Positions 1 to 64,000 of a stretch of 64,000 bases of DNA are shown piece after piece. The notes under the pieces were generated by a model. It saw only the letters and a list, made by a program, of their open reading frames with translations. It ran no database searches and was not told the DNA's origin. The DNA comes from Bolinopsis microptera (Eukaryota > Ctenophora > Tentaculata > Lobata > Bolinopsidae). Position numbers and translations under genes: made by a program. Positions within the stretch are counted from its first letter, which is position 1. The number at the start of each line of letters is the position of its first letter. The stretch lies in assembly GCF_026151205.1 (NCBI RefSeq), contig NC_087084.1, positions 1,216,312-1,280,311 of the forward strand, given 5' to 3'.

Positions 1-3000
1 GTAGTGTACTGTGCACACTACACCTCTACACTACTGTCATTAGTAGTGTACTGTGCACACTACACCTCTACACTGCTGTCATTAGTAGTGTACTGTGCAC
101 ACTACACCTCTACACTGCTGTCATTAGTAGTGTACTGTGCACACTACACCTCTACACTGCTGTCATTAGTAGTGTACTGTGCACACTACACCTCTACACT
201 GCTGTCATTAGTAGTGTACTGTGCACACTACACCTCTACACTACTGTCATTAGTAGTGTACTGTGCACACTACACCTCTACACTGCTGTCATTAGTAGTG
301 TACTGTGCACACTACACCTCTACACTGCTGTCATTAGTAGTGTACTGTGCACACTACACCTCTACACTGCTGTCTTTAGTAGTGTACTGTGCACACTACA
401 CCTCTACACTGCTGTCATTAGTAGTGTACTGTGCACACTACACCTCTACACTGCTGTCATTAGTAGTGTACTGTGCACACTACACCTCTACACTGCTGTC
501 ATTAGTAGTGTACTGTGCACACTACACCTCTACACTGCTGTCATTAGTAGTGTACTGTGCACACTACACCTCTACACTACTGTCATTAGTAGTGTACTGT
601 GCACACTACACCTCTACACTGCTGTCATTAGTAGTGTACTGTGCACACTACACCTCTACACTGCTGTCATTAGTAGTGTACTGTGCACACTACACCTCTA
701 CACTGCTGTCATTAGTAGTGTACTGTGCACACTACACCTCTACACTACTGTCATTAGTAGTGTACTGTGCACACTACACCTCTACACTACTGTCATTAGT
801 AGTGTACTGTGCACACTACACCTCTACACTACTGTCATTAGTAGTGTACTGTGCACACTACACCTCTACACTGCTGTCATTAGTAGTGTACTGTGCACAC
901 TACACCTCTACACTACTGTCATTAGTAGTGTACTGTGCACACTACACCTCTACACTGCTGTCATTAGTAGTGTACTGTGCACACTACACCTCTACACTAC
1001 TGTCATTAGTAGTGTACTGTGCACACTACACCTCTACACTACTGTCATTAGTAGTGTACTGTGCACACTACACCTCTACACTGCTGTCATTAGTAGTGTA
1101 CTGTGCACACTACACCTCTACACTGCTGTCATTAGTAGTGTACTGTGCACACTACACCTCTACACTACTGTCATTAGTAGTGTACTGTGCACACTACACC
1201 TCTACACTGCTGTCATTAGTAGTGTACTGTGCACACTACACCTCTACACTACTGTCATTAGTAGTGTACTGTGCACACTACACCTCTACACTGCTGTCAT
1301 TAGTAGTGTACTGTGCACACTACACCTCTACACTACTGTCATTAGTAGTGTACTGTGCACACTACACCTCTACACTACTGTCATTAGTAGTGTACTGTGC
1401 ACACTACACCTCTACACTGCTGTCATTAGTAGTGTACTGTGCACACTACACCTCTACACTGCTGTCATTAGTAGTGTACTGTGCACACTACACCTCTACA
1501 CTGCTGTCATTAGTAGTGTACTGTGCACACTACACCTCTACACTGCTGTCATTAGTAGTGTACTGTGCACACTACACCTCTACACTACTGTCATTAGTAG
1601 TGTACTGTGCACACTACACCTCTACACTACTGTCATTAGTAGTGTACTGTGCACACTACACCTCTACACTGCTGTCATTAGTAGTGTACTGTGCACACTA
1701 CACCTCTACACTACTGTCATTAGTAGTGTACTGTGCACACTACACCTCTACACTACTGTCATTAGTAGTGTACTGTGCACACTACACCTCTACACTGCTG
1801 TCATTAGTAGTGTACTGTGCACACTACACCTCTACACTGCTGTCATTAGTAGTGTACTGTGCACACTACACCTCTACACTACTGTCATTAGTAGTGTACT
1901 GTGCACACTACACCTCTACACTGCTGTCATTAGTAGTGTACTGTGCACACTACACCTCTACACTGCTGTCATTAGTAGTGTACTGTGCACACTACACCTC
2001 TACACTACTGTCATTAGTAGTGTACTGTGCACACTACACCTCTACACTGCTGTCATTAGTAGTGTACTGTGCACACTACACCTCTACACTACTGTCATTA
2101 GTAGTGTACTGTGCACACTACACCTCTACACTGCTGTCATTAGTAGTGTACTGTGCACACTACACCTCTACACTACTGTCATTAGTAGTGTACTGTGCAC
2201 ACTACACCTCTACACTACTGTCATTAGTAGTGTACTGTGCACACTACACCTCTACACTGCTGTCATTAGTAGTGTACTGTGCACACTACACCTCTACACT
2301 ACTGTCATTAGTAGTGTACTGTGCACACTACACCTCTACACTGCTGTCATTAGTAGTGTACTGTGCACACTACACCTCTACACTGCTGTCATTAGTAGTG
2401 TACTGTGCACACTACACCTCTACACTACTGTCATTAGTAGTGTACTGTGCACACTACACCTCTACACTGCTGTCATTAGTAGTGTACTGTGCACACTACA
2501 CCTCTACACTGCTGTCATTAGTAGTGTACTGTGCACACTACACCTCTACACTACTGTCATTAGTAGTGTACTGTGCACACTACACCTCTACACTGCTGTC
2601 ATTAGTAGTGTACTGTGCACACTACACCTCTACACTGCTGTCATTAGTAGTGTACTGTGCACACTACACCTCTACACTGCTGTCATTAGTAGTGTACTGT
2701 GCACACTACACCTCTACACTGCTGTCATTAGTAGTGTACTGTGCACACTACACCTCTACACTACTGTCATTAGTAGTGTACTGTGCACACTACACCTCTA
2801 CACTACTGTCATTAGTAGTGTACTGTGCACACTACACCTCTACACTGCTGTCATTAGTAGTGTACTGTGCACACTACACCTCTACACTACTGTCATTAGT
2901 AGTGTACTGTGCACACTACACCTCTACACTACTGTCATTAGTAGTGTACTGTGCACACTACACCTCTACACTACTGTCATTAGTAGTGTACTGTGCACAC

Positions 3001-4914
3001 TACACCTCTACACTACTGTCATTAGTAGTGTACTGTGCACACTACACCTCTACACTACTGTCATTAGTAGTGTACTGTGCACACTACACCTCTACACTAC
3101 TGTCATTAGTAGTGTACTGTGCACACTACACCTCTACACTGCTGTCATTAGTAGTGTACTGTGCACACTACACCTCTACACTACTGTCATTAGTAGTGTA
3201 CTGTGCACACTACACCTCTACACTACTGTCATTAGTAGTGTACTGTGCACACTACACCTCTACACTACTGTCATTAGTAGTGTACTGTGCACACTACACC
3301 TCTACACTGCTGTCATTAGTAGTGTACTGTGCACACTACACCTCTACACTGCTGTCATTAGTAGTGTACTGTGCACACTACACCTCTACACTGCTGTCAT
3401 TAGTAGTGTACTGTGCACACTACACCTCTACACTGCTGTCATTAGTAGTGTACTGTGCACACTACACCTCTACACTACTGTCATTAGTAGTGTACTGTGC
3501 ACACTACACCTCTACACTGCTGTCATTAGTAGTGTACTGTGCACACTACACCTCTACACTACTGACATTAGTAGTGTACTGTGCACACTACACCTCTACA
3601 CTACTGTCATTAGTAGTGTACTGTGCACACTACACCTCTACACTACTGTCATTAGTAGTGTACTGTGCACACTACACCTCTACACTGCTGTCATTAGTAG
3701 TGTACTGTGCACACTACACCTCTACACTGCTGTCATTAGTAGTGTACTGTGCACACTACACCTCTACACTACTGTCATTAGTAGTGTACTGTGCACACTA
3801 CACCTCTACACTACTGTCATTAGTAGTGTACTGTGCACACTACACCTCTACACTACTGTCATTAGTAGTGTACTGTGCACACTACACCTCTACACTGCTG
3901 TCATTAGTAGTGTACTGTGCACACTACACCTCTACACTACTGTCATTAGTAGTGTACTGTGCACACTACACCTCTACACTACTGACATTAGTAGTGTACT
4001 GTGCACACTACACCTCTACACTGCTGTCATTAGTAGTGTACTGTGCACACTACACCTCTACACTACTGTCATTAGTAGTGTACTGTGCACACTACACCTC
4101 TACACTACTGTCATTAGTAGTGTACTGTGCACACTACACCTCTACACTGCTGTCTTTAGTAGTGTACTGTGCACACTACACCTCTACACTACTGTCATTA
4201 GTAGTGTACTGTGCACACTACACCTCTACACTACTGTCATTAGTAGTGTACTGTGCACACTACACCTCTACACTGCTGTCATTAGTAGTGTACTGTGCAC
4301 ACTACACCTCTACACTACTGACATTAGTAGTGTACTGTGCACACTACACCTCTACACTACTGTCATTAGTAGTGTACTGTGCACACTACACCTCTACACT
4401 GCTGTCTTTAGTAGTGTACTGTGCACACTACACCTCTACACTGCTGTCATTAGTAGTGTACTGTGCACACTACACCTCTACACTACTGTCATTAGTAGTG
4501 TACTGTGCACACTACACCTCTACACTACTGTCATTAGTAGTGTACTGTGCACACTACACCTCTACACTACTGTCATTAGTAGTGTACTGTGCACACTACA
4601 CCTCTACACTACTGTCATTAGTAGTGTACTGTGCACACTACACCTCTACACTACTGTCATTAGTAGTGTACTGTGCACACTACACCTCTACACTGCTGTC
4701 ATTAGTAGTGTACTGTGCACACTACACCTCTACACTGCTGTCATTAGTAGTGTACTGTGCACACTACACCTCTACACTACTGTCATTAGTAGTGTACTGT
4801 GCACACTACACCTCTACACTACTGTCTTTAGTAGTGTACTGTGCACACTACACCTCTACACTACTGTCATTAGTAGTGTACTGTGCACACTACACCTCTA
4901 CACTGCTGTCATTC
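1..4914. repeat. 42-bp satellite array, about 117 units
   Basis: Head-to-tail copies of a 42-bp unit that starts gtagtgtactgtgcacac fill the first 4914 bases; 4914/42 is exactly 117. Units differ mainly at one A/G site (ctactg or ctgctg), with rare variants such as ctgtcttta or ctgacatta. The array runs off the left edge. Because 42 is a multiple of three, and the unit has no stop in two of the forward frames, a 1647-residue open frame of a repeated 14-residue peptide appears; there is no other sign that it is coding. The array ends inside a unit at ctgctgtcatt, which is also the start of the 3' flanking duplication. Confidence 0.97.
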
Positions 4915-5580
4915 CACCATATTTTCACAAGTGTTTATGAACACTAAAGCTATCTTGTATCTGAGTGCTGAGGTCCTCAGGTTAAAATATTACGTATTTT
5001 TTATAGGTCAATAATAATTGTTAATAGGTCTGAAAACTTTTTTTTTTCAGAATGCCGAAACAGTCGCCTTCTTTGGAAGTAATCAGGATTTACGATATTA
5101 ATTGTAAAAGTAAAACATATTCTCACGATAAATGAAACAGTTGTTGAGTTTATTGTAACATCTAATAGAAACGTCAAGTCTTTACACATGTATACTAACT
5201 CTAAGACGTGACATGTATACTAACATTTTATTTGAAAGTTGAAAAATTGCTATTACTAAATGACTTGAATTCAAAATGACTGCTGTCATTCCACCATATT
5301 TTCACATGTGAAGTGTTTATGAACACTAAAGCTGTTTTGTATCTGAGTGCTGAGGTCCTCAGGTTAAAATATTACGTATTTTGTATAGGTAATAATTGTT
5401 TATAGGTTCTCACGATAAATGAAACAGATGTTCATGTTGAGTTTATTGTAACATCTAATAGAAATGTCAAATCTTTACACATGTATATTAACTCTAAGAC
5501 TAGACATGTATACTAACATTTTATTTGAAAGTTAGAAAAATTATCAGTACTAAATGACTTGAAATTGAATTCAAAATTGA
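4905..5580. repeat. Direct duplication next to the satellite
   Basis: The sequence from ctgctgtcattccaccatat at about 4905 recurs from about 5279, with the same order of landmarks: gtgtttatgaacactaaagc, then ctgaggtcctcaggttaaaa, then cgataaatgaaacag, then tttacacatgtat. The copies differ by small indels, including a stretch of about 60 bases near 5033-5095 found only in the first copy. Both copies begin with the last 10 bases of a satellite unit, so the duplicated block probably once carried satellite sequence at its left end. Confidence 0.85.
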
Positions 5581-8500
5581 ATTCAGCCTCGCGTAAGTTT
5601 TATTTTTAACACGTAATCAAATAAATTATAAACATAAAAATTGTTTATCGCAAAATAAATACAAATGACATTAAATATAGAAAAATATAGAAAAACAAGA
5701 TGCGTTTTGAAAAGTGCATCAAAGAAAATAAGTCTTCAAATCAATTATTGGTAGGCTTATCTAAATTTAAAAACAAATGGCGGCCTAATTTTGTTGAATG
5801 GTTCTTAAGCAAGGAGTGAGTATTGTTTTATTATATGTTCCTGTAGAAGTATCACATATCACTTCTTTAAGGCTCTCATCCATAACCACATATGAAGATT
5901 TGCTGCAAGTCACGACTATTCTGTAGTTGTTTGAATCGGTGATTTCCTCCTGAAAAAATGAAAATAGAATATTTCTGAATTTTGAGTTGCATCTTTCGTT
6001 ATTTTAATTAACATTTTTTGGAACGATCACATTTTCATTGAAAAATTATTACAACAAGTATTTAGTTTTACCACCTCGAAATTACGATCTTATCATTGTT
6101 ATTTGTTTTAATTATGATAAACTTGCGATTTTTAACAAGATAGGATTTCTAAAGACAAAAGAAACAAAGTGACTGGGCCCCTCCATCCAGTTGTAAGCCT
6201 GGAGCTCTGTGTAGTGACCCTATTTACACAAAGCTAAATAAATGCAATAGATTTGTAAGTCATAAAACTAATTAAACATGTAAAGTTTCTACTGAGAAGT
6301 AAAGATTGTGTCTGAAAACCGTAAACTGCTCGCTCACCTCCAGAATACTTTGTTTGGTGGGGTATGTGAGTGGTATTGCACTTCAGCTTTACTGATTAGC
6401 CAACTTTAGTAGTTTCGTACTCAAGTACCCGACTCAAATATCACTCTGAAGAGCTTATGTACCCATCGCAACACAGGACAACTTGTTAGAAACAACAATC
6501 AATAATCAGAATATTTGCACAAAGATGAATTTTAGATAGGTTAACTAAAGTTATCTACTTAAATAAGTAGAATCCCACTTCACTGTGCCTACTTCCCTCA
6601 TCTTCATGAGTTATTTGAAGGGACGGACGAGGTAACACTGTTCCAGAGCAACTTGTTCTGCTTACCACTCTCTGGGAAACGAGTTAGCAATCAGAGGAGA
6701 CAAGTAAATCATTAATGAACCGTGCACATTATATTTTAAAAGCCGCCGCGCGTTTGAAGTCACTGATACATCTCGGCTTTTTTCCCGCCATCACGTTAAA
6801 GATGTTACTTCATATATTAAGAGTAGGGGTGATGATCAATGTAAAGCTTACCTTGGTGAACTAAAAAGTACACTGCTCGGTTTGTCTGGTCCTTCCTAAA
6901 CCGTCACACTGAACGTGACTGTGTCTCTTTCAAAAACAGGTGTGACATCTTGCCATGTTAGCATTGACAGCCTTCAGCTGACGTTCACAATTGTTTCCTT
7001 CAAACAGCGATCTGACTGCGTTCTGTAACCTTGAAGACAACCATTAAACCCAGATAAACTTAAACTTTGATGAAGGCAGACTTAAGCAGAATTAAAATAA
7101 TTTAGGTACAGCTGAGATAAAACTTCTAAGATTTCTCAAGAGAATATACCTGTAGCATCTGATTTCCCCGCGTCTTATCTTATTAAAGAATAGTTACAAT
7201 ACTGCCTTCATCATTCATCTCCGATAGTATGGTATGTAACCTTCAGATGCAATGTCTTTCCATGACTATCAGCCGTGTCTGGGAGAAACCAAATCCAATT
7301 TTATTAGCCTTCAATCCATGATGTTTTTCTTAACACAAAATAAGCACGCGTGTAAACTCTTAAAACATTATGAAATTAAACACTGCTTAGTATACTCACT
7401 CCCTGTTGCCAGACTCAGAACACTCGCTATAACGGAGGTTGTGAAGGAGGCAGAAAGTGTTGTCCTGGTCCCCAATAGTAAGCCCATTCTGATCTTTTTA
7501 ACAAATTTTTCACCTACAAAGTGTGTCGTTTAACAAATAATTAAAATTTTAAAATCGCCGCTAAATTTAAAAAGTGCGAAGATTTGCAGTTGTTTCAAGA
7601 TTGTTTTTACCTATTAAAAACGCTGTACCAGTTTTCACTATTCGAGCAGAGCCCAGCATTAAACTGTGTAAGTAAAAGAGTATTCTTGTTGGAGAGTTGC
7701 TCATCACTTGTTACTTCTGACGACGTGCTGAAATGGTAATGGAACAAACTTAACCTGAATGAGAACATGTGACTACAATAAACCCCAATTCGTCGCACCC
7801 TAATTTACCGTACTATTTCCCTTTGCCCAAACCGTAAAATCGGGTTGTTCTCACTGAAACATCAATAAAGACTCAATTTAAAAAATAATTATCAAATACA
7901 GTGAAGATATATAACCTACCTTGAAAATTTGACGAACTTCAGTGAATTAGATACCGTCGCATCATAGAGGTCCAACTTCCTCGTAGATACGATTTAGAGG
8001 CAGTTCCCTGGTTTTGTGGAGAATTAATAAATTCGTGATTCGTTATGTATCAAATAAAACTGGTCATTTATAGTATTACTATAAATCCACAGCATAATAT
8101 GAAGAACTTTAAGAATGACATACAGATGGCATGTTGGGTAAGATTTGTTGGACTGGAATTAGACCTGGTGGTAAAAGTAACTTCAGCTTCGTGAAGGTGT
8201 AAGGATGATATTGTCCACATCAGAGTTAAGTGTCATTACGTCGACTATGTGTGCTCGATTATAATGTTCCGCTCTGTAAGGGTTAGTTTATGTTAATTGT
8301 GATAACCTTCAATCTTTCACTTGTTATTAGTAAGGAGAAGTTTTGAAAAGCAGTCACCTCACCATTAAGAAATAGAAGCAAACTCTTATCAATGTTAATG
8401 TGAAAACAGACCTGGATGATAACTGCTATGGCACTGTAGAAGTGCCTACTGCAGCGAGGGAAGGTGTGTAAGGAGAGGAACTGAGGTCTTATCAGTGTCT

Positions 8501-10104
8501 GTTGAAAACCGCGTCTGAAACTGTGAATTTGCACTACCACACTGTTTTTTATTGTATCCAATTCCCTTCTCCACTGATTGCATTGTCATCTAGTGTCCCA
8601 CCTGAGAGAGTCTATAGTTATTGAGATTCATTGGAATCCAAAACGGCTGCCAGAAATTAATAACACTTTATTCTCCAAAATTATTCTGCATAGCAAGAAA
8701 ATGAGGCGGAGTTTCTAACAAATATGGCAAGAACTGACCTAATACTAGTTGTTCCAAATGTCTGTTAGAAACCGAATAGGAACTACACGAAGTAACTACT
8801 CCACTGCCCACCAGCCCCCCCACTGAGTCAAGGTAACCTTCCTGTCAAACTCCCCTGCTGACACTCTTACTTCGTTACAACTATAATCCTGTCTGAAGTG
8901 AGGTCATACAGCAACACAATTTTATTTATAAAATGATACCTATTGATGCGGTATCCTTTCTTTTGACAAAGATGAAACAGTTCCAAAATAACTTACTGCC
9001 ATTTTTCTTGGTGAAGTAGCATCTGAACCTTTTTTTGTTTCCCAGCATTACTGGTATCAACTGTGCAGAGTTAACTTTGAAGTCTTGAGAGCGGCTGGGT
9101 TGCTGAAACATTGTGAGATTAATTACTTGGGAGTATTGGTTGGGTTGCCTGACTAGTCCCAGAGAAAGAGGAGAGTTTATACATAGTATTGAGGGTATTT
9201 TAATAAACCTGCAAGCCGTTGTTAAACAAGACTGATCGCAGAAGATCCAATAGAACGCTCCCTCGCTGATAGTGGTTGGATGAAGGGCATGCATGTTAGA
9301 GTCCGCACTGTTCCAGTAAATACTCGGCTACTTCAGGCTTCAGAGAAAGGTCTGAGACATGTGTTTTCAAGAAGCTTCTCAGCGTATCGAATGGAAACAC
9401 CTTAAAGTTAAGGCCCCCTATAATTATTTTCATAGATCTCAACAGTAGTGTAACTCTTTAGATGGCTAACATGGCTACTATCAGGACACAGCCCACTAGC
9501 ATACTTCCAGACGGTAGCAAACAACCCAATTCGAAACTACAAGACTGTGAACACTGCCCAGGAAGCAGAAACATCACAACACTTCCTATGAGAATGCATC
9601 CAGCTGATGACAACTAGACTGAGGATATTTAGGTAAATCCCATCCTAACAATTGAGGACTCATCATAGTAAACCTCACCACCATATCAAATTTGTGGCAA
9701 AGTATCAAGGTTTGACAGGAGACGATCATATGGATAAGCATCAGACATACAACCAAGCTCATAAACAATCATACATTAGATCACACAGGACTATCTCAGA
9801 TAGTGACACATATCCAGTGGACCATGCTCGAAGTCCCTCGCCTGCCCCCGAAGAAAGAACATCTGAAGTGGGTTTTGCTCTGAGCAAGGTATCAACAGCT
9901 TCGAGACTCCATAGGTCTGTTGCGTTGTTATCTATTATTCTATTCTTTTGTATCTACTTAGGGAGTCCTGGAGTGTTGGCTACAGGAGTCACACTCTGTG
10001 GGCACGGCGAGAAGGCCTCCACTCACTAGGAGGCCAGAAACCGTTGACCACACCAAGAGAGAGAGATGTATAACTCTTTTTTTGTAGCGGCAGTTTTAAC
10101 ATAC
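5581..10104. other. No recognisable gene; AT-rich unique DNA
   Basis: I see no ORF with a recognisable family, no RNA gene and no clear mobile element here. Short open frames on both strands have no domain signature. The stretch is downstream (on the minus strand) of decayed Ig exons, so it may hold further degraded exons or the 3' end of that gene, but I could not support any single exon. Confidence 0.5.
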
Positions 10105-10450
10105 CGTTGATCTCGACGCTATTCAAAGAAGGAGTACTCTTCGTTCCCAGGAAAACCTTGCACTGTAGTAGAGTCTTCTCTTGCGATGGCAGGAGTAACC
10201 TGTACATGGTCAGGTCGGCTACAGTGTTCTTTTGTGTATCTGAAACAAGTTAAACTTAAAGTAAAATAACCTTGACATTGATACTCAAATGTGTCAGAAT
10301 AACATTTAGTTTAATCTCTTGGTTTGTAAAATTGGTGGTACCTGTAAGAAGTTGGTCGGTGTAGTACCAAGCCACAGTAATTGTAGTCTGTTAGGTATAT
10401 TACTGAGCAGGTCAGATGCAGATTTGCCTGACGCACCGCGTCTCCTCCTT
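10105..10450 (-). pseudogene. Decayed Ig domain, two exons
   Basis: Two minus-strand exon candidates form the two halves of an Ig domain. The first (10450-10342) follows an acceptor ending aacaatccag, reads HLTCSVIYLTD, then needs a one-base shift to read TITVAWYYTDQLLTG, which has the typical C-strand tryptophan. It ends before a gtacc donor. The second (10199-10105) follows ccatgtacag, reads LLPSQEKTLLQCKVFLG and SLNSVEIN, and ends at a good gtatgt donor. The F-strand cysteine and G-strand pattern match the intact exons further right. The frame break inside the first exon suggests a pseudogene or an uncorrected single-base error. A middle exon may be missing. Confidence 0.45.
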
Positions 10451-10684
10451 CTGGATTGTTACGTGAGACCTGAAGTTTAGTACAGGGATGTGGGTATATG
10501 CTGTGGGTATCTCAAGAAAACCAATAATGAAGTAACAACAACTTAAGCATCAACTTGAATTACTATCTGAAATGTCAAGGAAGAATATGATCTATTTGAT
10601 GTTGAAGTGGATTACCAGCATGTCAATATCTACATATTTAGTTTACATAATTCATCATAAAAATTGTTACCTGACACTGAAGAC

Positions 10685-10823
10685 CTTGAGTGTTACTGAG
10701 TACTACTTGCTGAGTTGTACCCCTACTGTAACCCGGCAAGTGAAGGTCTGATCAGATTTTGTAGTTAATCTCCGGACAGTGTCATGGAAAACACATTGCG
10801 ATCCTCCTTTAGTTCCCCTTTCT
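10685..10823 (-). pseudogene. Decayed Ig second-half exon
   Basis: Reading the minus strand from an acceptor gtttcag at 10824, the sequence gives KGELKEDRNVFSMTLSGD in one frame and then LTTKSDQTFTCRVTVGVQLSK in another, followed by an in-frame TAG and YSVTLK before a gtcttc donor. The pattern is that of strands E, F and G of an Ig domain (TFTCRV carries the F-strand cysteine). A frameshift and a stop lie within about 130 bases, so this is not a working exon as written. Confidence 0.5.
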
Positions 10824-12326
10824 CTGAAACGAACCGAGAGTGAAAACTACGACGAGTTAGTTAACTCATTCATCAATAAAAAAGCTGCCAAGAAAATGTT
10901 TTGCCAAAAATTATATGTGAGCAAATAACCATATAAAAGATACTCACTACCACAACGTAGTTTCAATCATTATAGGGTCTCTATAACTGGACCCCGTTAC
11001 TATCAAGCACATCAGATAATGTCGTTTAGCGGAGACTCCAGATACAGAGCATGTCAGGGTTGAAGGGTGACCTGGCTGCTAATCGTGACTGTATGCTTAT
11101 CTCACATGGGTAAGAGGACCGTAGATATCTAATTATCAAAATGAAATGTCTCAGTTTGATGCTACAAAAATTAACCATACTGAAATTTCTCGTGGTACTA
11201 TTTGTCTAAATTACCATATGTATTGAGCTGTCCGCTCCTCTTTTCTGATCACCCTGTCCAAAAGCCCGAAACAACACATGTGAACACCTCATCCTCAGTG
11301 ACAGAGGAAGCGGCTAATGTTTAGTGTAACAACAAGTTCCATTGTTAGTCCATTCGCTTGAGACAGCGGCGTATTGGTCACCTCGGTGTTTGTTAACAAT
11401 ACGTTATATAACGGTGTAAAGAATTCTACTCGAACAAGATATTGTACTCTACAATCTGTCCATAAAAAATTAATTTTTTTAAAAATTCACCGCAATAAGT
11501 TTAGTGTCCTTATCAACCAAGATTATATCGATCTTCTGACACTCCCGTGGCCTGTACATGATGACGAGGCAGCTTTTTTTAATAGTACTTCGTCACCCTC
11601 CCGTCACTAAGCCGAGAGATGTGGCAATATGGGTTAAAATAACTTTCAGTTGAGGCATTATGTGTTTTTAGTTTGATGTGATAATTTGTTTCGTTTTGAG
11701 TTCAATACAACTCACTCAAAAACTTTAATTGAGATATCACACATCCCTCACCAGATACAGGGAACTGTGTGGACTTATACACGGCATCTAGTAGGATGTA
11801 GTGCCTCACGAGTAACTGCAGTTGCTGTCAGTTCAGAGGTTTGCTTGCTGCCTGACAGGACTTTGTTTCTACTCCTTCGAGAGAGCTTGCTCTACCGTTA
11901 AAAATATCAATCGTTAACAGAACTACAGTTGGTATTTTTTCAATTGGGTTTAACTTCGATGAAAAGCATCATGAAGTAGTATTTTGTAAAGAATATTTTT
12001 TGCTTGAGACTGACCTTGAACCACTGATTATCACAGATGCAGTTAAATCTGCCACGTACATGGTAAATGACTACAACATCTGATTCCATGAATTTTGCTC
12101 TATCTCAGGCAGGGTGATAGCTAGAAATACAGCTGTTAAGGGGGTGATTCGATTAAAATAATTTCATTAACATTCAAAATCTTGTGACATTACAATTAAC
12201 ATGATGATTTAATGTATAAACATATGTTTTTCGCCATAGATTTTCATCAAAAACATATAATATATTACCTATTGAGCTATTGTTTTTGCTTACTCCGAGA
12301 CACCCATATCTGGGCATTATACTTAC

Positions 12327-12428
12327 TGTAAACTTCTAGTTGACATCTAAAAGGTTTTGAACCGAGGTAGGGTTGTCTACGGAGGATACAGTACAGTGTT
12401 TGGTTTTATCTTCTGTCACAGCAGCAGA
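12327..12428 (-). pseudogene. Decayed Ig F-G exon
   Basis: The minus strand reads LKSAAVTEDKTKHCTVSSVD then PTSVQNLLDVN and a TAG stop; a one-base shift at that point restores EVY directly before a gtaagt donor, as at the ends of the intact Ig exons (LNVYG or LHVYG). This looks like the second half of an Ig domain broken by one small indel close to its 3' splice junction. Confidence 0.45.
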
Positions 12429-12829
12429 CTTTAAGTAAGTGGTCCTAGTTTGACTGTTTGGGTCTCATCATCGTAGATCCTGGTGTTTCACTTAGTACCC
12501 CCATCAGAGATGCCAGACCAGGATATTTTCAACTCTTTGCTTACATCTGTTTATTTAGCAAGATATGGTTGTTTCAGTTCCCAACTGCACCTCTTTGTCG
12601 AACACATCAATAGCTACCGAAATTAATTTTTTAATTGTCATTAAAGCCCCCCGGGGGGATAAAACTAAAAAATTTTTTAAAAAATGTAAATGATTGAAAT
12701 AGAGAAACATTTAAAATGTTTTAAAATATTTGCAGCGTGATAAAATAAATGATAAAAAAGGGAACAACATGAAACGATCAGACCAAATCCTAGAAACCCA
12801 AATAAACGCTGTTTTAAAAATAACCTTAC

Positions 12830-13121
12830 AATACACGTTGAGAGACACCAGGAGTTGTTAGGAAGGGACAGCTCAAACTCTCCTGAAGTCCACTACATCA
12901 GGTATATCACACACTTCTCCAGGAGTTAATACGGTCAGGTGGAGATCTGAGTGTCCAGTGTTCAGATCTCCTGCTACCTGACCCGTGCTTATATTTATAA
13001 AAAATTACATTCTAACCCTTCATCCACGTGACAGTAGCTGTGGCTGATAGCCTGGGTATCTCCGCAAGTCAGGGTGGTTTCTGTTCCCTTGTAGGCGTCT
13101 TTGTAGTATCTCGGCCTACCT
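12830..13121 (-). pseudogene. Decayed two-exon Ig domain
   Basis: The first exon (13121-13017) follows tatttgcag and reads DAYKGTETTLTCGDTQ, then after a one-base shift LSATATVTWMKG, restoring the C-strand tryptophan pattern. The second (12946-12830) follows acactcag and ends VSLNVY before a gtaagg donor, but has two internal stops. The order on the minus strand follows the last intact exon at 13784-13687, so this is probably the next domain of the same ancestral gene, now broken. Paralogous blocks 2 and 3 have no counterpart because the duplicated segment ends at the 13.7-kb exon. Confidence 0.5.
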
Positions 13122-13686
13122 CTGCAAATACATAACTATGATTATACTTTACTTATTCCCAGAGAATCGACCAGTAAAATTAAAACACTTATAAAACTTC
13201 AAAGTTCAAAAATCAGTTAAATAAAGCAAACTGGCAGAATGTTTCAAACCCTCGCATAAACACTGAGCTTTCAGTTTGTTTTTTAATTACTTTATCGTGA
13301 AGTAAACATGCGAAGTTGATAAGGATATATCATAAAATATTTGTAACCCTGCACTCGACTCGTTTAATCAATTTTTGCTTCAATGATCTCATCAATAGGT
13401 GATTGTACCACCCAACAGTCACTTTTAACTGCTGTTTTTAATCAGGCAAGGAATATATTTTAAGAGTAAATCAAAAACCATGGATAACTGTTAGCGTTGA
13501 AAACGTTGGTGTTCCTAATTATAATCCGTGGATCAAAGAAAGTCTACTTCTAGCAGTGGTTGAGCTTCACTTACTGGCAGAAGTTTAATCATAAATAGCA
13601 GACTTACTTTTAGTGACACTTTTAATGACACTTCACACAGGTTACTACACAAGTTATCACACAGGTTATTACACAGGTTAACTTAC

Positions 13687-13784
13687 CGAGCACATTGAGA
13701 GGAACAGAGTGAGAGTAGAAAGATTCTTCTCCATCAGAGGACACAAGACACTTGTACTCTCCATCATCTCCAGTGTGCTCTCCA
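13687..13784 (-). CDS. Ig F-G exon, block 1, last clear domain
   Basis: This 98-bp exon reads GEHTGDDGEYKCLVSSDGEE then SFYSHSVPLNVLG. It has the DGEYKC F strand of an Ig domain, sits between a cctcccag acceptor and a gtaagt donor, and is nearly identical to exons at 33046-33143 and 50488-50585. In those paralogs it is the third exon of a three-exon domain. Here the upstream middle exon (86 bp in the paralogs) is not found between this exon and the first-half exon at 16596-16702; the intervening 2.8 kb holds a foldback element and a long inverted-repeat element. The domain may therefore be broken in this block. Confidence 0.7.
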
Positions 13785-13935
13785 CTGGGAGGAAGGAGTA
13801 TCAGTAAAAGGGAACTGTAGTATATGAAGTACAGAAACACGTGATGCCCATATAAGGAGTGCCATGTGAGGCCCTCTACTACAATTGTCAGAGATTATTG
13901 TCTTACTACCTTATTGTCAGAGATCTCAAATACTA

Positions 13936-14083
13936 CACAGGAGGACTATTATAGTGCAAAGAAACTGCTGCTAACGGCTGCTGATTGCTGCTAACTGCTG
14001 CGCGCCCATAGCAGCAGTTAGCAGCAGTCAGCAGCAGTAAGCAGCAGTAGGCAGCAGTTTCTTTGCACTATAGTCCTCCTGTG
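13936..14083. mobile_element. Foldback element with CAG/CTG-rich arms
   Basis: The ends cacaggagg and cctcctgtg are inverted, and the inversion continues inwards (tagtgcaaagaaactgctgc on the left, its complement on the right). The interior is made of gctgctaac / gcagcagtta type triplet-rich repeats that can pair with each other, so almost the entire 148 bases could form one hairpin. No coding potential and no clear target-site duplication. Confidence 0.65.
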
Positions 14084-14130
14084 GCTAGTTCTACATCAGT
14101 GCACTATAGAAATAAAATAATCAGATAATA

Positions 14131-16304
14131 GATGTGGATACTGGCGGGGAGGTGATAATTGTTTGTTTACATTAATAGTGAGCACATGTTAAGCAGGCTG
14201 AGGAGGTGATCATTGTTTGTTTACATTTTAGGTCGAGCACATGTTAAGCAGGCTGATGAGGTGATACATATTTTGTATTATAGAAGGCTTGTAACACTTG
14301 TAACGCCTTCTTGTTACCCCCCTTTGAGGACCCCAAATTATTTTCTGAACGAAAGCTCAAAAATAACCGAGAAATCGACCTTCTTATTAACTCATTTTGA
14401 TGACCGTTTCTAACCTAAAATTGCACGAAAAATCGATTTAGCTAGGTTTCAGAACCTATAAACACTTCCTTATCCCTCAAAATCGATGTTTTATAGTTTA
14501 GAATGCGAGCAACAAGCAACATATATTTTGATCCTTCGGTTCTACAGCTCTTGACCTAGGGCTGAAACCGAAAGATCGAGGCAATCCTAACCTTAACTGA
14601 TCGAACTTGAGCGAAGAGCAGAGTACGACAAAACACAGCAGGTAAGAAACTCATTTTTGTGACTGTTCCTCACCTGTACAACGTTGCACGAGAAATCGAT
14701 TAAAGTTGGTTTTACAGCCCAATAACGCTTCCTTTTTCCTCAAAATTGTTGTGTTACTCAAACAAAGAACATGTTGATTCTGCAACGAAAGAACAAGGAG
14801 ATTGTCTCATTAACAACTCAAACAGGTTCTATAACAATTTTCAGAGCAGAGCACGATATAGCAAAAGTCAAAAGAAACACAATATTGGTATATATCAATC
14901 ATAATAACAACTGAATTATATTTATTCGGACGACGGGCAGCCCTGATGTGCTCCGTGATTTCGACCAATTGTATTAGAGGTGTTCTGTCACGTGACGCTG
15001 ATCCGTCCAATCACAACAGGAAGAGTGAGCAGAGGGACATTATATCGTATGTTTACATTTCTTATCTGTACTTGACCCTTTGTTCACATTGTTATCTCTG
15101 CCACAGGTTGGCAATTTCAAGGTGCTCTTATCTGCAGACTGCACCTCGGTACACACGCCATGATTACGTCATACAGAACTAGAAATTGTGTGAACCGTGA
15201 TCATTACAATGTAACCGTGCCCACTGCCCATGTACAATGCAAACTGTTGGGGGGGGGGGGGGGGGGGTGGGTTGGGGGTTGTTTACGATAGTCAAACAAT
15301 CTTGATAGTGTGTCGAGGTCTCTCCTCCAACTGACTGCGGTGCTTATCGTCCAGTCAGGAACAGAATAATAACATAATTTTTTAGTTATAGTATGTCTCG
15401 GCTGAACTGCGGAGATAAGTACAGTTTGCTGTAATATGTACAGTTTGCTGTAATATGTGGTCGCGATTATCAACTCAGTGGAATTCCAAATGATGAACTG
15501 TGCTTTAAGTTTACACCAACTGGAACCAAAGGAATATACCCATGAGTGCTCCCTAACTTAACTTGGACGGTAAGTGTTTGACAATAAAAACTAGGACACG
15601 AATTCTCTGACAAGAAATGTTAGCAGGTTTAAATAAAATATACCTGCAATTAGCAGGTTTAAATAAAATATGTTTGAGTAACACAACAATTTTGAGGAAA
15701 AAGGAAGCGTTATTGGGCTGTAAAACCAACTTTAATCGATTTCTCGTGCAACGTTGTACAGGTGAGGAACAGTCACAAAAATGAGTTTCTTACCTGCTGT
15801 GTTTTGTCGTACTCTGCTCTTCGCTCAAGTTCGATCAGTTAAGGTTAGGATTGCCTCGATCTTTCGGTTTCAGCCCTAGGTCAAGAGCTGTAGAACCGAA
15901 GGATCAAAATATATGTTGCTTGTTGCTCGCATTCTAAACTATAAAACATCGATTTTGAGGGATAAGGAAGTGTTTATAGGTTCTGAAACCTAGCTAAATC
16001 GATTTTTCGTGCAATTTTAGGTTAGAAACGGTCATCAAAATGAGTTAATAAGAAGGTCGATTTCTCGGTTATTTTTGAGCTTTCGTTCAGAAAATAATTC
16101 GGGGTCCTCAAAGGGGGGTAACAAGAAGGCGTTACAAGTGTTACAAACCTTCTATAATACAAAATATGTATCACCTCATCAGCCTGCTTAACATGTGCTC
16201 GACCTAAAATGTAAACAAACAATTATCACCTCCTCAGCCTGCTTAACATGTGCTCACTATTAATGTAAACAAACAATTATCACCTCCCCGCCAGTATCCA
16301 CATC
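14131..16304. mobile_element. 2.2-kb element with 634-bp inverted arms
   Basis: Bases 14131-14764 recur as reverse complement at 15671-16304, with only a handful of differences and equal length. The outer ends begin gatgtggatactggcgggg and are flanked by TA on both sides, compatible with a TA target duplication. The 906-bp centre contains a run of about 20 G, a direct repeat of ttagcaggtttaaataaaat and short open frames with no recognisable transposase. Probably a non-autonomous DNA transposon or foldback element. A 16-bp direct repeat (actaccttattgtcag, 13905-13920 and 16321-16336) brackets this element plus the foldback to its left. Confidence 0.75.
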
Positions 16305-16595
16305 TATATTCGCTATATAAACTACCTTATTGTCAGTTCGGAGGTTTGGGAGTCCTGACTGAAGGTACCTTGCTTTATTTCGTATCCTCCCTCCTTCTCC
16401 AAGTTATTGTCCTGAGTTATTCCATCATTATAATATAAGCAGATCAATATTCTCATAAAAGTGTTTTCCTATACCAAATATCTAAATCATAACCATGCCG
16501 AATCACAAATCAAAAACGTCAAATCACATAAACTTGTAGAAGAAATTAAAAGCTAACTAATCCTAACTAATTGTTTATATCTAATTATATCTCAC

Positions 16596-16702
16596 CTGAC
16601 TATCAGCCCACTGCACTAGTAACTGTTCCCCTGCTCCTTTTATAACACAGGACAACGTAGCAGGCTCCTTCTTGTGGGAGTGCTCCTCCATAGGGGTAAC
16701 CG
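16596..16702 (-). CDS. Ig first-half exon, block 1
   Basis: This 107-bp exon, phase 1 to 0, reads VTPMEEHSHKKEPATLSCVI then AGEQLLVQWADSQ, carrying the B-strand cysteine and C-strand tryptophan. Acceptor tctcacag and donor gtgaga flank it. It is the paralog of 36745-36851 and 50915-51021, where the same exon reads EGKTAVLSCQITGADKQLVV. In the paralogs an 86-bp and a 98-bp exon finish the domain; here only the 98-bp one (13687-13784) is found. Confidence 0.75.
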
Positions 16703-16708
16703 CTGTGA

Positions 16709-16874
16709 GAGTTACCATATAAGGTAGTGTTGCTATGGTTACTTAACCATATAAGGTAGTGTTGACTGTTGCTATGATTACATAACCATATAAGGTAGTG
16801 TTGACTGTTGCTATGGTTACATAACCATATAAGGTAGTGTTGCTATGGTTACATAACCATATAAGGTAGTGTTG
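16709..16874. repeat. Intronic tandem repeat, about 32-40 bp
   Basis: Units built on accatataaggtagtgttg and ctatggttacataa are repeated four to five times in the intron. Related copies occur at 17985-18060, 24155-24200, 38260-38340 and 44880-44935, always in introns of the Ig blocks, so this is a dispersed intron repeat family. Confidence 0.75.
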
Positions 16875-17033
16875 CATAAAAGGTCCAGATTAGTTATTAT
16901 ATTCTTTCTTAATTTGCTCAGTTTCAATAGGAAAATAGGGAAACATATTTTTTCATTCAAGTGAACCATTTTCTGTTATCATATTGTATGCTTTTTAGTC
17001 TTTAACTAGTAAATCAAAAAGTGTAAAACTTAC

Positions 17034-17478
17034 TGAATGTATTTAAGACAACTTCAAACTGAGCAGTTTCTCCTTCAGTAACTTCAACCAAACAAGTAAA
17101 AACATCATCAATCTTAGTCATCGTGGAATCTAGACTAAGATAGTTTACTTGATTGGAATTATCTGGTGCACCAGTCACTACATTGTTTCCTTCTTCGTCC
17201 TGAATGAACTAATCTTAGAAGAAATGAAAATGCTCATTTTTAGTTTTGAGGAAAAGTTTGTCGAACATGTGGCAAATCTTATTAATTTTAAAAGTCTATG
17301 ACTGACAGTGACATCTTCACTTGTGGGATGTGTTTACTAAATACCTTAAATTCCTGGTTATCGCTGCTCCGTTTCCACCAAACAACAGCTGAACTGTCCG
17401 GGTCCAGATTAGAGACATTACAATACAGCTGGGTGGGGGACAGGGCTTGTACCAGGACCATACTAGACGCCTCCACAT
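17034..17478 (-). CDS. Two-exon Ig domain, block 1
   Basis: Exon 17478-17345 (134 bp) reads VEASSMVLVQALSPTQLYCN then SAVVWWKRSSDNQEFK, giving the B-strand cysteine and C-strand tryptophan. Exon 17199-17034 (166 bp) reads DEEGNN, then STMTKIDDVFTCLVEVTEGE and FEVVLNTF. Together they make 300 bp, phase 1 at both outer ends. Splice sites are canonical (gtattt and gtaagt donors; attcag acceptors). Paralogs lie at 37189-37670 and 51136-52103. The domain is of the I/C2-like extracellular adhesion type; ligand unknown. Confidence 0.8.
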
Positions 17479-17499
17479 CTGAATACATACATTAGTGGT

Positions 17500-17575
17500 G
17501 ACATGTGTCCTGGTGACACGCGACACGTGTGTCCTGGTGACACGTGTGTTTTGGTGACACGTGACAGGGACTCTG
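17500..17575. repeat. Short tandem repeat with acacgtgt palindromes
   Basis: Directly upstream (minus strand) of the 17345-17478 exon, units such as tgtcctggtgacacgtga are repeated about three times. The homologous place in block 2 (37690-37830) holds five to six copies, so copy number has changed since the duplication. Confidence 0.8.
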
Positions 17576-17735
17576 GAGTTTGGTTGGTGGAAGCTGATTG
17601 GTTGGGTGCTGTCACAGAATCCAAATCTATACATAATGAAAAGTTGTATCTAACTTTTCAATCAATATTGATATGCTAATTAATATTATCATGATAAGAT
17701 ATAGCTTTCAATAAAGTACCATACTGCACGCTTAC

Positions 17736-18493
17736 CATAAACATGTAGCTGTAAAGGTACTGTTGCAGCTACTGCGCGTGATACGCTGAACTTTACTATA
17801 CATGTTAGTATATCAGACTCTGTTGTACCCGAGCTGAATGGGAAATGTATTAGCACTCTGTAACAGGGATTAGTTAGTCATGGCGAATGTTTTACAGATT
17901 TCAATTAACTGACTCCAACAGGTATAAAAGAGGATGCAGTGAGGTGTTGTACTAACTCTAACTAAATCAGGTAGTGTTGTTATGTTACATAACCATATAA
18001 GGTAGTGTTCAGTGTTGCTATGGTTACATGACCATATAAGGAAATGTTGCTATGGTTACATGTTATGATGCAGTGAAGTGTTGTGCAAACTACACACACT
18101 GCACTCACCTCTGTATTGAGAGAGCTGAGGATTGTAAGCTGTTCTCAGTGTTACTGGATACCGAATATAGAGCACTGTTCAATCCTGAATTGTAAATAAT
18201 TTAACCATTTTAATAATGAAATAATTGCAAAAGTCACCTCTTAAAAGCTTTTAAATAAAAGATTACTGTATAGCTGTTTCTGCTAGTCTAAAAGTCTAAG
18301 GAATTAATCACAATATACGGCTTTTTTTGCTATAGTAACAATATAATGAACATTTAACACATGTAGCACTCACCAATTGCCCCATTGTTATTGCTAGTCC
18401 AAGTAATAGTTCCGATAAGATCAGTTTCTGATAACATGCAGGTAAGTGTAACAGTAGAGCCGCGGTGTATCTCTTTATTTTGACCTTCAAACT
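17736..18493 (-). CDS. Three-exon Ig domain, block 1
   Basis: Exon 18493-18374 (120 bp) reads FEGQNKEIHRGSTVTLTCML then LIGTITWTSNNNGAIG. Exon 18184-18109 (76 bp) reads LNSALYSVSSNTENSLQSSA then LSIQR. Exon 17857-17736 (122 bp) reads TTESDILTCIVKFSVSRAVA then ATVPLQLHVYG. The total of 318 bp is a whole number of codons and both outer introns are phase 1. Cysteines in TLTC and ILTC and the tryptophan in TITW mark the Ig core. Paralogs are 38014-38725 and, more distantly, 52410-53036. Confidence 0.8.
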
Positions 18494-18628
18494 CTGAAGA
18501 AAACAGTATGTTACATGGAAAGTAGCTTATGAAGAACTTAATTGAACTTGAAATGTGGCTGTGAGATGGAAATTGGAAGTGAATCAAAAACTGTATTGCA
18601 AGATAACTGTTAGCGTTGAAAAACGTAC

Positions 18629-21600
18629 CATAAACGTTAAGATTGACGGTGGTATCTGAGTGGCTGGAATCGGGCAAAGATCCGGAAGTGACTCTGCATG
18701 TGTAGGCAGTATCTTCATTCACAAGACTTCCGTCTACTTCAAGAGTTGATGTTTGTGTCCCTCCAGAATGGCTTCCTTGGACAGGATTGAACTTTTCAGC
18801 TGGAACTGCTCCTGTACTAGTTTGCCAGGTCACTGTTGCTGTATCTGTTATGCCAGTGATAACACAGGATATGGTTGTATCAGAGCCCTTCTTCGCTTCT
18901 TTATTCACTGATTCAACCTCTGAAGAAAATTTTGATAAATTAATACTCTCTAATTTCGAAATCTATGACACTGGCGTGATATTAGCACTTAGTTTATCTG
19001 GTGTGAATTGAATTTGAAATGTGGCTGTGAGATGGAAATTGGAAGTGAATCAAAAACTGTATTGCAAGATAACTGTTAGCGTTGAAAAACGTACCATAAA
19101 CGTTAAGATTGACGGTGGTATCTGAGTGGCTGGAATCGGGCAAAGATCCGGAAGTGACTCTGCATGTGTAGGCAGTATCTTCATTCACAAGACTTCCGTC
19201 TACTTCAAGAGTTGATGTTTGTGTCCCTCCAGAATGGCTTCCTTGGACAGGATTGAACTTTTCAGCTGGAACTGCTCCTGTACTAGTTTGCCAGGTCACT
19301 GTTGCTGTATCTGTTATGCCAGTGATAACACAGGATATGGTTGTATCAGAGCCCTTCTTCGCTTCTTTATTCACTGATTCAACCTCTGAAGAAAATTTTG
19401 ATAAATTAATACTCTCTAATTTCGAAATCTATGACACTGGCGTGATATTAGCACTTAGTTTATCTGGTGTGAATTGAATTTGAAATGTGGCTGTGAGATG
19501 GAAATTGGAAGTGAATCAAAAACTGTATTGCAAGATAACTGTTAGCGTTGAAAAACGTACCATAAACGTTAAGATTGACGGTGGTATCTGAGTGGCTGGA
19601 ATCGGGCAAAGATCCGGAAGTGACTCTGCATGTGTAGGCAGTATCTTCATTCACAAGACTTCCGTCTACTTCAAGAGTTGATGTTTGTGTCCCTCCAGAA
19701 TGGCTTCCTTGGACAGGATTGAACTTTTCAGCTGGAACTGCTCCTGTACTAGTTTGCCAGGTCACTGTTGCTGTATCTGTTATGCCAGTGATAACACAGG
19801 ATATGGTTGTATCAGAGCCCTTCTTCGCTTCTTTATTCACTGATTCAACCTCTGAAGAAAATTTTGATAAATTAATACTCTCTAATTTCGAAATCTATGA
19901 CACTGGCGTGATATTAGCACTTAGTTTATCTGGTGTGAATTGAATTTGAAATGTGGCTGTGAGATGGAAATTGGAAGTGAATCAAAAACTGTATTGCAAG
20001 ATAACTGTTAGCGTTGAAAAACGTACCATAAACGTTAAGATTGACGGTGGTATCTGAGTGGCTGGAATCGGGCAAAGATCCGGAAGTGACTCTGCATGTG
20101 TAGGCAGTATCTTCATTCACAAGACTTCCGTCTACTTCAAGAGTTGATGTTTGTGTCCCTCCAGAATGGCTTCCTTGGACAGGATTGAACTTTTCAGCTG
20201 GAACTGCTCCTGTACTAGTTTGCCAGGTCACTGTTGCTGTATCTGTTATGCCAGTGATAACACAGGATATGGTTGTATCAGAGCCCTTCTTCGCTTCTTT
20301 ATTCACTGATTCAACCTCTGAAGAAAATTTTGATAAATTAATACTCTCTAATTTCGAAATCTATGACACTGGCGTGATATTAGCACTTAGTTTATCTGGT
20401 GTGAATTGAATTTGAAATGTGGCTGTGAGATGGAAATTGGAAGTGAATCAAAAACTGTATTGCAAGATAACTGTTAGCGTTGAAAAACGTACCATAAACG
20501 TTAAGATTGACGGTGGTATCTGAGTGGCTGGAATCGGGCAAAGATCCGGAAGTGACTCTGCATGTGTAGGCAGTATCTTCATTCACAAGACTTCCGTCTA
20601 CTTCAAGAGTTGATGTTTGTGTCCCTCCAGAATGGCTTCCTTGGACAGGATTGAACTTTTCAGCTGGAACTGCTCCTGTACTAGTTTGCCAGGTCACTGT
20701 TGCTGTATCTGTTATGCCAGTGATAACACAGGATATGGTTGTATCAGAGCCCTTCTTCGCTTCTTTATTCACTGATTCAACCTCTGAAGAAAATTTTGAT
20801 AAATTAATACTCTCTAATTTCGAAATCTATGACACTGGCGTGATATTAGCACTTAGTTTATCTGGTGTGAATTGAATTTGAAATGTGGCTGTGAGATGGA
20901 AATTGGAAGTGAATCAAAAACTGTATTGCAAGATAACTGTTAGCGTTGAAAAACGTACCATAAACGTTAAGATTGACGGTGGTATCTGAGTGGCTGGAAT
21001 CGGGCAAAGATCCGGAAGTGACTCTGCATGTGTAGGCAGTATCTTCATTCACAAGACTTCCGTCTACTTCAAGAGTTGATGTTTGTGTCCCTCCAGAATG
21101 GCTTCCTTGGACAGGATTGAACTTTTCAGCTGGAACTGCTCCTGTACTAGTTTGCCAGGTCACTGTTGCTGTATCTGTTATGCCAGTGATAACACAGGAT
21201 ATGGTTGTATCAGAGCCCTTCTTCGCTTCTTTATTCACTGATTCAACCTCTGAAGAAAATTTTGATAAATTAATACTCTCTAATTTCGAAATCTATGACA
21301 CTGGCGTGATATTAGCACTTAGTTTATCTGGTGTGAATTGAATTTGAAATGTGGCTGTGAGATGGAAATTGGAAGTGAATCAAAAACTGTATTGCAAGAT
21401 AACTGTTAGCGTTGAAAAACGTACCATAAACGTTAAGATTGACGGTGGTATCTGAGTGGCTGGAATCGGGCAAAGATCCGGAAGTGACTCTGCATGTGTA
21501 GGCAGTATCTTCATTCACAAGACTTCCGTCTACTTCAAGAGTTGATGTTTGTGTCCCTCCAGAATGGCTTCCTTGGACAGGATTGAACTTTTCAGCTGGA

Positions 21601-23113
21601 ACTGCTCCTGTACTAGTTTGCCAGGTCACTGTTGCTGTATCTGTTATGCCAGTGATAACACAGGATATGGTTGTATCAGAGCCCTTCTTCGCTTCTTTAT
21701 TCACTGATTCAACCTCTGAAGAAAATTTTGATAAATTAATACTCTCTAATTTCGAAATCTATGACACTGGCGTGATATTAGCACTTAGTTTATCTGGTGT
21801 GAATTGAATTTGAAATGTGGCTGTGAGATGGAAATTGGAAGTGAATCAAAAACTGTATTGCAAGATAACTGTTAGCGTTGAAAAACGTACCATAAACGTT
21901 AAGATTGACGGTGGTATCTGAGTGGCTGGAATCGGGCAAAGATCCGGAAGTGACTCTGCATGTGTAGGCAGTATCTTCATTCACAAGACTTCCGTCTACT
22001 TCAAGAGTTGATGTTTGTGTCCCTCCAGAATGGCTTCCTTGGACAGGATTGAACTTTTCAGCTGGAACTGCTCCTGTACTAGTTTGCCAGGTCACTGTTG
22101 CTGTATCTGTTATGCCAGTGATAACACAGGATATGGTTGTATCAGAGCCCTTCTTCGCTTCTTTATTCACTGATTCAACCTCTGAAGAAAATTTTGATAA
22201 ATTAATACTCTCTAATTTCGAAATCTATGACACTGGCGTGATATTAGCACTTAGTTTATCTGGTGTGAATTGAATTTGAAATGTGGCTGTGAGATGGAAA
22301 TTGGAAGTGAATCAAAAACTGTATTGCAAGATAACTGTTAGCGTTGAAAAACGTACCATAAACGTTAAGATTGACGGTGGTATCTGAGTGGCTGGAATCG
22401 GGCAAAGATCCGGAAGTGACTCTGCATGTGTAGGCAGTATCTTCATTCACAAGACTTCCGTCTACTTCAAGAGTTGATGTTTGTGTCCCTCCAGAATGGC
22501 TTCCTTGGACAGGATTGAACTTTTCAGCTGGAACTGCTCCTGTACTAGTTTGCCAGGTCACTGTTGCTGTATCTGTTATGCCAGTGATAACACAGGATAT
22601 GGTTGTATCAGAGCCCTTCTTCGCTTCTTTATTCACTGATTCAACCTCTGAAGAAAATTTTGATAAATTAATACTCTCTAATTTCGAAATCTATGACACT
22701 GGCGTGATATTAGCACTTAGTTTATCTGGTGTGAATTGAATTTGAAATGTGGCTGTGAGATGGAAATTGGAAGTGAATCAAAAACTGTATTGCAAGATAA
22801 CTGTTAGCGTTGAAAAACGTACCATAAACGTTAAGATTGACGGTGGTATCTGAGTGGCTGGAATCGGGCAAAGATCCGGAAGTGACTCTGCATGTGTAGG
22901 CAGTATCTTCATTCACAAGACTTCCGTCTACTTCAAGAGTTGATGTTTGTGTCCCTCCAGAATGGCTTCCTTGGAGAGGGTTGAACTTTTCAGCTGGAAC
23001 TGCTCCTGTACTAGTTCGCCAGGTCACTGTTGCTGTTTCTGTCAATCCAGTGATAACACAGGATATGGTTGTATCAGAGCCCTTCTTCGCTTCTTTATTC
23101 ACTGATTCAACCT
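18629..23113 (-). CDS. Array of ten tandem Ig exons, 466-bp period
   Basis: Ten 291-bp exons lie at 18629-18919 and then every 466 bases, the last at 22823-23113. Each encodes a complete Ig domain: KKGSDTTISCVITGITDTAT, then VTWQTSTG, then NEDTAYTCRVTSGSLPDSSH and VNLNVYG. Every exon is phase 1 at both ends, so any number can be included or skipped without a frame change. Copies 2 to 9, introns included, look identical by eye. The first copy has a different downstream intron, and the last has a few changes (TGLTETATVTWRTS). The result is about 970 residues of near-identical Ig repeats. Such identity means very recent expansion or homogenisation; the copy number may also be an assembly estimate. 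The same unit, badly degraded, fills 38.7-43.8 kb in block 2. Confidence 0.85.
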
Positions 23114-23336
23114 CTGAAATAAATTTCGATAAATATTATACTTTTAAAAAGTTTTGGATTATTTATTGCCTTTTTTTATCCGAATGTTGTCTAGTTTTTG
23201 GCAATTTCCCACTTGATTTGTGAACTTATTTTTGCATCATGCAGGTCAATATCAAAATTGATTTCGGTACAACATTCTTTATTTTCAATTAACAAGATCA
23301 CTGATGAGGTCATATCTTTAAAACGATATTATTTAC

Positions 23337-23756
23337 CGTATACGTTGAGCGGGGCTGTTACTTCAACTGGTGCTGACTGGGGGTGTTGACTGGACTGGAC
23401 TCTGCAAGTGTAGATAGTGTCTTGTGTGGTTTGTGATCCTCCTACCACTAGTGTTGCGTCCTGATTCCCATTTGTTACTGATCCTGCAATTTTAATATTA
23501 TACAGATACTCTGTTATAAAATACCCTTAAATCTAATGTTTCTATATTAGTATATTTGTATTCGTATCTCAGCAATGTTTTCTATTTTTCTCCTGAATAT
23601 ACAAACCAGGAGTAACAGTAAATCCTCCTCCAGTGCTGATCTCGTCTCCATTACTCTTTAACCAAGTCACAGTAAGAGCTTCAGTAACTCCTGTTATTAC
23701 ACAGGTTAGAGTAGCGGAGGTCCCTGAACCTACTTCTCGTCCACTCATTGTAACAT
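23337..23756 (-). CDS. Two-exon Ig domain, block 1
   Basis: Exon 23756-23607 (150 bp) reads MSGREVGSGTSATLTCVITG then ALTVTWLKSNGDEIST. Exon 23483-23337 (147 bp) reads SVTNGNQDATLVVGG, then QDTIYTCRVQSSQHPQSAP and VTAPLNVYG. Both are symmetrical phase-1 exons with canonical splice sites (gtttgt and gtaaat donors). The nearly identical paralog is at 43935-44352. On the minus strand this is the second Ig domain of block 1, between the N-terminal domain and the ten-exon array. Confidence 0.8.
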
Positions 23757-23978
23757 CTGAAAACGGAGAAGTTAACAAGAGTGTGCTGCACGTTTAAAGA
23801 AATTTCTCGAGTGGATCTTCCCAATTTACCATGTTATATTCTATTTGTCCAAACTCCAAAGCGTTCAACTTTGTTTTGCTTAGAAACATTGCTTCAATTG
23901 TTTGGGTCCTCTTAGTGGTACACATTTGGGATATCATACCATAAACATGTAGCTTGACAGCCTGGGATAATATCATAC

Positions 23979-24540
23979 CATAAACATGTAGCTTGACAGC
24001 TTTTGTCGTTACTTCCTCCGAGTTATAGTGAACTTTACAAGTGTAGGTTTTATCAGTAGTAGGATTAGGTACTGTTAGTTCCGATCCCTGTGTGCTCGCT
24101 TCAGTTTCAAAAGGTACTGCTGTTATCTTGTAGTCTGAAAATAGTAGTTTATATGGTTACATTACCATATAAGGTAGTGTTGCTATGGTTACATTACCAT
24201 TTTTCAGTGTTAGGGGCACTGCTGTTATTTTATATCTTTATATAGTCTGAAACAGTAGGACACATTTTTGCATCATATTTATGAAAAGATTAGAAAAACG
24301 ATTTGTTATTCGAATAAGAAGCATTTTGTAGGCACGAGAGATAATTTGAAAACATACGATATGAATTATAAATATTCTATATAATATATAGATTCTATAT
24401 TATCTTACTGTTTGTCCCATCGTTAATTTGAGAAGTTCCGTCCCACCAAGAAATAGTTACTTCTACTGTGAGTTCAGTTAAACTACAAGTCAGTGTTGTT
24501 TCTGTTCCAGTCTTCACTTCCTTATCAGTTACAGTCACTC
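23979..24540 (-). CDS. N-terminal Ig domain of block 1, two exons
   Basis: Exon 24540-24409 (132 bp) begins VTVTDKEVKTGTETTLTCSL and continues TVEVTISWWDGTSQIND. Exon 24134-23979 (156 bp) reads YKITAVPFETEASTQGSELT, then TTDKTYTCKVHYNSEEVTTK and VKLHVYG. The phase-1 start of the first exon joins in frame to the signal-peptide exon at 31447-31507. The last about 45 bases of the second exon with its donor are duplicated in tandem at 23935-23978, leaving a second possible donor. Paralogs are 44710-45264 and 56866-57523. Confidence 0.82.
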
Positions 24541-24655
24541 CTGTTAGATAATGAGGGTAAGTATGATCACAACAACAAACGCTGACATTGTGTTTGTAAA
24601 TGTGGATGAGGGGTGACAAAGTTAAAATAGTAACAGAAGCTTGCATGTTATCGTC

Positions 24656-24870
24656 AGTAACCATGGTAACAGTAACCATGGTAACAGTAACCATGGTAAC
24701 AGTAACCATGGCAACAGTAACCATGGTAACAGTAACCATGGTAACAGTAACCATGGTAACAGTAACCATGGTAACAGTAACCATGGTAACAGTAACCATG
24801 GTAACAGTAACCATGGTAACAGTAACCATGGTAACAGTAACCATGGTAACAGTAACCATGGTAACAGTAT
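24656..24870. repeat. 15-bp minisatellite in intron 1
   Basis: About 14 copies of a 15-bp unit (taaccatggtaacag) with only one variant (ggcaac). It lies about 115 bases upstream of the N-terminal Ig exon on the minus strand. The matching place in block 2 (45381-45625) holds about 16 copies with more variants. All six frames are open for long stretches because 15 is a multiple of three; none is coding. Confidence 0.95.
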
Positions 24871-26479
24871 GACATTGTCAAGGTTCATGCTCCTGACACC
24901 CTATCTAATGTGAAACATGTACAATATTTTTGATGTGTGTAAATATATTTTTATGATAGTAATAATTAATATATTGAAGATAAATGTAGTAGTAATAGTA
25001 GTAGTCATTAAGCAGCCAGTAGCATAGCGTATAAGTAATAGAAGCAAATCAAGTTTCTTCTTTTTCTCTTCTTCCGCAGTGTGCGGTCATTCAAAAGGAT
25101 ACAAATCAGTTCTTTGTTAGAGAAAGATATGTCACCCAACCTTAGCCGTTATGATTAAATATCCCCCTATTTCGGTTAAACTACTGTCAGAGAGTTTTGA
25201 ATATCAAATACTTATATTCAATTGGTGGTAAAAAATAAAGGTGAAATAAATGGCCGATTGATGGAATATAATCAGTGACAGAGAACTGACAAATCAACAA
25301 CAAAAAACACAAATATATTGTTGAGGTTTAAATTTATAAGTCTAAAGCAAAAGCAAAAGCAAAAGCAAAAGCAAAAGTGCAACTCAGTTTGTGTTAACTC
25401 TTCACAAACTACTCTGTATATATACGCAAAAGTTAATGACAAATGACAAACCTAATCGAGCTTAGTTGCTTATGAGTGCGTTTTAGCAATGCGAAATGTT
25501 TACTCTTTTTGAAGAATTTTACAAAGGAATTAATTTTTACGTTTGTGGAGGTATGTACAATATAAAAGTTGTAATCTAAAAATAGTTCAAATCAGACTCT
25601 TTCACGAGAACTGGAAGTCCTGTTTGTTTGGATTTCAATAATCCTGATTATACCTAACTAGCAGGAACCCGTATAACCCTAAAATGGTGTCAAGACTCGA
25701 GAGACTAAAATGATTATTAAATATTTAATTCGCGTTTTTGACACACTTGGGGTCCAAATCTTGGGCTCTTTTAAAAGTTGCGTTAAAGTTGATGCCGTGT
25801 TGTCAGTAAAATGGTACGGATAAACACACATATATATATATCGCCTCGCTTTATATATAGTAAGCTAGTAACACTAGACTTACAGCATAGTGAATATGTA
25901 AGCAATAAAGCAGCTTTAAGACTGCTTTAAGACTTTAAAAGAATACGATTATTTAATCAAGTCTAATTAACAAAGGCAATTAATTAGTTACCATGTTTAC
26001 AGTTACTACATCAACGTAGCCAGACAATTATTGCAAATAACAATCTTAATAAAGCAGGTTAAATTATCAACATGTGCTATAGTGTAATTATGTAACACTA
26101 GAGCACTAGGCACCTTGACTATCTTACACCTCATAGAACACAAGAACTAAAAAAGAAAACATAGTTTAAGCTGGAGCCCATCATGTTGCCATCAGCTGGT
26201 CCGCCTGGCACCTGTTACTCTTGTTGTTGTGAACTTCACATCTGGTACCTTAACATGTTGCACAGTGCACATACTTCTTGTGAACTTCACGATGTGAACT
26301 TCACAAGAAGCATGTGCAACATTAGGGTTGGGGTTGGACTTAAGGCGTAATAGTGCTATCGTAATGTGGGAACCTCTATCTGACCTACTACCGTGAGGAA
26401 GTTCTGTCATGTAACCTATTACTTAAGCCACGAATATTATCACAGATATAAATCCTGTTATCCTAACTCCTATAGTATT
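24871..26479. other. Duplicated intron/intergenic DNA, no gene
   Basis: This AT-rich stretch matches 45626-47200 with small differences. It contains a short run of aaagca units at 25342-25378 and a TA run near 25832. No coding sequence is recognised. In block 1 it lies in the intron between the signal-peptide exon and the first Ig exon. Confidence 0.8.
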
Positions 26480-26595
26480 AGTGTGATAAACACGCTCACC
26501 ACCTATCCTATAGTATTAGAGTATTAGAGTAGTATTAGTGTGATAAACACGCTCACCACCTATCCTATAGTATTAGAGTATTAGAGTAGCATTAG
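26480..26595. repeat. Tandem duplication at the LINE insertion site
   Basis: The phrase agtgtgataaacacgctcac followed by cacctatcctatagtattag occurs twice here, and again after the LINE at 30363. The other copy of the duplicated segment (47316-47370) has a shorter, rearranged version. Confidence 0.75.
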
Positions 26596-29500
26596 TCTTC
26601 CCCTGATCCTCGGGGGAGACACCAACGCTCACCACACAGCTTGGGGCAGCACTAACATCAACAAAAGGGGTGATCTACTGATGGAGATGTTACTCAGGTA
26701 CAACTTGTCCATCTACAACGATGGTTCAATGACATTCCAGAACGTTCTCCGCTGTGAAGCTCTGGACGTTACCCTTGGCAACCCTTCGGCCTGCGATCTC
26801 ATCTCATCCTGGCACATCTCAGATAGCCCGTCTCTTTCCGACCACTCCCTTATAAACTTTACCATAAACCTTCATCGTACTCCCTCTTCTCCCTCTCCCT
26901 CTCCCCCAAGAAGACGAGTTATAAAACAAAACACCACTGATGCAGCTTCCTTTCAAGAACACCTAGCGGACCTGATTACCTCCTTCTCTAAACACCTCTC
27001 TGCAGAATGCACAACAGTCAAGGAACTCAATGATAAGACGGAACTTATTAACACCATTATTCACAAAGCCGCTAAACTCTCACAATCGCATTACTTCATT
27101 TCCTCATCAGCAACGGCAAAGAATTTGAAATCTCCTTGGTGGACCAAAGAACTAAGGATTGCTCGAAACAGGGTTAGGCGATGCTGGAACAGATGGAAAA
27201 GATCAGGTGCGCTGACCGATCTAGCGTCTTATAAAAAACACAATAACAAGTACGTCAAACTAATAAAGAAAGCCAAAAGTACTAGTTGGCAAAAACACTG
27301 CTCCAATACATCGTCCTCTCGCCAAAAGTCAGCTAACCTCATCAAACGATTGAAACAGAGCAAAACCTCCTTGTCATCTATAAAAAAGGACAACGGCTCC
27401 TTCACTCAAACTCCCCTAGAAACATTATCTGCTATCACCAACAAGGACACTATGTCGAGTAACCCCTCATCCCAGTCCTCTCGAACGTTATACTGTCCTA
27501 ATGTATCTCAGTCCTCCAATCAACCCTCTCCTTCCGAACTTGCTTCTCTTATCTGTACAAAGAAGAGAATCGATAAAGCCTTCTCCTTCCTCACTAATAA
27601 GAAAGCCCCCGGTCCTGATAACATCTCTAATAACTTGATAATCCTCTCCTGGCCTCAGCTTAATACATTTTTCTATGATCTTTTTAAGGACAGCCTACGC
27701 TTGGGTTTTATCCCCCACTCATGGAATACATCTTCAGGTATCTTTTTGCCTAAACCTGGCAAGAAATTACACTTTCTCGCCCAAAACTGGCGAACTATTA
27801 ATCTTTGCTCCAGTCTCCTCAAACTTCTAGAGAGAACTGTGCTTCTTTTCCTCAACGATGAACTTGACATAGACAAGTCTCTTAGCGACAACCAGTTAGG
27901 ATTCAGAAAAGGGAGATCTACGGACGAAGCGCTCCACCAGATAGTCTCATTCATTGAAGGCTCACTCTCCAAAGGCCACTTTGCACTAACGTGTTTCGTC
28001 GACATTAAGGCAGCCTTTGACTCTATTTCCTTCAGAAGCATCATCACTGCCCTTGAGAGATCAGACATAAACAATCACCTTATCAAATAGATCATTAACC
28101 TTTTGGGAAATCGTAAGGTCCTCTTTACATTGAAAGGGGTTTCCCTCATCAAATACATGCTAAAAGGAACTCCTCAAGGCGGGGTACTCTCGCCCCTTCT
28201 CTGGAACCTCGTTATCGACTCCCTCCTCGTGTCTCTTACCACATCACTCCACAAACCTGACTTCACACAGGGTTTTGCGGATGACCTAGTCACAGCAGTC
28301 ACAGGTGACCACCTCCCCACTCTTATTGAACGGATGCAACTCTAGTTAACATTATCAACAACTGGTGTAAAGCCAACGACTTGGAACTGTCTCCCCTCAA
28401 GACCTCATTAGTACTCTTTACATGGAAACGGAAGTTTGTCGTAGATACCCCGATAACGATCGATGACCATCCTATCGAATACTCCTCAGATGTACGTTAT
28501 TTAGGATTGATCCTGGATCAAAAACTGAACTGGAGTAAACACGTCGACCAAATCATCAAAAAAGCTACCTGGTCCCTCCTCGCAACTAGTAGAACTATTG
28601 GCAAAAACTGGGGTTACACAACAAACACAGCACGGTGGATCTATAATTCAGTTGTAGTACCAGCTGTGACCTACGGATGTCACGTTTGGGGAATTAACCC
28701 TAAATCACACATTAACGCAAAACTGTCCAAAGTCCAGTCCCTTGCTTGTCGCACAATAGTCCACTGCCCTATTTATACGTCTAGAAGAACCATGGAAGTT
28801 ACCACAGGTATCCTGCCACTCCAAAGCGAGATTAAAAAGACTGCCTGCTCGACCCTTTTCCGTCTGCAAGGTCACCAAAGGTTCAACCTAGTCCACAACC
28901 CCAGAACAAAATTCCAACCGCATTCATCTACCTACTCCGATTGCCTCACACCTAGTATCGAACATTGGGACATCACCCGTCCAGTGAGATTTAAGACTCC
29001 GATGTTCAGTGCAAATTTGGCCTCCGAACAACAATTGAACGAACTCATCTCCTCCCACAAGACGGTAACAGATCGATACCACTTCTGCTGCTTTACTGAT
29101 GGATCCCGCCTCAATAACAAAACAGGCTCAGCACTTGTGGTATACTCCATGCATGACGTAGACCCCTTAGCTACATTCAAATGGAGACTGGATGACCACA
29201 ACACCGTTTTCCAAGCCGAAATGATGGCCATTAGAGAAGCTTGCGCTTGCCTTCGCTCCCTGCCCTGTCAGAACGCATCAGTAGCCATCTTCACAGACTC
29301 ACTTTCTGCAGTTCATGCCCTATCTGCCGACGCCTCGTCTAGCCCATTATGCATCGAAACAAGAAAAGAACTAGATATGCTCACATCATTTTGCTCTTCT
29401 GTTTCCCTAGCATGGATAAGAGGACACTCAGGTATAAGAGGAAACGATCTGGCTGACACTCTTGCGAAGGAAGGGACCACCTGCAGCTCCATTAAAACAG

Positions 29501-30354
29501 TACCTCTTCCCGTAAGCCATTACAAGACGACACTGCGAGATAACAGCTTTACCTCCAGAGTCAACAACTGGTCTGACTCCACTTCCTCTAACCCTCTACT
29601 CTCCCTACTTACCCACTACTCCTTACCACAGCACATTAAATTCTTCAGGTCTCTTAACAGGCGTAACTCTCGCATTATTACTGCTTTTCTGGATAACCGT
29701 GCACCACTTCAAGCCTTTCTGAACAAAATAGACGACACGATCAACCCTAATTGTTCGTACTGTTTCTCTGGACGCCAAGACAATTACCACGTTCTCTTTT
29801 TCTGCCCAGCCCTGGAGTTCGATCGGCTACAACACCTTGGCTCCTCTCCTCACCTAGCAGATTTTAACAGCATCTCACCCCATTCTTTACTCAAGTTCCT
29901 CCTTAGCATTCCCCTTTACCTGAGATTCGCAGAGTGACAATGTTTTGACATTACTTATGTTTACCTTGTGTTCATTTATATTATTACTCACTAAACCATT
30001 AGATACCCCACAACTATCACTTGCTAAACCTCATCTCTTATCCATCATGTAATTGCGCCTATGATCCTACCACCTCCCACAACAAGAGTTTGTAACCAGC
30101 AACGTGGTCAAAGGACTCACAGAATCTCAACAACACGGAAGATACTCTCTTCTATTCTCAAACCACAGGTAAGTCAGGCAGTGGTTCACACTCTGTTGAT
30201 ATCTCACTAGTGAGATTTATGGTTTCTCACCTTTCTTAAAGTCGAGTGTGTCCCACAACCAAGCACTCTGCCTAGAAGTCCTACATTATGTAATTTTATA
30301 TAATGATCTGGACATAAGTGGCAAGTAGCTCTTGAAAACAAACAAACAAACAAA
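26596..30354 (+). mobile_element. 5'-truncated non-LTR retrotransposon (LINE)
   Basis: The element is flanked by agcattag at 26588-26595 and 30355-30362, an 8-bp target duplication, and ends in an (aaac)n tail. It starts inside the endonuclease domain (LPLILGGDTNAHHTAWGS), so the 5' end and most of the endonuclease are missing. The equivalent place in the duplicated segment near 47.3 kb has no LINE, so it inserted after that duplication or was lost there. It lies antisense in the long first intron of block 1. RNase H after the reverse transcriptase points to the I group (I/Nimb/R1/Jockey side) of LINEs; the exact clade is uncertain. Confidence 0.9.
26597..29937 (+). pseudogene. LINE ORF2 remnant: EN-end, RT, RNase H
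   Basis: The reading frame is broken twice: an in-frame TAG at 28088-28090 (after INNHLIK) and a frameshift near 28340 (after ERMQ). Domains in order are the end of an APE-type endonuclease (GGDTNAHH), a reverse transcriptase with KKAPGPDNISNN, NQLGFRKGRSTDEAL, FVDIKAAFDSI, GTPQGGVLSPLLWN and the catalytic FADD at about 28276, then an RNase H domain with TDGS, AEMMAI, TDSLSA and GNDLAD acidic residues (29095-29460), and a C-terminal CX2C...H...C knuckle (CSYCFSG...HVLFFC). The first ATG at 26681 is internal, not a true start. The few lesions suggest a fairly young but dead copy. Confidence 0.9.
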
Positions 30355-30779
30355 AGCATTAGTGTGATAAACACGCTCACCACCTATCATAGAGCATACT
30401 GTTGTTCAACACAAGAGGAGACAACTGTAAATAACCACTGATACTGAACAAGTAAACAGGAGGACGGTAATTATTGGTCTAATTGGTCTACTAATGACTT
30501 TAAAGTGTGGTGCACGTGGCTAAACACCAATGATACGGGCTGCTTTAATTGTCCCTTCTCTTCATGGGTCAATAACATGTATAATTCATCACTTCATGTT
30601 CAAGTCCTATAAACAAACAAACAAACATATGGGTCAATATCTTAACCTGGCCCAGAAACAATGTCCAACATTTCCCTCCAAGTCCCGCTACCGTTGTTTT
30701 TACGTGCCTCTCCTAAAACATGTCAGGTCTCCAAAAAAATACAAAAAGTCTACTTCCAAGTCAGACTTGTAGACTGTAT

Positions 30780-31007
30780 GGTTCTCTTGCGATAGTGTAA
30801 ACGCGACAACTAGCGCTGGATAGCGACAACTCGCGCTGGATAGGCGATAGCGACAACTATCGCTAGCAATCCAGCGCTAGTTATCGCCATCCAGCGCAAG
30901 TTGTCGCTATTCAGCGCTGGTTAACGCTATCCAGCGCAAAATATAAATTTTCGATAACTAGTGCAATCCAGCGCTAGTTGTCGCGTTTACACTATCGCAA
31001 AAGAACC
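30780..31007. mobile_element. 228-bp foldback MITE, copy 1
   Basis: The terminal inverted repeats start ggttct and share gcgatagtgtaaacgcgaca then actagcgctgga. The interior is built of short agcgctggata / cgacaacta repeats in both orientations, so the element can fold along most of its length. It is flanked by gactgtat on both sides (30772-30779 and 31008-31015), an 8-bp target duplication as made by hAT, P or related transposases. No coding capacity. The second copy is at 47717-47973 in the duplicated segment. Confidence 0.88.
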
Positions 31008-31342
31008 GACTGTATTACCCGATATAAGCTGAACATGTTATCCCAATCAGGTACATGCTCCAACAACTTTATAGTAACTACTTACTTACTAATGTACTAT
31101 AATACTATACTAATGTACTATAATGTTATCTGTTGACAGCATATATACATGTGTCTATATTAATGTAACCACACCTAGACTAGGCACCTGATGAATGATG
31201 ATCAGTGGTCAGGTCTTTAATTGTTGGACAGGTGTTTAATAGTCAAGTTATAAATAACTTAATAGGCGGGGGGAAGAGATTGAAGCTATATTTTGGCAAC
31301 ATAGAAATAACAGACTATAAGTATAATATATAAGATTCTATG

Positions 31343-31990
31343 ATTAAATATTATCACAAATGTAATTTGTTAGTTATTTTTATTACATTTATTAACTAGT
31401 TTATCTGGCGGAGTGACTGAAACATTTAATTTAACTAATTTCTTACCTGGACTAGCTATTATCGTTCTTGTCAGGATGGTCAGATACAAAAGCACCAAAA
31501 CCCTCATCGTTATTGGGACTGGCTGTTGAAACTTGTGTTCGTTTTTAAATTTCACGTCGATAAACAAGCGAGGTGGGCCAGTTCAAAACAAGAAATAAAC
31601 TCTTTTTTATGGTTTTTATAAAATTATAGCGCTCAGTAGTTCCTGTGGTTACTACGTCAATTTCTCCAGGTAAAATCGTTTAATCGACCCTTTAATCGAT
31701 CTGAAAGTAAAAAATGAGAAAAGCCGAGAGAGAGATTCACTGGTCATTGGCCATTTTGCTGTTCTTCGGTATTATTTTTTCTTATTTCTTACGTGTAGAG
31801 TGGTGTGAATATACTGCACCTACTATTACACTATTATTATTAATTAGTATAACTTAATAATTAATAAACCCCGGAATAGCCAGATGCTCTTTTCGAACCA
31901 GCACTTCATTTTGATATGACGCTAATATTCAATCATGGGAGATTGAAAACATTGTAGATAGTAAAACCTCAAAAAATAAAAGAACGGTAT
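31343..31990 (-). promoter_or_regulatory. Block 1-only segment with first exon and likely promoter
   Basis: The segment between gattctatg and gaatattga is absent from the duplicated copy (the same flanks meet at about 48298). It carries the signal-peptide exon at 31447-31507, so the bases to its right (31508 to about 31990) are the likely 5' UTR and promoter on the minus strand. An AT-rich TATA-like stretch (ataattttataaaaa on the minus strand) lies near 31612-31626. I see no other core-promoter motif that I trust. Confidence 0.4.
31447..31507 (-). CDS. Signal-peptide exon, start of block 1 gene
   Basis: The minus strand has ATG at 31507 followed by MRVLVLLYLTILTRTIIAS, then PG across a CCAG/gtaaga donor. 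The profile is a short basic start, a hydrophobic core and a small-residue cleavage region, so a secretory signal peptide. The coding part is 61 bp, ending in phase 1, which joins in frame with the phase-1 exon at 24540-24409 to give IASPGVTVTDKEV. An upstream in-frame ATG at 31567 would add 20 residues before the hydrophobic core and is less likely. Block 2 lacks this exon. Confidence 0.72.
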
Positions 31991-32697
31991 TATTTTATGA
32001 CTTGAATATTGAACCTAGGGCGCATAAATATTAGCACCTTACTTGGAGCAAATCAGGCGCTCAGATGTGGTTGAAAACAAGGAAGTAAAAAATACTTACA
32101 AGCTTAGCCTCTGAAAGAACAAGGAAAAGTAGTATATGGTGCATATACTACTAGGAAAGTGTAACAAACGAACTTTACAGTTGTAAACCGTCATAAAGCT
32201 AAAGCTTTAAATTTAGAATTAAAACAAGTCCTTCATACTTTCATATTATTATTATATAGCAAGGTGTAGATATTTTTTTATGCGATAAAAACTCAAAAAA
32301 TACTGTTAGCTTTCTTCTTGTGACCACGGGCTTTTACTGATGTAATAAAGTTAGCAATACAAATATCATTAATATGTAAAAACTAATAATTACATAAAAT
32401 GAGTTCATGTTTATACGTAAATAAAATAATAATATAATAACTATAACAAAAGATTTCCGGGAACTGTCGGCCCAGAAAGTGTATGGCAGAAAGTGTGACC
32501 TGACAAGTAAAGTGAACATGATACTAACTATACATTATACTGGGGCAGCGGGACAAAGGCAAGCAAGTCAGCTGCTACTACAACTACAACTAGAAGTAGC
32601 TATTATTACAACTGCTGAATAATACTTGTAACAAGCCCATCCTTGTTATTATTAGAACAAGAGCTACTACTCACACTGTATAGCGAGTGTTTGATAA

Positions 32698-32904
32698 AGT
32701 AACCTAGTAACCACTCAGTAACCTAGTAACCACTCAGTAACCTAGTAACCACTCAGTAACCTAGTAACCACTCAGTAACCTAGTAACCACTCAGTAACCT
32801 AGTAACCACTCAGTAACCTAGTAACCACTCAGTAACCTAGTAACCAATCAGTTACCTAGTAACCACTCAGTAACCTAGTAACCACTCAGTAACCTAGTAA
32901 CCAC
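32698..32904. repeat. 19-bp minisatellite, copy 1
   Basis: About 11 copies of agtaacctagtaaccactc in a row, with one variant (accaatcagttacc). The duplicated place at 48985-50060 has many more copies and is interrupted by a hAT-like element. Confidence 0.95.
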
Positions 32905-33045
32905 ACCAGCTACTACTGTATAGTGTGTGTTAGATAAAGTAAACTTATCACTTAGTTTCCATGTGTTATGCTGCAACAGTAACTCAGTAGTTATACTCGT
33001 CATCATTGAGTTGCAGTTATTCAGTTATTACACAGGTTAACTTAC

Positions 33046-33347
33046 CGAGAACATTGAGAGGAACAGAGTGAGAGTAGAAAGATTCCCCTCCATCAGAGGA
33101 GACAAGACACTTGTACTCTCCATCATCTCCAGTGTGTTCTCCACTGGGAGGAAAGATACTTTATTGATGGTACAATTGAATGGCACTTATACAACATCAT
33201 CGAAATAAAATACATGATATATCCAGATAAAACTAATTTCACAGATTTAAGTACTGCCTACCTTAAGGATAGTGTAGAAGTCTGAATGTTATTTTCAACT
33301 TCCCCCTGAATAATTTCGTATCCGTTGACTTTGGATACATCTTCACC
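33046..33347 (-). CDS. Ig domain exons 2 and 3, block 2
   Basis: Exon 33347-33262 (86 bp) reads EDVSKVNGYEIIQGEVENNI then QTSTLSLR. Exon 33143-33046 (98 bp) reads GEHTGDDGEYKCLVSSDGG then ESFYSHSVPLNVLG. With the first-half exon at 36851-36745 they form one 291-bp Ig domain. Acceptors (tctcgcag, cctcccag) and donors (gtaggc, gtaagt) are canonical. The intron between the first and second exon has swollen to 3.4 kb through the retroelement insertion at 33.4-36.7 kb; the same intron in block 3 is only 130 bases. The domain ends in phase 1 and no following exon is recognised. Confidence 0.78.
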
Positions 33348-33837
33348 CTGCGAGAAAGTCATTGATACTTTGATAGACCTTAATTATTGAGAAAAATAAA
33401 ATTACTTTTAACTCAAGTAATAACAAGAATTTTGCCGCAGTTAAACCACGCACGATCAATTTTCCCTACAATGTACTAGTACCATTAATTCTTTCGAGTG
33501 AAAAGTGTGACTGGAAAAAAGTGCAACATATTTACATACTATGTTTTTAATAAACGAGTAGGATTTGTGCATGGTATAAATTGAGGATTTATTTGACCAA
33601 TGTAGCGCCGCGCATCAACAATAAATTAAACCAGAAAATTGCGGAAAAATAACTTTGCGAAGGAGGAACTTCACTGTAATTAACTAACACATATATGCCT
33701 ATCGTCGCGCGCAGCATAACAGACGCTTCCTATACACTTAATTATAGGGGAGTGGTCTATATTGCGAAGGAGCAGACTTTTGTCATCATCGTAGCACCGT
33801 CGGGCCACCTCATATATCCAAACCCGATATACTAATA

Positions 33838-36529
33838 GATGGTCAAAGACATTTAGGAGCTGTGCTGGGGACTCCTGAATTCAAGGATACCTACATTAAC
33901 AACCTTGTAGTTGAGTGGAGTGATATGCTAAAAAAGTTAGTACAGTTTGCCAAATCACAGCCTCAGGCAGCCTACGCTTGTTTTACGCATGGTGTCCGCC
34001 ACAAATTTTCATATTTTATGAGGACACTAGATATCAGCTCTTATATGGGCCCTCTTGACAAAATAATTACTCATGAGCTTATTCCAACTATATTTGGCTG
34101 TCCAGTATCTCCTATACACCGAGAGCTTATGTCATTACCATTAAAGAACGGAGGTATGGGAATGCCACAGTTGGAGTATCTAGCGAAAAGAGAACATGCT
34201 GCATCGCTTTTGGTAACCCGGGGACTGGTCAATTCCATGAAAGGCAAATCTCTTGCTGCAACTGACACGGAATCGACAGAAGAGCTCCAAGACATGTCCA
34301 AACCCTGGAAAAATGACATAAAGGATTTGTTTTACTTGTTGCATGAAAAGCACTAATAAAGAACAACAAGAGGAGATACTTAAAAAGGTTGATAAGAAGA
34401 CTGCAAGGGTTTTGGAGCAGATTACCGAACCCTTGCCTACCTTGCCTAGGTCGGTCCAGATGAAATCTGGAACGAGTTTCGTGTCAACGCATGTCTCCAT
34501 TTATCTCTATCACTCATGAGCAGACGTATCATGTGGGGCTCTAAACCAGTATCTTCTTGAAGGACGTCCGGAAAGGTCTTGTCGTCCTCGATACCTTTTG
34601 CCGTAAGATGGTTGCCAGAAAAGGAGTTGCTGAGCAGGTTGGTCCTGTAGACGGTAGACATGCCCTGCAAAACGAAGTCTTCGTGTTTTGATGGTATCAG
34701 TCACCGATGGGATATTTCCGTAGAGGACGGAGTTAGGTGTGTGGGATTTCCATGAGATACCAAAGACCCTTCGTAGCATTCGTGTGTAAACACCGTCTAG
34801 TGCTTTAGTGTCAGCTTTCTTCAAAGTCCATGTTTCTGCGCCATATAAAAGAACAGGCTCGACTGCAGTTCTGAAAATTTTAGTCTTGATCTTTCTAGAC
34901 ATGTCAGATTTCCAGAAAACATCTAGACTTTCAAGTGCTTTCCATGCAAGGCCTTTCCTGACATTGATGTCTTTGCTGGTTGAAGCGATGTAGGATCCTA
35001 GATATTTAAAGTCGTGGACTTCTTCGAGAGGGTTGCTGTTAATGAAGACCCTATCATCCGAGTTAACAGGCCGTGGTAGGTTGTAGGACATGTATTTTGT
35101 CTTCTCGATGTTGATGAGTAAACCATACCGGGCTGCAATATCAGAGATACTTTGACAGAGGCGGCTGTTATCGCTGAAGCTGGGTGTGATTGTAGCTAAG
35201 TCATCGGCGAAGTCCAAATCTGCTATGTAATCACAACCTACTTTAAGCCCATCGTGTGGACCTATTGCCAGTCTAAGAATGAAGTCCAGGACGATAATGA
35301 AGATAAGCGGAGCAAGAACATCGCCCTGGAGAATTCCAAGGTTGGTCAGGAATTCAAGAGTTGTACCTTCAGGGATCATGATCTTGGCTTTGGTGTTGAT
35401 GTAAAGGGACATAATGGCTTTGATTATTATCTTAGGGAAGCCATAGGACGCCAGAATGTTAGGAAGATGAGATCTAAAGATGCAATCAAACGCCTTAGAG
35501 AAATCAATGAAGGAGATGACGCAGGGGAGCTGGAAGTTGATGACTTCTTCAATTATTCGCCTAAGGGCCAAGATCTAAGGTGCTAAAAGGTTCTGTCCTG
35601 AAAACAGCAGAGGCATATCTATCCTTCCTGTTGCCACCAAGATCTACAACAGGCTGCTTCTCAATCGTATCAGAACTCATATTGAACCTCGCTTACGGTA
35701 CAACCAGAATGGTTTCCGTCCTGGAAGGGGCACTCGTGAACAGATTACCGAACCAGGGAGCTCAAATTGGCTCTCATATTTACCACTTAGAAAACATGGT
35801 TTCGTTCTAAATAAATCTGAATTCAGGGATTCTATCAGATTGCGGTACAACTTAGATCTGGATCGTTTGCCATCACAATGTCCATGCGGAAAAACGTTTG
35901 ATGTGAACCATTCGCTAAATTGCCATCTTGGTGGCTACATCATTATCAGACACAATGAAATTAGGGATTTTTTAGCTGGCTTGCTGAACACTGTTTGCTC
36001 GGACGTGGAAGTTGAACCTCAGCTTCAAGAACTAGAAGGAGAGCAGTTCAAGAGGTCCTCAACACTAACGGGTGACCAGGCAAGACCCGATATTAGAGCT
36101 CGTGGTTTCTATAGGCCGGGCCAAGTGGCTTTTTTCGATGTTAAGGTAATTAATCCTAATTCTAATTCCTACCTTCAACATTCGACAAAGAAGACCATGG
36201 AGAACGCCGAGAGACAGAAAACACGATGCTACAACGAGAGAATACTTAATGTAGAGCACGGGTCATTCGCTCCATTAATATATTCAGTAACGGGTGGCAT
36301 GGGACCTCAAGCCAGGACATTTGAGAAACTGCTTTGCAACAAACTTGCTTATAAGAAGAAGCAGAATTACAACGATATTATAAATTATTATCGGTGTAAA
36401 TTATCATTTTTAATTAGGAAATTAATTTTATTGTGTATTAGAGGATCAAGAAATACCTCAAACAAAACTTACGAATTATCTAACATGGATGATTTAGAAT
36501 TTAACTCTTTCGAATCGAAAGTCAACTAA
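33838..36529 (+). pseudogene. Retroelement protein C-terminus with PD-D-K type endonuclease, split
   Basis: The first part (33838-34431) reads DGQRHLGAVLGTPEF, then FAKSQPQAAYACFTHGVRHK, then HRELMSLPLKNGGMGMPQLE, as found downstream of the reverse transcriptase in a family common in marine invertebrate genomes. A frameshift lies near 34350. After the nested LINE the frame resumes at 35741 and reads SYLPLRKHGFVL, a CPCGKTFDVNHSLNC zinc-binding motif, RHNEIRD, ARPDIRARGFYRPGQ and AFFDVKV. The CCHC motif followed by RPD-x15-D-V-K resembles the restriction-like endonuclease of R2/NeSL/Hero-type LINEs; I am not certain of the clade. The reverse transcriptase core is missing, so this is a 5'-truncated dead copy. 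Confidence 0.7.
34432..35740 (-). mobile_element. Nested LINE with 5' inversion (twin priming)
   Basis: The target duplication cagattaccgaacc flanks it at 34418-34431 and 35741-35754. Most of the insert (about 35575 to 34432) is a minus-strand reverse transcriptase: ALRRIIEEVINFQLP, SFIDFSKAFDC, LGILQGDVLAPLIFI, LDFADDLATI, then a LRRVFGISWKSHTPNSVL tail. The remaining part (about 35595-35740) is the directly preceding piece of the same protein but on the plus strand: SILPVATKIYNRLLLNR, then RYNQNGFRPGRGT. This inverted-5'-part arrangement is the hallmark of twin priming. A frameshift near 34590 separates the last C-terminal segment (DKTFPDVLQEDTGL). The 3' end is a short aggcaagg repeat rather than poly(A), as in RTE-like elements. 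The element is 5' truncated. Confidence 0.85.
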
Positions 36530-36744
36530 TTTTTTCAGTCCCATGGACTGGGTTTTATTTTTGCAATGATGATTTTCATAATATATAACCTGTAATACTA
36601 TTCTGTATATATCTAATTTCGTTTTCCAAAAAAAAATTACTTATTCCCTACGATCTTTTTGCCGTCGGCAACAGTAGGGAAAAAATTGAATGTTCTACAT
36701 GCTGGTCAGCGGTGCAAATCTCGGATTACTGTGGAGTAACAAAC

Positions 36745-36851
36745 CTTATCGTCAGTCCACTTCACCACCAGCTGTTTGTCTGCTCCAGTTATTTGACAAG
36801 ATAAAACTGCTGTTTTACCTTCGTGGGAGTGTTCTTCAATGGGGTTCACCG
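36745..36851 (-). CDS. Ig first-half exon, block 2
   Basis: This 107-bp exon reads VNPIEEHSHEGKTAVLSCQI then GADKQLVVKWTDDK, with B-strand cysteine and C-strand tryptophan. It has an atttttag-like acceptor (tatttttag) and a gtttgt donor. It joins across the retroelement-filled intron to the 86-bp exon at 33347-33262. Nearly identical to 50915-51021. Confidence 0.78.
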
Positions 36852-37099
36852 CTAAAAATAAATTGCTGATAAAAACACAAAGATAGACGATGTGAATGGA
36901 AAAATATATCAAAGATGTATTAACTTAGTAGGAAATATTAGTGAATGTGAGCTTTGACCACTGGAAAGTGATTCAGAGAATTTATATTTTTAGACGAAAC
37001 TTGCAGATGATGATTCATCATGATAAATAGTTTGTCTTGACAAGCAAAACTTCCGATACTTACTGAACGTAAAAAGGGAAAAGTACTTTAAGTAATTTT

Positions 37100-37190
37100 G
37101 TAAAACTTACTGAATGTATTTAATTATAAAACTTACTGAATTTATTTAATTGTAAAACTTACTGAATTTATTTAATTGTAAAACTTACTA
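37100..37190. repeat. Tandem copies of an exon end
   Basis: The string gtaaaacttactgaat followed by ttatttaatt occurs about three times immediately left of the 37189-37354 exon. Each copy holds a duplicate of the exon's last bases and gtaag donor (minus strand), giving several possible donors. Block 3 has one copy at this place. Confidence 0.8.
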
Positions 37191-37670
37191 AATGTATTTA
37201 AGGTAACTTCAAACTCAGCAGTTTCTCCTTCAGTAACTTCTACCAAACAAGTAAAAACATCATCAATCTTAGTCAGCGTGGAATCTAGACTAAGATAGTT
37301 TACTTGATTGGAATTATCTGGAGTACCAGTCACTGCATTGTTCCCCTCTTCGTCCTGAATGAACTAATCTTAAAAGAAATAAACATTTTCATTTCTAGTT
37401 TTGAGGAAGAGTTTGTCGAACATGTGACAGGAGATACCTACAAATCTTGTAACTTTTATTTATTAAATAAATTAAATTTACTGTAAGTTTAAAAAGTCTA
37501 TGACTGACAGTTTTATCTTGTGTTTACACTAAATACCTTGAATTCCTGGTTATCGCTGCTCCGTTTCCACCAAACAACAGCTGAACTGTCCGGTCCCAGA
37601 TTAGAGACATTGCAATACAGCTGGGTGGGGGACAGGGCTTGTACCAGGACCATACTAGACGCCTCCACAT
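37189..37670 (-). CDS. Two-exon Ig domain, block 2
   Basis: Exon 37670-37537 (134 bp) reads VEASSMVLVQALSPTQLYCN then SAVVWWKRSSDNQEF. Exon 37354-37189 (166 bp) reads DEEGNNAVTGTPDNSNQVNY, then DSTLTKIDDVFTCLVEVTEG and FEVTLNTF. Combined 300 bp, phase 1 at both ends. Paralogous to 17034-17478 and 51136-52103. Reading frame is intact here. Confidence 0.8.
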
Positions 37671-37684
37671 CTGAATACATACAT

Positions 37685-37835
37685 TAGTGGTGACATGTGT
37701 CCTGGTGACACGTGACACGTGTGTCCTGGTGACACGTGACACGTGTGTCCTGGTGACACGTGACACGTGTGTCCTGGTGACACGTGACACGTGTGTCCTG
37801 GTGACACGTGTGTTTTGGTGACACGTGACAGGGAC
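37685..37835. repeat. 24-bp tandem repeat with acacgtgt palindromes
   Basis: Five to six copies of tgtcctggtgacacgtga plus cacgtg in the intron next to the 37537-37670 exon. It is an expanded version of the repeat at 17500-17575. Confidence 0.85.
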
Positions 37836-38013
37836 TCTGAAGTTTGGTTGGTGGAAGCTGATTGGTTAGTTGCTGTTACGTGTCACCTCCCCACCAGAAT
37901 TCAAATCTATACATTATGAAAAGTTGTATCTAAATTTTCAATCAATATTGATGTGCCAAAATATTCTCATGATAAGATATAGCTTTCAATAAAGTACCAT
38001 ACTGCACGCTTAC

Positions 38014-38725
38014 CATAGACATGTAGCTGTAAAGGCACTGTTGCAGCTACTGCGCGTGCTACGCTGAACTTTACTCCACATGTTAGTATATCAGACTCTG
38101 TTGTACCCGAGCTGAATGGGAAATGTGTTAGCAACTCTGTAACAGGGATTTGTTAGTATAATGTTTTACAGATTTAAATTAACTGACTCCAAGAGGTATA
38201 AAAGAGGATGCAGTGAGGTGCTGTACTAACTCTAACTAAATGAGGTAGTGTTGTTATGTTACCATAACAACACTACCATATAAGGTAGTGTTCAGTGTTG
38301 CTATGGTTATATAACCATATAAGGAAGTGTTGCTATCGTTACATGTTATGATGCAGTGAAGTGTTGTGCAAACTACACACTGCACTCACCTCTGTATTGA
38401 GAGAGCTGAGGATTGTACACTGTTCTCAGTGTTACTTGAAACCGAATATAGAGCACTGTTTGACCCTGAATAGTGAATAATCATTTTAATAATGAAATAA
38501 TTGCACAAGTCTGCTAGTCTAAAGGTCTAAGGAAGAATTAATCACAATATACGGTATTGTTGTTATAGTAACAATATAATACACATTTAAACGTGTAGCA
38601 CACACCAATTGCCCCATTGTTACTGCTAGTCCAAGTAAAAGTTCCGATAAGATCAGTTTCAGATAACTTGCAGGTAAGTGTAACAGTAGAGCCGCGGTGT
38701 ATCTCCTTATTTTGACCTTCAAACC
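38014..38725 (-). CDS. Three-exon Ig domain, block 2, with a frame problem
   Basis: Exon 38725-38606 (120 bp) reads FEGQNKEIHRGSTVTLTCKL then LIGTFTWTSSNNGAIG. Exon 38465-38390 (76 bp) reads SNSALYSVSSNTENSVQSSA. Exon 38136-38014 reads ESDILTCGVKFSVARAVA and VPLQLHVYG, but is 123 bp, against 122 in block 1: an extra A (gcaact for gcact) near its 5' end breaks the frame if the same splice site is used. The upstream intron of the first exon has been replaced by degraded array sequence starting right at the acceptor (tttgcccgattcag). Could be a pseudogene or a consensus error. Confidence 0.65.
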
Positions 38726-38726
38726 C

Positions 38727-41700
38727 TGAATCGGGCAAAGATCCGGGAAGTGATCTCTGCATGTGTAGGCAGATATATTCATTCCGCAAGAACTCTCCGT
38801 CAACTTCAAGAGATGATGTTTGTGTCCCTCCAGAATGGCTTCCCTAGACAGGATTGAACTATCAGCTGGATACAAACCATTCACAAACTTCCGTTATTCA
38901 AAAGTTTTAGTTGTTCCCTCCAAATCTTCCTTGACAATTGAACTTTTTAGCTAACTGCTCCTTACATTTCCAGCCTGTTGCTGATCTTTAAGCCAGGATA
39001 ACACAGGGAAGTTGATCAACCCTTTTTCCTTTTTATTCCATTCAACCTCTAAAAAATTTTTATAAATTTAAAACTCTCTAATTCGAAACTAGACACTGGC
39101 GTGTATTAGCACTTTTTTTATCTGTGTAATTAATTTTAAATGTCGTAAAAATTGGGAATAATCAAAAACTTATTTCAAAATAACTGTTTCTTAAAAAAAG
39201 TACCATAAACGTTAAATTGACGTGTACGATGCTGAACGGCAAAACCAATACCGCATTGTAGCATATCTTCATTTACAAGACCCTCACTTTAAAGTATGTT
39301 TGGTCCCCCAAAATGGGTTCCTTTACAATTGAAATTTTTCAGCTGGAAATGCCCCGACATTTTTCCCGGCACTGTTCGTATCTTTTCCATGATAACACAG
39401 GAAAGGGGTATCAACCCTTCTTCGCTTTTTTATTCACTGATTCAACCTCGAAAAAATTTTGATAAATTTAAAACCCTCTAATTTCGAAATTATGACAGGG
39501 TGATTTAGCACTTATTATCTGGTGGAATTTAATTTAAATGTTGGAATAAAAATTGGGAAATGAACAAAAAATTATTGCCCAAAATAACTTTAGCGTTGAA
39601 AAAGTACCATAAACGTTAAGATTGACGGTGGGATGATGGGTAATCGGGGAAAATCCAATGACTCTGCAGTGAGCTACTTCATTCACAAGACTCCTCTACT
39701 TCAAGAGTTGATGTTTGTGTCCCTCCAGAATGGGTTCCCTTGGGCAGATTGAACTTTTCAGCTGGAACTCTCCTTTATATTTGCCAGGGCCGTTCTGTTC
39801 GTTATGCCCCGGGTAACACAGGTATGGGTTTACAACCCCTTTTTCCTTCTTATTCACGATTTAAACCCCTAAAAAATTTTGATAAATTAATCCCTCTAAA
39901 ATTTTGAAATCTATGACACTGGGGATATTAGCACTTTTTTTACTGGTTGAATTTAATTTGAAATGTCTTGAATGGAAATTGAAAATCAAAACTTTTTTGC
40001 AAGATAATGTAGCGTTTTGAAAAACGTACCCAAAAATTAAATTAGGGGGATCTAGGGGTGGGAAACGGGGAAAGACCAAGGGCCGCATTGTACAGTATCT
40101 TCATTCACAAACTTCCTCTACTTCAAATTATTTTTGTGCCCTCCAATGCTCCTTGGGCAGATTGAACTTTCACTGGAACTCTCCTTACATTTCCAGTCAC
40201 GTTGCTGATCTTTAGCCATGATAACACGATAGTTTATCAACCTTCTTTCCTTTTTTATTTACTGATTCAACCTCTGAAAAAAATTTTTTATAAAATTTAA
40301 AACCCTAATTTCAAAATGACACTGCGGATAACACTTTTTTATCTTGTGAATTGAATTTGAAATTCTGTGAATGAAATTTGAATAATCAAAAACTTTTTCA
40401 AAAAATTTACTTAAAAAAATACCCTAAACTTAAATTACGGGGGTTATATCAATCGGCAAAGACCGAAGGGCTCGCATTTAGCATACTTCATTCACAAGAC
40501 TTTCCTCACTTCAAATTATTTTTTTCCCTCCAAAGGGTTCCTTACAGGGTTGAAAAATTTTCGCTGAACCTCCCGTACATTTTTCCAGTCCTGTTGCTTT
40601 CTGTTATGCCATGATAACACAATATGGTTATCAGCCCTTCTTTTGCTTCTTTTTTCACTATTCAACCTCTAAGAAAATTTAAAAATTTAAAACTCTCAAT
40701 TTCGAAAAATACATGCGGATATTAGCACTTATTTTTCTTTTAAATTTAATTTGAAATGTGGCTGAGATGGGAAAATTGGGAATGGAATCAAAAAATTATT
40801 GCAAGAAACTGTTACGTTTAAAAACTACCATAAACGTTAAATTGACGTTATTTAGTTGAATCGGGGCAAAAACCGAAGTGCCTGCTTTTTACAGATCTCA
40901 TTCACAAGACTTCCCTACTCAAAGTATGTTTTGTCCCTCCCAAACTTCCTTCAGGAAAAGAACTTTTCACGGAACTGCCCTTACAGTTTTTCCAGGTCAC
41001 TGTTCGACTGTTATGCCAGTGATAACACAGAAATGGGTTTTATCAACCCTTCTTCGCTTCTTTTTTTCCATTCAACCCTGAAGAAAATTTTGATAAAAAA
41101 ATATCCTAATTTCGAAATCATACACTGGCGGATATTACACTTATTTATCGGGGGAATTGAATTTGAAATGTCGTGGGGTGGAAATTGGGAATGAACAAAA
41201 ACTATTGCAAATAACTGTTACTTTAAAAACGTACCAAAACGTTAAGATTACGGTTACTGATGGGTGGAATCGGCAAAGATCCAATGACTCTCATTTTACA
41301 ACTTCATTACAAACTCCGTCACTTTTAAATTTATGTTTTTGGGCCCTCCAAAAGGGTTCCTTTACAGGGTTTAAAAATTTCACTGAAATTCCTTCAATTC
41401 CAGTCACTTTCTTTCTTACCCTAAACACAGATTGGTTTTATCAGAGCCCTTTTCGTTTTTTTTTCCCATTTAACCCTGAAGAAATTTTTTATAAATAAAC
41501 TCCAATTTCGAATCTAACACCTTCATTTTTTCTGGTTAATTTAAATTTAAATTGGTGGAATAAAGGAATGAACAAAAACTGTATTCAAATAACTACGTTG
41601 AAAAACTACCATAAACTTAAATTTAGGGGGATCAGTGGCGAAACGGCAAAAATCCGAAGGGTCTGCATGTGTAGCATATCTTCATTCCAAACTTTCCTCA

Positions 41701-43770
41701 CTTCAAGATTTATGTTTGTTCCCCCTGGCTTCCTTACAGATTAACTTTTCACTGAACGCTCCTTACAGTTTCCAGTCACTTTTATCGTTAGCCATATAAC
41801 ACAAAAATTTTGACAGACCCTTCTTTCCCCTTTATTTACGATTTAACCTCTGAAAAATTTTTTTAAATTAAACCCTAATTTCGAAAACTAGACACCTAAT
41901 TTGCACTTTGTTTATCTGGTGTAATTTAATTTTTTAAAATTTGGCGTAATAAATTGGAAAATCAAAAACTTTTTGCAAATAAATGTTACGTTAAAAACAA
42001 CCAAAAAGTTAAGATTACGGGGGATCTGAGTCTGGGAAACGGCAAAATCCAAGTACTCTGCATGTTAGCATTCTTCATTTACAAAACTTCCGTCTACTTC
42101 AAAATTGAAGTTTGTTCCCTCCAAATGGGTTCCTTGGGCAATTGAACTTTTCAGCCAACCTCCGTCTAGTTTGCCAGGCACTTTGCTGTATCTTTACCAG
42201 TGATAACACAAATGGTTTACAGAGCCCCTTTGCTTCTTTTTCCCGATTTAACCTCTGAAGAAAAAAAAAATTTTGATAAATTAATACCCAATTTCGAATC
42301 TAGACACTGGTGATATTTCACTTATTTATCTGGTTGAAATTAATTTTAAATTCTGTGAATGGAAATTAAGTAATCAAAAACGTATTGCAAATAACGTTAC
42401 GTTAAAAAACCATAAACGTTAAATTACGGTGTATTGAGGGGGGAATCGGGGAAAACCAAGGACTCTGCATGTTAGGGATTTCTTCATTCACAAACTTTCC
42501 CACTTCAAGAGTTTAGTTTTGTCCCTCCAAATCTTTTCCCTTTGGGCAAGAACTTTTTACGAAACCCCTTAAATTTTCCAGCCCCCTGTTGCTGTATCTG
42601 TTATGCCCGGATAAAAGATATGGTTTTACAAGCCCTTCTTCCTTCTTTATTTACTGTTAACCCCTAAAAAATTTTGATAAATTAAAACTCTCAATTTCGA
42701 AATCTATTACCTGCGTGATATTTCCTTTTTTATTTTTTGAATTAAATTTTAAAATTGGGGTAATGAAATTGAATAATCAAAAACTTATTCAAATAACTGT
42801 TAGCTAAAAACTCCCTAAACTTTAAATTGACTGGGTTTTGAGTGGGGAAACGGGCAAAGTCCGGAATGACCGCATGTTACATACTTCATTCACAAACTTT
42901 CCTTACTTCAAATTTATGTTTTGTCCCTCCAAAGGCTTCCTTAAGGTTGAAATTTTTTACTGGGAATGCTTTCCTTTCTTTTTCCAGGCACTGTTCGTTC
43001 TGTTATCCCGTAAAAAAGGGTATTTTATCAGCCCTTTTCCTTTTTTATTCACGATTCAACCTCTAAAAAATTTTTTTAAAATTAAAACTTTAAATAAATT
43101 TATTAATTTTTCTTTTACATTTTTTATCTGGGGGAATTAAAATTTAAATGGGTTCTTAATAAATTAATGATCAAAACTTTATTTTCAAAATAACTGTTTA
43201 TTAAAAAAAACCATAAACGTTTTAAATGACCGGGGGTATTTATCTGAATCCGGGCAAAAACCAAGTGACTCTGCATGTTTTTTTCAGTTTCTTCATTTTA
43301 CAATTCCTCTATTCAAAGTTTTTTTTTCCCCCGAATTTTCCCTGGACAGGTTAAAATTTTTACTGGGAAATCTCCTTAAAATTTCCAGTCATTTCTTCGT
43401 TTCCAGTTAAAAACAGGTAGGTTGCAAGCCCTTTTCCCTTCTTTAACATTTTTCCTCTAAAAAAATTTTAAAATTTAAAATTTAATTAAATCTAGAATGG
43501 CTAATTAAGCATTTTTATTTGGAATAATTTAAATTGTTTTTAAAAATTGAATGTCAAAAACTTATTCAAAAACGTTTTTCTTTGAAAAACTACCATAAAC
43601 TTAAGTTACTGGTATCTAAACTATCGGGGAAAACCGGATACTCCATTTTCATTTTCTTATTAAAACTCGTCTACTTCAAGATTGAATTTGGTTCCCTCCA
43701 GAAAAGGCTTTTTTTTGGACAATTTAATTCCTGAATTCCCGTCTATTTCCCGTCACTTTCGTATCTGTTA
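38727..43770 (-). repeat. Degraded copy of the 466-bp Ig exon array (about 13 units)
   Basis: About 13 units can be followed by the landmark cttcattcacaagacttccg, which recurs near 38790, 39270, 39678, 40101, 40487, 40900, 41305, 41682, 42075, 42484, 42886, 43290 and 43656. Spacing is about 365-425 bases rather than 466, a net loss of roughly 10-20% per unit. Every unit has different scattered one- to three-base deletions and homopolymer changes, and no exon is readable. The flanks (38.0-38.7 and from 43.77 kb) match block 1 well. This looks like unpolished long-read sequence; true decay of the array is the alternative. Open frames in this stretch on either strand are not genes. Confidence 0.85.
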
Positions 43771-43934
43771 CGAATGTTGTCTAGTTTTTGTCTAAGTGGC
43801 AATATCCCACTTGATTTATGAACTTATTTTTGCATCATGCAGGTCAATATCAAAATTGATTTCGGTACAACATTCTTTATTTTCAATTAACAAGATCACT
43901 GATGAGGTCATATATTTAAAATAATATTATTTAC

Positions 43935-44352
43935 CGTATGCATTGAGCGGGGCTGTTACTTTAACTGATGCAGACTGGGGGTATTGACTGGACTGAACTC
44001 TGCAAGTGTATGTTGTGTCTTGTGTTGTTTGTGATGCTCCTACCACTAGTGTTGCATCCTGGTTCCCATTTGTTACTGATCCTGCAATTTTAATATTATA
44101 CAGATCTTCTGTTATAAAATACCCTAAAAAATAATGTTTCTATATCAGGATTCCTATCTGAATCTCAGTAATGTTTTCTATTTTGCTCCTGAATATACAA
44201 ACCAGGAGTAACAGTAAATCCATCTCCAGTGCTGATCTCGTCTCCATTACTCTTTAACCAAGTTACAGTGAGAGCTTCAGTAACTCCTGTTATTACACAG
44301 GTTAGAGTAGCAGAGGTCCCTGAACCTACTTCTCGTCCACCCATTGTAACAT
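43935..44352 (-). CDS. Two-exon Ig domain, block 2
   Basis: Exon 44352-44203 (150 bp) reads MGGREVGSGTSATLTCVITG then ALTVTWLKSNGDEIST. Exon 44081-43935 (147 bp) reads SVTNGNQDATLVVGASQTTQ then DTTYTCRVQSSQYPQSA and VTAPLNAYG. Phase-1 symmetrical exons with canonical junctions, intact frame, paralogous to 23337-23756. It is the second domain of block 2. Confidence 0.8.
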
Positions 44353-44502
44353 CTGAAAACAGAGAATTTAACAATTGTGCTGCACGTTTAAAATAAATTC
44401 TTGAGTGGATCTTCCTAATTTACCATGTCATATTCTATTTGTCCAAACTCCAAATCATTCAAATTTGTTTTGCTTAGAAACATTGCTTCAATTGTTTGGG
44501 TC

Positions 44503-44720
44503 CTCTTAGTGGTACACATCTGGGATATCATACCATAAACATGTAGCTCTTAGTGGTACACATCTGGGATATCATACCATAAACATGTAGCTCTTAGTGG
44601 TACACATCTGGGATATCATACCATAAACATGTAGCTCTTAGTGGTACACATCTGGGATAACATACCATAAACATGTAGCTCTTAGTGGTACACATCTGGG
44701 ATAACATACCATAAACATGT
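44503..44720. repeat. 44-bp tandem repeat containing an exon end and donor
   Basis: Five copies of a 44-bp unit (ataccataaacatgtagctc plus ttagtggtacacatctggga). Each copy carries the last bases of the 44710-44865 exon (reading HVYG) and its gtatg donor on the minus strand. Block 1 has two partial copies at 23930-23980, so this amplification is copy-specific and supplies several alternative donors. Confidence 0.9.
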
Positions 44721-45264
44721 AGCTTGACAGCCTTTGTCGTTACTTCCTCTGAGTTATAGTGAACTTTACAAGTGTAGGTTTTATCAGTAGTTGGATTAGG
44801 CACTGTTAGTTCCGATCCTTGTGTGCTTGCTTCACTTTCAAAAGGTACTGCTGTTATCTTGTAGTCTGAAAATAGTAGTTTATATGGTTACATTACCATG
44901 TAAGGTATTGTTGCTATGGTTACAACTTACATTACCATTTTTCAGTGTTAAGGGCACTGCTGTTATTTTATATACTTATAGTCTGAAACAGTAGGACACA
45001 TTCTTGCATCATATTTATGAAAAGATTAGAAAAACGATATGTTATTCGAATAAGAAGCATTTTGTAGGCACGAGAGATAATTTAAAAACATACGATCTAT
45101 ATTTTATATATTATATAGATTTTATATCATCTTACCGTTTCCGTCGCTAATTTGAGAAGTTCCATCCCACCAAGAAATAGTTACTTCTACTGTGAGTTCA
45201 GTTAGACTACAAGTCAGTGTTGTTTCTGTTCCAGTCTTCACTTCCTTATCAGTTACAGTTACTC
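44710..45264 (-). CDS. First Ig domain of block 2, two exons
   Basis: Exon 45264-45136 (129 bp) reads VTVTDKEVKTGTETTLTCSL then TVEVTISWWDGTSQISDGN. Exon 44865-44710 (156 bp) reads YKITAVPFESEASTQGSELT, then TTDKTYTCKVHYNSEEVTTK and VKLHVYG. The frame is intact. Unlike block 1, no signal-peptide exon exists upstream: the homologous segment near 48.3 kb lacks it. Either this block is spliced from block 3 upstream, uses an unseen first exon, or is not expressed. Confidence 0.8.
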
Positions 45265-45380
45265 CTGTTAAATAATGAGGGTAAGTATGATCACAACAAC
45301 AAACGCTGACATTGCGTTTGTAGAGGTGGATGAGGGGTTACAAAGTTAGAATAGTAACAGAAGCCTGCATGTTATCATCA

Positions 45381-45625
45381 GTAACCATGGTAACAGTAAC
45401 CATGGTAACAGTAACCATGGTAACAGTAACCATGGTAACAGTAACCATGGTAACAGTAACCATGGTAACAGTAACCATGGTAACAGTAACCATGGTGACA
45501 GTAACCATGGTAACAGTAACCATGGTAACAGTAACCATGGTATCAGTAACCATGGTAACAGTAACCATGGTAACAGTAACCATGGTTACTGTAACCATAG
45601 TAACAGTGACCATGGTAACAGTATG
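45381..45625. repeat. 15-bp minisatellite, block 2 copy
   Basis: About 16 copies of the taaccatggtaacag unit with several variants (gtgacag, tatcag, ggttact). Homologous to 24656-24870. Confidence 0.95.
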
Positions 45626-47708
45626 GCATTGTCGAGGTTCATGCTCCTGACACCCTATCATATGTAAAATATGTTCAATATTTTTGATGTGTGTAAATAC
45701 ATTTTTATGATAGTAATATTATATTGAAGATAAATGTTGTAGTAATAGTAGTAGTCATTAAGCAGCCAGTAGCATAGCGTATAAGTAATAGAAGCAAATC
45801 AAGTCTCTTCTTTTTCTCTTCTTCCGCAGTGTGCGGTCATTCAAAAGGATACAAATCAGTTCTTTGTTAGAGAAAGGTATGTCACCCAACCTTAGCCGTT
45901 TAAATATCCCCTATTTCGGTTAAACTACTGTCAGAGAGTTTTGAAAATCAAATACTTATATTTAATTGGTGGTAAAAAATAAAGGTGAAATAAATGGCCG
46001 ATTGATGGAATATAATCAGTGACAGAAAACTGACAAATCAACAACAAAAAAAAACACAAATATATTGTTGAGGTTTAAATTTATAAGTCTAAAGCAAAAG
46101 CAAAAGCAAAAGTGCAACTCAGTTTGTGTTAACACTTCACAAACTACTCTGTATATATACGCAAAAGTTAATGACAAATGACAAACCTAATCGAGCTTAG
46201 TTGCTTATGAGTGCGTTTTAGCAATGCGAAATGTTTATTCTTTTTGAAGAATTTTACAAAGGAATTAATCTTTACGTTTGTGGAGGTAAATACAATATGA
46301 AAGTTGTAATCTAAAAATAGTTCAAATCAGACTCTTTCACATGAACTGGAAGTCCTGTTTGTTAGGATTTCAATAATCCTGATTATACCTAACTAGCAGG
46401 AACCCGTATAACCCTAAAATGGTGTCAAGACTCGAGAGACTAAAATGATTATTAATTATTTAATTCGCGTTTTTGACACACTTGGGGTCCAAATCTTGGG
46501 CTCTTTTAAAAGTTGCGTTAAAGTTGATGCCGTGTTGTCAGTAAAATTGCACGGATAAACACACATATATATATATATATATATATCGCCTCGCTTTATA
46601 TATAATAGTAAGCTAGTAACACTAGACTTACAGCGTAGTGAATATGTAAGCAATAAAGCAGCTTTAAGACTGCTTTAAGACTTTAAAAGAATACGATTAA
46701 TTAATCAAGTCTAATTAAAAAAGGCAATTAATTAGTTACCATGGTTACAGTTACTACATCAACGTAGCCAGACAATTATTGCAACTTAATAAAGCAGGTT
46801 AAATTATCAACTTGTGCTATAGTGTAATTATGTAACACTAGAGCACTAGGCACCTGGACTATCTTACACCTCATAGAACACGAGAACTAAAAAAGAAAAC
46901 ATAGTTTAAGCTGGAGCCCATCATGTTGCCATCAGCTGGTCCGCCTGGCCTGGTAAGCTGGTACTCATACAGGTACCAGGCGGACTTCACACCTGGTATC
47001 TGTTACTCACACTTCTGTCGTCTTGTGAACTTCACAAGAAGTATGTGCAACATTAGGGTTGGGGTTAGGACTTAAGACGTAATAGTGCTATCGTAATGTG
47101 GGAACCTCTATCTGACCTACTACCGTGAGTACCGTGAGGAAGTTCTGTAACCTGTTACTTAAGCCACGAACATTATCACAGATATAAATCCTAAATCCTA
47201 TACTCCTATAGTACAGGGTGTTTCAAGACTCGTGTCCAAATTTGAAATTATGATTTTTCTATTTTATGAAGGAGCAAATTAAATGAAATCGGGAATGCTT
47301 GTTAGGTAGAATAGTATTAGAGTGATAAACACGATCACCACCTATCTTATAGTATTAGACCACCTATCATAGAACATAATATTGTTCAACACAAAAGGAG
47401 ACAACTGTAAATAACCACTGAACAACTGAACAAGTAAACAGGAGTACGGTAATTATTGGTCTAATTGGTCTACTAGTGACCTTAAAGTGTGGTGCACGTG
47501 GCTACACACCAATGATCCGAGCTGCTTTAATTGTTCCTTCTCTTCATGGGTCAATATCATGTATAATTCATCACTTCATGTTCAGGTTCTATAAACAAAC
47601 ACAAACATATGCGTCAATATCTTAATCTGGCATAGAAACAATGTCCAACATTTCCATCCAAGTCCCGCTACTGTTGTTTTTACGTGTCTTTCCTAAGTCT
47701 GACTTGTA
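45626..47708. other. Duplicated segment without genes
   Basis: Matches 24871-26595 and 30363-30771 with small indels, minus the LINE. Near 47213-47310 there is about 95 bases (acagggtgtttcaagactcg onward) not found in the first copy, perhaps a remnant of another insertion. A TA-rich run is at 46564-46586. No gene is recognised. Confidence 0.8.
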
Positions 47709-47716
47709 GACTGTAT

Positions 47717-47973
47717 GGTTCTTTCGCGATAGTGTAAACGCGACAACTAGCGGTGGATGACGACAACTAGCGCTGGATAGCGACAACTAGCGCTGGATAG
47801 CGCTAGTTGTCGCCTTCCAGCGCTAGTTGTCGCTATCCAGCGCTGGTGAACGCTATCCAGCGCAAAATATAAATTTTCGATAACTAGCGCAATCCAGCGC
47901 TAGTTGTCGCCATCCAGCGCTAGTTGTCCATATCCAGCGCTAGTTGTCGCGTTCACACTATCGCAAAAGAACC
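47717..47973. mobile_element. 257-bp foldback MITE, copy 2
   Basis: Same terminal repeats (ggttct...agaacc) and agcgctggata interior as 30780-31007, but with extra internal repeat units. The left gactgtat duplication is intact at 47709-47716; the right copy has changed to gactaggtat. Because the flanks match copy 1, this is one insertion that was later duplicated with its surroundings. Confidence 0.85.
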
Positions 47974-48984
47974 GACTAGGTATTACCCGATATAAGCTGA
48001 ACATGTTATCCCAATCAGGTACATGCTCCAACAACTTTATAGTAACTACTAACTTACTAATGTACTATAATACTACTAATGTACTATAATGTTATCTGTT
48101 GACAGCATATATACATGTGTCTATGTTAATGTAGCCACACCTAGACTAGGCACCTGATGACCAGTGATCAGGTCTTTAATTGCAGGACAGGTGTTTAATA
48201 GTCAATAAATAACTTAATAAGCGGGGAAAGAGATTGAAGCTGTATTTTGGCAACATAGAAATAACAGACTATAAGTATAATATGTATATGATTCTATGGA
48301 ATATTGAATCTAGGGCGCATAAATATTAGCACCTTACTTGGAGCGAATCAGGCGCTCAGATGTGGTTGAAAACAAGGAAGTAAGAAATCACTTACAAGCT
48401 TAGCCTCTGAAAGAACAAGGAAAAGTAGTATATGGTGCATATACTACTAGGAAAGTGTAACTAACGAACTTTACAGTTGTAAAGCTAAAGCTTTAAATTT
48501 AGAATTAAAACAAGTCCTTCATACCTTCATATTATTATTATATAGCAGGGTGCGGATATTTTTTTATGCGATAAAAACTCAAAGAATACTGTTAGCTTCC
48601 TTCTTGTGACCACGGGCTTTTACTGATGTAACAAAGTTAGCAATACAAATATCATTAATATGTAAAAACTAATAATTACATAAAATGAGTTCATGTTTAT
48701 ACGTAAATAAAATAATAATATAATAACTATAACAAAAGATTTCCGGGAATTGTCGGCCCAGAAAGTGTATGACAGAAAGTGTGACCTGGCAAGTAAAGAG
48801 AACATGATACTAACTATACATTATACAGGGGCAGCGGAACAAAGGCAAGCAAGTCAGCTGCTACAACAACTACAACTACAATTAGTTATTATTACAACAG
48901 CTGAATAATACTTGTAACAAGCCCATCCTTGTTATTATTAGAACAAGAGCTACTACTCACACTGTATAGTGTGTGTTAGATAAA
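47974..48984. other. Duplicated intergenic segment lacking the first exon
   Basis: Homologous to 31008-32697, but about 650 bases (31343-31990 of the first copy, with the signal-peptide exon) are missing at about 48298. A hydrophobic open frame at 48620-48805 on the minus strand also occurs at 32334-32519; I could not place it in frame with any Ig exon and do not call it a gene. Confidence 0.75.
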
Positions 48985-50060
48985 GTAACCTAGCAACCAC
49001 TCAGTAACCTAGCAACCACTCAGTAACCTAGTAACCACTCAGTAACCTAGTAACCACTCAGTAACCTAGCAACCACTCAGTAACCTAGTAACTACTCAGT
49101 AACCTAGTAACCATTCAGTAACCTAATAACCACTCAGTAACCTAGTAACTACTCAGTAACCTAGCAACCACTCAGTAACCTAGTAACCACTCAGTCAAGG
49201 TTGTTAAATACGTATTAGGAGGGAATACGTATTGGAATACGAATACGTATTAATCCTCGAAAATTGACGTATTACGACGTATTCTTTATTCAAAAAATTC
49301 AAAAATTCAAATATGTTGAGGGGACTGAATTTTAGAAAATGGTCTCAAACTTTGATAATTGCGAGATCGTTTTAGGAAACGAAATCATTAAATATGTATT
49401 AATATGTAATTGATAATTTCGCAAAAAATGTTAGCTTATTATCCATGAAATTTGATTGCAAATTTAAGTTATCATGTATAACTGCACTCCTTTAATGCAT
49501 GATCAATGATGAGGGTGGCGCGCAGCTGTAATGTTTAATTTTTACAAATCAGCGTATTACGGCGTATTATGGCGTATTCGTGGACGTATTTAACAATCCA
49601 TAGAAATTACCGTATTACGGCGTATTACGACGTATTCTTTATTAGAACCGAATACGTCGTATTCTTTCACGAAAATTTGACGTATTTAATAACCTTGCAC
49701 TCAGTAACCTAGTAACCACTCAGTAACCTAGCAACCACTCAGTAACCTAGTAACCACTCAGTAACCTAGTAACCACTCAGTAACCTAGCAACCACTCAGT
49801 AACCTAGTAACCACTCAGTAACCTAGCAACCACTCAGTAACCTAGCAACCACTCAGTAACCTAGCAACCACTCAGTAGCCTAGTAACCACTCAGTAGCCT
49901 AGTAACCACTCAGTAACCTAGCAACCACTCAGTAACCTAGCAACCACTCAGTAACCTAGTAACCACTCAGTAACCTAGCAACCATTCAGTAACCTAGCAA
50001 CCACTCAGTAACCTAGTAACCACTCAGTAACCTAGTAACCACTCAGTAACCTAGTAACCA
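48985..50060. repeat. 19-bp minisatellite, copy 2, expanded
   Basis: About 30 copies of the agtaacctagtaaccactc unit (variants with cctagcaacc, cctaataacc, gtagcctag) lie on both sides of a 502-bp insertion at 49196-49697. The homologous array at 32698-32904 has about 11. Confidence 0.93.
49196..49697. mobile_element. 502-bp hAT-like MITE
   Basis: The element begins caaggttgttaaatacgt and ends acgtatttaataaccttg, an imperfect terminal inverted repeat of about 18 bp. It duplicates cactcagt (49188-49195 and 49698-49705); because the host repeat contains this string once per unit in a single phase, the 8-bp overlap is informative. The interior is rich in cgtattacggcgtatt-like subterminal repeats in both orientations. 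No coding capacity. An 8-bp duplication with CAAGG ends fits a non-autonomous hAT element. Confidence 0.85.
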
Positions 50061-50195
50061 CACCAGCTACTACTCACACTGTATAGCGTGTGTTAGATAA
50101 AGTGAGCTTATCACTTACTCACTTAGTTTCCATGTGTTATGCTGCAACAGTAACTCAGCGGTTATACTCGTCATCATTGAGTTGCAGTTATTCAG

Positions 50196-50480
50196 TTATT
50201 ACACAGGTTACTACACAGGTTATTACACAGGTTATAACACAGGTTATTACACAGGTTATTAAACAGGTTATTACACAGGTTATTACACAGGTTATTACAC
50301 AGGTTATTACACAGGTTATTACACAGGTTATAACACAGGTTATTACACAGGTTATTAAACAGGTTATTACACAGGTTATTACACAGGTTATTAAACAGGT
50401 TATTACACAGGTTATTACACAGGTTATTACACAATACACAGGTTATTACACAGGTTATCACACAGGTTATTACACAGGTT
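50196..50480. repeat. 12-bp minisatellite
   Basis: About 23 copies of ttacacaggtta (variants ttaaacagg, ttataacacagg) directly next to the 50488-50585 exon. Block 1 has three copies at 13640-13682 and block 2 only one at 33026-33040. Another frame-preserving repeat that opens all frames; not coding. Confidence 0.93.
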
Positions 50481-50487
50481 AACTTAC

Positions 50488-51021
50488 CGAGCACATTGAG
50501 AGGAACAGAGTGAGAGTAGAAAGATTCTCCCCCATCAGAGGAAACAAGACACTTGTACTCTCCATCATCTCCAGTGTGCTCTCCACTGGGAGGAAGGATA
50601 CTTTATTGATTGTACAATTGAATGGCACTTATACAACACCATCCAGATAAAATACATGATATTAAGATAAAACTAATTTCACAGAATAAAATACCTACCT
50701 TAAGGATAGTGTTGAAGTCTGAATGTTATTTTCAACTTCCCCCTGAATAATTTCGTATCCGTTGACTTTGGATACATCTTCACCCTGCGAAAAAGTCATT
50801 GATAAACCTTAATTATTGATAAAAATAAGATTACTTATAACTCAAGTAATAACAATTGAATGGTATACATGCTGGTCAGCGGTGCAAATCTCGGATTACT
50901 GTGGAGTAACAAACCTTATCGTCAGTCCACTTCACCACCAGTTGTTTGTCTGCTCCTGTTATTTGACAAGATAAAACTGCTGTTTTACCTTCGTGAGAGT
51001 GTTCTTCAATGGGTTTAACCG
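50488..51021 (-). CDS. Three-exon Ig domain, block 3, last recognisable domain
   Basis: Exon 51021-50915 (107 bp) reads VKPIEEHSHEGKTAVLSCQI then GADKQLVVKWTDDK. Exon 50784-50699 (86 bp) reads EDVSKVNGYEIIQGEVENNI then QTSTLSL. Exon 50585-50488 (98 bp) reads GEHTGDDGEYKCLVSSDGG and SFYSHSVPLNVLG. Total 291 bp, phase 1 outer ends, intact frame, short introns of about 110-130 bases. This is the complete reference form for the domain that is interrupted in block 2 and incomplete in block 1. Confidence 0.82.
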
Positions 51022-51135
51022 CTAAAAATGAACTGCTGTTAAAAACACAAATATAGACGATGTGAATGGAAAAATATATCAAAGATGTATTAACTTTGTA
51101 GGAAATATTAGTGAATGTGAGCTTGGAAAACTTAC

Positions 51136-52103
51136 TGAATGTATTTAAGGTAACTTCAAACTGAGCAGTTTCTCCTTCAGTAACTTCTACCAAACAAGTA
51201 AAAACATCATCAATCTTAGTAAGCGTGGAATCTAGACTAAGATAGTTTACTTGATTGGAATTTTCTGGAGTACCAGTCACTGCGTTGTTCCCTTCTTCGT
51301 CCTGCAAGATATCAGGTATCTTCATGTGACACTAAAAGCTAAGGTTCTATCAATCAACTAATCAATAAAGTGAATTCATTTCTGTGCATTATCATACACT
51401 AGCAGGAACCCGTATAAAATAACCCTAAACGGTATCAAGACTCAAGAGACTAAAATGATTATTATCTATTTTATTCGCGTTTTTGACACCACTTGGGGGT
51501 CCAAATTTTGGGCTCTAAAATCATTATTCCTTGGCCAATTTTTTATTTTTTCATGCTGATTTGGAGGCCATTAAAGCAAGGTTTCAGTTGTATATCTTTT
51601 ACGGTTTTTGCGGAAAGTCGCGTTAAAGTTGATGCCGTGGTGTCAGTAAAATGGCACGGAAAACTATCGTCTCGCTTTATATATAGTAAGATTTCGTTTT
51701 CGTAACTATGTTTATTCAGGACGTTATAGAAGGAATATGTTTAATTTAGTTTGAGGAGTCCTCACTCTCGTAACGTTTGACAATAGCGTTTCTCTTGTCG
51801 CTAATATAGAGATGTTGGAACTGTCACTATTACACAGAGGGATACATATGACTTACTTGACTGACTTAAGGCGGGTAGTATTCCCGAGATCCATTTATTG
51901 TCTATTAATACCAATTAAACTGATTTTATTTAATAAAAAACCACGTATAAAAAATATAAAAATAATTACATCAAACTCTTCCTTATCACTGTTCCTTATC
52001 CACCAGACGGTAGCAGCACTTCCAGTGCCGAGATTAGAAATATTACAATAGAGTTTGGTGGAGGAGAGAGCCTGAACCAGTACTTCACTAGATGGGTTTA
52101 CAT
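51136..52103 (-). CDS. Two-exon Ig domain, block 3
   Basis: Exon 52103-51970 (134 bp) reads VNPSSEVLVQALSSTKLYCN then ATVWWIRNSDKEEFD. Exon 51301-51136 (166 bp) reads DEEGNNAVTGTPENSNQVNY, then DSTLTKIDDVFTCLVEVTEG and FEVTLNTF. The intron between them (668 bases) contains agcaggaacccgtataa and gtgtcaagact-like sequence that also occurs at 25663-25860 and 46395-46600, so part of that dispersed segment was copied here. Intact frame. Confidence 0.8.
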
Positions 52104-52409
52104 CTGAAATAGTAAGCATTAGAGGTTGCCTTGTAACCAGTAAAAGAGTAAAGGTTGCTTAGTAACCAGGAGGTTAGAAACATTACAATAGAGTTTTAAA
52201 TTCAGCTGTCAGAACCATTATTTTCCCAATTAAGGTCAAAGGATTTCAAACTGTATTTGAAATTAGTGCATTTGTGATTTGTTCCATAAAGTTAGATAAG
52301 GTGATTATAGCATGGTTTGATGTCATATTGTTTACTTTATAGCTAATCAGAACATCAAAATTTTGACAAAAACAATTCATTTGGTATAAAGTTCATTTTA
52401 TTAACAAAC

Positions 52410-53036
52410 CGTAAACGTGCAGCTCCAGAGCTAAAGATGTAGCGGGAATTGAAGTGAACTTCGCTTCACATGTAAAAACATCAGGTGTTTCAGTCGCTGG
52501 ACTAAATGAAGGATTAAGATTAGAGAAACGATTTTTATTACATACTTTTCAAATAATAAAACACCCTGATGGGTTTGTACTATGTATATAATACATAATA
52601 ACTGAAAATAATACAGCTATAACGATGAAAAATGCTAATTAAAGACAAATCTGGATAGAAGATACAGCAAGATACAAGAGTGTATTACCACTACACCACC
52701 ACTTCTGGATAGAAAGTACCTTTTTATTTCCAGATATGAGGACTGTTTACCATCTTTATGTGCCTGGTCGCTTTTAATCAAATAGTTTGAGTCGTCAGCA
52801 CCTGTATAAAAAACATGATATTACCATATTCTGTAATAGCAATAGTTTTTCAGTGAGTTCTACTAATCTGATATTTATTTAAAAATGTAAACATCACGTT
52901 AAATCGAACTTACCTATAATGGCATCTTTTTCTTTGCTTGCCCAAGAAAAAGATGCTACAAGCTCAGTTGCCGATAGTAAACATGACAAAGTAACAGTTG
53001 AACCACGGTAAATCTCTTTTCCTGTGCCTTCAAATG
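52410..53036 (-). CDS. Three-exon Ig domain, block 3
   Basis: Exon 53036-52914 (123 bp) reads FEGTGKEIYRGSTVTLSCLL then VASFSWASKEKDAIIG. Exon 52801-52751 (51 bp) reads DDSNYLIKSDQAHKD. Exon 52496-52410 (87 bp, acceptor tagtccag) reads TETPDVFTCEAKFTSIPATS then LALELHVYG. The lengths keep frame throughout. A diverged paralog of 17736-18493 and 38014-38725, with a much shorter middle exon. Confidence 0.75.
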
Positions 53037-53133
53037 CTGAAATAAAATGATATTAGGAGGTTTGGAAGTAAATGTTTCAATTGATGCACATAAACGAGGT
53101 ATAAATGAGGGATAATGATCACCAAAACCTCAC

Positions 53134-56100
53134 CGTAAACGTTAAGAGCTACATCGACTGTCTTTTTAGGGGAGAAAGAATTGAGAATGGAAGATATTGT
53201 GCAGGTATAAGTTTTATCAACGTCTGGAGACTTGACCGTCAGTGTTCCAGTTTGACTTTTTGTACCAGCATTGTAGGTACCAGGATCTGGCACAAAATTA
53301 TCCCCCTTTTCAAATCCGGACCACTCAATATCCATTTGCTCAGTAATCTCTGTTATTTTGCAGGATATTACAGTTTCTGTTCCAATGAGCACTTCTTTAC
53401 TCCCACTTTCAACCGCTGAAACAGTTAACATTCCATGAGAAATACCATTGAAATGATTTTGGCTGAGTCAAATGCTTGTATGGCCTTATGAACGGCATGA
53501 ATAAATACAAAATTGCCAAGCAATAAAAAGTTTAGGCCCACAAATTTGGACCACAAAGTGGTGCTAAAATAGGAAGATTAAAGCATAATAAAACTGTTCT
53601 CTATTGACACCACTTTAAGATTAGAAGGGTTCCTGCTAGTTACTTTAAGACTTACAGAAAGTATTGAGATTGACGACTGTTTCTGACGGATCTGAAGATG
53701 TGTATTCTCCAGAAGTCACCACACAGGTGAAAACTTCATCATTTTGAGGATTGGCTACAGTCAAGGTGGAAACTTGTCTAGCATCGTTATCCAAAACACC
53801 TTCTTCTGTTCCCTCTTGAGTTACAGAGTCCTTTTTCCATATCACAGTTGCTTTGGTTGTCAACCCAGAAATCTCACATGATATTGTTGTACTAGTGCTA
53901 GCAAATGTGTCCTTGCTCACTGGTTTCACATCTGAACATATCCAATGATAAATTATGAAACGTCTTTTTTCGGTACAATAAAAAACAATATTCAGATGCA
54001 ATAGAATGAATTCTAATGGATAATACATGAATCTCGGAAAAATAAACAAATGTTTAAATCTTACCATAAACATTAAGATGGACATCAATGTTCTTAACAG
54101 TTGAATCCTTATTGGTGGTTGAGGATACAGAGCAGGTATAAGTTTTATCAGTGTCTGGAGACTTAACCGTCAGTGTTCCAGTTTGACTTTTTGTACCAGC
54201 ATTGTAGGTACCAAGATCTGGCACAAAGTTATCCCCCTTTTCAAATCCGGACCATTCAATATCCATTTGCTCAGTAATCTCTGTTATTTTGCAGGATATT
54301 ACAGTTTCTGTTCCAATGAGCACTTCTTTACTCCCACTTTCAACCACTGAAACAGTTAACATTCCATGAGAAATACCATTGAAATGATTTTGGCTGAGTC
54401 AAATGCTTGTATGGCCTTATGAACGGCATGAATAAATACAAAATTGCCAAGCAATAAAAAGTTTAGGCCCACAAATTTGGACCACAAAGTGGTGCTAAAA
54501 TAGGAAGATTAAAGCATAATAAAACTGTTGTCTATTGACACCACTTTAAGATTAGAAGGGTTCCTGCTAGTTACTTTAAGACTTACAGAAAGTATTGAGA
54601 TTGACGACTGTTTCTGACGGATCTGAAGATGTGTATTCTCCAGAAGTCACCACACAGGTGAAAACTTCATCATTTTGAGGATTGGCTACAGTCAAGGTGG
54701 AAACTTGACCATCGTTATCCAAAACACCTTCTTCTGTTCCCTCTTGAGTTACAGAGTCCTTTTTCCATATCACAGTTGCTTTGGTTGTCAACCCAGAAAT
54801 CTCACATGATATTGTTGTACTAGTGCTAGCAAATGTGTCCTTGCTCACTGGTTTCACATCTGAACATATCCAATGATAAATTATGAAACGTCTTGTTTCG
54901 GTACAATAAAAAACAATATTCAGATGCAATAGAATGAATTCTAATGGATAATATACAATCTCGGAAAAATAAACAAATGTTTAAATCTTACCATAAACAT
55001 TAAGATGGACATCAATGTTCTTAACAGTTGAATCCTTATTGGTGGTTGAGGATACAGAGCAGGTATAAGTTTTATCAGTGTCTGGAGACTTGACCGTCAG
55101 TGTTCCAGTTTGACTTTTTGTACCAGCATTGTAGGTACCAAGATCTGGCACAAAATTATCCCCCTTTTCAAATCCGGACCACTCAATATCCATTTGCTCA
55201 GTAATCTCTGTTATTTTGCAGGATATTACAGTTTCTGTTCCAATGAGCACTTCTTTACTTCCACTTTCAACCGCTGAAACAGTTAACATTCCATGAGAAA
55301 TACCATTGAAATGATTTTGGCTGAGTCAAATGCTTGTATGGCCTTATGAACGGCATGAATAAATACAAAATTGCCAAGCAATAAAAAGTTTAGGCCCACA
55401 AATTTGGACCACAAAGTGGTGCTAAAATAGGAAGATTAAAGCATAATAAAACTGTTGTCTATTGACACCACTTTAAGATTAGAAGGGTTCCTGCTAGTTA
55501 CTTTAAGACTTACAGAAAGTATTGAGATTGACGACTGTTTCTGACGGATCTGAAGATGTGTATTCTCCAGAAGTCACCACACAGGTGAAAACTTCATCAT
55601 TTTGAGGATTGGCTACAGTCAAGGTGGAAACTTGACTACCTGCATCGGTATCCAAAACACCTTCTTCTGTTCCCTCTTGAGTTACAGAGTCCTTTTTCCA
55701 TATCACAGTTGCTTTGGTTGTCAACCCAGAAATCGCACATGATATTGTTGTACTAGTGCTAGCAAATGTGTCCTTGCTCACTGGTTTCACATCTGAACAT
55801 ATCCAATGATAAATTATGAAACGTCTTTTTTCGGTACAATAAAAAACAATATTCAGATGCAATAGAATGAATTCACATGGATAATACAATTTCGGAGAAA
55901 TAAATAAATATTTAAATCTTACCGTAAACATTAAGATGGACATCAATGTTCTTAACAGTTGAATCCTTATTGGTGGTTGAGGATACAGAGCAGGTATAAG
56001 TTTTATCAGTGTCTGGAGACTTGACCGTCAGTGTTCCAGTTTGACTTTTTGTACCAGCATTGTAGGTACCAAGATCTGGCACAAAATTATCCCCCTTTAC

Positions 56101-56722
56101 AAATCCGGACCACTCAATATTCATTTGCTCAGTAATCTCTGTTATTTTGCAGGATATTACAGTTTCTGTTCCAATGAGCACTTCTTTACTCCACTTTCAA
56201 CCGCTGAAACAGTTAACATTCCATGAGAAATACCATTGAAATGATTTTGGCTGAGTCAAATGCTTGTATGGCCTTATGAACGGCATGAATAAATACAAAA
56301 TTGCCAAGCAATAAAAAGTTTAGGCCCACAAATTTGGACCACAAAGTGGTGCTAAAATAGGAAGATTAAAGCATAATAAAACTGTTGTCTATTGACACCA
56401 CTTTAAGATTAGAAGGGTTCCTGCTAGTTACTTTAAGACTTACAGAAAGTATTGAGATTGACGACTGTTTCTGACGGATCTGAAGATGTGTATTCTCCAG
56501 AAGTCACCACACAGGTGAAAACTTCATCATTTTGAGGATTGGCTACAGTCAAGGTGGAAACTTGACTACCTGCATCGGTATCCAAAACACCTTCTTTTGT
56601 TCCCTCTTGAGTTTCAGAGTCCTTTTTCCATATCACAGTTGCTTTGGTTGTCAACCCAGAAATTTTACATGATAGTATTGTGGATGTTCCCACAAAAGCG
56701 TCCTTGCTAACAGGCTCGACAC
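53134..56722 (-). CDS. Alternating array of eight Ig exons (four B-A pairs)
   Basis: On the minus strand the order is B 56722-56444, A 56203-55923, B 55792-55514, A 55273-54992, B 54859-54587, A 54346-54065, B 53931-53656, A 53415-53134. Type A (282 bp) reads ESGSKEVLIGTETVISCKIT, then QMDIEWSGFEKGDNFVPD and TDKTYTCSVSS. Type B (273-279 bp) reads VKPVSKDTFASTSTTISCEI, then TKATVIWKKDSVTQEGTEE and NDEVFTCVVTSGEYTSSD. Each exon is a full Ig domain, phase 1 both ends. The pair repeats every about 927 bp, introns included. The A exon at 55923-56203 is one base short (actccactttc for actcccactttc), which breaks its frame near the start. The last A exon has a diverged end (SFSPKKTVDVALNVYG). Confidence 0.83.
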
Positions 56723-56865
56723 CTGTGATCATTTTATTTAAATGAATGTCTGATAGAACAGATAATTTTAGACATGGACACTTGCACCAGGAAAAGTTGT
56801 GCTTTAAGGTGTTTTACAAAATATGCCGAAAATAGTTTATGTAAATTGTAAGGCTTAAAACGAAC

Positions 56866-57523
56866 CGTAAACATTGAGCTGTAAAGTTTCTGAGGCGACC
56901 TCATCTTTATTATTGTGTACTTTACATGTGTACACCTCATCCTCCGTAGGGTTAGCTACCTGCTTAGAGTTTGTTATTTCCACTAGTAGTTAGCCTATTA
57001 AACGAAATGGTGCGACGAAAATATCGAAGAAATAAAAGTTTTAAATTCTCCTCTGTCACTACAGCTTCGTCAGAACTTAATTTTTAAATGTTATATAAGT
57101 AGTTTTGAATGTATTCAACTTGGGTTAGTTACCGTTAGTTCGGATGCTTGTGTTTCAGCTTCTGAATCGAACTGGACTGATTTTACTGAAACATATCATT
57201 ATGTAAAAATCGTATGGAGGGTAGTAGATTAGTCTGATTTGTGGTATACTAACTTACTAATCATATGGAATATGGATGGTAGTAGATTAGTAAATTTAAT
57301 GAATAGCACTATAAACACCAACTATGATCGGTCATTGCACTTCCCTTGAAGCAAATTCAAAAAGTACTAATATAGCTTAGCAGTATTTTGTTACCGTTTC
57401 CGTCGTTAATTTGAGATTCTCCGTCCCACCAAGAAATAGTTACTTCTACTGTGAGTTCAGTTAAACTACAAGTCAGTGTTGTTTCTGTTCCAGTCTTCAC
57501 TTCCTTATCAGTTACAGTCACTC
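56866..57523 (-). CDS. First Ig domain of block 3, three exons
   Basis: Exon 57523-57395 (129 bp) reads VTVTDKEVKTGTETTLTCSL then TVEVTISWWDGESQINDGN. Exon 57185-57133 (53 bp) reads KSVQFDSEAETQASELT. Exon 56959-56866 (94 bp) reads NPTEDEVYTCKVHNNKDEVA then LQLNVYG. The last two exons add to 147 bp and match a single 156-bp exon in blocks 1 and 2, so a 173-bp intron has been gained here (or lost in both others). Its two ends carry the same gtarctaaccc string. Intact frame. The next exon to the right is either the 60.2-64 kb set or an unseen first exon. Confidence 0.75.
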
Positions 57524-57539
57524 CTGTTAAATAATGAGG

Positions 57540-58796
57540 GTAAGTATGTTACAGTCACAGAATAGTGGGCCAAATGATAAAGCAAAATGATCAATTAAAA
57601 TGTTGATTCTTTGATAGTTTGTTACAAGAATAATCAGTTTCATAGTGAGACTTTTCAAATACATGCAACGTGTGGCGTAACGTTATGCCACTGCATGCAA
57701 CGTATAATGCACTGAAGATTCTCGTGCTTCATTGTGCATAATTATAACCATGTGTTGTACAGGTGTGAAACAACTGCCAATAATTCAAAAGGATACAGCA
57801 CTACCCGTTAGCGCCTGGATTAGCTGATAACGTTATTAGATCACCATTCCTTCAAAAAACAACATTTTCATCGCTGAGTTTATTCACAAAATTAGTAACT
57901 CACTATGGCAGTCACTATGGCTCAAAATGGCTCAACAAAACATAACATAATACATGAAGTGGCAACAGTTCACAAACTTTACACAATGGAACTCCTCGAA
58001 TAATGGGCGTTTATATTTACACATAATGTTTACACACCACCATGGTAACTCTATAGTTTCTGAGAACTTTACCGCTTGATAGGCACCCTTGCAGTAGGTG
58101 CCGCCCTTGTAAGGTACCACACCTAAAAGGGTGCCGCTCTAGCATTTACACTTAGAGCTGAGCTGGATTGTTCCTCGAAACGAGATTGGAGAATGGTCAC
58201 AAACAGTAAAATATAAATATCAGTAAAACAGTGTAGGAGCAAGCAAACAATATAGTAGCTTCAAGCATAGGTTAATTATACCAGGGAAACAATTGTTATA
58301 CATAGTCTCGATAATAAGGCTCGACTGCTTCACTTTCAGACCATGGTACAAGGTTAATTCTAGGGCCAGGGGGGGGGGAACAAATAATAAACAAATAGTA
58401 TCCAAAGAAGCGAAATATCAGGTTATACAAGAGAAACCAGCCACATCAAATATAACTTGATTAAGCGGGAGTTTACTCTGCGGCTATCTTTTAAGTCCTA
58501 CGTCACAAAGACCTGAAACTTATCAAAGGCTTACAAAGACCAGAACTCCCGTGAGTTTAATGTCTAAAGAGAGTATATATAATGAGAGTATATGTGGTAT
58601 ATATTATATATCTATTGTTGATATGCACTACTTTGCTTTTGCTATATTTATGGTACAGTACACGGAGAGGTTTACAACATTGGAATGAAGCGTGGTGCAT
58701 AATTATCCCCATCGCGTTTTGTCCAACATTTTCCATTGAATTGCAAGGAATGAAGAAAAATATTAGATGAAGATGTTACAAAATTTGTTCTCGAAC
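57540..58796. other. No recognisable gene
   Basis: Right of the last block 3 exon the similarity with blocks 1 and 2 stops at about 57545. Short open frames on both strands show no family signature. There is a G run near 58367-58378 and an AT-rich stretch at 58577-58640. Confidence 0.5.
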
Positions 58797-59935
58797 ATGA
58801 TTGGATCATATTCGATATATTTGGATCATATTCGATATAATTGGATCATATTCGATATATCGACATCCTCCGGGGACCGGGGCTAATGCGTCCTCTGGTA
58901 GTACCCACACATATACATGTGCCTAAGTAGTACTGTTAGTGACCGAGGCTAATGCGTCCTCTGGTAATACCCACACATATACATGTGCCTAAGTAGTACT
59001 GTTAGTGACCGAGGCTAATGCGTCCTCTGGTAATACCCACACATATACATGTGCCTAAGTAGTACTGTTAGTGACCGGGGCTAATGCGTCCTCTGGTAGT
59101 ACCCACACATGTGCCTAAGTAGTACTGTTAGTGACCGGGGCTAATGCGTCCTCTGGTAGTACCCACACATATACATGTGCCTAAGTAGTACTGTTAGTGA
59201 CCGGGGCTAATGCGTCCTCTGGTAGTACCCACACATATACATGTGCCTAAGTAGTACTGTTAGTGACCGGGGCTAATGCGTCCTCTGGTAGTACCCACAC
59301 ATGTGCCTAAGTAGTACTGTTAGTGACCGGGGCTAATGCGTCCTCTGGTAGTACCCACTCATATACATGTGCCTAAGTAGTACTGTTAGTGACCGAGGCT
59401 AATGCGTCCTCTGGTAATACCCACACATATACATGTGCCTAAGTAGTACTGTTAGTGACCGGGGCTAATGCGTCCTCTGGTAGTACCCACACATGTGCCT
59501 AAGTAGTACTGTTAGTGACCGAGGCTAATGCGTCCTCTGGTAGTACCCACACATATACATGTGCCTAAGTAGTACTGTTAGTGACCGGGGCTAATGCGTC
59601 CTCTGGTAGTACCCACACATGTGCCTAAGTAGTACTGTTAGTGACCGAGGCTAATGCGTCCTCTGGTAGTACCCACACATATACATGTGCCTAAGTAGTA
59701 CTGTTAGTGACCGGGGCTAATGCGTCCTCTGGTAGTACCCACACATGTGCCTAAGTAGTACTGTTAGTGACCGGGGCTAATGCGTCCTCTGGTAGTACCC
59801 ACACATGTGCCTAAGTAGTACTGTTAGTGTCCGGGGCTAATGCGTCCTCTGGTAGTACCCACACATGTGCCTAAGTAGTACTGTTAGTGTCCGGGGCTAA
59901 TGCGTCCTCTGGTAGTACCCACTCATGTGCCTAAG
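58797..59935. repeat. 60/66-bp tandem repeat, 17 units, with short leader repeat
   Basis: Three copies of ttggatcatattcgatata (58800-58860) lead into 17 units, each containing ggggctaatgcgtcctctgg, then tagtacccacacat and gtgcctaagtagtactgtta. Long units carry an extra atacat (66 bp), short units lack it (60 bp); the long form dominates on the left and the short form on the right. No coding sign. Confidence 0.95.
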
Positions 59936-60019
59936 GAATTTACACCTCTCAACAACAGGGTTTCAGCACATGCTTGTGAGGACCCGCGTTACTGGTGACC
60001 TCTGTATAATGTGACCTCT

Positions 60020-60084
60020 GTACAGGGACCCCGACCCTAGTAAGATGTACAGTGTACATCTTACTAGGGTCGGGGTCCCTGTAC
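60020..60084. repeat. Perfect 32-bp palindrome with one-base centre
   Basis: Bases 60020-60051 (gtacagggaccccgacccta onward) are repeated as exact reverse complement at 60053-60084 around a single G at 60052. Such a loop-less perfect hairpin is unusual; it could be the end of a larger foldback element, or a hairpin artefact. Confidence 0.9.
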
Positions 60085-60127
60085 CATTTTGTGCTTGACG
60101 ACACCATGGTTTGGTGATTGATTCTTT

Positions 60128-60200
60128 TTGAGAACTGCCCCAGACGGGGATCGAACTCGTAACCTTTAGAATAGCAGCAAAGTGGCTAAAACGCAGCCAA
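60128..60200 (-). repeat. tRNA-derived SINE head or tRNA pseudogene
   Basis: The minus strand has tttagccactttg, resembling an internal A box, then aaaggttac and gagttcgatcccc, close to the B box consensus (GGTTCGANTCC) and to a TPsiC arm. The spacing is right for a tRNA, but the anticodon and D stems do not pair well, so this is not a working tRNA gene. A tRNA-derived SINE fragment is the best fit. Confidence 0.4.
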
Positions 60201-60221
60201 ACAAAATATCTCTGTACTAAC

Positions 60222-61245
60222 GGAAGTAATCCACAGTGAGAGAAGCAGAAGGAGTGACGCCATCTTCAACAACAAACATACACCTGTACTCTTTATCTTC
60301 GATAGATGAAGATGGGGGTAGTATTGCTGTTGTTGTTTGAAACTCGTTACCTATTCGGGTATTATACAAAGTGAGTATATTTTGTACCTAGTAACTAAGC
60401 TGGTTTGAAATTTTAATTTTAAGTTCATGCATTCAAAAATTAAAATGTTTTTGTACAATGTACGGTAGTGTAACCATAGCAACACCACCTTACTCACTTG
60501 CTCCCTCTATTGCAATCTCACTGATCATGACTTTTTCACCAGTTCTGGTCTGATAAATACTAATCTTATCTCCCACACTACCTCCTCCACATGTCACCCG
60601 CTTAACAATAGGTTCAGGGACAATACCGGCTTGTAAGGCAGGGGCAGTGTACTCTGGTACAGTCCCACACTCCACATAACCAACGTTACTCTCTGTAGTT
60701 GATACCCTAATACTCAGTCCTCCTAGTCTCTGGTAAGTTCCTCTGCAAGTCTGAAGGTTAGCTTGGCACCAAGCATCCCATCTCCAGACAGTCAGTGTTA
60801 CAGATGTAAACTTGTAAGCTTTATCGAATGTCAGGTCAATGTACTGGTTCCCTTCGTGCTCTGCATCACTGGAATGTGCTAGTGAAGAGAGGGAGTTGTC
60901 CAAAGCGTTGTGGTAGCCTGACCCAGGGTTGGAACTTGACATTTCCCCGCTTGCTGGTGTGATATCAATGTTCCCCCAATTTGATGTAATATCCGCTCCT
61001 AAAGAAAGAAATTAGTCGGTCATATTGCAGCTGAAGACGATGAGCGCCATTTTTCCGTTTTTTAAACAAACTACAAATATTTAGATTTAAAATATTAATT
61101 TAAAAACATTTCACAATACCAGTCAGTTGAGATCCATCTTTATTGCTCCAAGCAACATCGACAAGATCAGAGAGGTCTCTAATAGTGCAGGATAATGTGA
61201 CAGAGGTGTCAACTTCAGCGTGGATGGGCGTGGTTTTGTCAATAC
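60222..61245 (-). CDS. Ig domain split around a discoidin-like exon
   Basis: Exon 61245-61120 (126 bp) reads DKTTPIHAEVDTSVTLSCTI then VDVAWSNKDGSQLTG: an Ig first half with cysteine and tryptophan. Exon 60350-60222 (129 bp) reads NEFQTTTAILPPSSSIEDKE then YRCMFVVEDGVTPSASL and TVDYF: an Ig second half. The 501-bp exon 60998-60498 lies between them. All three are phase 1 at both ends, so the Ig halves join in frame with or without the middle exon. Donors are gtattg and gttagt. Confidence 0.72.
60498..60998 (-). CDS. Discoidin/fucolectin-like (F5/8C-type) exon
   Basis: The 501-bp exon (acceptor ttctttag, donor gtgagt) encodes 167 residues: ADITSNWGNIDITPAS, SGYHNALDNS, NQYIDLTFDKAYKFTSVTLT, VWRWDAWCQANLQTCRGTYQ, RLGGLSIRVSTT, then DKISIYQTRTGEKVMISEIA. 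The order of a DNxxxS start, an IDL strand, an RxD..C...RL..LSIRV segment and a final ISEIAIEG strand resembles the galactose-binding jelly-roll fold of fucolectin/F5-8 type C domains, which bind sugars or other cell-surface ligands. The assignment rests on pattern only. It sits between two halves of an Ig domain. Confidence 0.6.
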
Positions 61246-61356
61246 CTGCATAGGTTAATACTAATAGTATTATAGCTTAAATCATACACAAGTTTAGTAA
61301 TACATTATTTGGATGTAACAGTGTAAGAAATAAGTTAGTAAATATTTTTGACTTAC

Positions 61357-62210
61357 TAAAAACGTCGATAGCAATATTTGACTGGAACTGATCCAAGCCT
61401 CCAACACCTTAGAATAAGAATTAGAATTATAATCCAATGTATACAGCATTACAGCAAGAATTTTAAATGATAATTAGATCAGTTTTATGATTTGTTTAGT
61501 TCTATAAACTACTAATAACAATCCTCTATCGACCTGAATAAGATGGTTCCTCTGTAGAAGCAAATTGAACTTTTACAGTGATGCTTTTGTCTGATACCAA
61601 GCCTTTTTCCCTGAGACCAAGCAAATATTATATAATGACAAACGAAATTAGAAAGGAATAAATGATAATATTACACTATGAATAGTGCCAGTCAGTGCCT
61701 CTATATACCGGGTACCTCAATAGACCGAGCGTCTTGCTTTCCCCAAAACTTTACGTCAATAAATTGGCTAATTTATTATTATTAACAAAATGTTAGTTGT
61801 TCAGGAATTTTATTACTTTTATCAAAGGAAAACATACCTTATATCTAGTGCGAACAATGTTGATAATGTCTTCTCATCATGAATAGGATCTGTAGAATTT
61901 CATTGTGAGTAGAATAGTGTACACTAGAGGAGTACTCTCTATATACTTATATAGTTACTTTTTGAATCATCAGGCAACAGTAATCAGGGTTTAACTTTAT
62001 TATGCTACTACTGCTACCACTGCTAGTACTGGTATTTCCCGATAAACTTACCATTTATAACGTATACTGAATCATTCTCCAACAAAGTGTTGTTTTCATC
62101 TTCGCTCAAAGAGACTGTCATTGGAAAGGAGGATGGAATGCCTTCTATGTTGAAACTCAGTCTGACAGGTGTGTTTGTTTGAACCTTGTAGCTTTTCTTC
62201 ATTTCAACAG
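61357..62210 (-). CDS. Ig-like domain without the canonical cysteines, four exons
   Basis: Exon 62210-62052 (159 bp) reads VEMKKSYKVQTNTPVRLSFN then FPMTVSLSEDENNTLLEND. Exon 61889-61838 (52 bp) reads DPIHDEKTLSTLFALDIR. Exon 61610-61534 (77 bp) reads EKGLVSDKSITVKVQFASTE. Exon 61407-61357 (51 bp) reads GVGGLDQFQSNIAIDVF. Phases run 1, 2, 1, 1 and keep frame. The layout follows an Ig fold, but the B-strand cysteine is replaced (RLSF for TLSC) and so is the F-strand one (ITVKV for YTCKV). Either a disulphide-free Ig domain or a divergent relative. Confidence 0.6.
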
Positions 62211-62531
62211 CTGATAACAAGTTATCATGTCAGTACATGTTATTACAATTATTTAGATTGATAAAGACATGGTAACGGTAATATTACAGATTAAAGATTC
62301 TTGCTGTTTAAACGGAATAATAGTTTTTTTTTGTGATGAGGCTAATTCGTTAGCCACAATTGTCCCAGTTAAATCACTCCGTATCAAGCCGTATCGATTT
62401 TATATACCAAAAATCAAATGCGTAACTAAAACAGAAATGAAATTTCAGAAGTTTTAAATTTTTGTCAAAAAACGAACTTTTAGGGGTGTTTCTAATGACC
62501 AGGGTCAAATAGTAAATAGTAAACTACTCAC

Positions 62532-63610
62532 TGAAAGCAACGAGGCTGATTTCAATATCTGCTGATGAGTGCTTTGTTTTAACAGTACAGTAATACTTGT
62601 CACTCTTCGCTACAGATTTTATCGTCAACAAGCTCTCCTGGTAAATAAATTTAAAAAATTAAAAAAATATTTTTTAAATTAAAAAAAACAAGCTCTCCTG
62701 GTAATGGTGATTCCAATTATCCATCTGATTATCTAACTTATGTGCGATTACCGGAACCATCTGATTATCCAACTTATTTGCAATTACCGGAACCATCTGA
62801 TTATCCAACTTATTTGCAATTACCGGAACGTTATTTATAAGCAGTATTTTAATGATGAACCAAAGTTGATATGACTGTATCACACCTGGTAATGGCTCCC
62901 AGCCTCTTTATCTTCAACTACTTGTCCTCCAGACACCTCATAACTGTTATCATTTCCAATATTAATCTTTTTATTTCCTTCATTAACCGATATGCTACCA
63001 TAAGCTGACACTTCCGACGTTCGCTCAGAAGGTGGCTCAAAAGGAGGATCAGTATTTTGCTCAGAAGTTTGGCTGTAGTAAAACCAAGAAAAGGTGGCAT
63101 CTGATCCCATAACTTTACAATTTAATGTGACACTCTTCCCTACTTCGCCCGCTCGTGGGGTATAATAAAGAATGTTTGACACTGTTATCTTCACAGTTTT
63201 TGTGTAGGTTTCCTCAGAGATGGTTATTGAGCAGGTATAAGAAATATCAGATTGAATGTTGGTTAAGGTGGTTGTTACTGTTTCTGAGCCACTCTTTTCA
63301 TCGAAACCTGATTAATTATATTCGTTAATCATCTCCGAAAAAAAAATTATTCCCAGAAAAGAAATTGTTCCCAGAAAATAGATAAGTAAAATAAATACAA
63401 AATTTATGAATACAAATATAACTTGTAAAAAATGTGAAAATAGATATTGAAAAAGAATCTGTCTGTATAAAACTTATGAGGATTAACCAGAACGTGTTGA
63501 AGAAAGTCCCTGCCACTGTAACTCATCTGGCTTAGAGCCAAGTTTAGCAGCTGTGCAGACAAGATCGTAGTTAGCTCCCACAGGTACATGAGCATCTTCT
63601 GTGATGAGCT
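62532..63610 (-). CDS. Two consecutive Ig domains, three exons
   Basis: Exon 63610-63488 (123 bp) reads ELITEDAHVPVGANYDLVCT then KPDELQWQGLSSTRSG. Exon 63307-62886 (422 bp) completes it with TLTNIQSDISYTCSITISEE and KITVSNI, and without an intron starts the next domain: PRAGEVGKSVTLNCKVMGSD, ATFSWFYYSQTSEQ, then a long charged C'-D stretch. Exon 62637-62532 (106 bp) ends it with LLTIKSVAKSDKYYCTVKTK and DIEISLVAFS. The two last exons total 528 bp, keeping frame. The second domain is longer than the others in the window and V-like. The acceptor region aacaagctctcctggtaa is duplicated at 62687-62704. Confidence 0.75.
62719..62829. repeat. 36-bp tandem repeat in an intron, three units
   Basis: Three units of catctgattatccaactta plus tttgcaattaccggaac, inside the intron between exons 62886 and 62637. 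Confidence 0.9.
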
Positions 63611-63726
63611 CTGCAGATTTAAAGTATTTTATTAACAAATACCAGTCATGTTTCCACTATAAAATTGTGCAAATTGATTAGCCCAGATTATGAGGTTAAT
63701 ATACTGTTGTAGGATGTTAATGGACT

Positions 63727-63812
63727 CCCCCCCCCCTTAATGGATACCCTGGTGTACCCCCCCCCCCCCTTAATGGATACCCTGGTGTCCGCCCCCCCCC
63801 CCCCCCCCTTAA
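63727..63812. repeat. C-run repeat with growing tracts
   Basis: A unit ttaatggataccctggtgt separated by C tracts of about 9, 14 and 18 bases. Lies in the intron between exons 63933 and 63610. Tract lengths are likely unreliable in the assembly. Confidence 0.9.
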
Positions 63813-63932
63813 TGAATACAGTGATGTTTTTCCTTCTCTGTCACAAACTAAAATCCGCAGATGTTGTCAATCATAAAGAAACAAATCATTAGTAAACATT
63901 TCAAATCAAATATTTTAACTCAGTTGTTTTAC

Positions 63933-64000
63933 CAAAGGATTCGAATGACACCCCAGTCTCACTGACATCCCCAGAGGGGGACGTTACTTTACAAAGATAA
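63933..64000 (-). CDS. Ig F-G exon, partial at window edge
   Basis: The minus strand reads YLCKVTSPSGDVSETGVSFE then SF before a gtaaaa donor. The YLCKV F strand identifies the second half of an Ig domain that starts beyond the right edge. It shows that the gene extends past the window. Confidence 0.65.

What the first reader, a model, noticed from the sequence alone, without database searches (positions are those of the whole stretch)
18629..23113. Ten tandem, seemingly identical Ig exons with 466-bp period
Copies 2 to 9 look identical across exon and intron, each exon a whole phase-1 Ig domain of 97 residues. Near-zero divergence means very recent expansion or ongoing homogenisation. Gain or loss of units would change protein length in 97-residue steps without a frame change, so length polymorphism and variable exon inclusion are expected.
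Basis: partly seen in the sequence, partly recalled or inferred. Interest (0 to 1): 0.8.

Follow-up and report, generated by a model that had tools for sequence, protein, structure and literature searches.

The report
Comb jelly gene with repeated Ig exons
A gene, very probably of a comb jelly, carries ten near-identical copies of one exon, each coding a whole immunoglobulin domain, and related arrays lie on at least four chromosomes, so whole protein domains could be gained or lost without breaking the reading frame, though copy number and function still need testing on real animals.

Summary
Confirmed. Ten 291-nt phase 1-1 exons on the minus strand (18629-23113, period 466 bp) each encode a complete 97-residue Ig domain. 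Nine exons and all nine introns are identical; the tenth exon differs at 7 of 291 bases. The unit matches 262 places in its own genome; those listed lie on four chromosome-scale contigs. Six of ten array groups form single clades (concerted evolution), and dN/dS between distant arrays is mostly 0.15-0.29, so the domains are maintained.

Assembly statistics match Bolinopsis microptera (ctenophore; wtdbg, TGS-GapCloser, Pilon). This matters: a second array (38726-43770), in a roughly 95%-identical tandem duplicate, is present only as noise, about 23% errors with 39% of plus-strand Gs deleted; a vote over its units largely returns the first array's unit. It is very probably unpolished long-read fill. 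So neither copy number (10; about 12.4) nor zero divergence is safe from this assembly.

Best explanation: a coding VNTR of whole Ig modules, like LPA kringle IV-2 or DMBT1, setting length or valency of an Ig-superfamily protein. Length polymorphism and variable exon inclusion remain untested.

The parts
18629..18919 (-). Ig exon 1 of the array by coordinate (3'-most in the gene), 97 residues, phase 1-1
19095..19385 (-). Ig exon 2
   Evidence: Pfam C1-set 29.1 bits against cut-off 21 for window:19096-19386
19561..19851 (-). Ig exon 3
20027..20317 (-). Ig exon 4
20493..20783 (-). Ig exon 5
20959..21249 (-). Ig exon 6
21425..21715 (-). Ig exon 7
21891..22181 (-). Ig exon 8
22357..22647 (-). Ig exon 9
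22823..23113 (-). Ig exon 10, the variant 5'-most unit: 7 of 291 nt and 4 of 97 residues differ
18540..23142 (-). whole array, period 466, 175-bp introns
38726..43770 (-). second array in the tandem duplicate, about 12.4 unit lengths, present only as error-rich sequence
17019..36962 (.). tandem segmental-duplication block 1, holding the clean array and two retrotransposon-type insertions
   Evidence: flank identity 94.7% and 95.8% with gaps left out
37174..51132 (.). tandem segmental-duplication block 2, holding the noisy array
23338..24538 (-). two Ig domains, each split over two exons, 5' of the array in the gene
   Evidence: 23338-23481, 23587-23754, 23980-24108, 24413-24538
16596..18482 (-). 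further split-Ig exon pieces 3' of the array in the gene
   Evidence: 18372-18482, 17035-17196, 16596-16700
53135..56720 (-). second kind of array: eight single-exon Ig domains as four two-exon units, about 930 bp apart, 38-43% identical to the array Ig

Best explanation
A coding VNTR made of whole immunoglobulin modules in a multi-Ig gene of a ctenophore, very probably Bolinopsis microptera. Each 291-nt phase 1-1 exon plus its intron is a self-contained unit. Unequal crossing-over or gene conversion can add, remove or homogenise units without touching the frame, so alleles should differ in steps of 97 residues. Identical modules cannot diversify binding by exon choice, so the likely job is to set the length, reach or valency of an extracellular adhesion or recognition protein, with the divergent Ig domains around the array giving specificity. 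Shown: exon anatomy, frame, Ig fold by prediction, many arrays, clustering of units by array for six of ten groups, purifying selection between distant arrays. Inferred: unequal exchange, copy-number polymorphism, and the spacer or valency role; cell type, ligand and membrane anchoring are unknown.
Against: No transcript, read or second individual was available. dN/dS within C13 is 0.38-0.87 (three pairs undefined, dS 0), and C13_1115 gives 0.23-0.42 against the four distant groups; W against C13 1182, 1085 and 1072 has introns (0.920-0.926) about as conserved as exons (0.928-0.931), so constraint is not visible among near arrays. Differences between array consensuses are densest at residues 38-53 (206 of 5000 shuffles as high), which could hint at a varying binding face. 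C13 1182, 1085 and 1072 are mixed and C13_1000 is split in the tree. Two units of the C13 1182-kb array carry the same 1-bp loss in a C run and would be out of frame. A hydrophobicity scan gave 2 segments in the paralog stretch and 9 on the window's minus strand, none of which I could attach to an Ig exon as a membrane anchor.
Confidence: 0.62

Rival explanations
1. Assembly artefact: the array is over-expanded, or its units were made identical by consensus building and short-read polishing; the true locus has fewer or more divergent units.
For: The matching assembly used PacBio reads with wtdbg, TGS-GapCloser and Pilon. The same window has a raw-read-like patch at 38726-43770 and a milder indel-rich patch at about 6.2-13.3 kb.
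Against: Other arrays in the same assembly keep unit-specific differences (C4: 14 distinct exons of 19; C7: 9 of 9; C11b: 7 of 7), so the process does not always erase them. Frames and splice sites are intact here. If it is a raw read, the noisy patch passes through about 12.4 unit lengths.
Confidence: 0.15
2. Dscam-type array: the copies are alternative exons chosen one at a time to vary the protein.
For: Tandem whole-domain Ig exons, as in Dscam (abstract starts seen in listings).
Against: Nine of ten exons are identical, so choice among them gives almost no variety. Phase 1-1 exons of 97 whole codons join in frame in any number. Introns are identical within the array.
Confidence: 0.05
3. 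A self/non-self or immune recognition system in which array length and array type differ between individuals.
For: Multi-locus Ig arrays in clusters on C13, C4, C7 and C11; hundreds of genes related to domains such as I-set and V-set reported for ctenophores.
Against: No population data and no expression data. Purifying selection between distant arrays. That ctenophores fuse readily with non-kin is recalled; no paper was read for it.
Confidence: 0.13
4. Non-functional tandem duplication, a satellite that happens to contain an exon.
For: The window is rich in tandem repeats; among near C13 arrays introns are about as conserved as exons.
Against: Counted exons are open, splice signals are kept, and exons are conserved above introns across chromosomes.
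Confidence: 0.05

Closest known systems
LPA kringle IV-2 VNTR (human apolipoprotein(a))
   Same: Tandem near-identical units, each coding a whole extracellular domain with its introns; copy number changes protein size; the reference assemblies show 6 units where 2 to 36 were measured (passages of PMC11201333).
   Different: There each domain uses two short exons spaced by a mostly about 4-kb intron, in one gene; here one 291-nt exon in a 466-bp unit, in many arrays over several chromosome-scale contigs, Ig fold. Polymorphism is measured for LPA, not here.
DMBT1 SRCR-domain copy-number variation
   Same: In-gene gain and loss of whole binding domains; [quoted passage not shown]
   Different: SRCR, not Ig; one human gene; variation measured there and not here.
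Dscam Ig-exon arrays of arthropods
   Same: Tandem Ig exons in one gene (search listings with abstract starts).
   Different: Described there as exons chosen mutually exclusively; here nine exons are identical and can be joined in series.
Titin-like tandem Ig proteins
   Same: Serial Ig modules that give length (recalled).
   Different: A paper seen in passages reports that connectitin is absent from ctenophores (PMC12198301); no kinase or fibronectin context was looked for here.

Membership tests
Immunoglobulin superfamily (C1-set/I-set like) | Sequence match above a curated cut-off | tested here: met
   C1-set PF07654 29.1 bits, cut-off 21; Ig_3 25.9 (30) and I-set 23.5 (23.7) stay under theirs
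Immunoglobulin superfamily (C1-set/I-set like) | Two sheet cysteines and core tryptophan | tested here: met
   C19, W32 and C75 invariant in 37 aligned domains
Immunoglobulin superfamily (C1-set/I-set like) | Ig sandwich fold | tested here: met
True C1-set rather than I-set | Structural preference for C1 over I-set relatives | tested here: inconclusive
Whole-domain coding VNTR (LPA KIV-2 / DMBT1 kind) | Near-identical in-frame units each coding a whole domain | tested here: met
Whole-domain coding VNTR (LPA KIV-2 / DMBT1 kind) | Copy number varies between individuals | not testable with these tools
   one assembly only; among the matches of both flanks no second contig carries this locus
Dscam-type mutually exclusive exons | Exons of the array differ from each other | tested here: not met
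   2 distinct exon sequences in 10, nine the same
Concerted evolution | Units more alike within than between arrays | tested here: met
   6 of 10 array groups single clades, two of these with only 2 rows; C13 1182/1085/1072 mixed and C13_1000 split

The most novel reading that the evidence does not exclude
A ctenophore, of the lineage argued to be sister to the other animals, has a dispersed, multi-locus family of homogenised Ig-module VNTRs, in which individuals differ by the number of identical 97-residue Ig domains in giant surface or secreted proteins: a diversity of length and valency rather than of sequence, serving recognition or adhesion.
Probability: 0.25. Interest if true: 0.75.

Novelty: new variant of a known kind. 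Interest (0 to 1): 0.52.

Why it matters
Whole-domain coding VNTRs are known from human genes such as LPA and DMBT1. A family of them over at least four chromosome-scale contigs of one animal, most of them homogenised on their own, would give natural replicates for studying concerted evolution of protein domains, and a concrete candidate set for surface recognition or adhesion in ctenophores. It is also a warning: domain counts, gene models and divergence in these genes depend on assembly quality, and one array in this very window is probably unpolished sequence that annotation could mistake for a pseudogene.

Tried and rejected
An iGluR domain was compared with PDB to place the animal; I recognised no ctenophore chain among the 60 rows shown of 343 and of 357, so this was inconclusive. 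The homeodomain search, 111 exon-level matches, was not decisive. Decayed-pseudogene reading of the second array rejected: 903 of 1357 errors are deleted bases and 513 of those are G on one strand; a vote over units returns the clean unit at 420 of 466 positions; edges lie mid-exon; flanks have few 1-bp gaps. Against pure chance noise: errors are overdispersed between positions (chi2/df 1.95-2.45), so some positions are more error-prone. Biological G-loss in that array was considered and judged far less likely than read noise; that PacBio channels can lose particular bases is recalled, and the paper search on it gave only a listing. Two alleles placed in tandem instead of a true duplication: not excluded, but a split-Ig pair occurs three times around the two blocks, which suits tandem duplication. 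Alternative haplotype contigs: strong flank matches are only at the two window loci, with weaker or partial ones at C13 paralogs and repeats. Printed-before check: among the papers listed (20 of 35, 20 of 48, 15 of 27, 15 of 148, 12 of 76, 11 of 11, 8 of 13) paper searches showed no title or abstract start that reports these arrays, in an open-licence library only. tRNA scan: none (bacterial code).

Full report
Observation. The array is real in the sequence. TRF gives 18540-23142, period 466, 9.9 copies, 99% match. With unit 2 as reference, unit 1 has one different base, units 3-9 none, and the exact period-466 self-match covers 18548-22509. Read on the minus strand, ten exons of 291 nt run from 18629 to 23113; the printed edges (exons 1, 2, 10) have acceptor TTCAG|AG and donor ATG|GTACGT, and the ten joined exons translate without a stop. 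Exon 10 differs at 7 of 291 bases (minimum exon identity 0.9759) and 4 of 97 residues (95.876%); all nine introns of 175 bp are the same.

Genome-wide family. The 466-bp unit matches 262 places in its own genome (a lower bound, some partial); only the best are listed, and those lie on C13, C4, C7 and C11. In the window and the loci I had then fetched, tblastn found 142 hits. For counting I kept only hits that cover all 97 residues, are exactly 291 nt and at least 70% identical; frameshifted, truncated and 294-nt units were dropped, so the constancy of exon length is partly by selection. Kept: W (this array) 10 units, 2 distinct exon sequences; C4 19 and 14; C11a 11 and 5; C7 9 and 9; C11b 7 and 7; several C13 groups and single units. 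No kept exon holds a stop; donors are G|GTANGT except two G|GTACAT, and acceptors all end TTCA|G. In a tree of 59 rows (90 units, identical ones within a group collapsed), W, C4, C7, C11a, C11b and C13_1115 are each one side of a branch (W and C13_1115 with two rows each); C13_1182, C13_1085 and C13_1072 are mixed with each other and C13_1000 needs 3 changes; 14 changes in all, least possible 9, shuffled mean 40.5.

Selection. Between W and C7, C11a, C11b, C4 dN/dS is 0.24, 0.15, 0.25, 0.24, with exon identity 0.859-0.893 and intron identity 0.651-0.800; among C4, C7, C11a and C11b it is 0.18-0.21. Within C13 it is higher, 0.38-0.87 with three pairs undefined, and C13_1115 against the four distant groups gives 0.23-0.42. 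W against C13 1182, 1085 and 1072 shows introns (0.920-0.926) about as conserved as exons (0.928-0.931) (Nei-Gojobori on array consensuses, commonest intron of each group). So the domain is constrained at depth, and this is not visible among the near C13 arrays. Differences between array consensuses (eight of the ten groups' consensuses used) are densest at residues 38-53, 206 of 5000 shuffles as high: suggestive at most.

The second array. blastn of the window on itself shows block 17.0-37.0 kb repeated at 37.2-51.1 kb. The clean flanks are 94.7% (1401 columns) and 95.8% (3210 columns) identical with gaps left out, 93.9% in the nearest 984 columns on the right, with 6 and 7 one-base gaps among 22 and 40 gap events; with gaps counted the same flanks show 91% and 86%. 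Between them, at 38726-43770, lies a second array of about 12.4 unit lengths: 4591 matches, 903 deleted bases, 285 mismatches, 169 inserted bases against the clean unit, about 23% errors; 84 of the 169 inserted bases fall in the first, partial unit. Of the deleted bases 513 are G, 238 T, 81 A, 71 C on the plus strand (39% of Gs). Over the units after the first the G deletion rate is 0.407, T 0.130, C 0.072, A 0.053; errors are overdispersed between positions, chi2/df 1.95-2.45. The majority letter over units equals the clean unit at 420 of 466 positions (ties can count as misses); 41 of the 46 misses are G, and only one of the five others has a different base as majority. At 5% flank divergence I would expect about 18 differences in the 361 non-G positions, so array 2 is either homogenised with array 1 or was filled with its reads. 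Both edges fall mid-exon in the unit. I read this as unpolished long-read sequence. A milder patch, about 6.2-13.3 kb, has 68 missing and 71 extra indel events with 89 mismatches over 2787 aligned columns against a C13 paralog (6208-8916), whereas 17.0-18.3 kb has 5 and 9 events over 1369.

Organism and assembly. G000 has 264,652,675 bases in 232 contigs; contigs C1-C13 are 15.2-26.2 Mb and C14 is 0.2 Mb. Summed, C1-C13 are 258.07 Mb, 97.5% of the whole, and the N50 falls on C11, 20.8 Mb (my arithmetic). The table seen in PMC11797021 gives B. microptera 265 Mb, 13 chromosomes, largest 26.2 Mb, GC 38.5%, N50 20.8 Mb, but 346 scaffolds; a legend in PMC10232365 gives 97.23% of bases in 13 scaffolds; the window's GC is 38.2%. 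The lower contig number and slightly higher share here are unexplained (short records may not be held). PMC10232365 (passages and one section seen) states PacBio CLR, HiFi or Iso-Seq libraries for its species without saying there which was used for which, wtdbg for B. microptera, gap closing with TGS-GapCloser, Purge Haplotigs and Pilon polishing; that CLR reads were used for this animal is my inference from the assembler. TGS-GapCloser's paper (passages) says that inserted raw long-read segments need error correction and that this step can be left out. The identification is by statistics, not by a sequence comparison.

Mechanism. Phase 1-1 exons with their introns form a closed module; equal modules in tandem invite unequal exchange and conversion, which would explain sameness inside an array and difference between arrays. 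Because the copies are the same, exon choice cannot make variety; the number of modules can. I therefore favour a length or valency role in an extracellular Ig protein, about as in LPA KIV-2 and DMBT1. The surroundings are rich in Ig: split-domain pieces at 16.6-18.5, 23.3-24.5, 36.7-38.7, 43.9-45.3, 50.9-51.3 and 56.9-57.5 kb, and eight single-exon domains at 53.1-56.7 kb. Whether these form one gene is not shown; its ends are not resolved, a hydrophobicity scan gave no segment that I could attach as a membrane anchor, and the 3' part lies in the poor patch.

What is not shown. No copy-number variation, no expression, no splicing data, no second individual. Strong flank matches are only at the two window loci, so no haplotype contig gives a second allele. 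The papers listed by searches showed no report of these arrays; PMC11797021 says that hundreds of genes relate to domains such as I-set and V-set but, in the passages and the part of section 6 seen, does not describe such arrays.

Verdict.

Noticed in passing
window 38726-43770: Error-rich copy of the array, with strongly strand-biased loss of G; any gene model here will look like a pseudogene.
   Followed up: yes
window about 6200-13300: Milder indel-rich patch against the C13 1.13-1.14 Mb paralog; probably poorly polished, covers what looks like the 3' part of the Ig gene.
   Followed up: partly
window 1-4913, running on from C13:1213743 to 1221224: 42-bp satellite, 117 copies in the window, about 98% match.
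   Followed up: no
window 26585-29934 and 34513-36526: Retrotransposon-type frames in block 1: endonuclease, RVT_1 and RNase H matches in the first; RVT_1 in the second, one of its two frames just under the cut-off.
   Followed up: partly
C13:990001-1015752 (L021-L023): Large inverted repeat holding Ig arrays, arms 96% and 89% identical over 7.5 and 5.3 kb; real palindrome or assembly fold-back.
   Followed up: partly
C13:1109289-1116522 and 1117582-1133542: Two inverted copies of an Ig-rich stretch on either side of a 100-N gap at 1116815-1116914.
   Followed up: partly
C13:1184804-1185093 and 1186619-1186908: Two units of the 1182-kb array carry the same one-base loss in a C run, breaking the frame.
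   Followed up: partly
window 53125-56725: Second array, about 930-bp period, two Ig exons per unit, copies shifted by one unit 96.4% identical.
   Followed up: no
window 60493-61011: Minus-strand open frame with a weak F5/8 type C match (E 0.0079, 16.8 bits, cut-off 28.2).
   Followed up: no
C13:1134989-1136358: Open frames of EEQKRVAEAER-like repeats next to the paralogous Ig stretch.
   Followed up: no
G000, several contigs: 32 matches of the ionotropic glutamate receptor ligand domain PF10613, many in long open frames.
   Followed up: no
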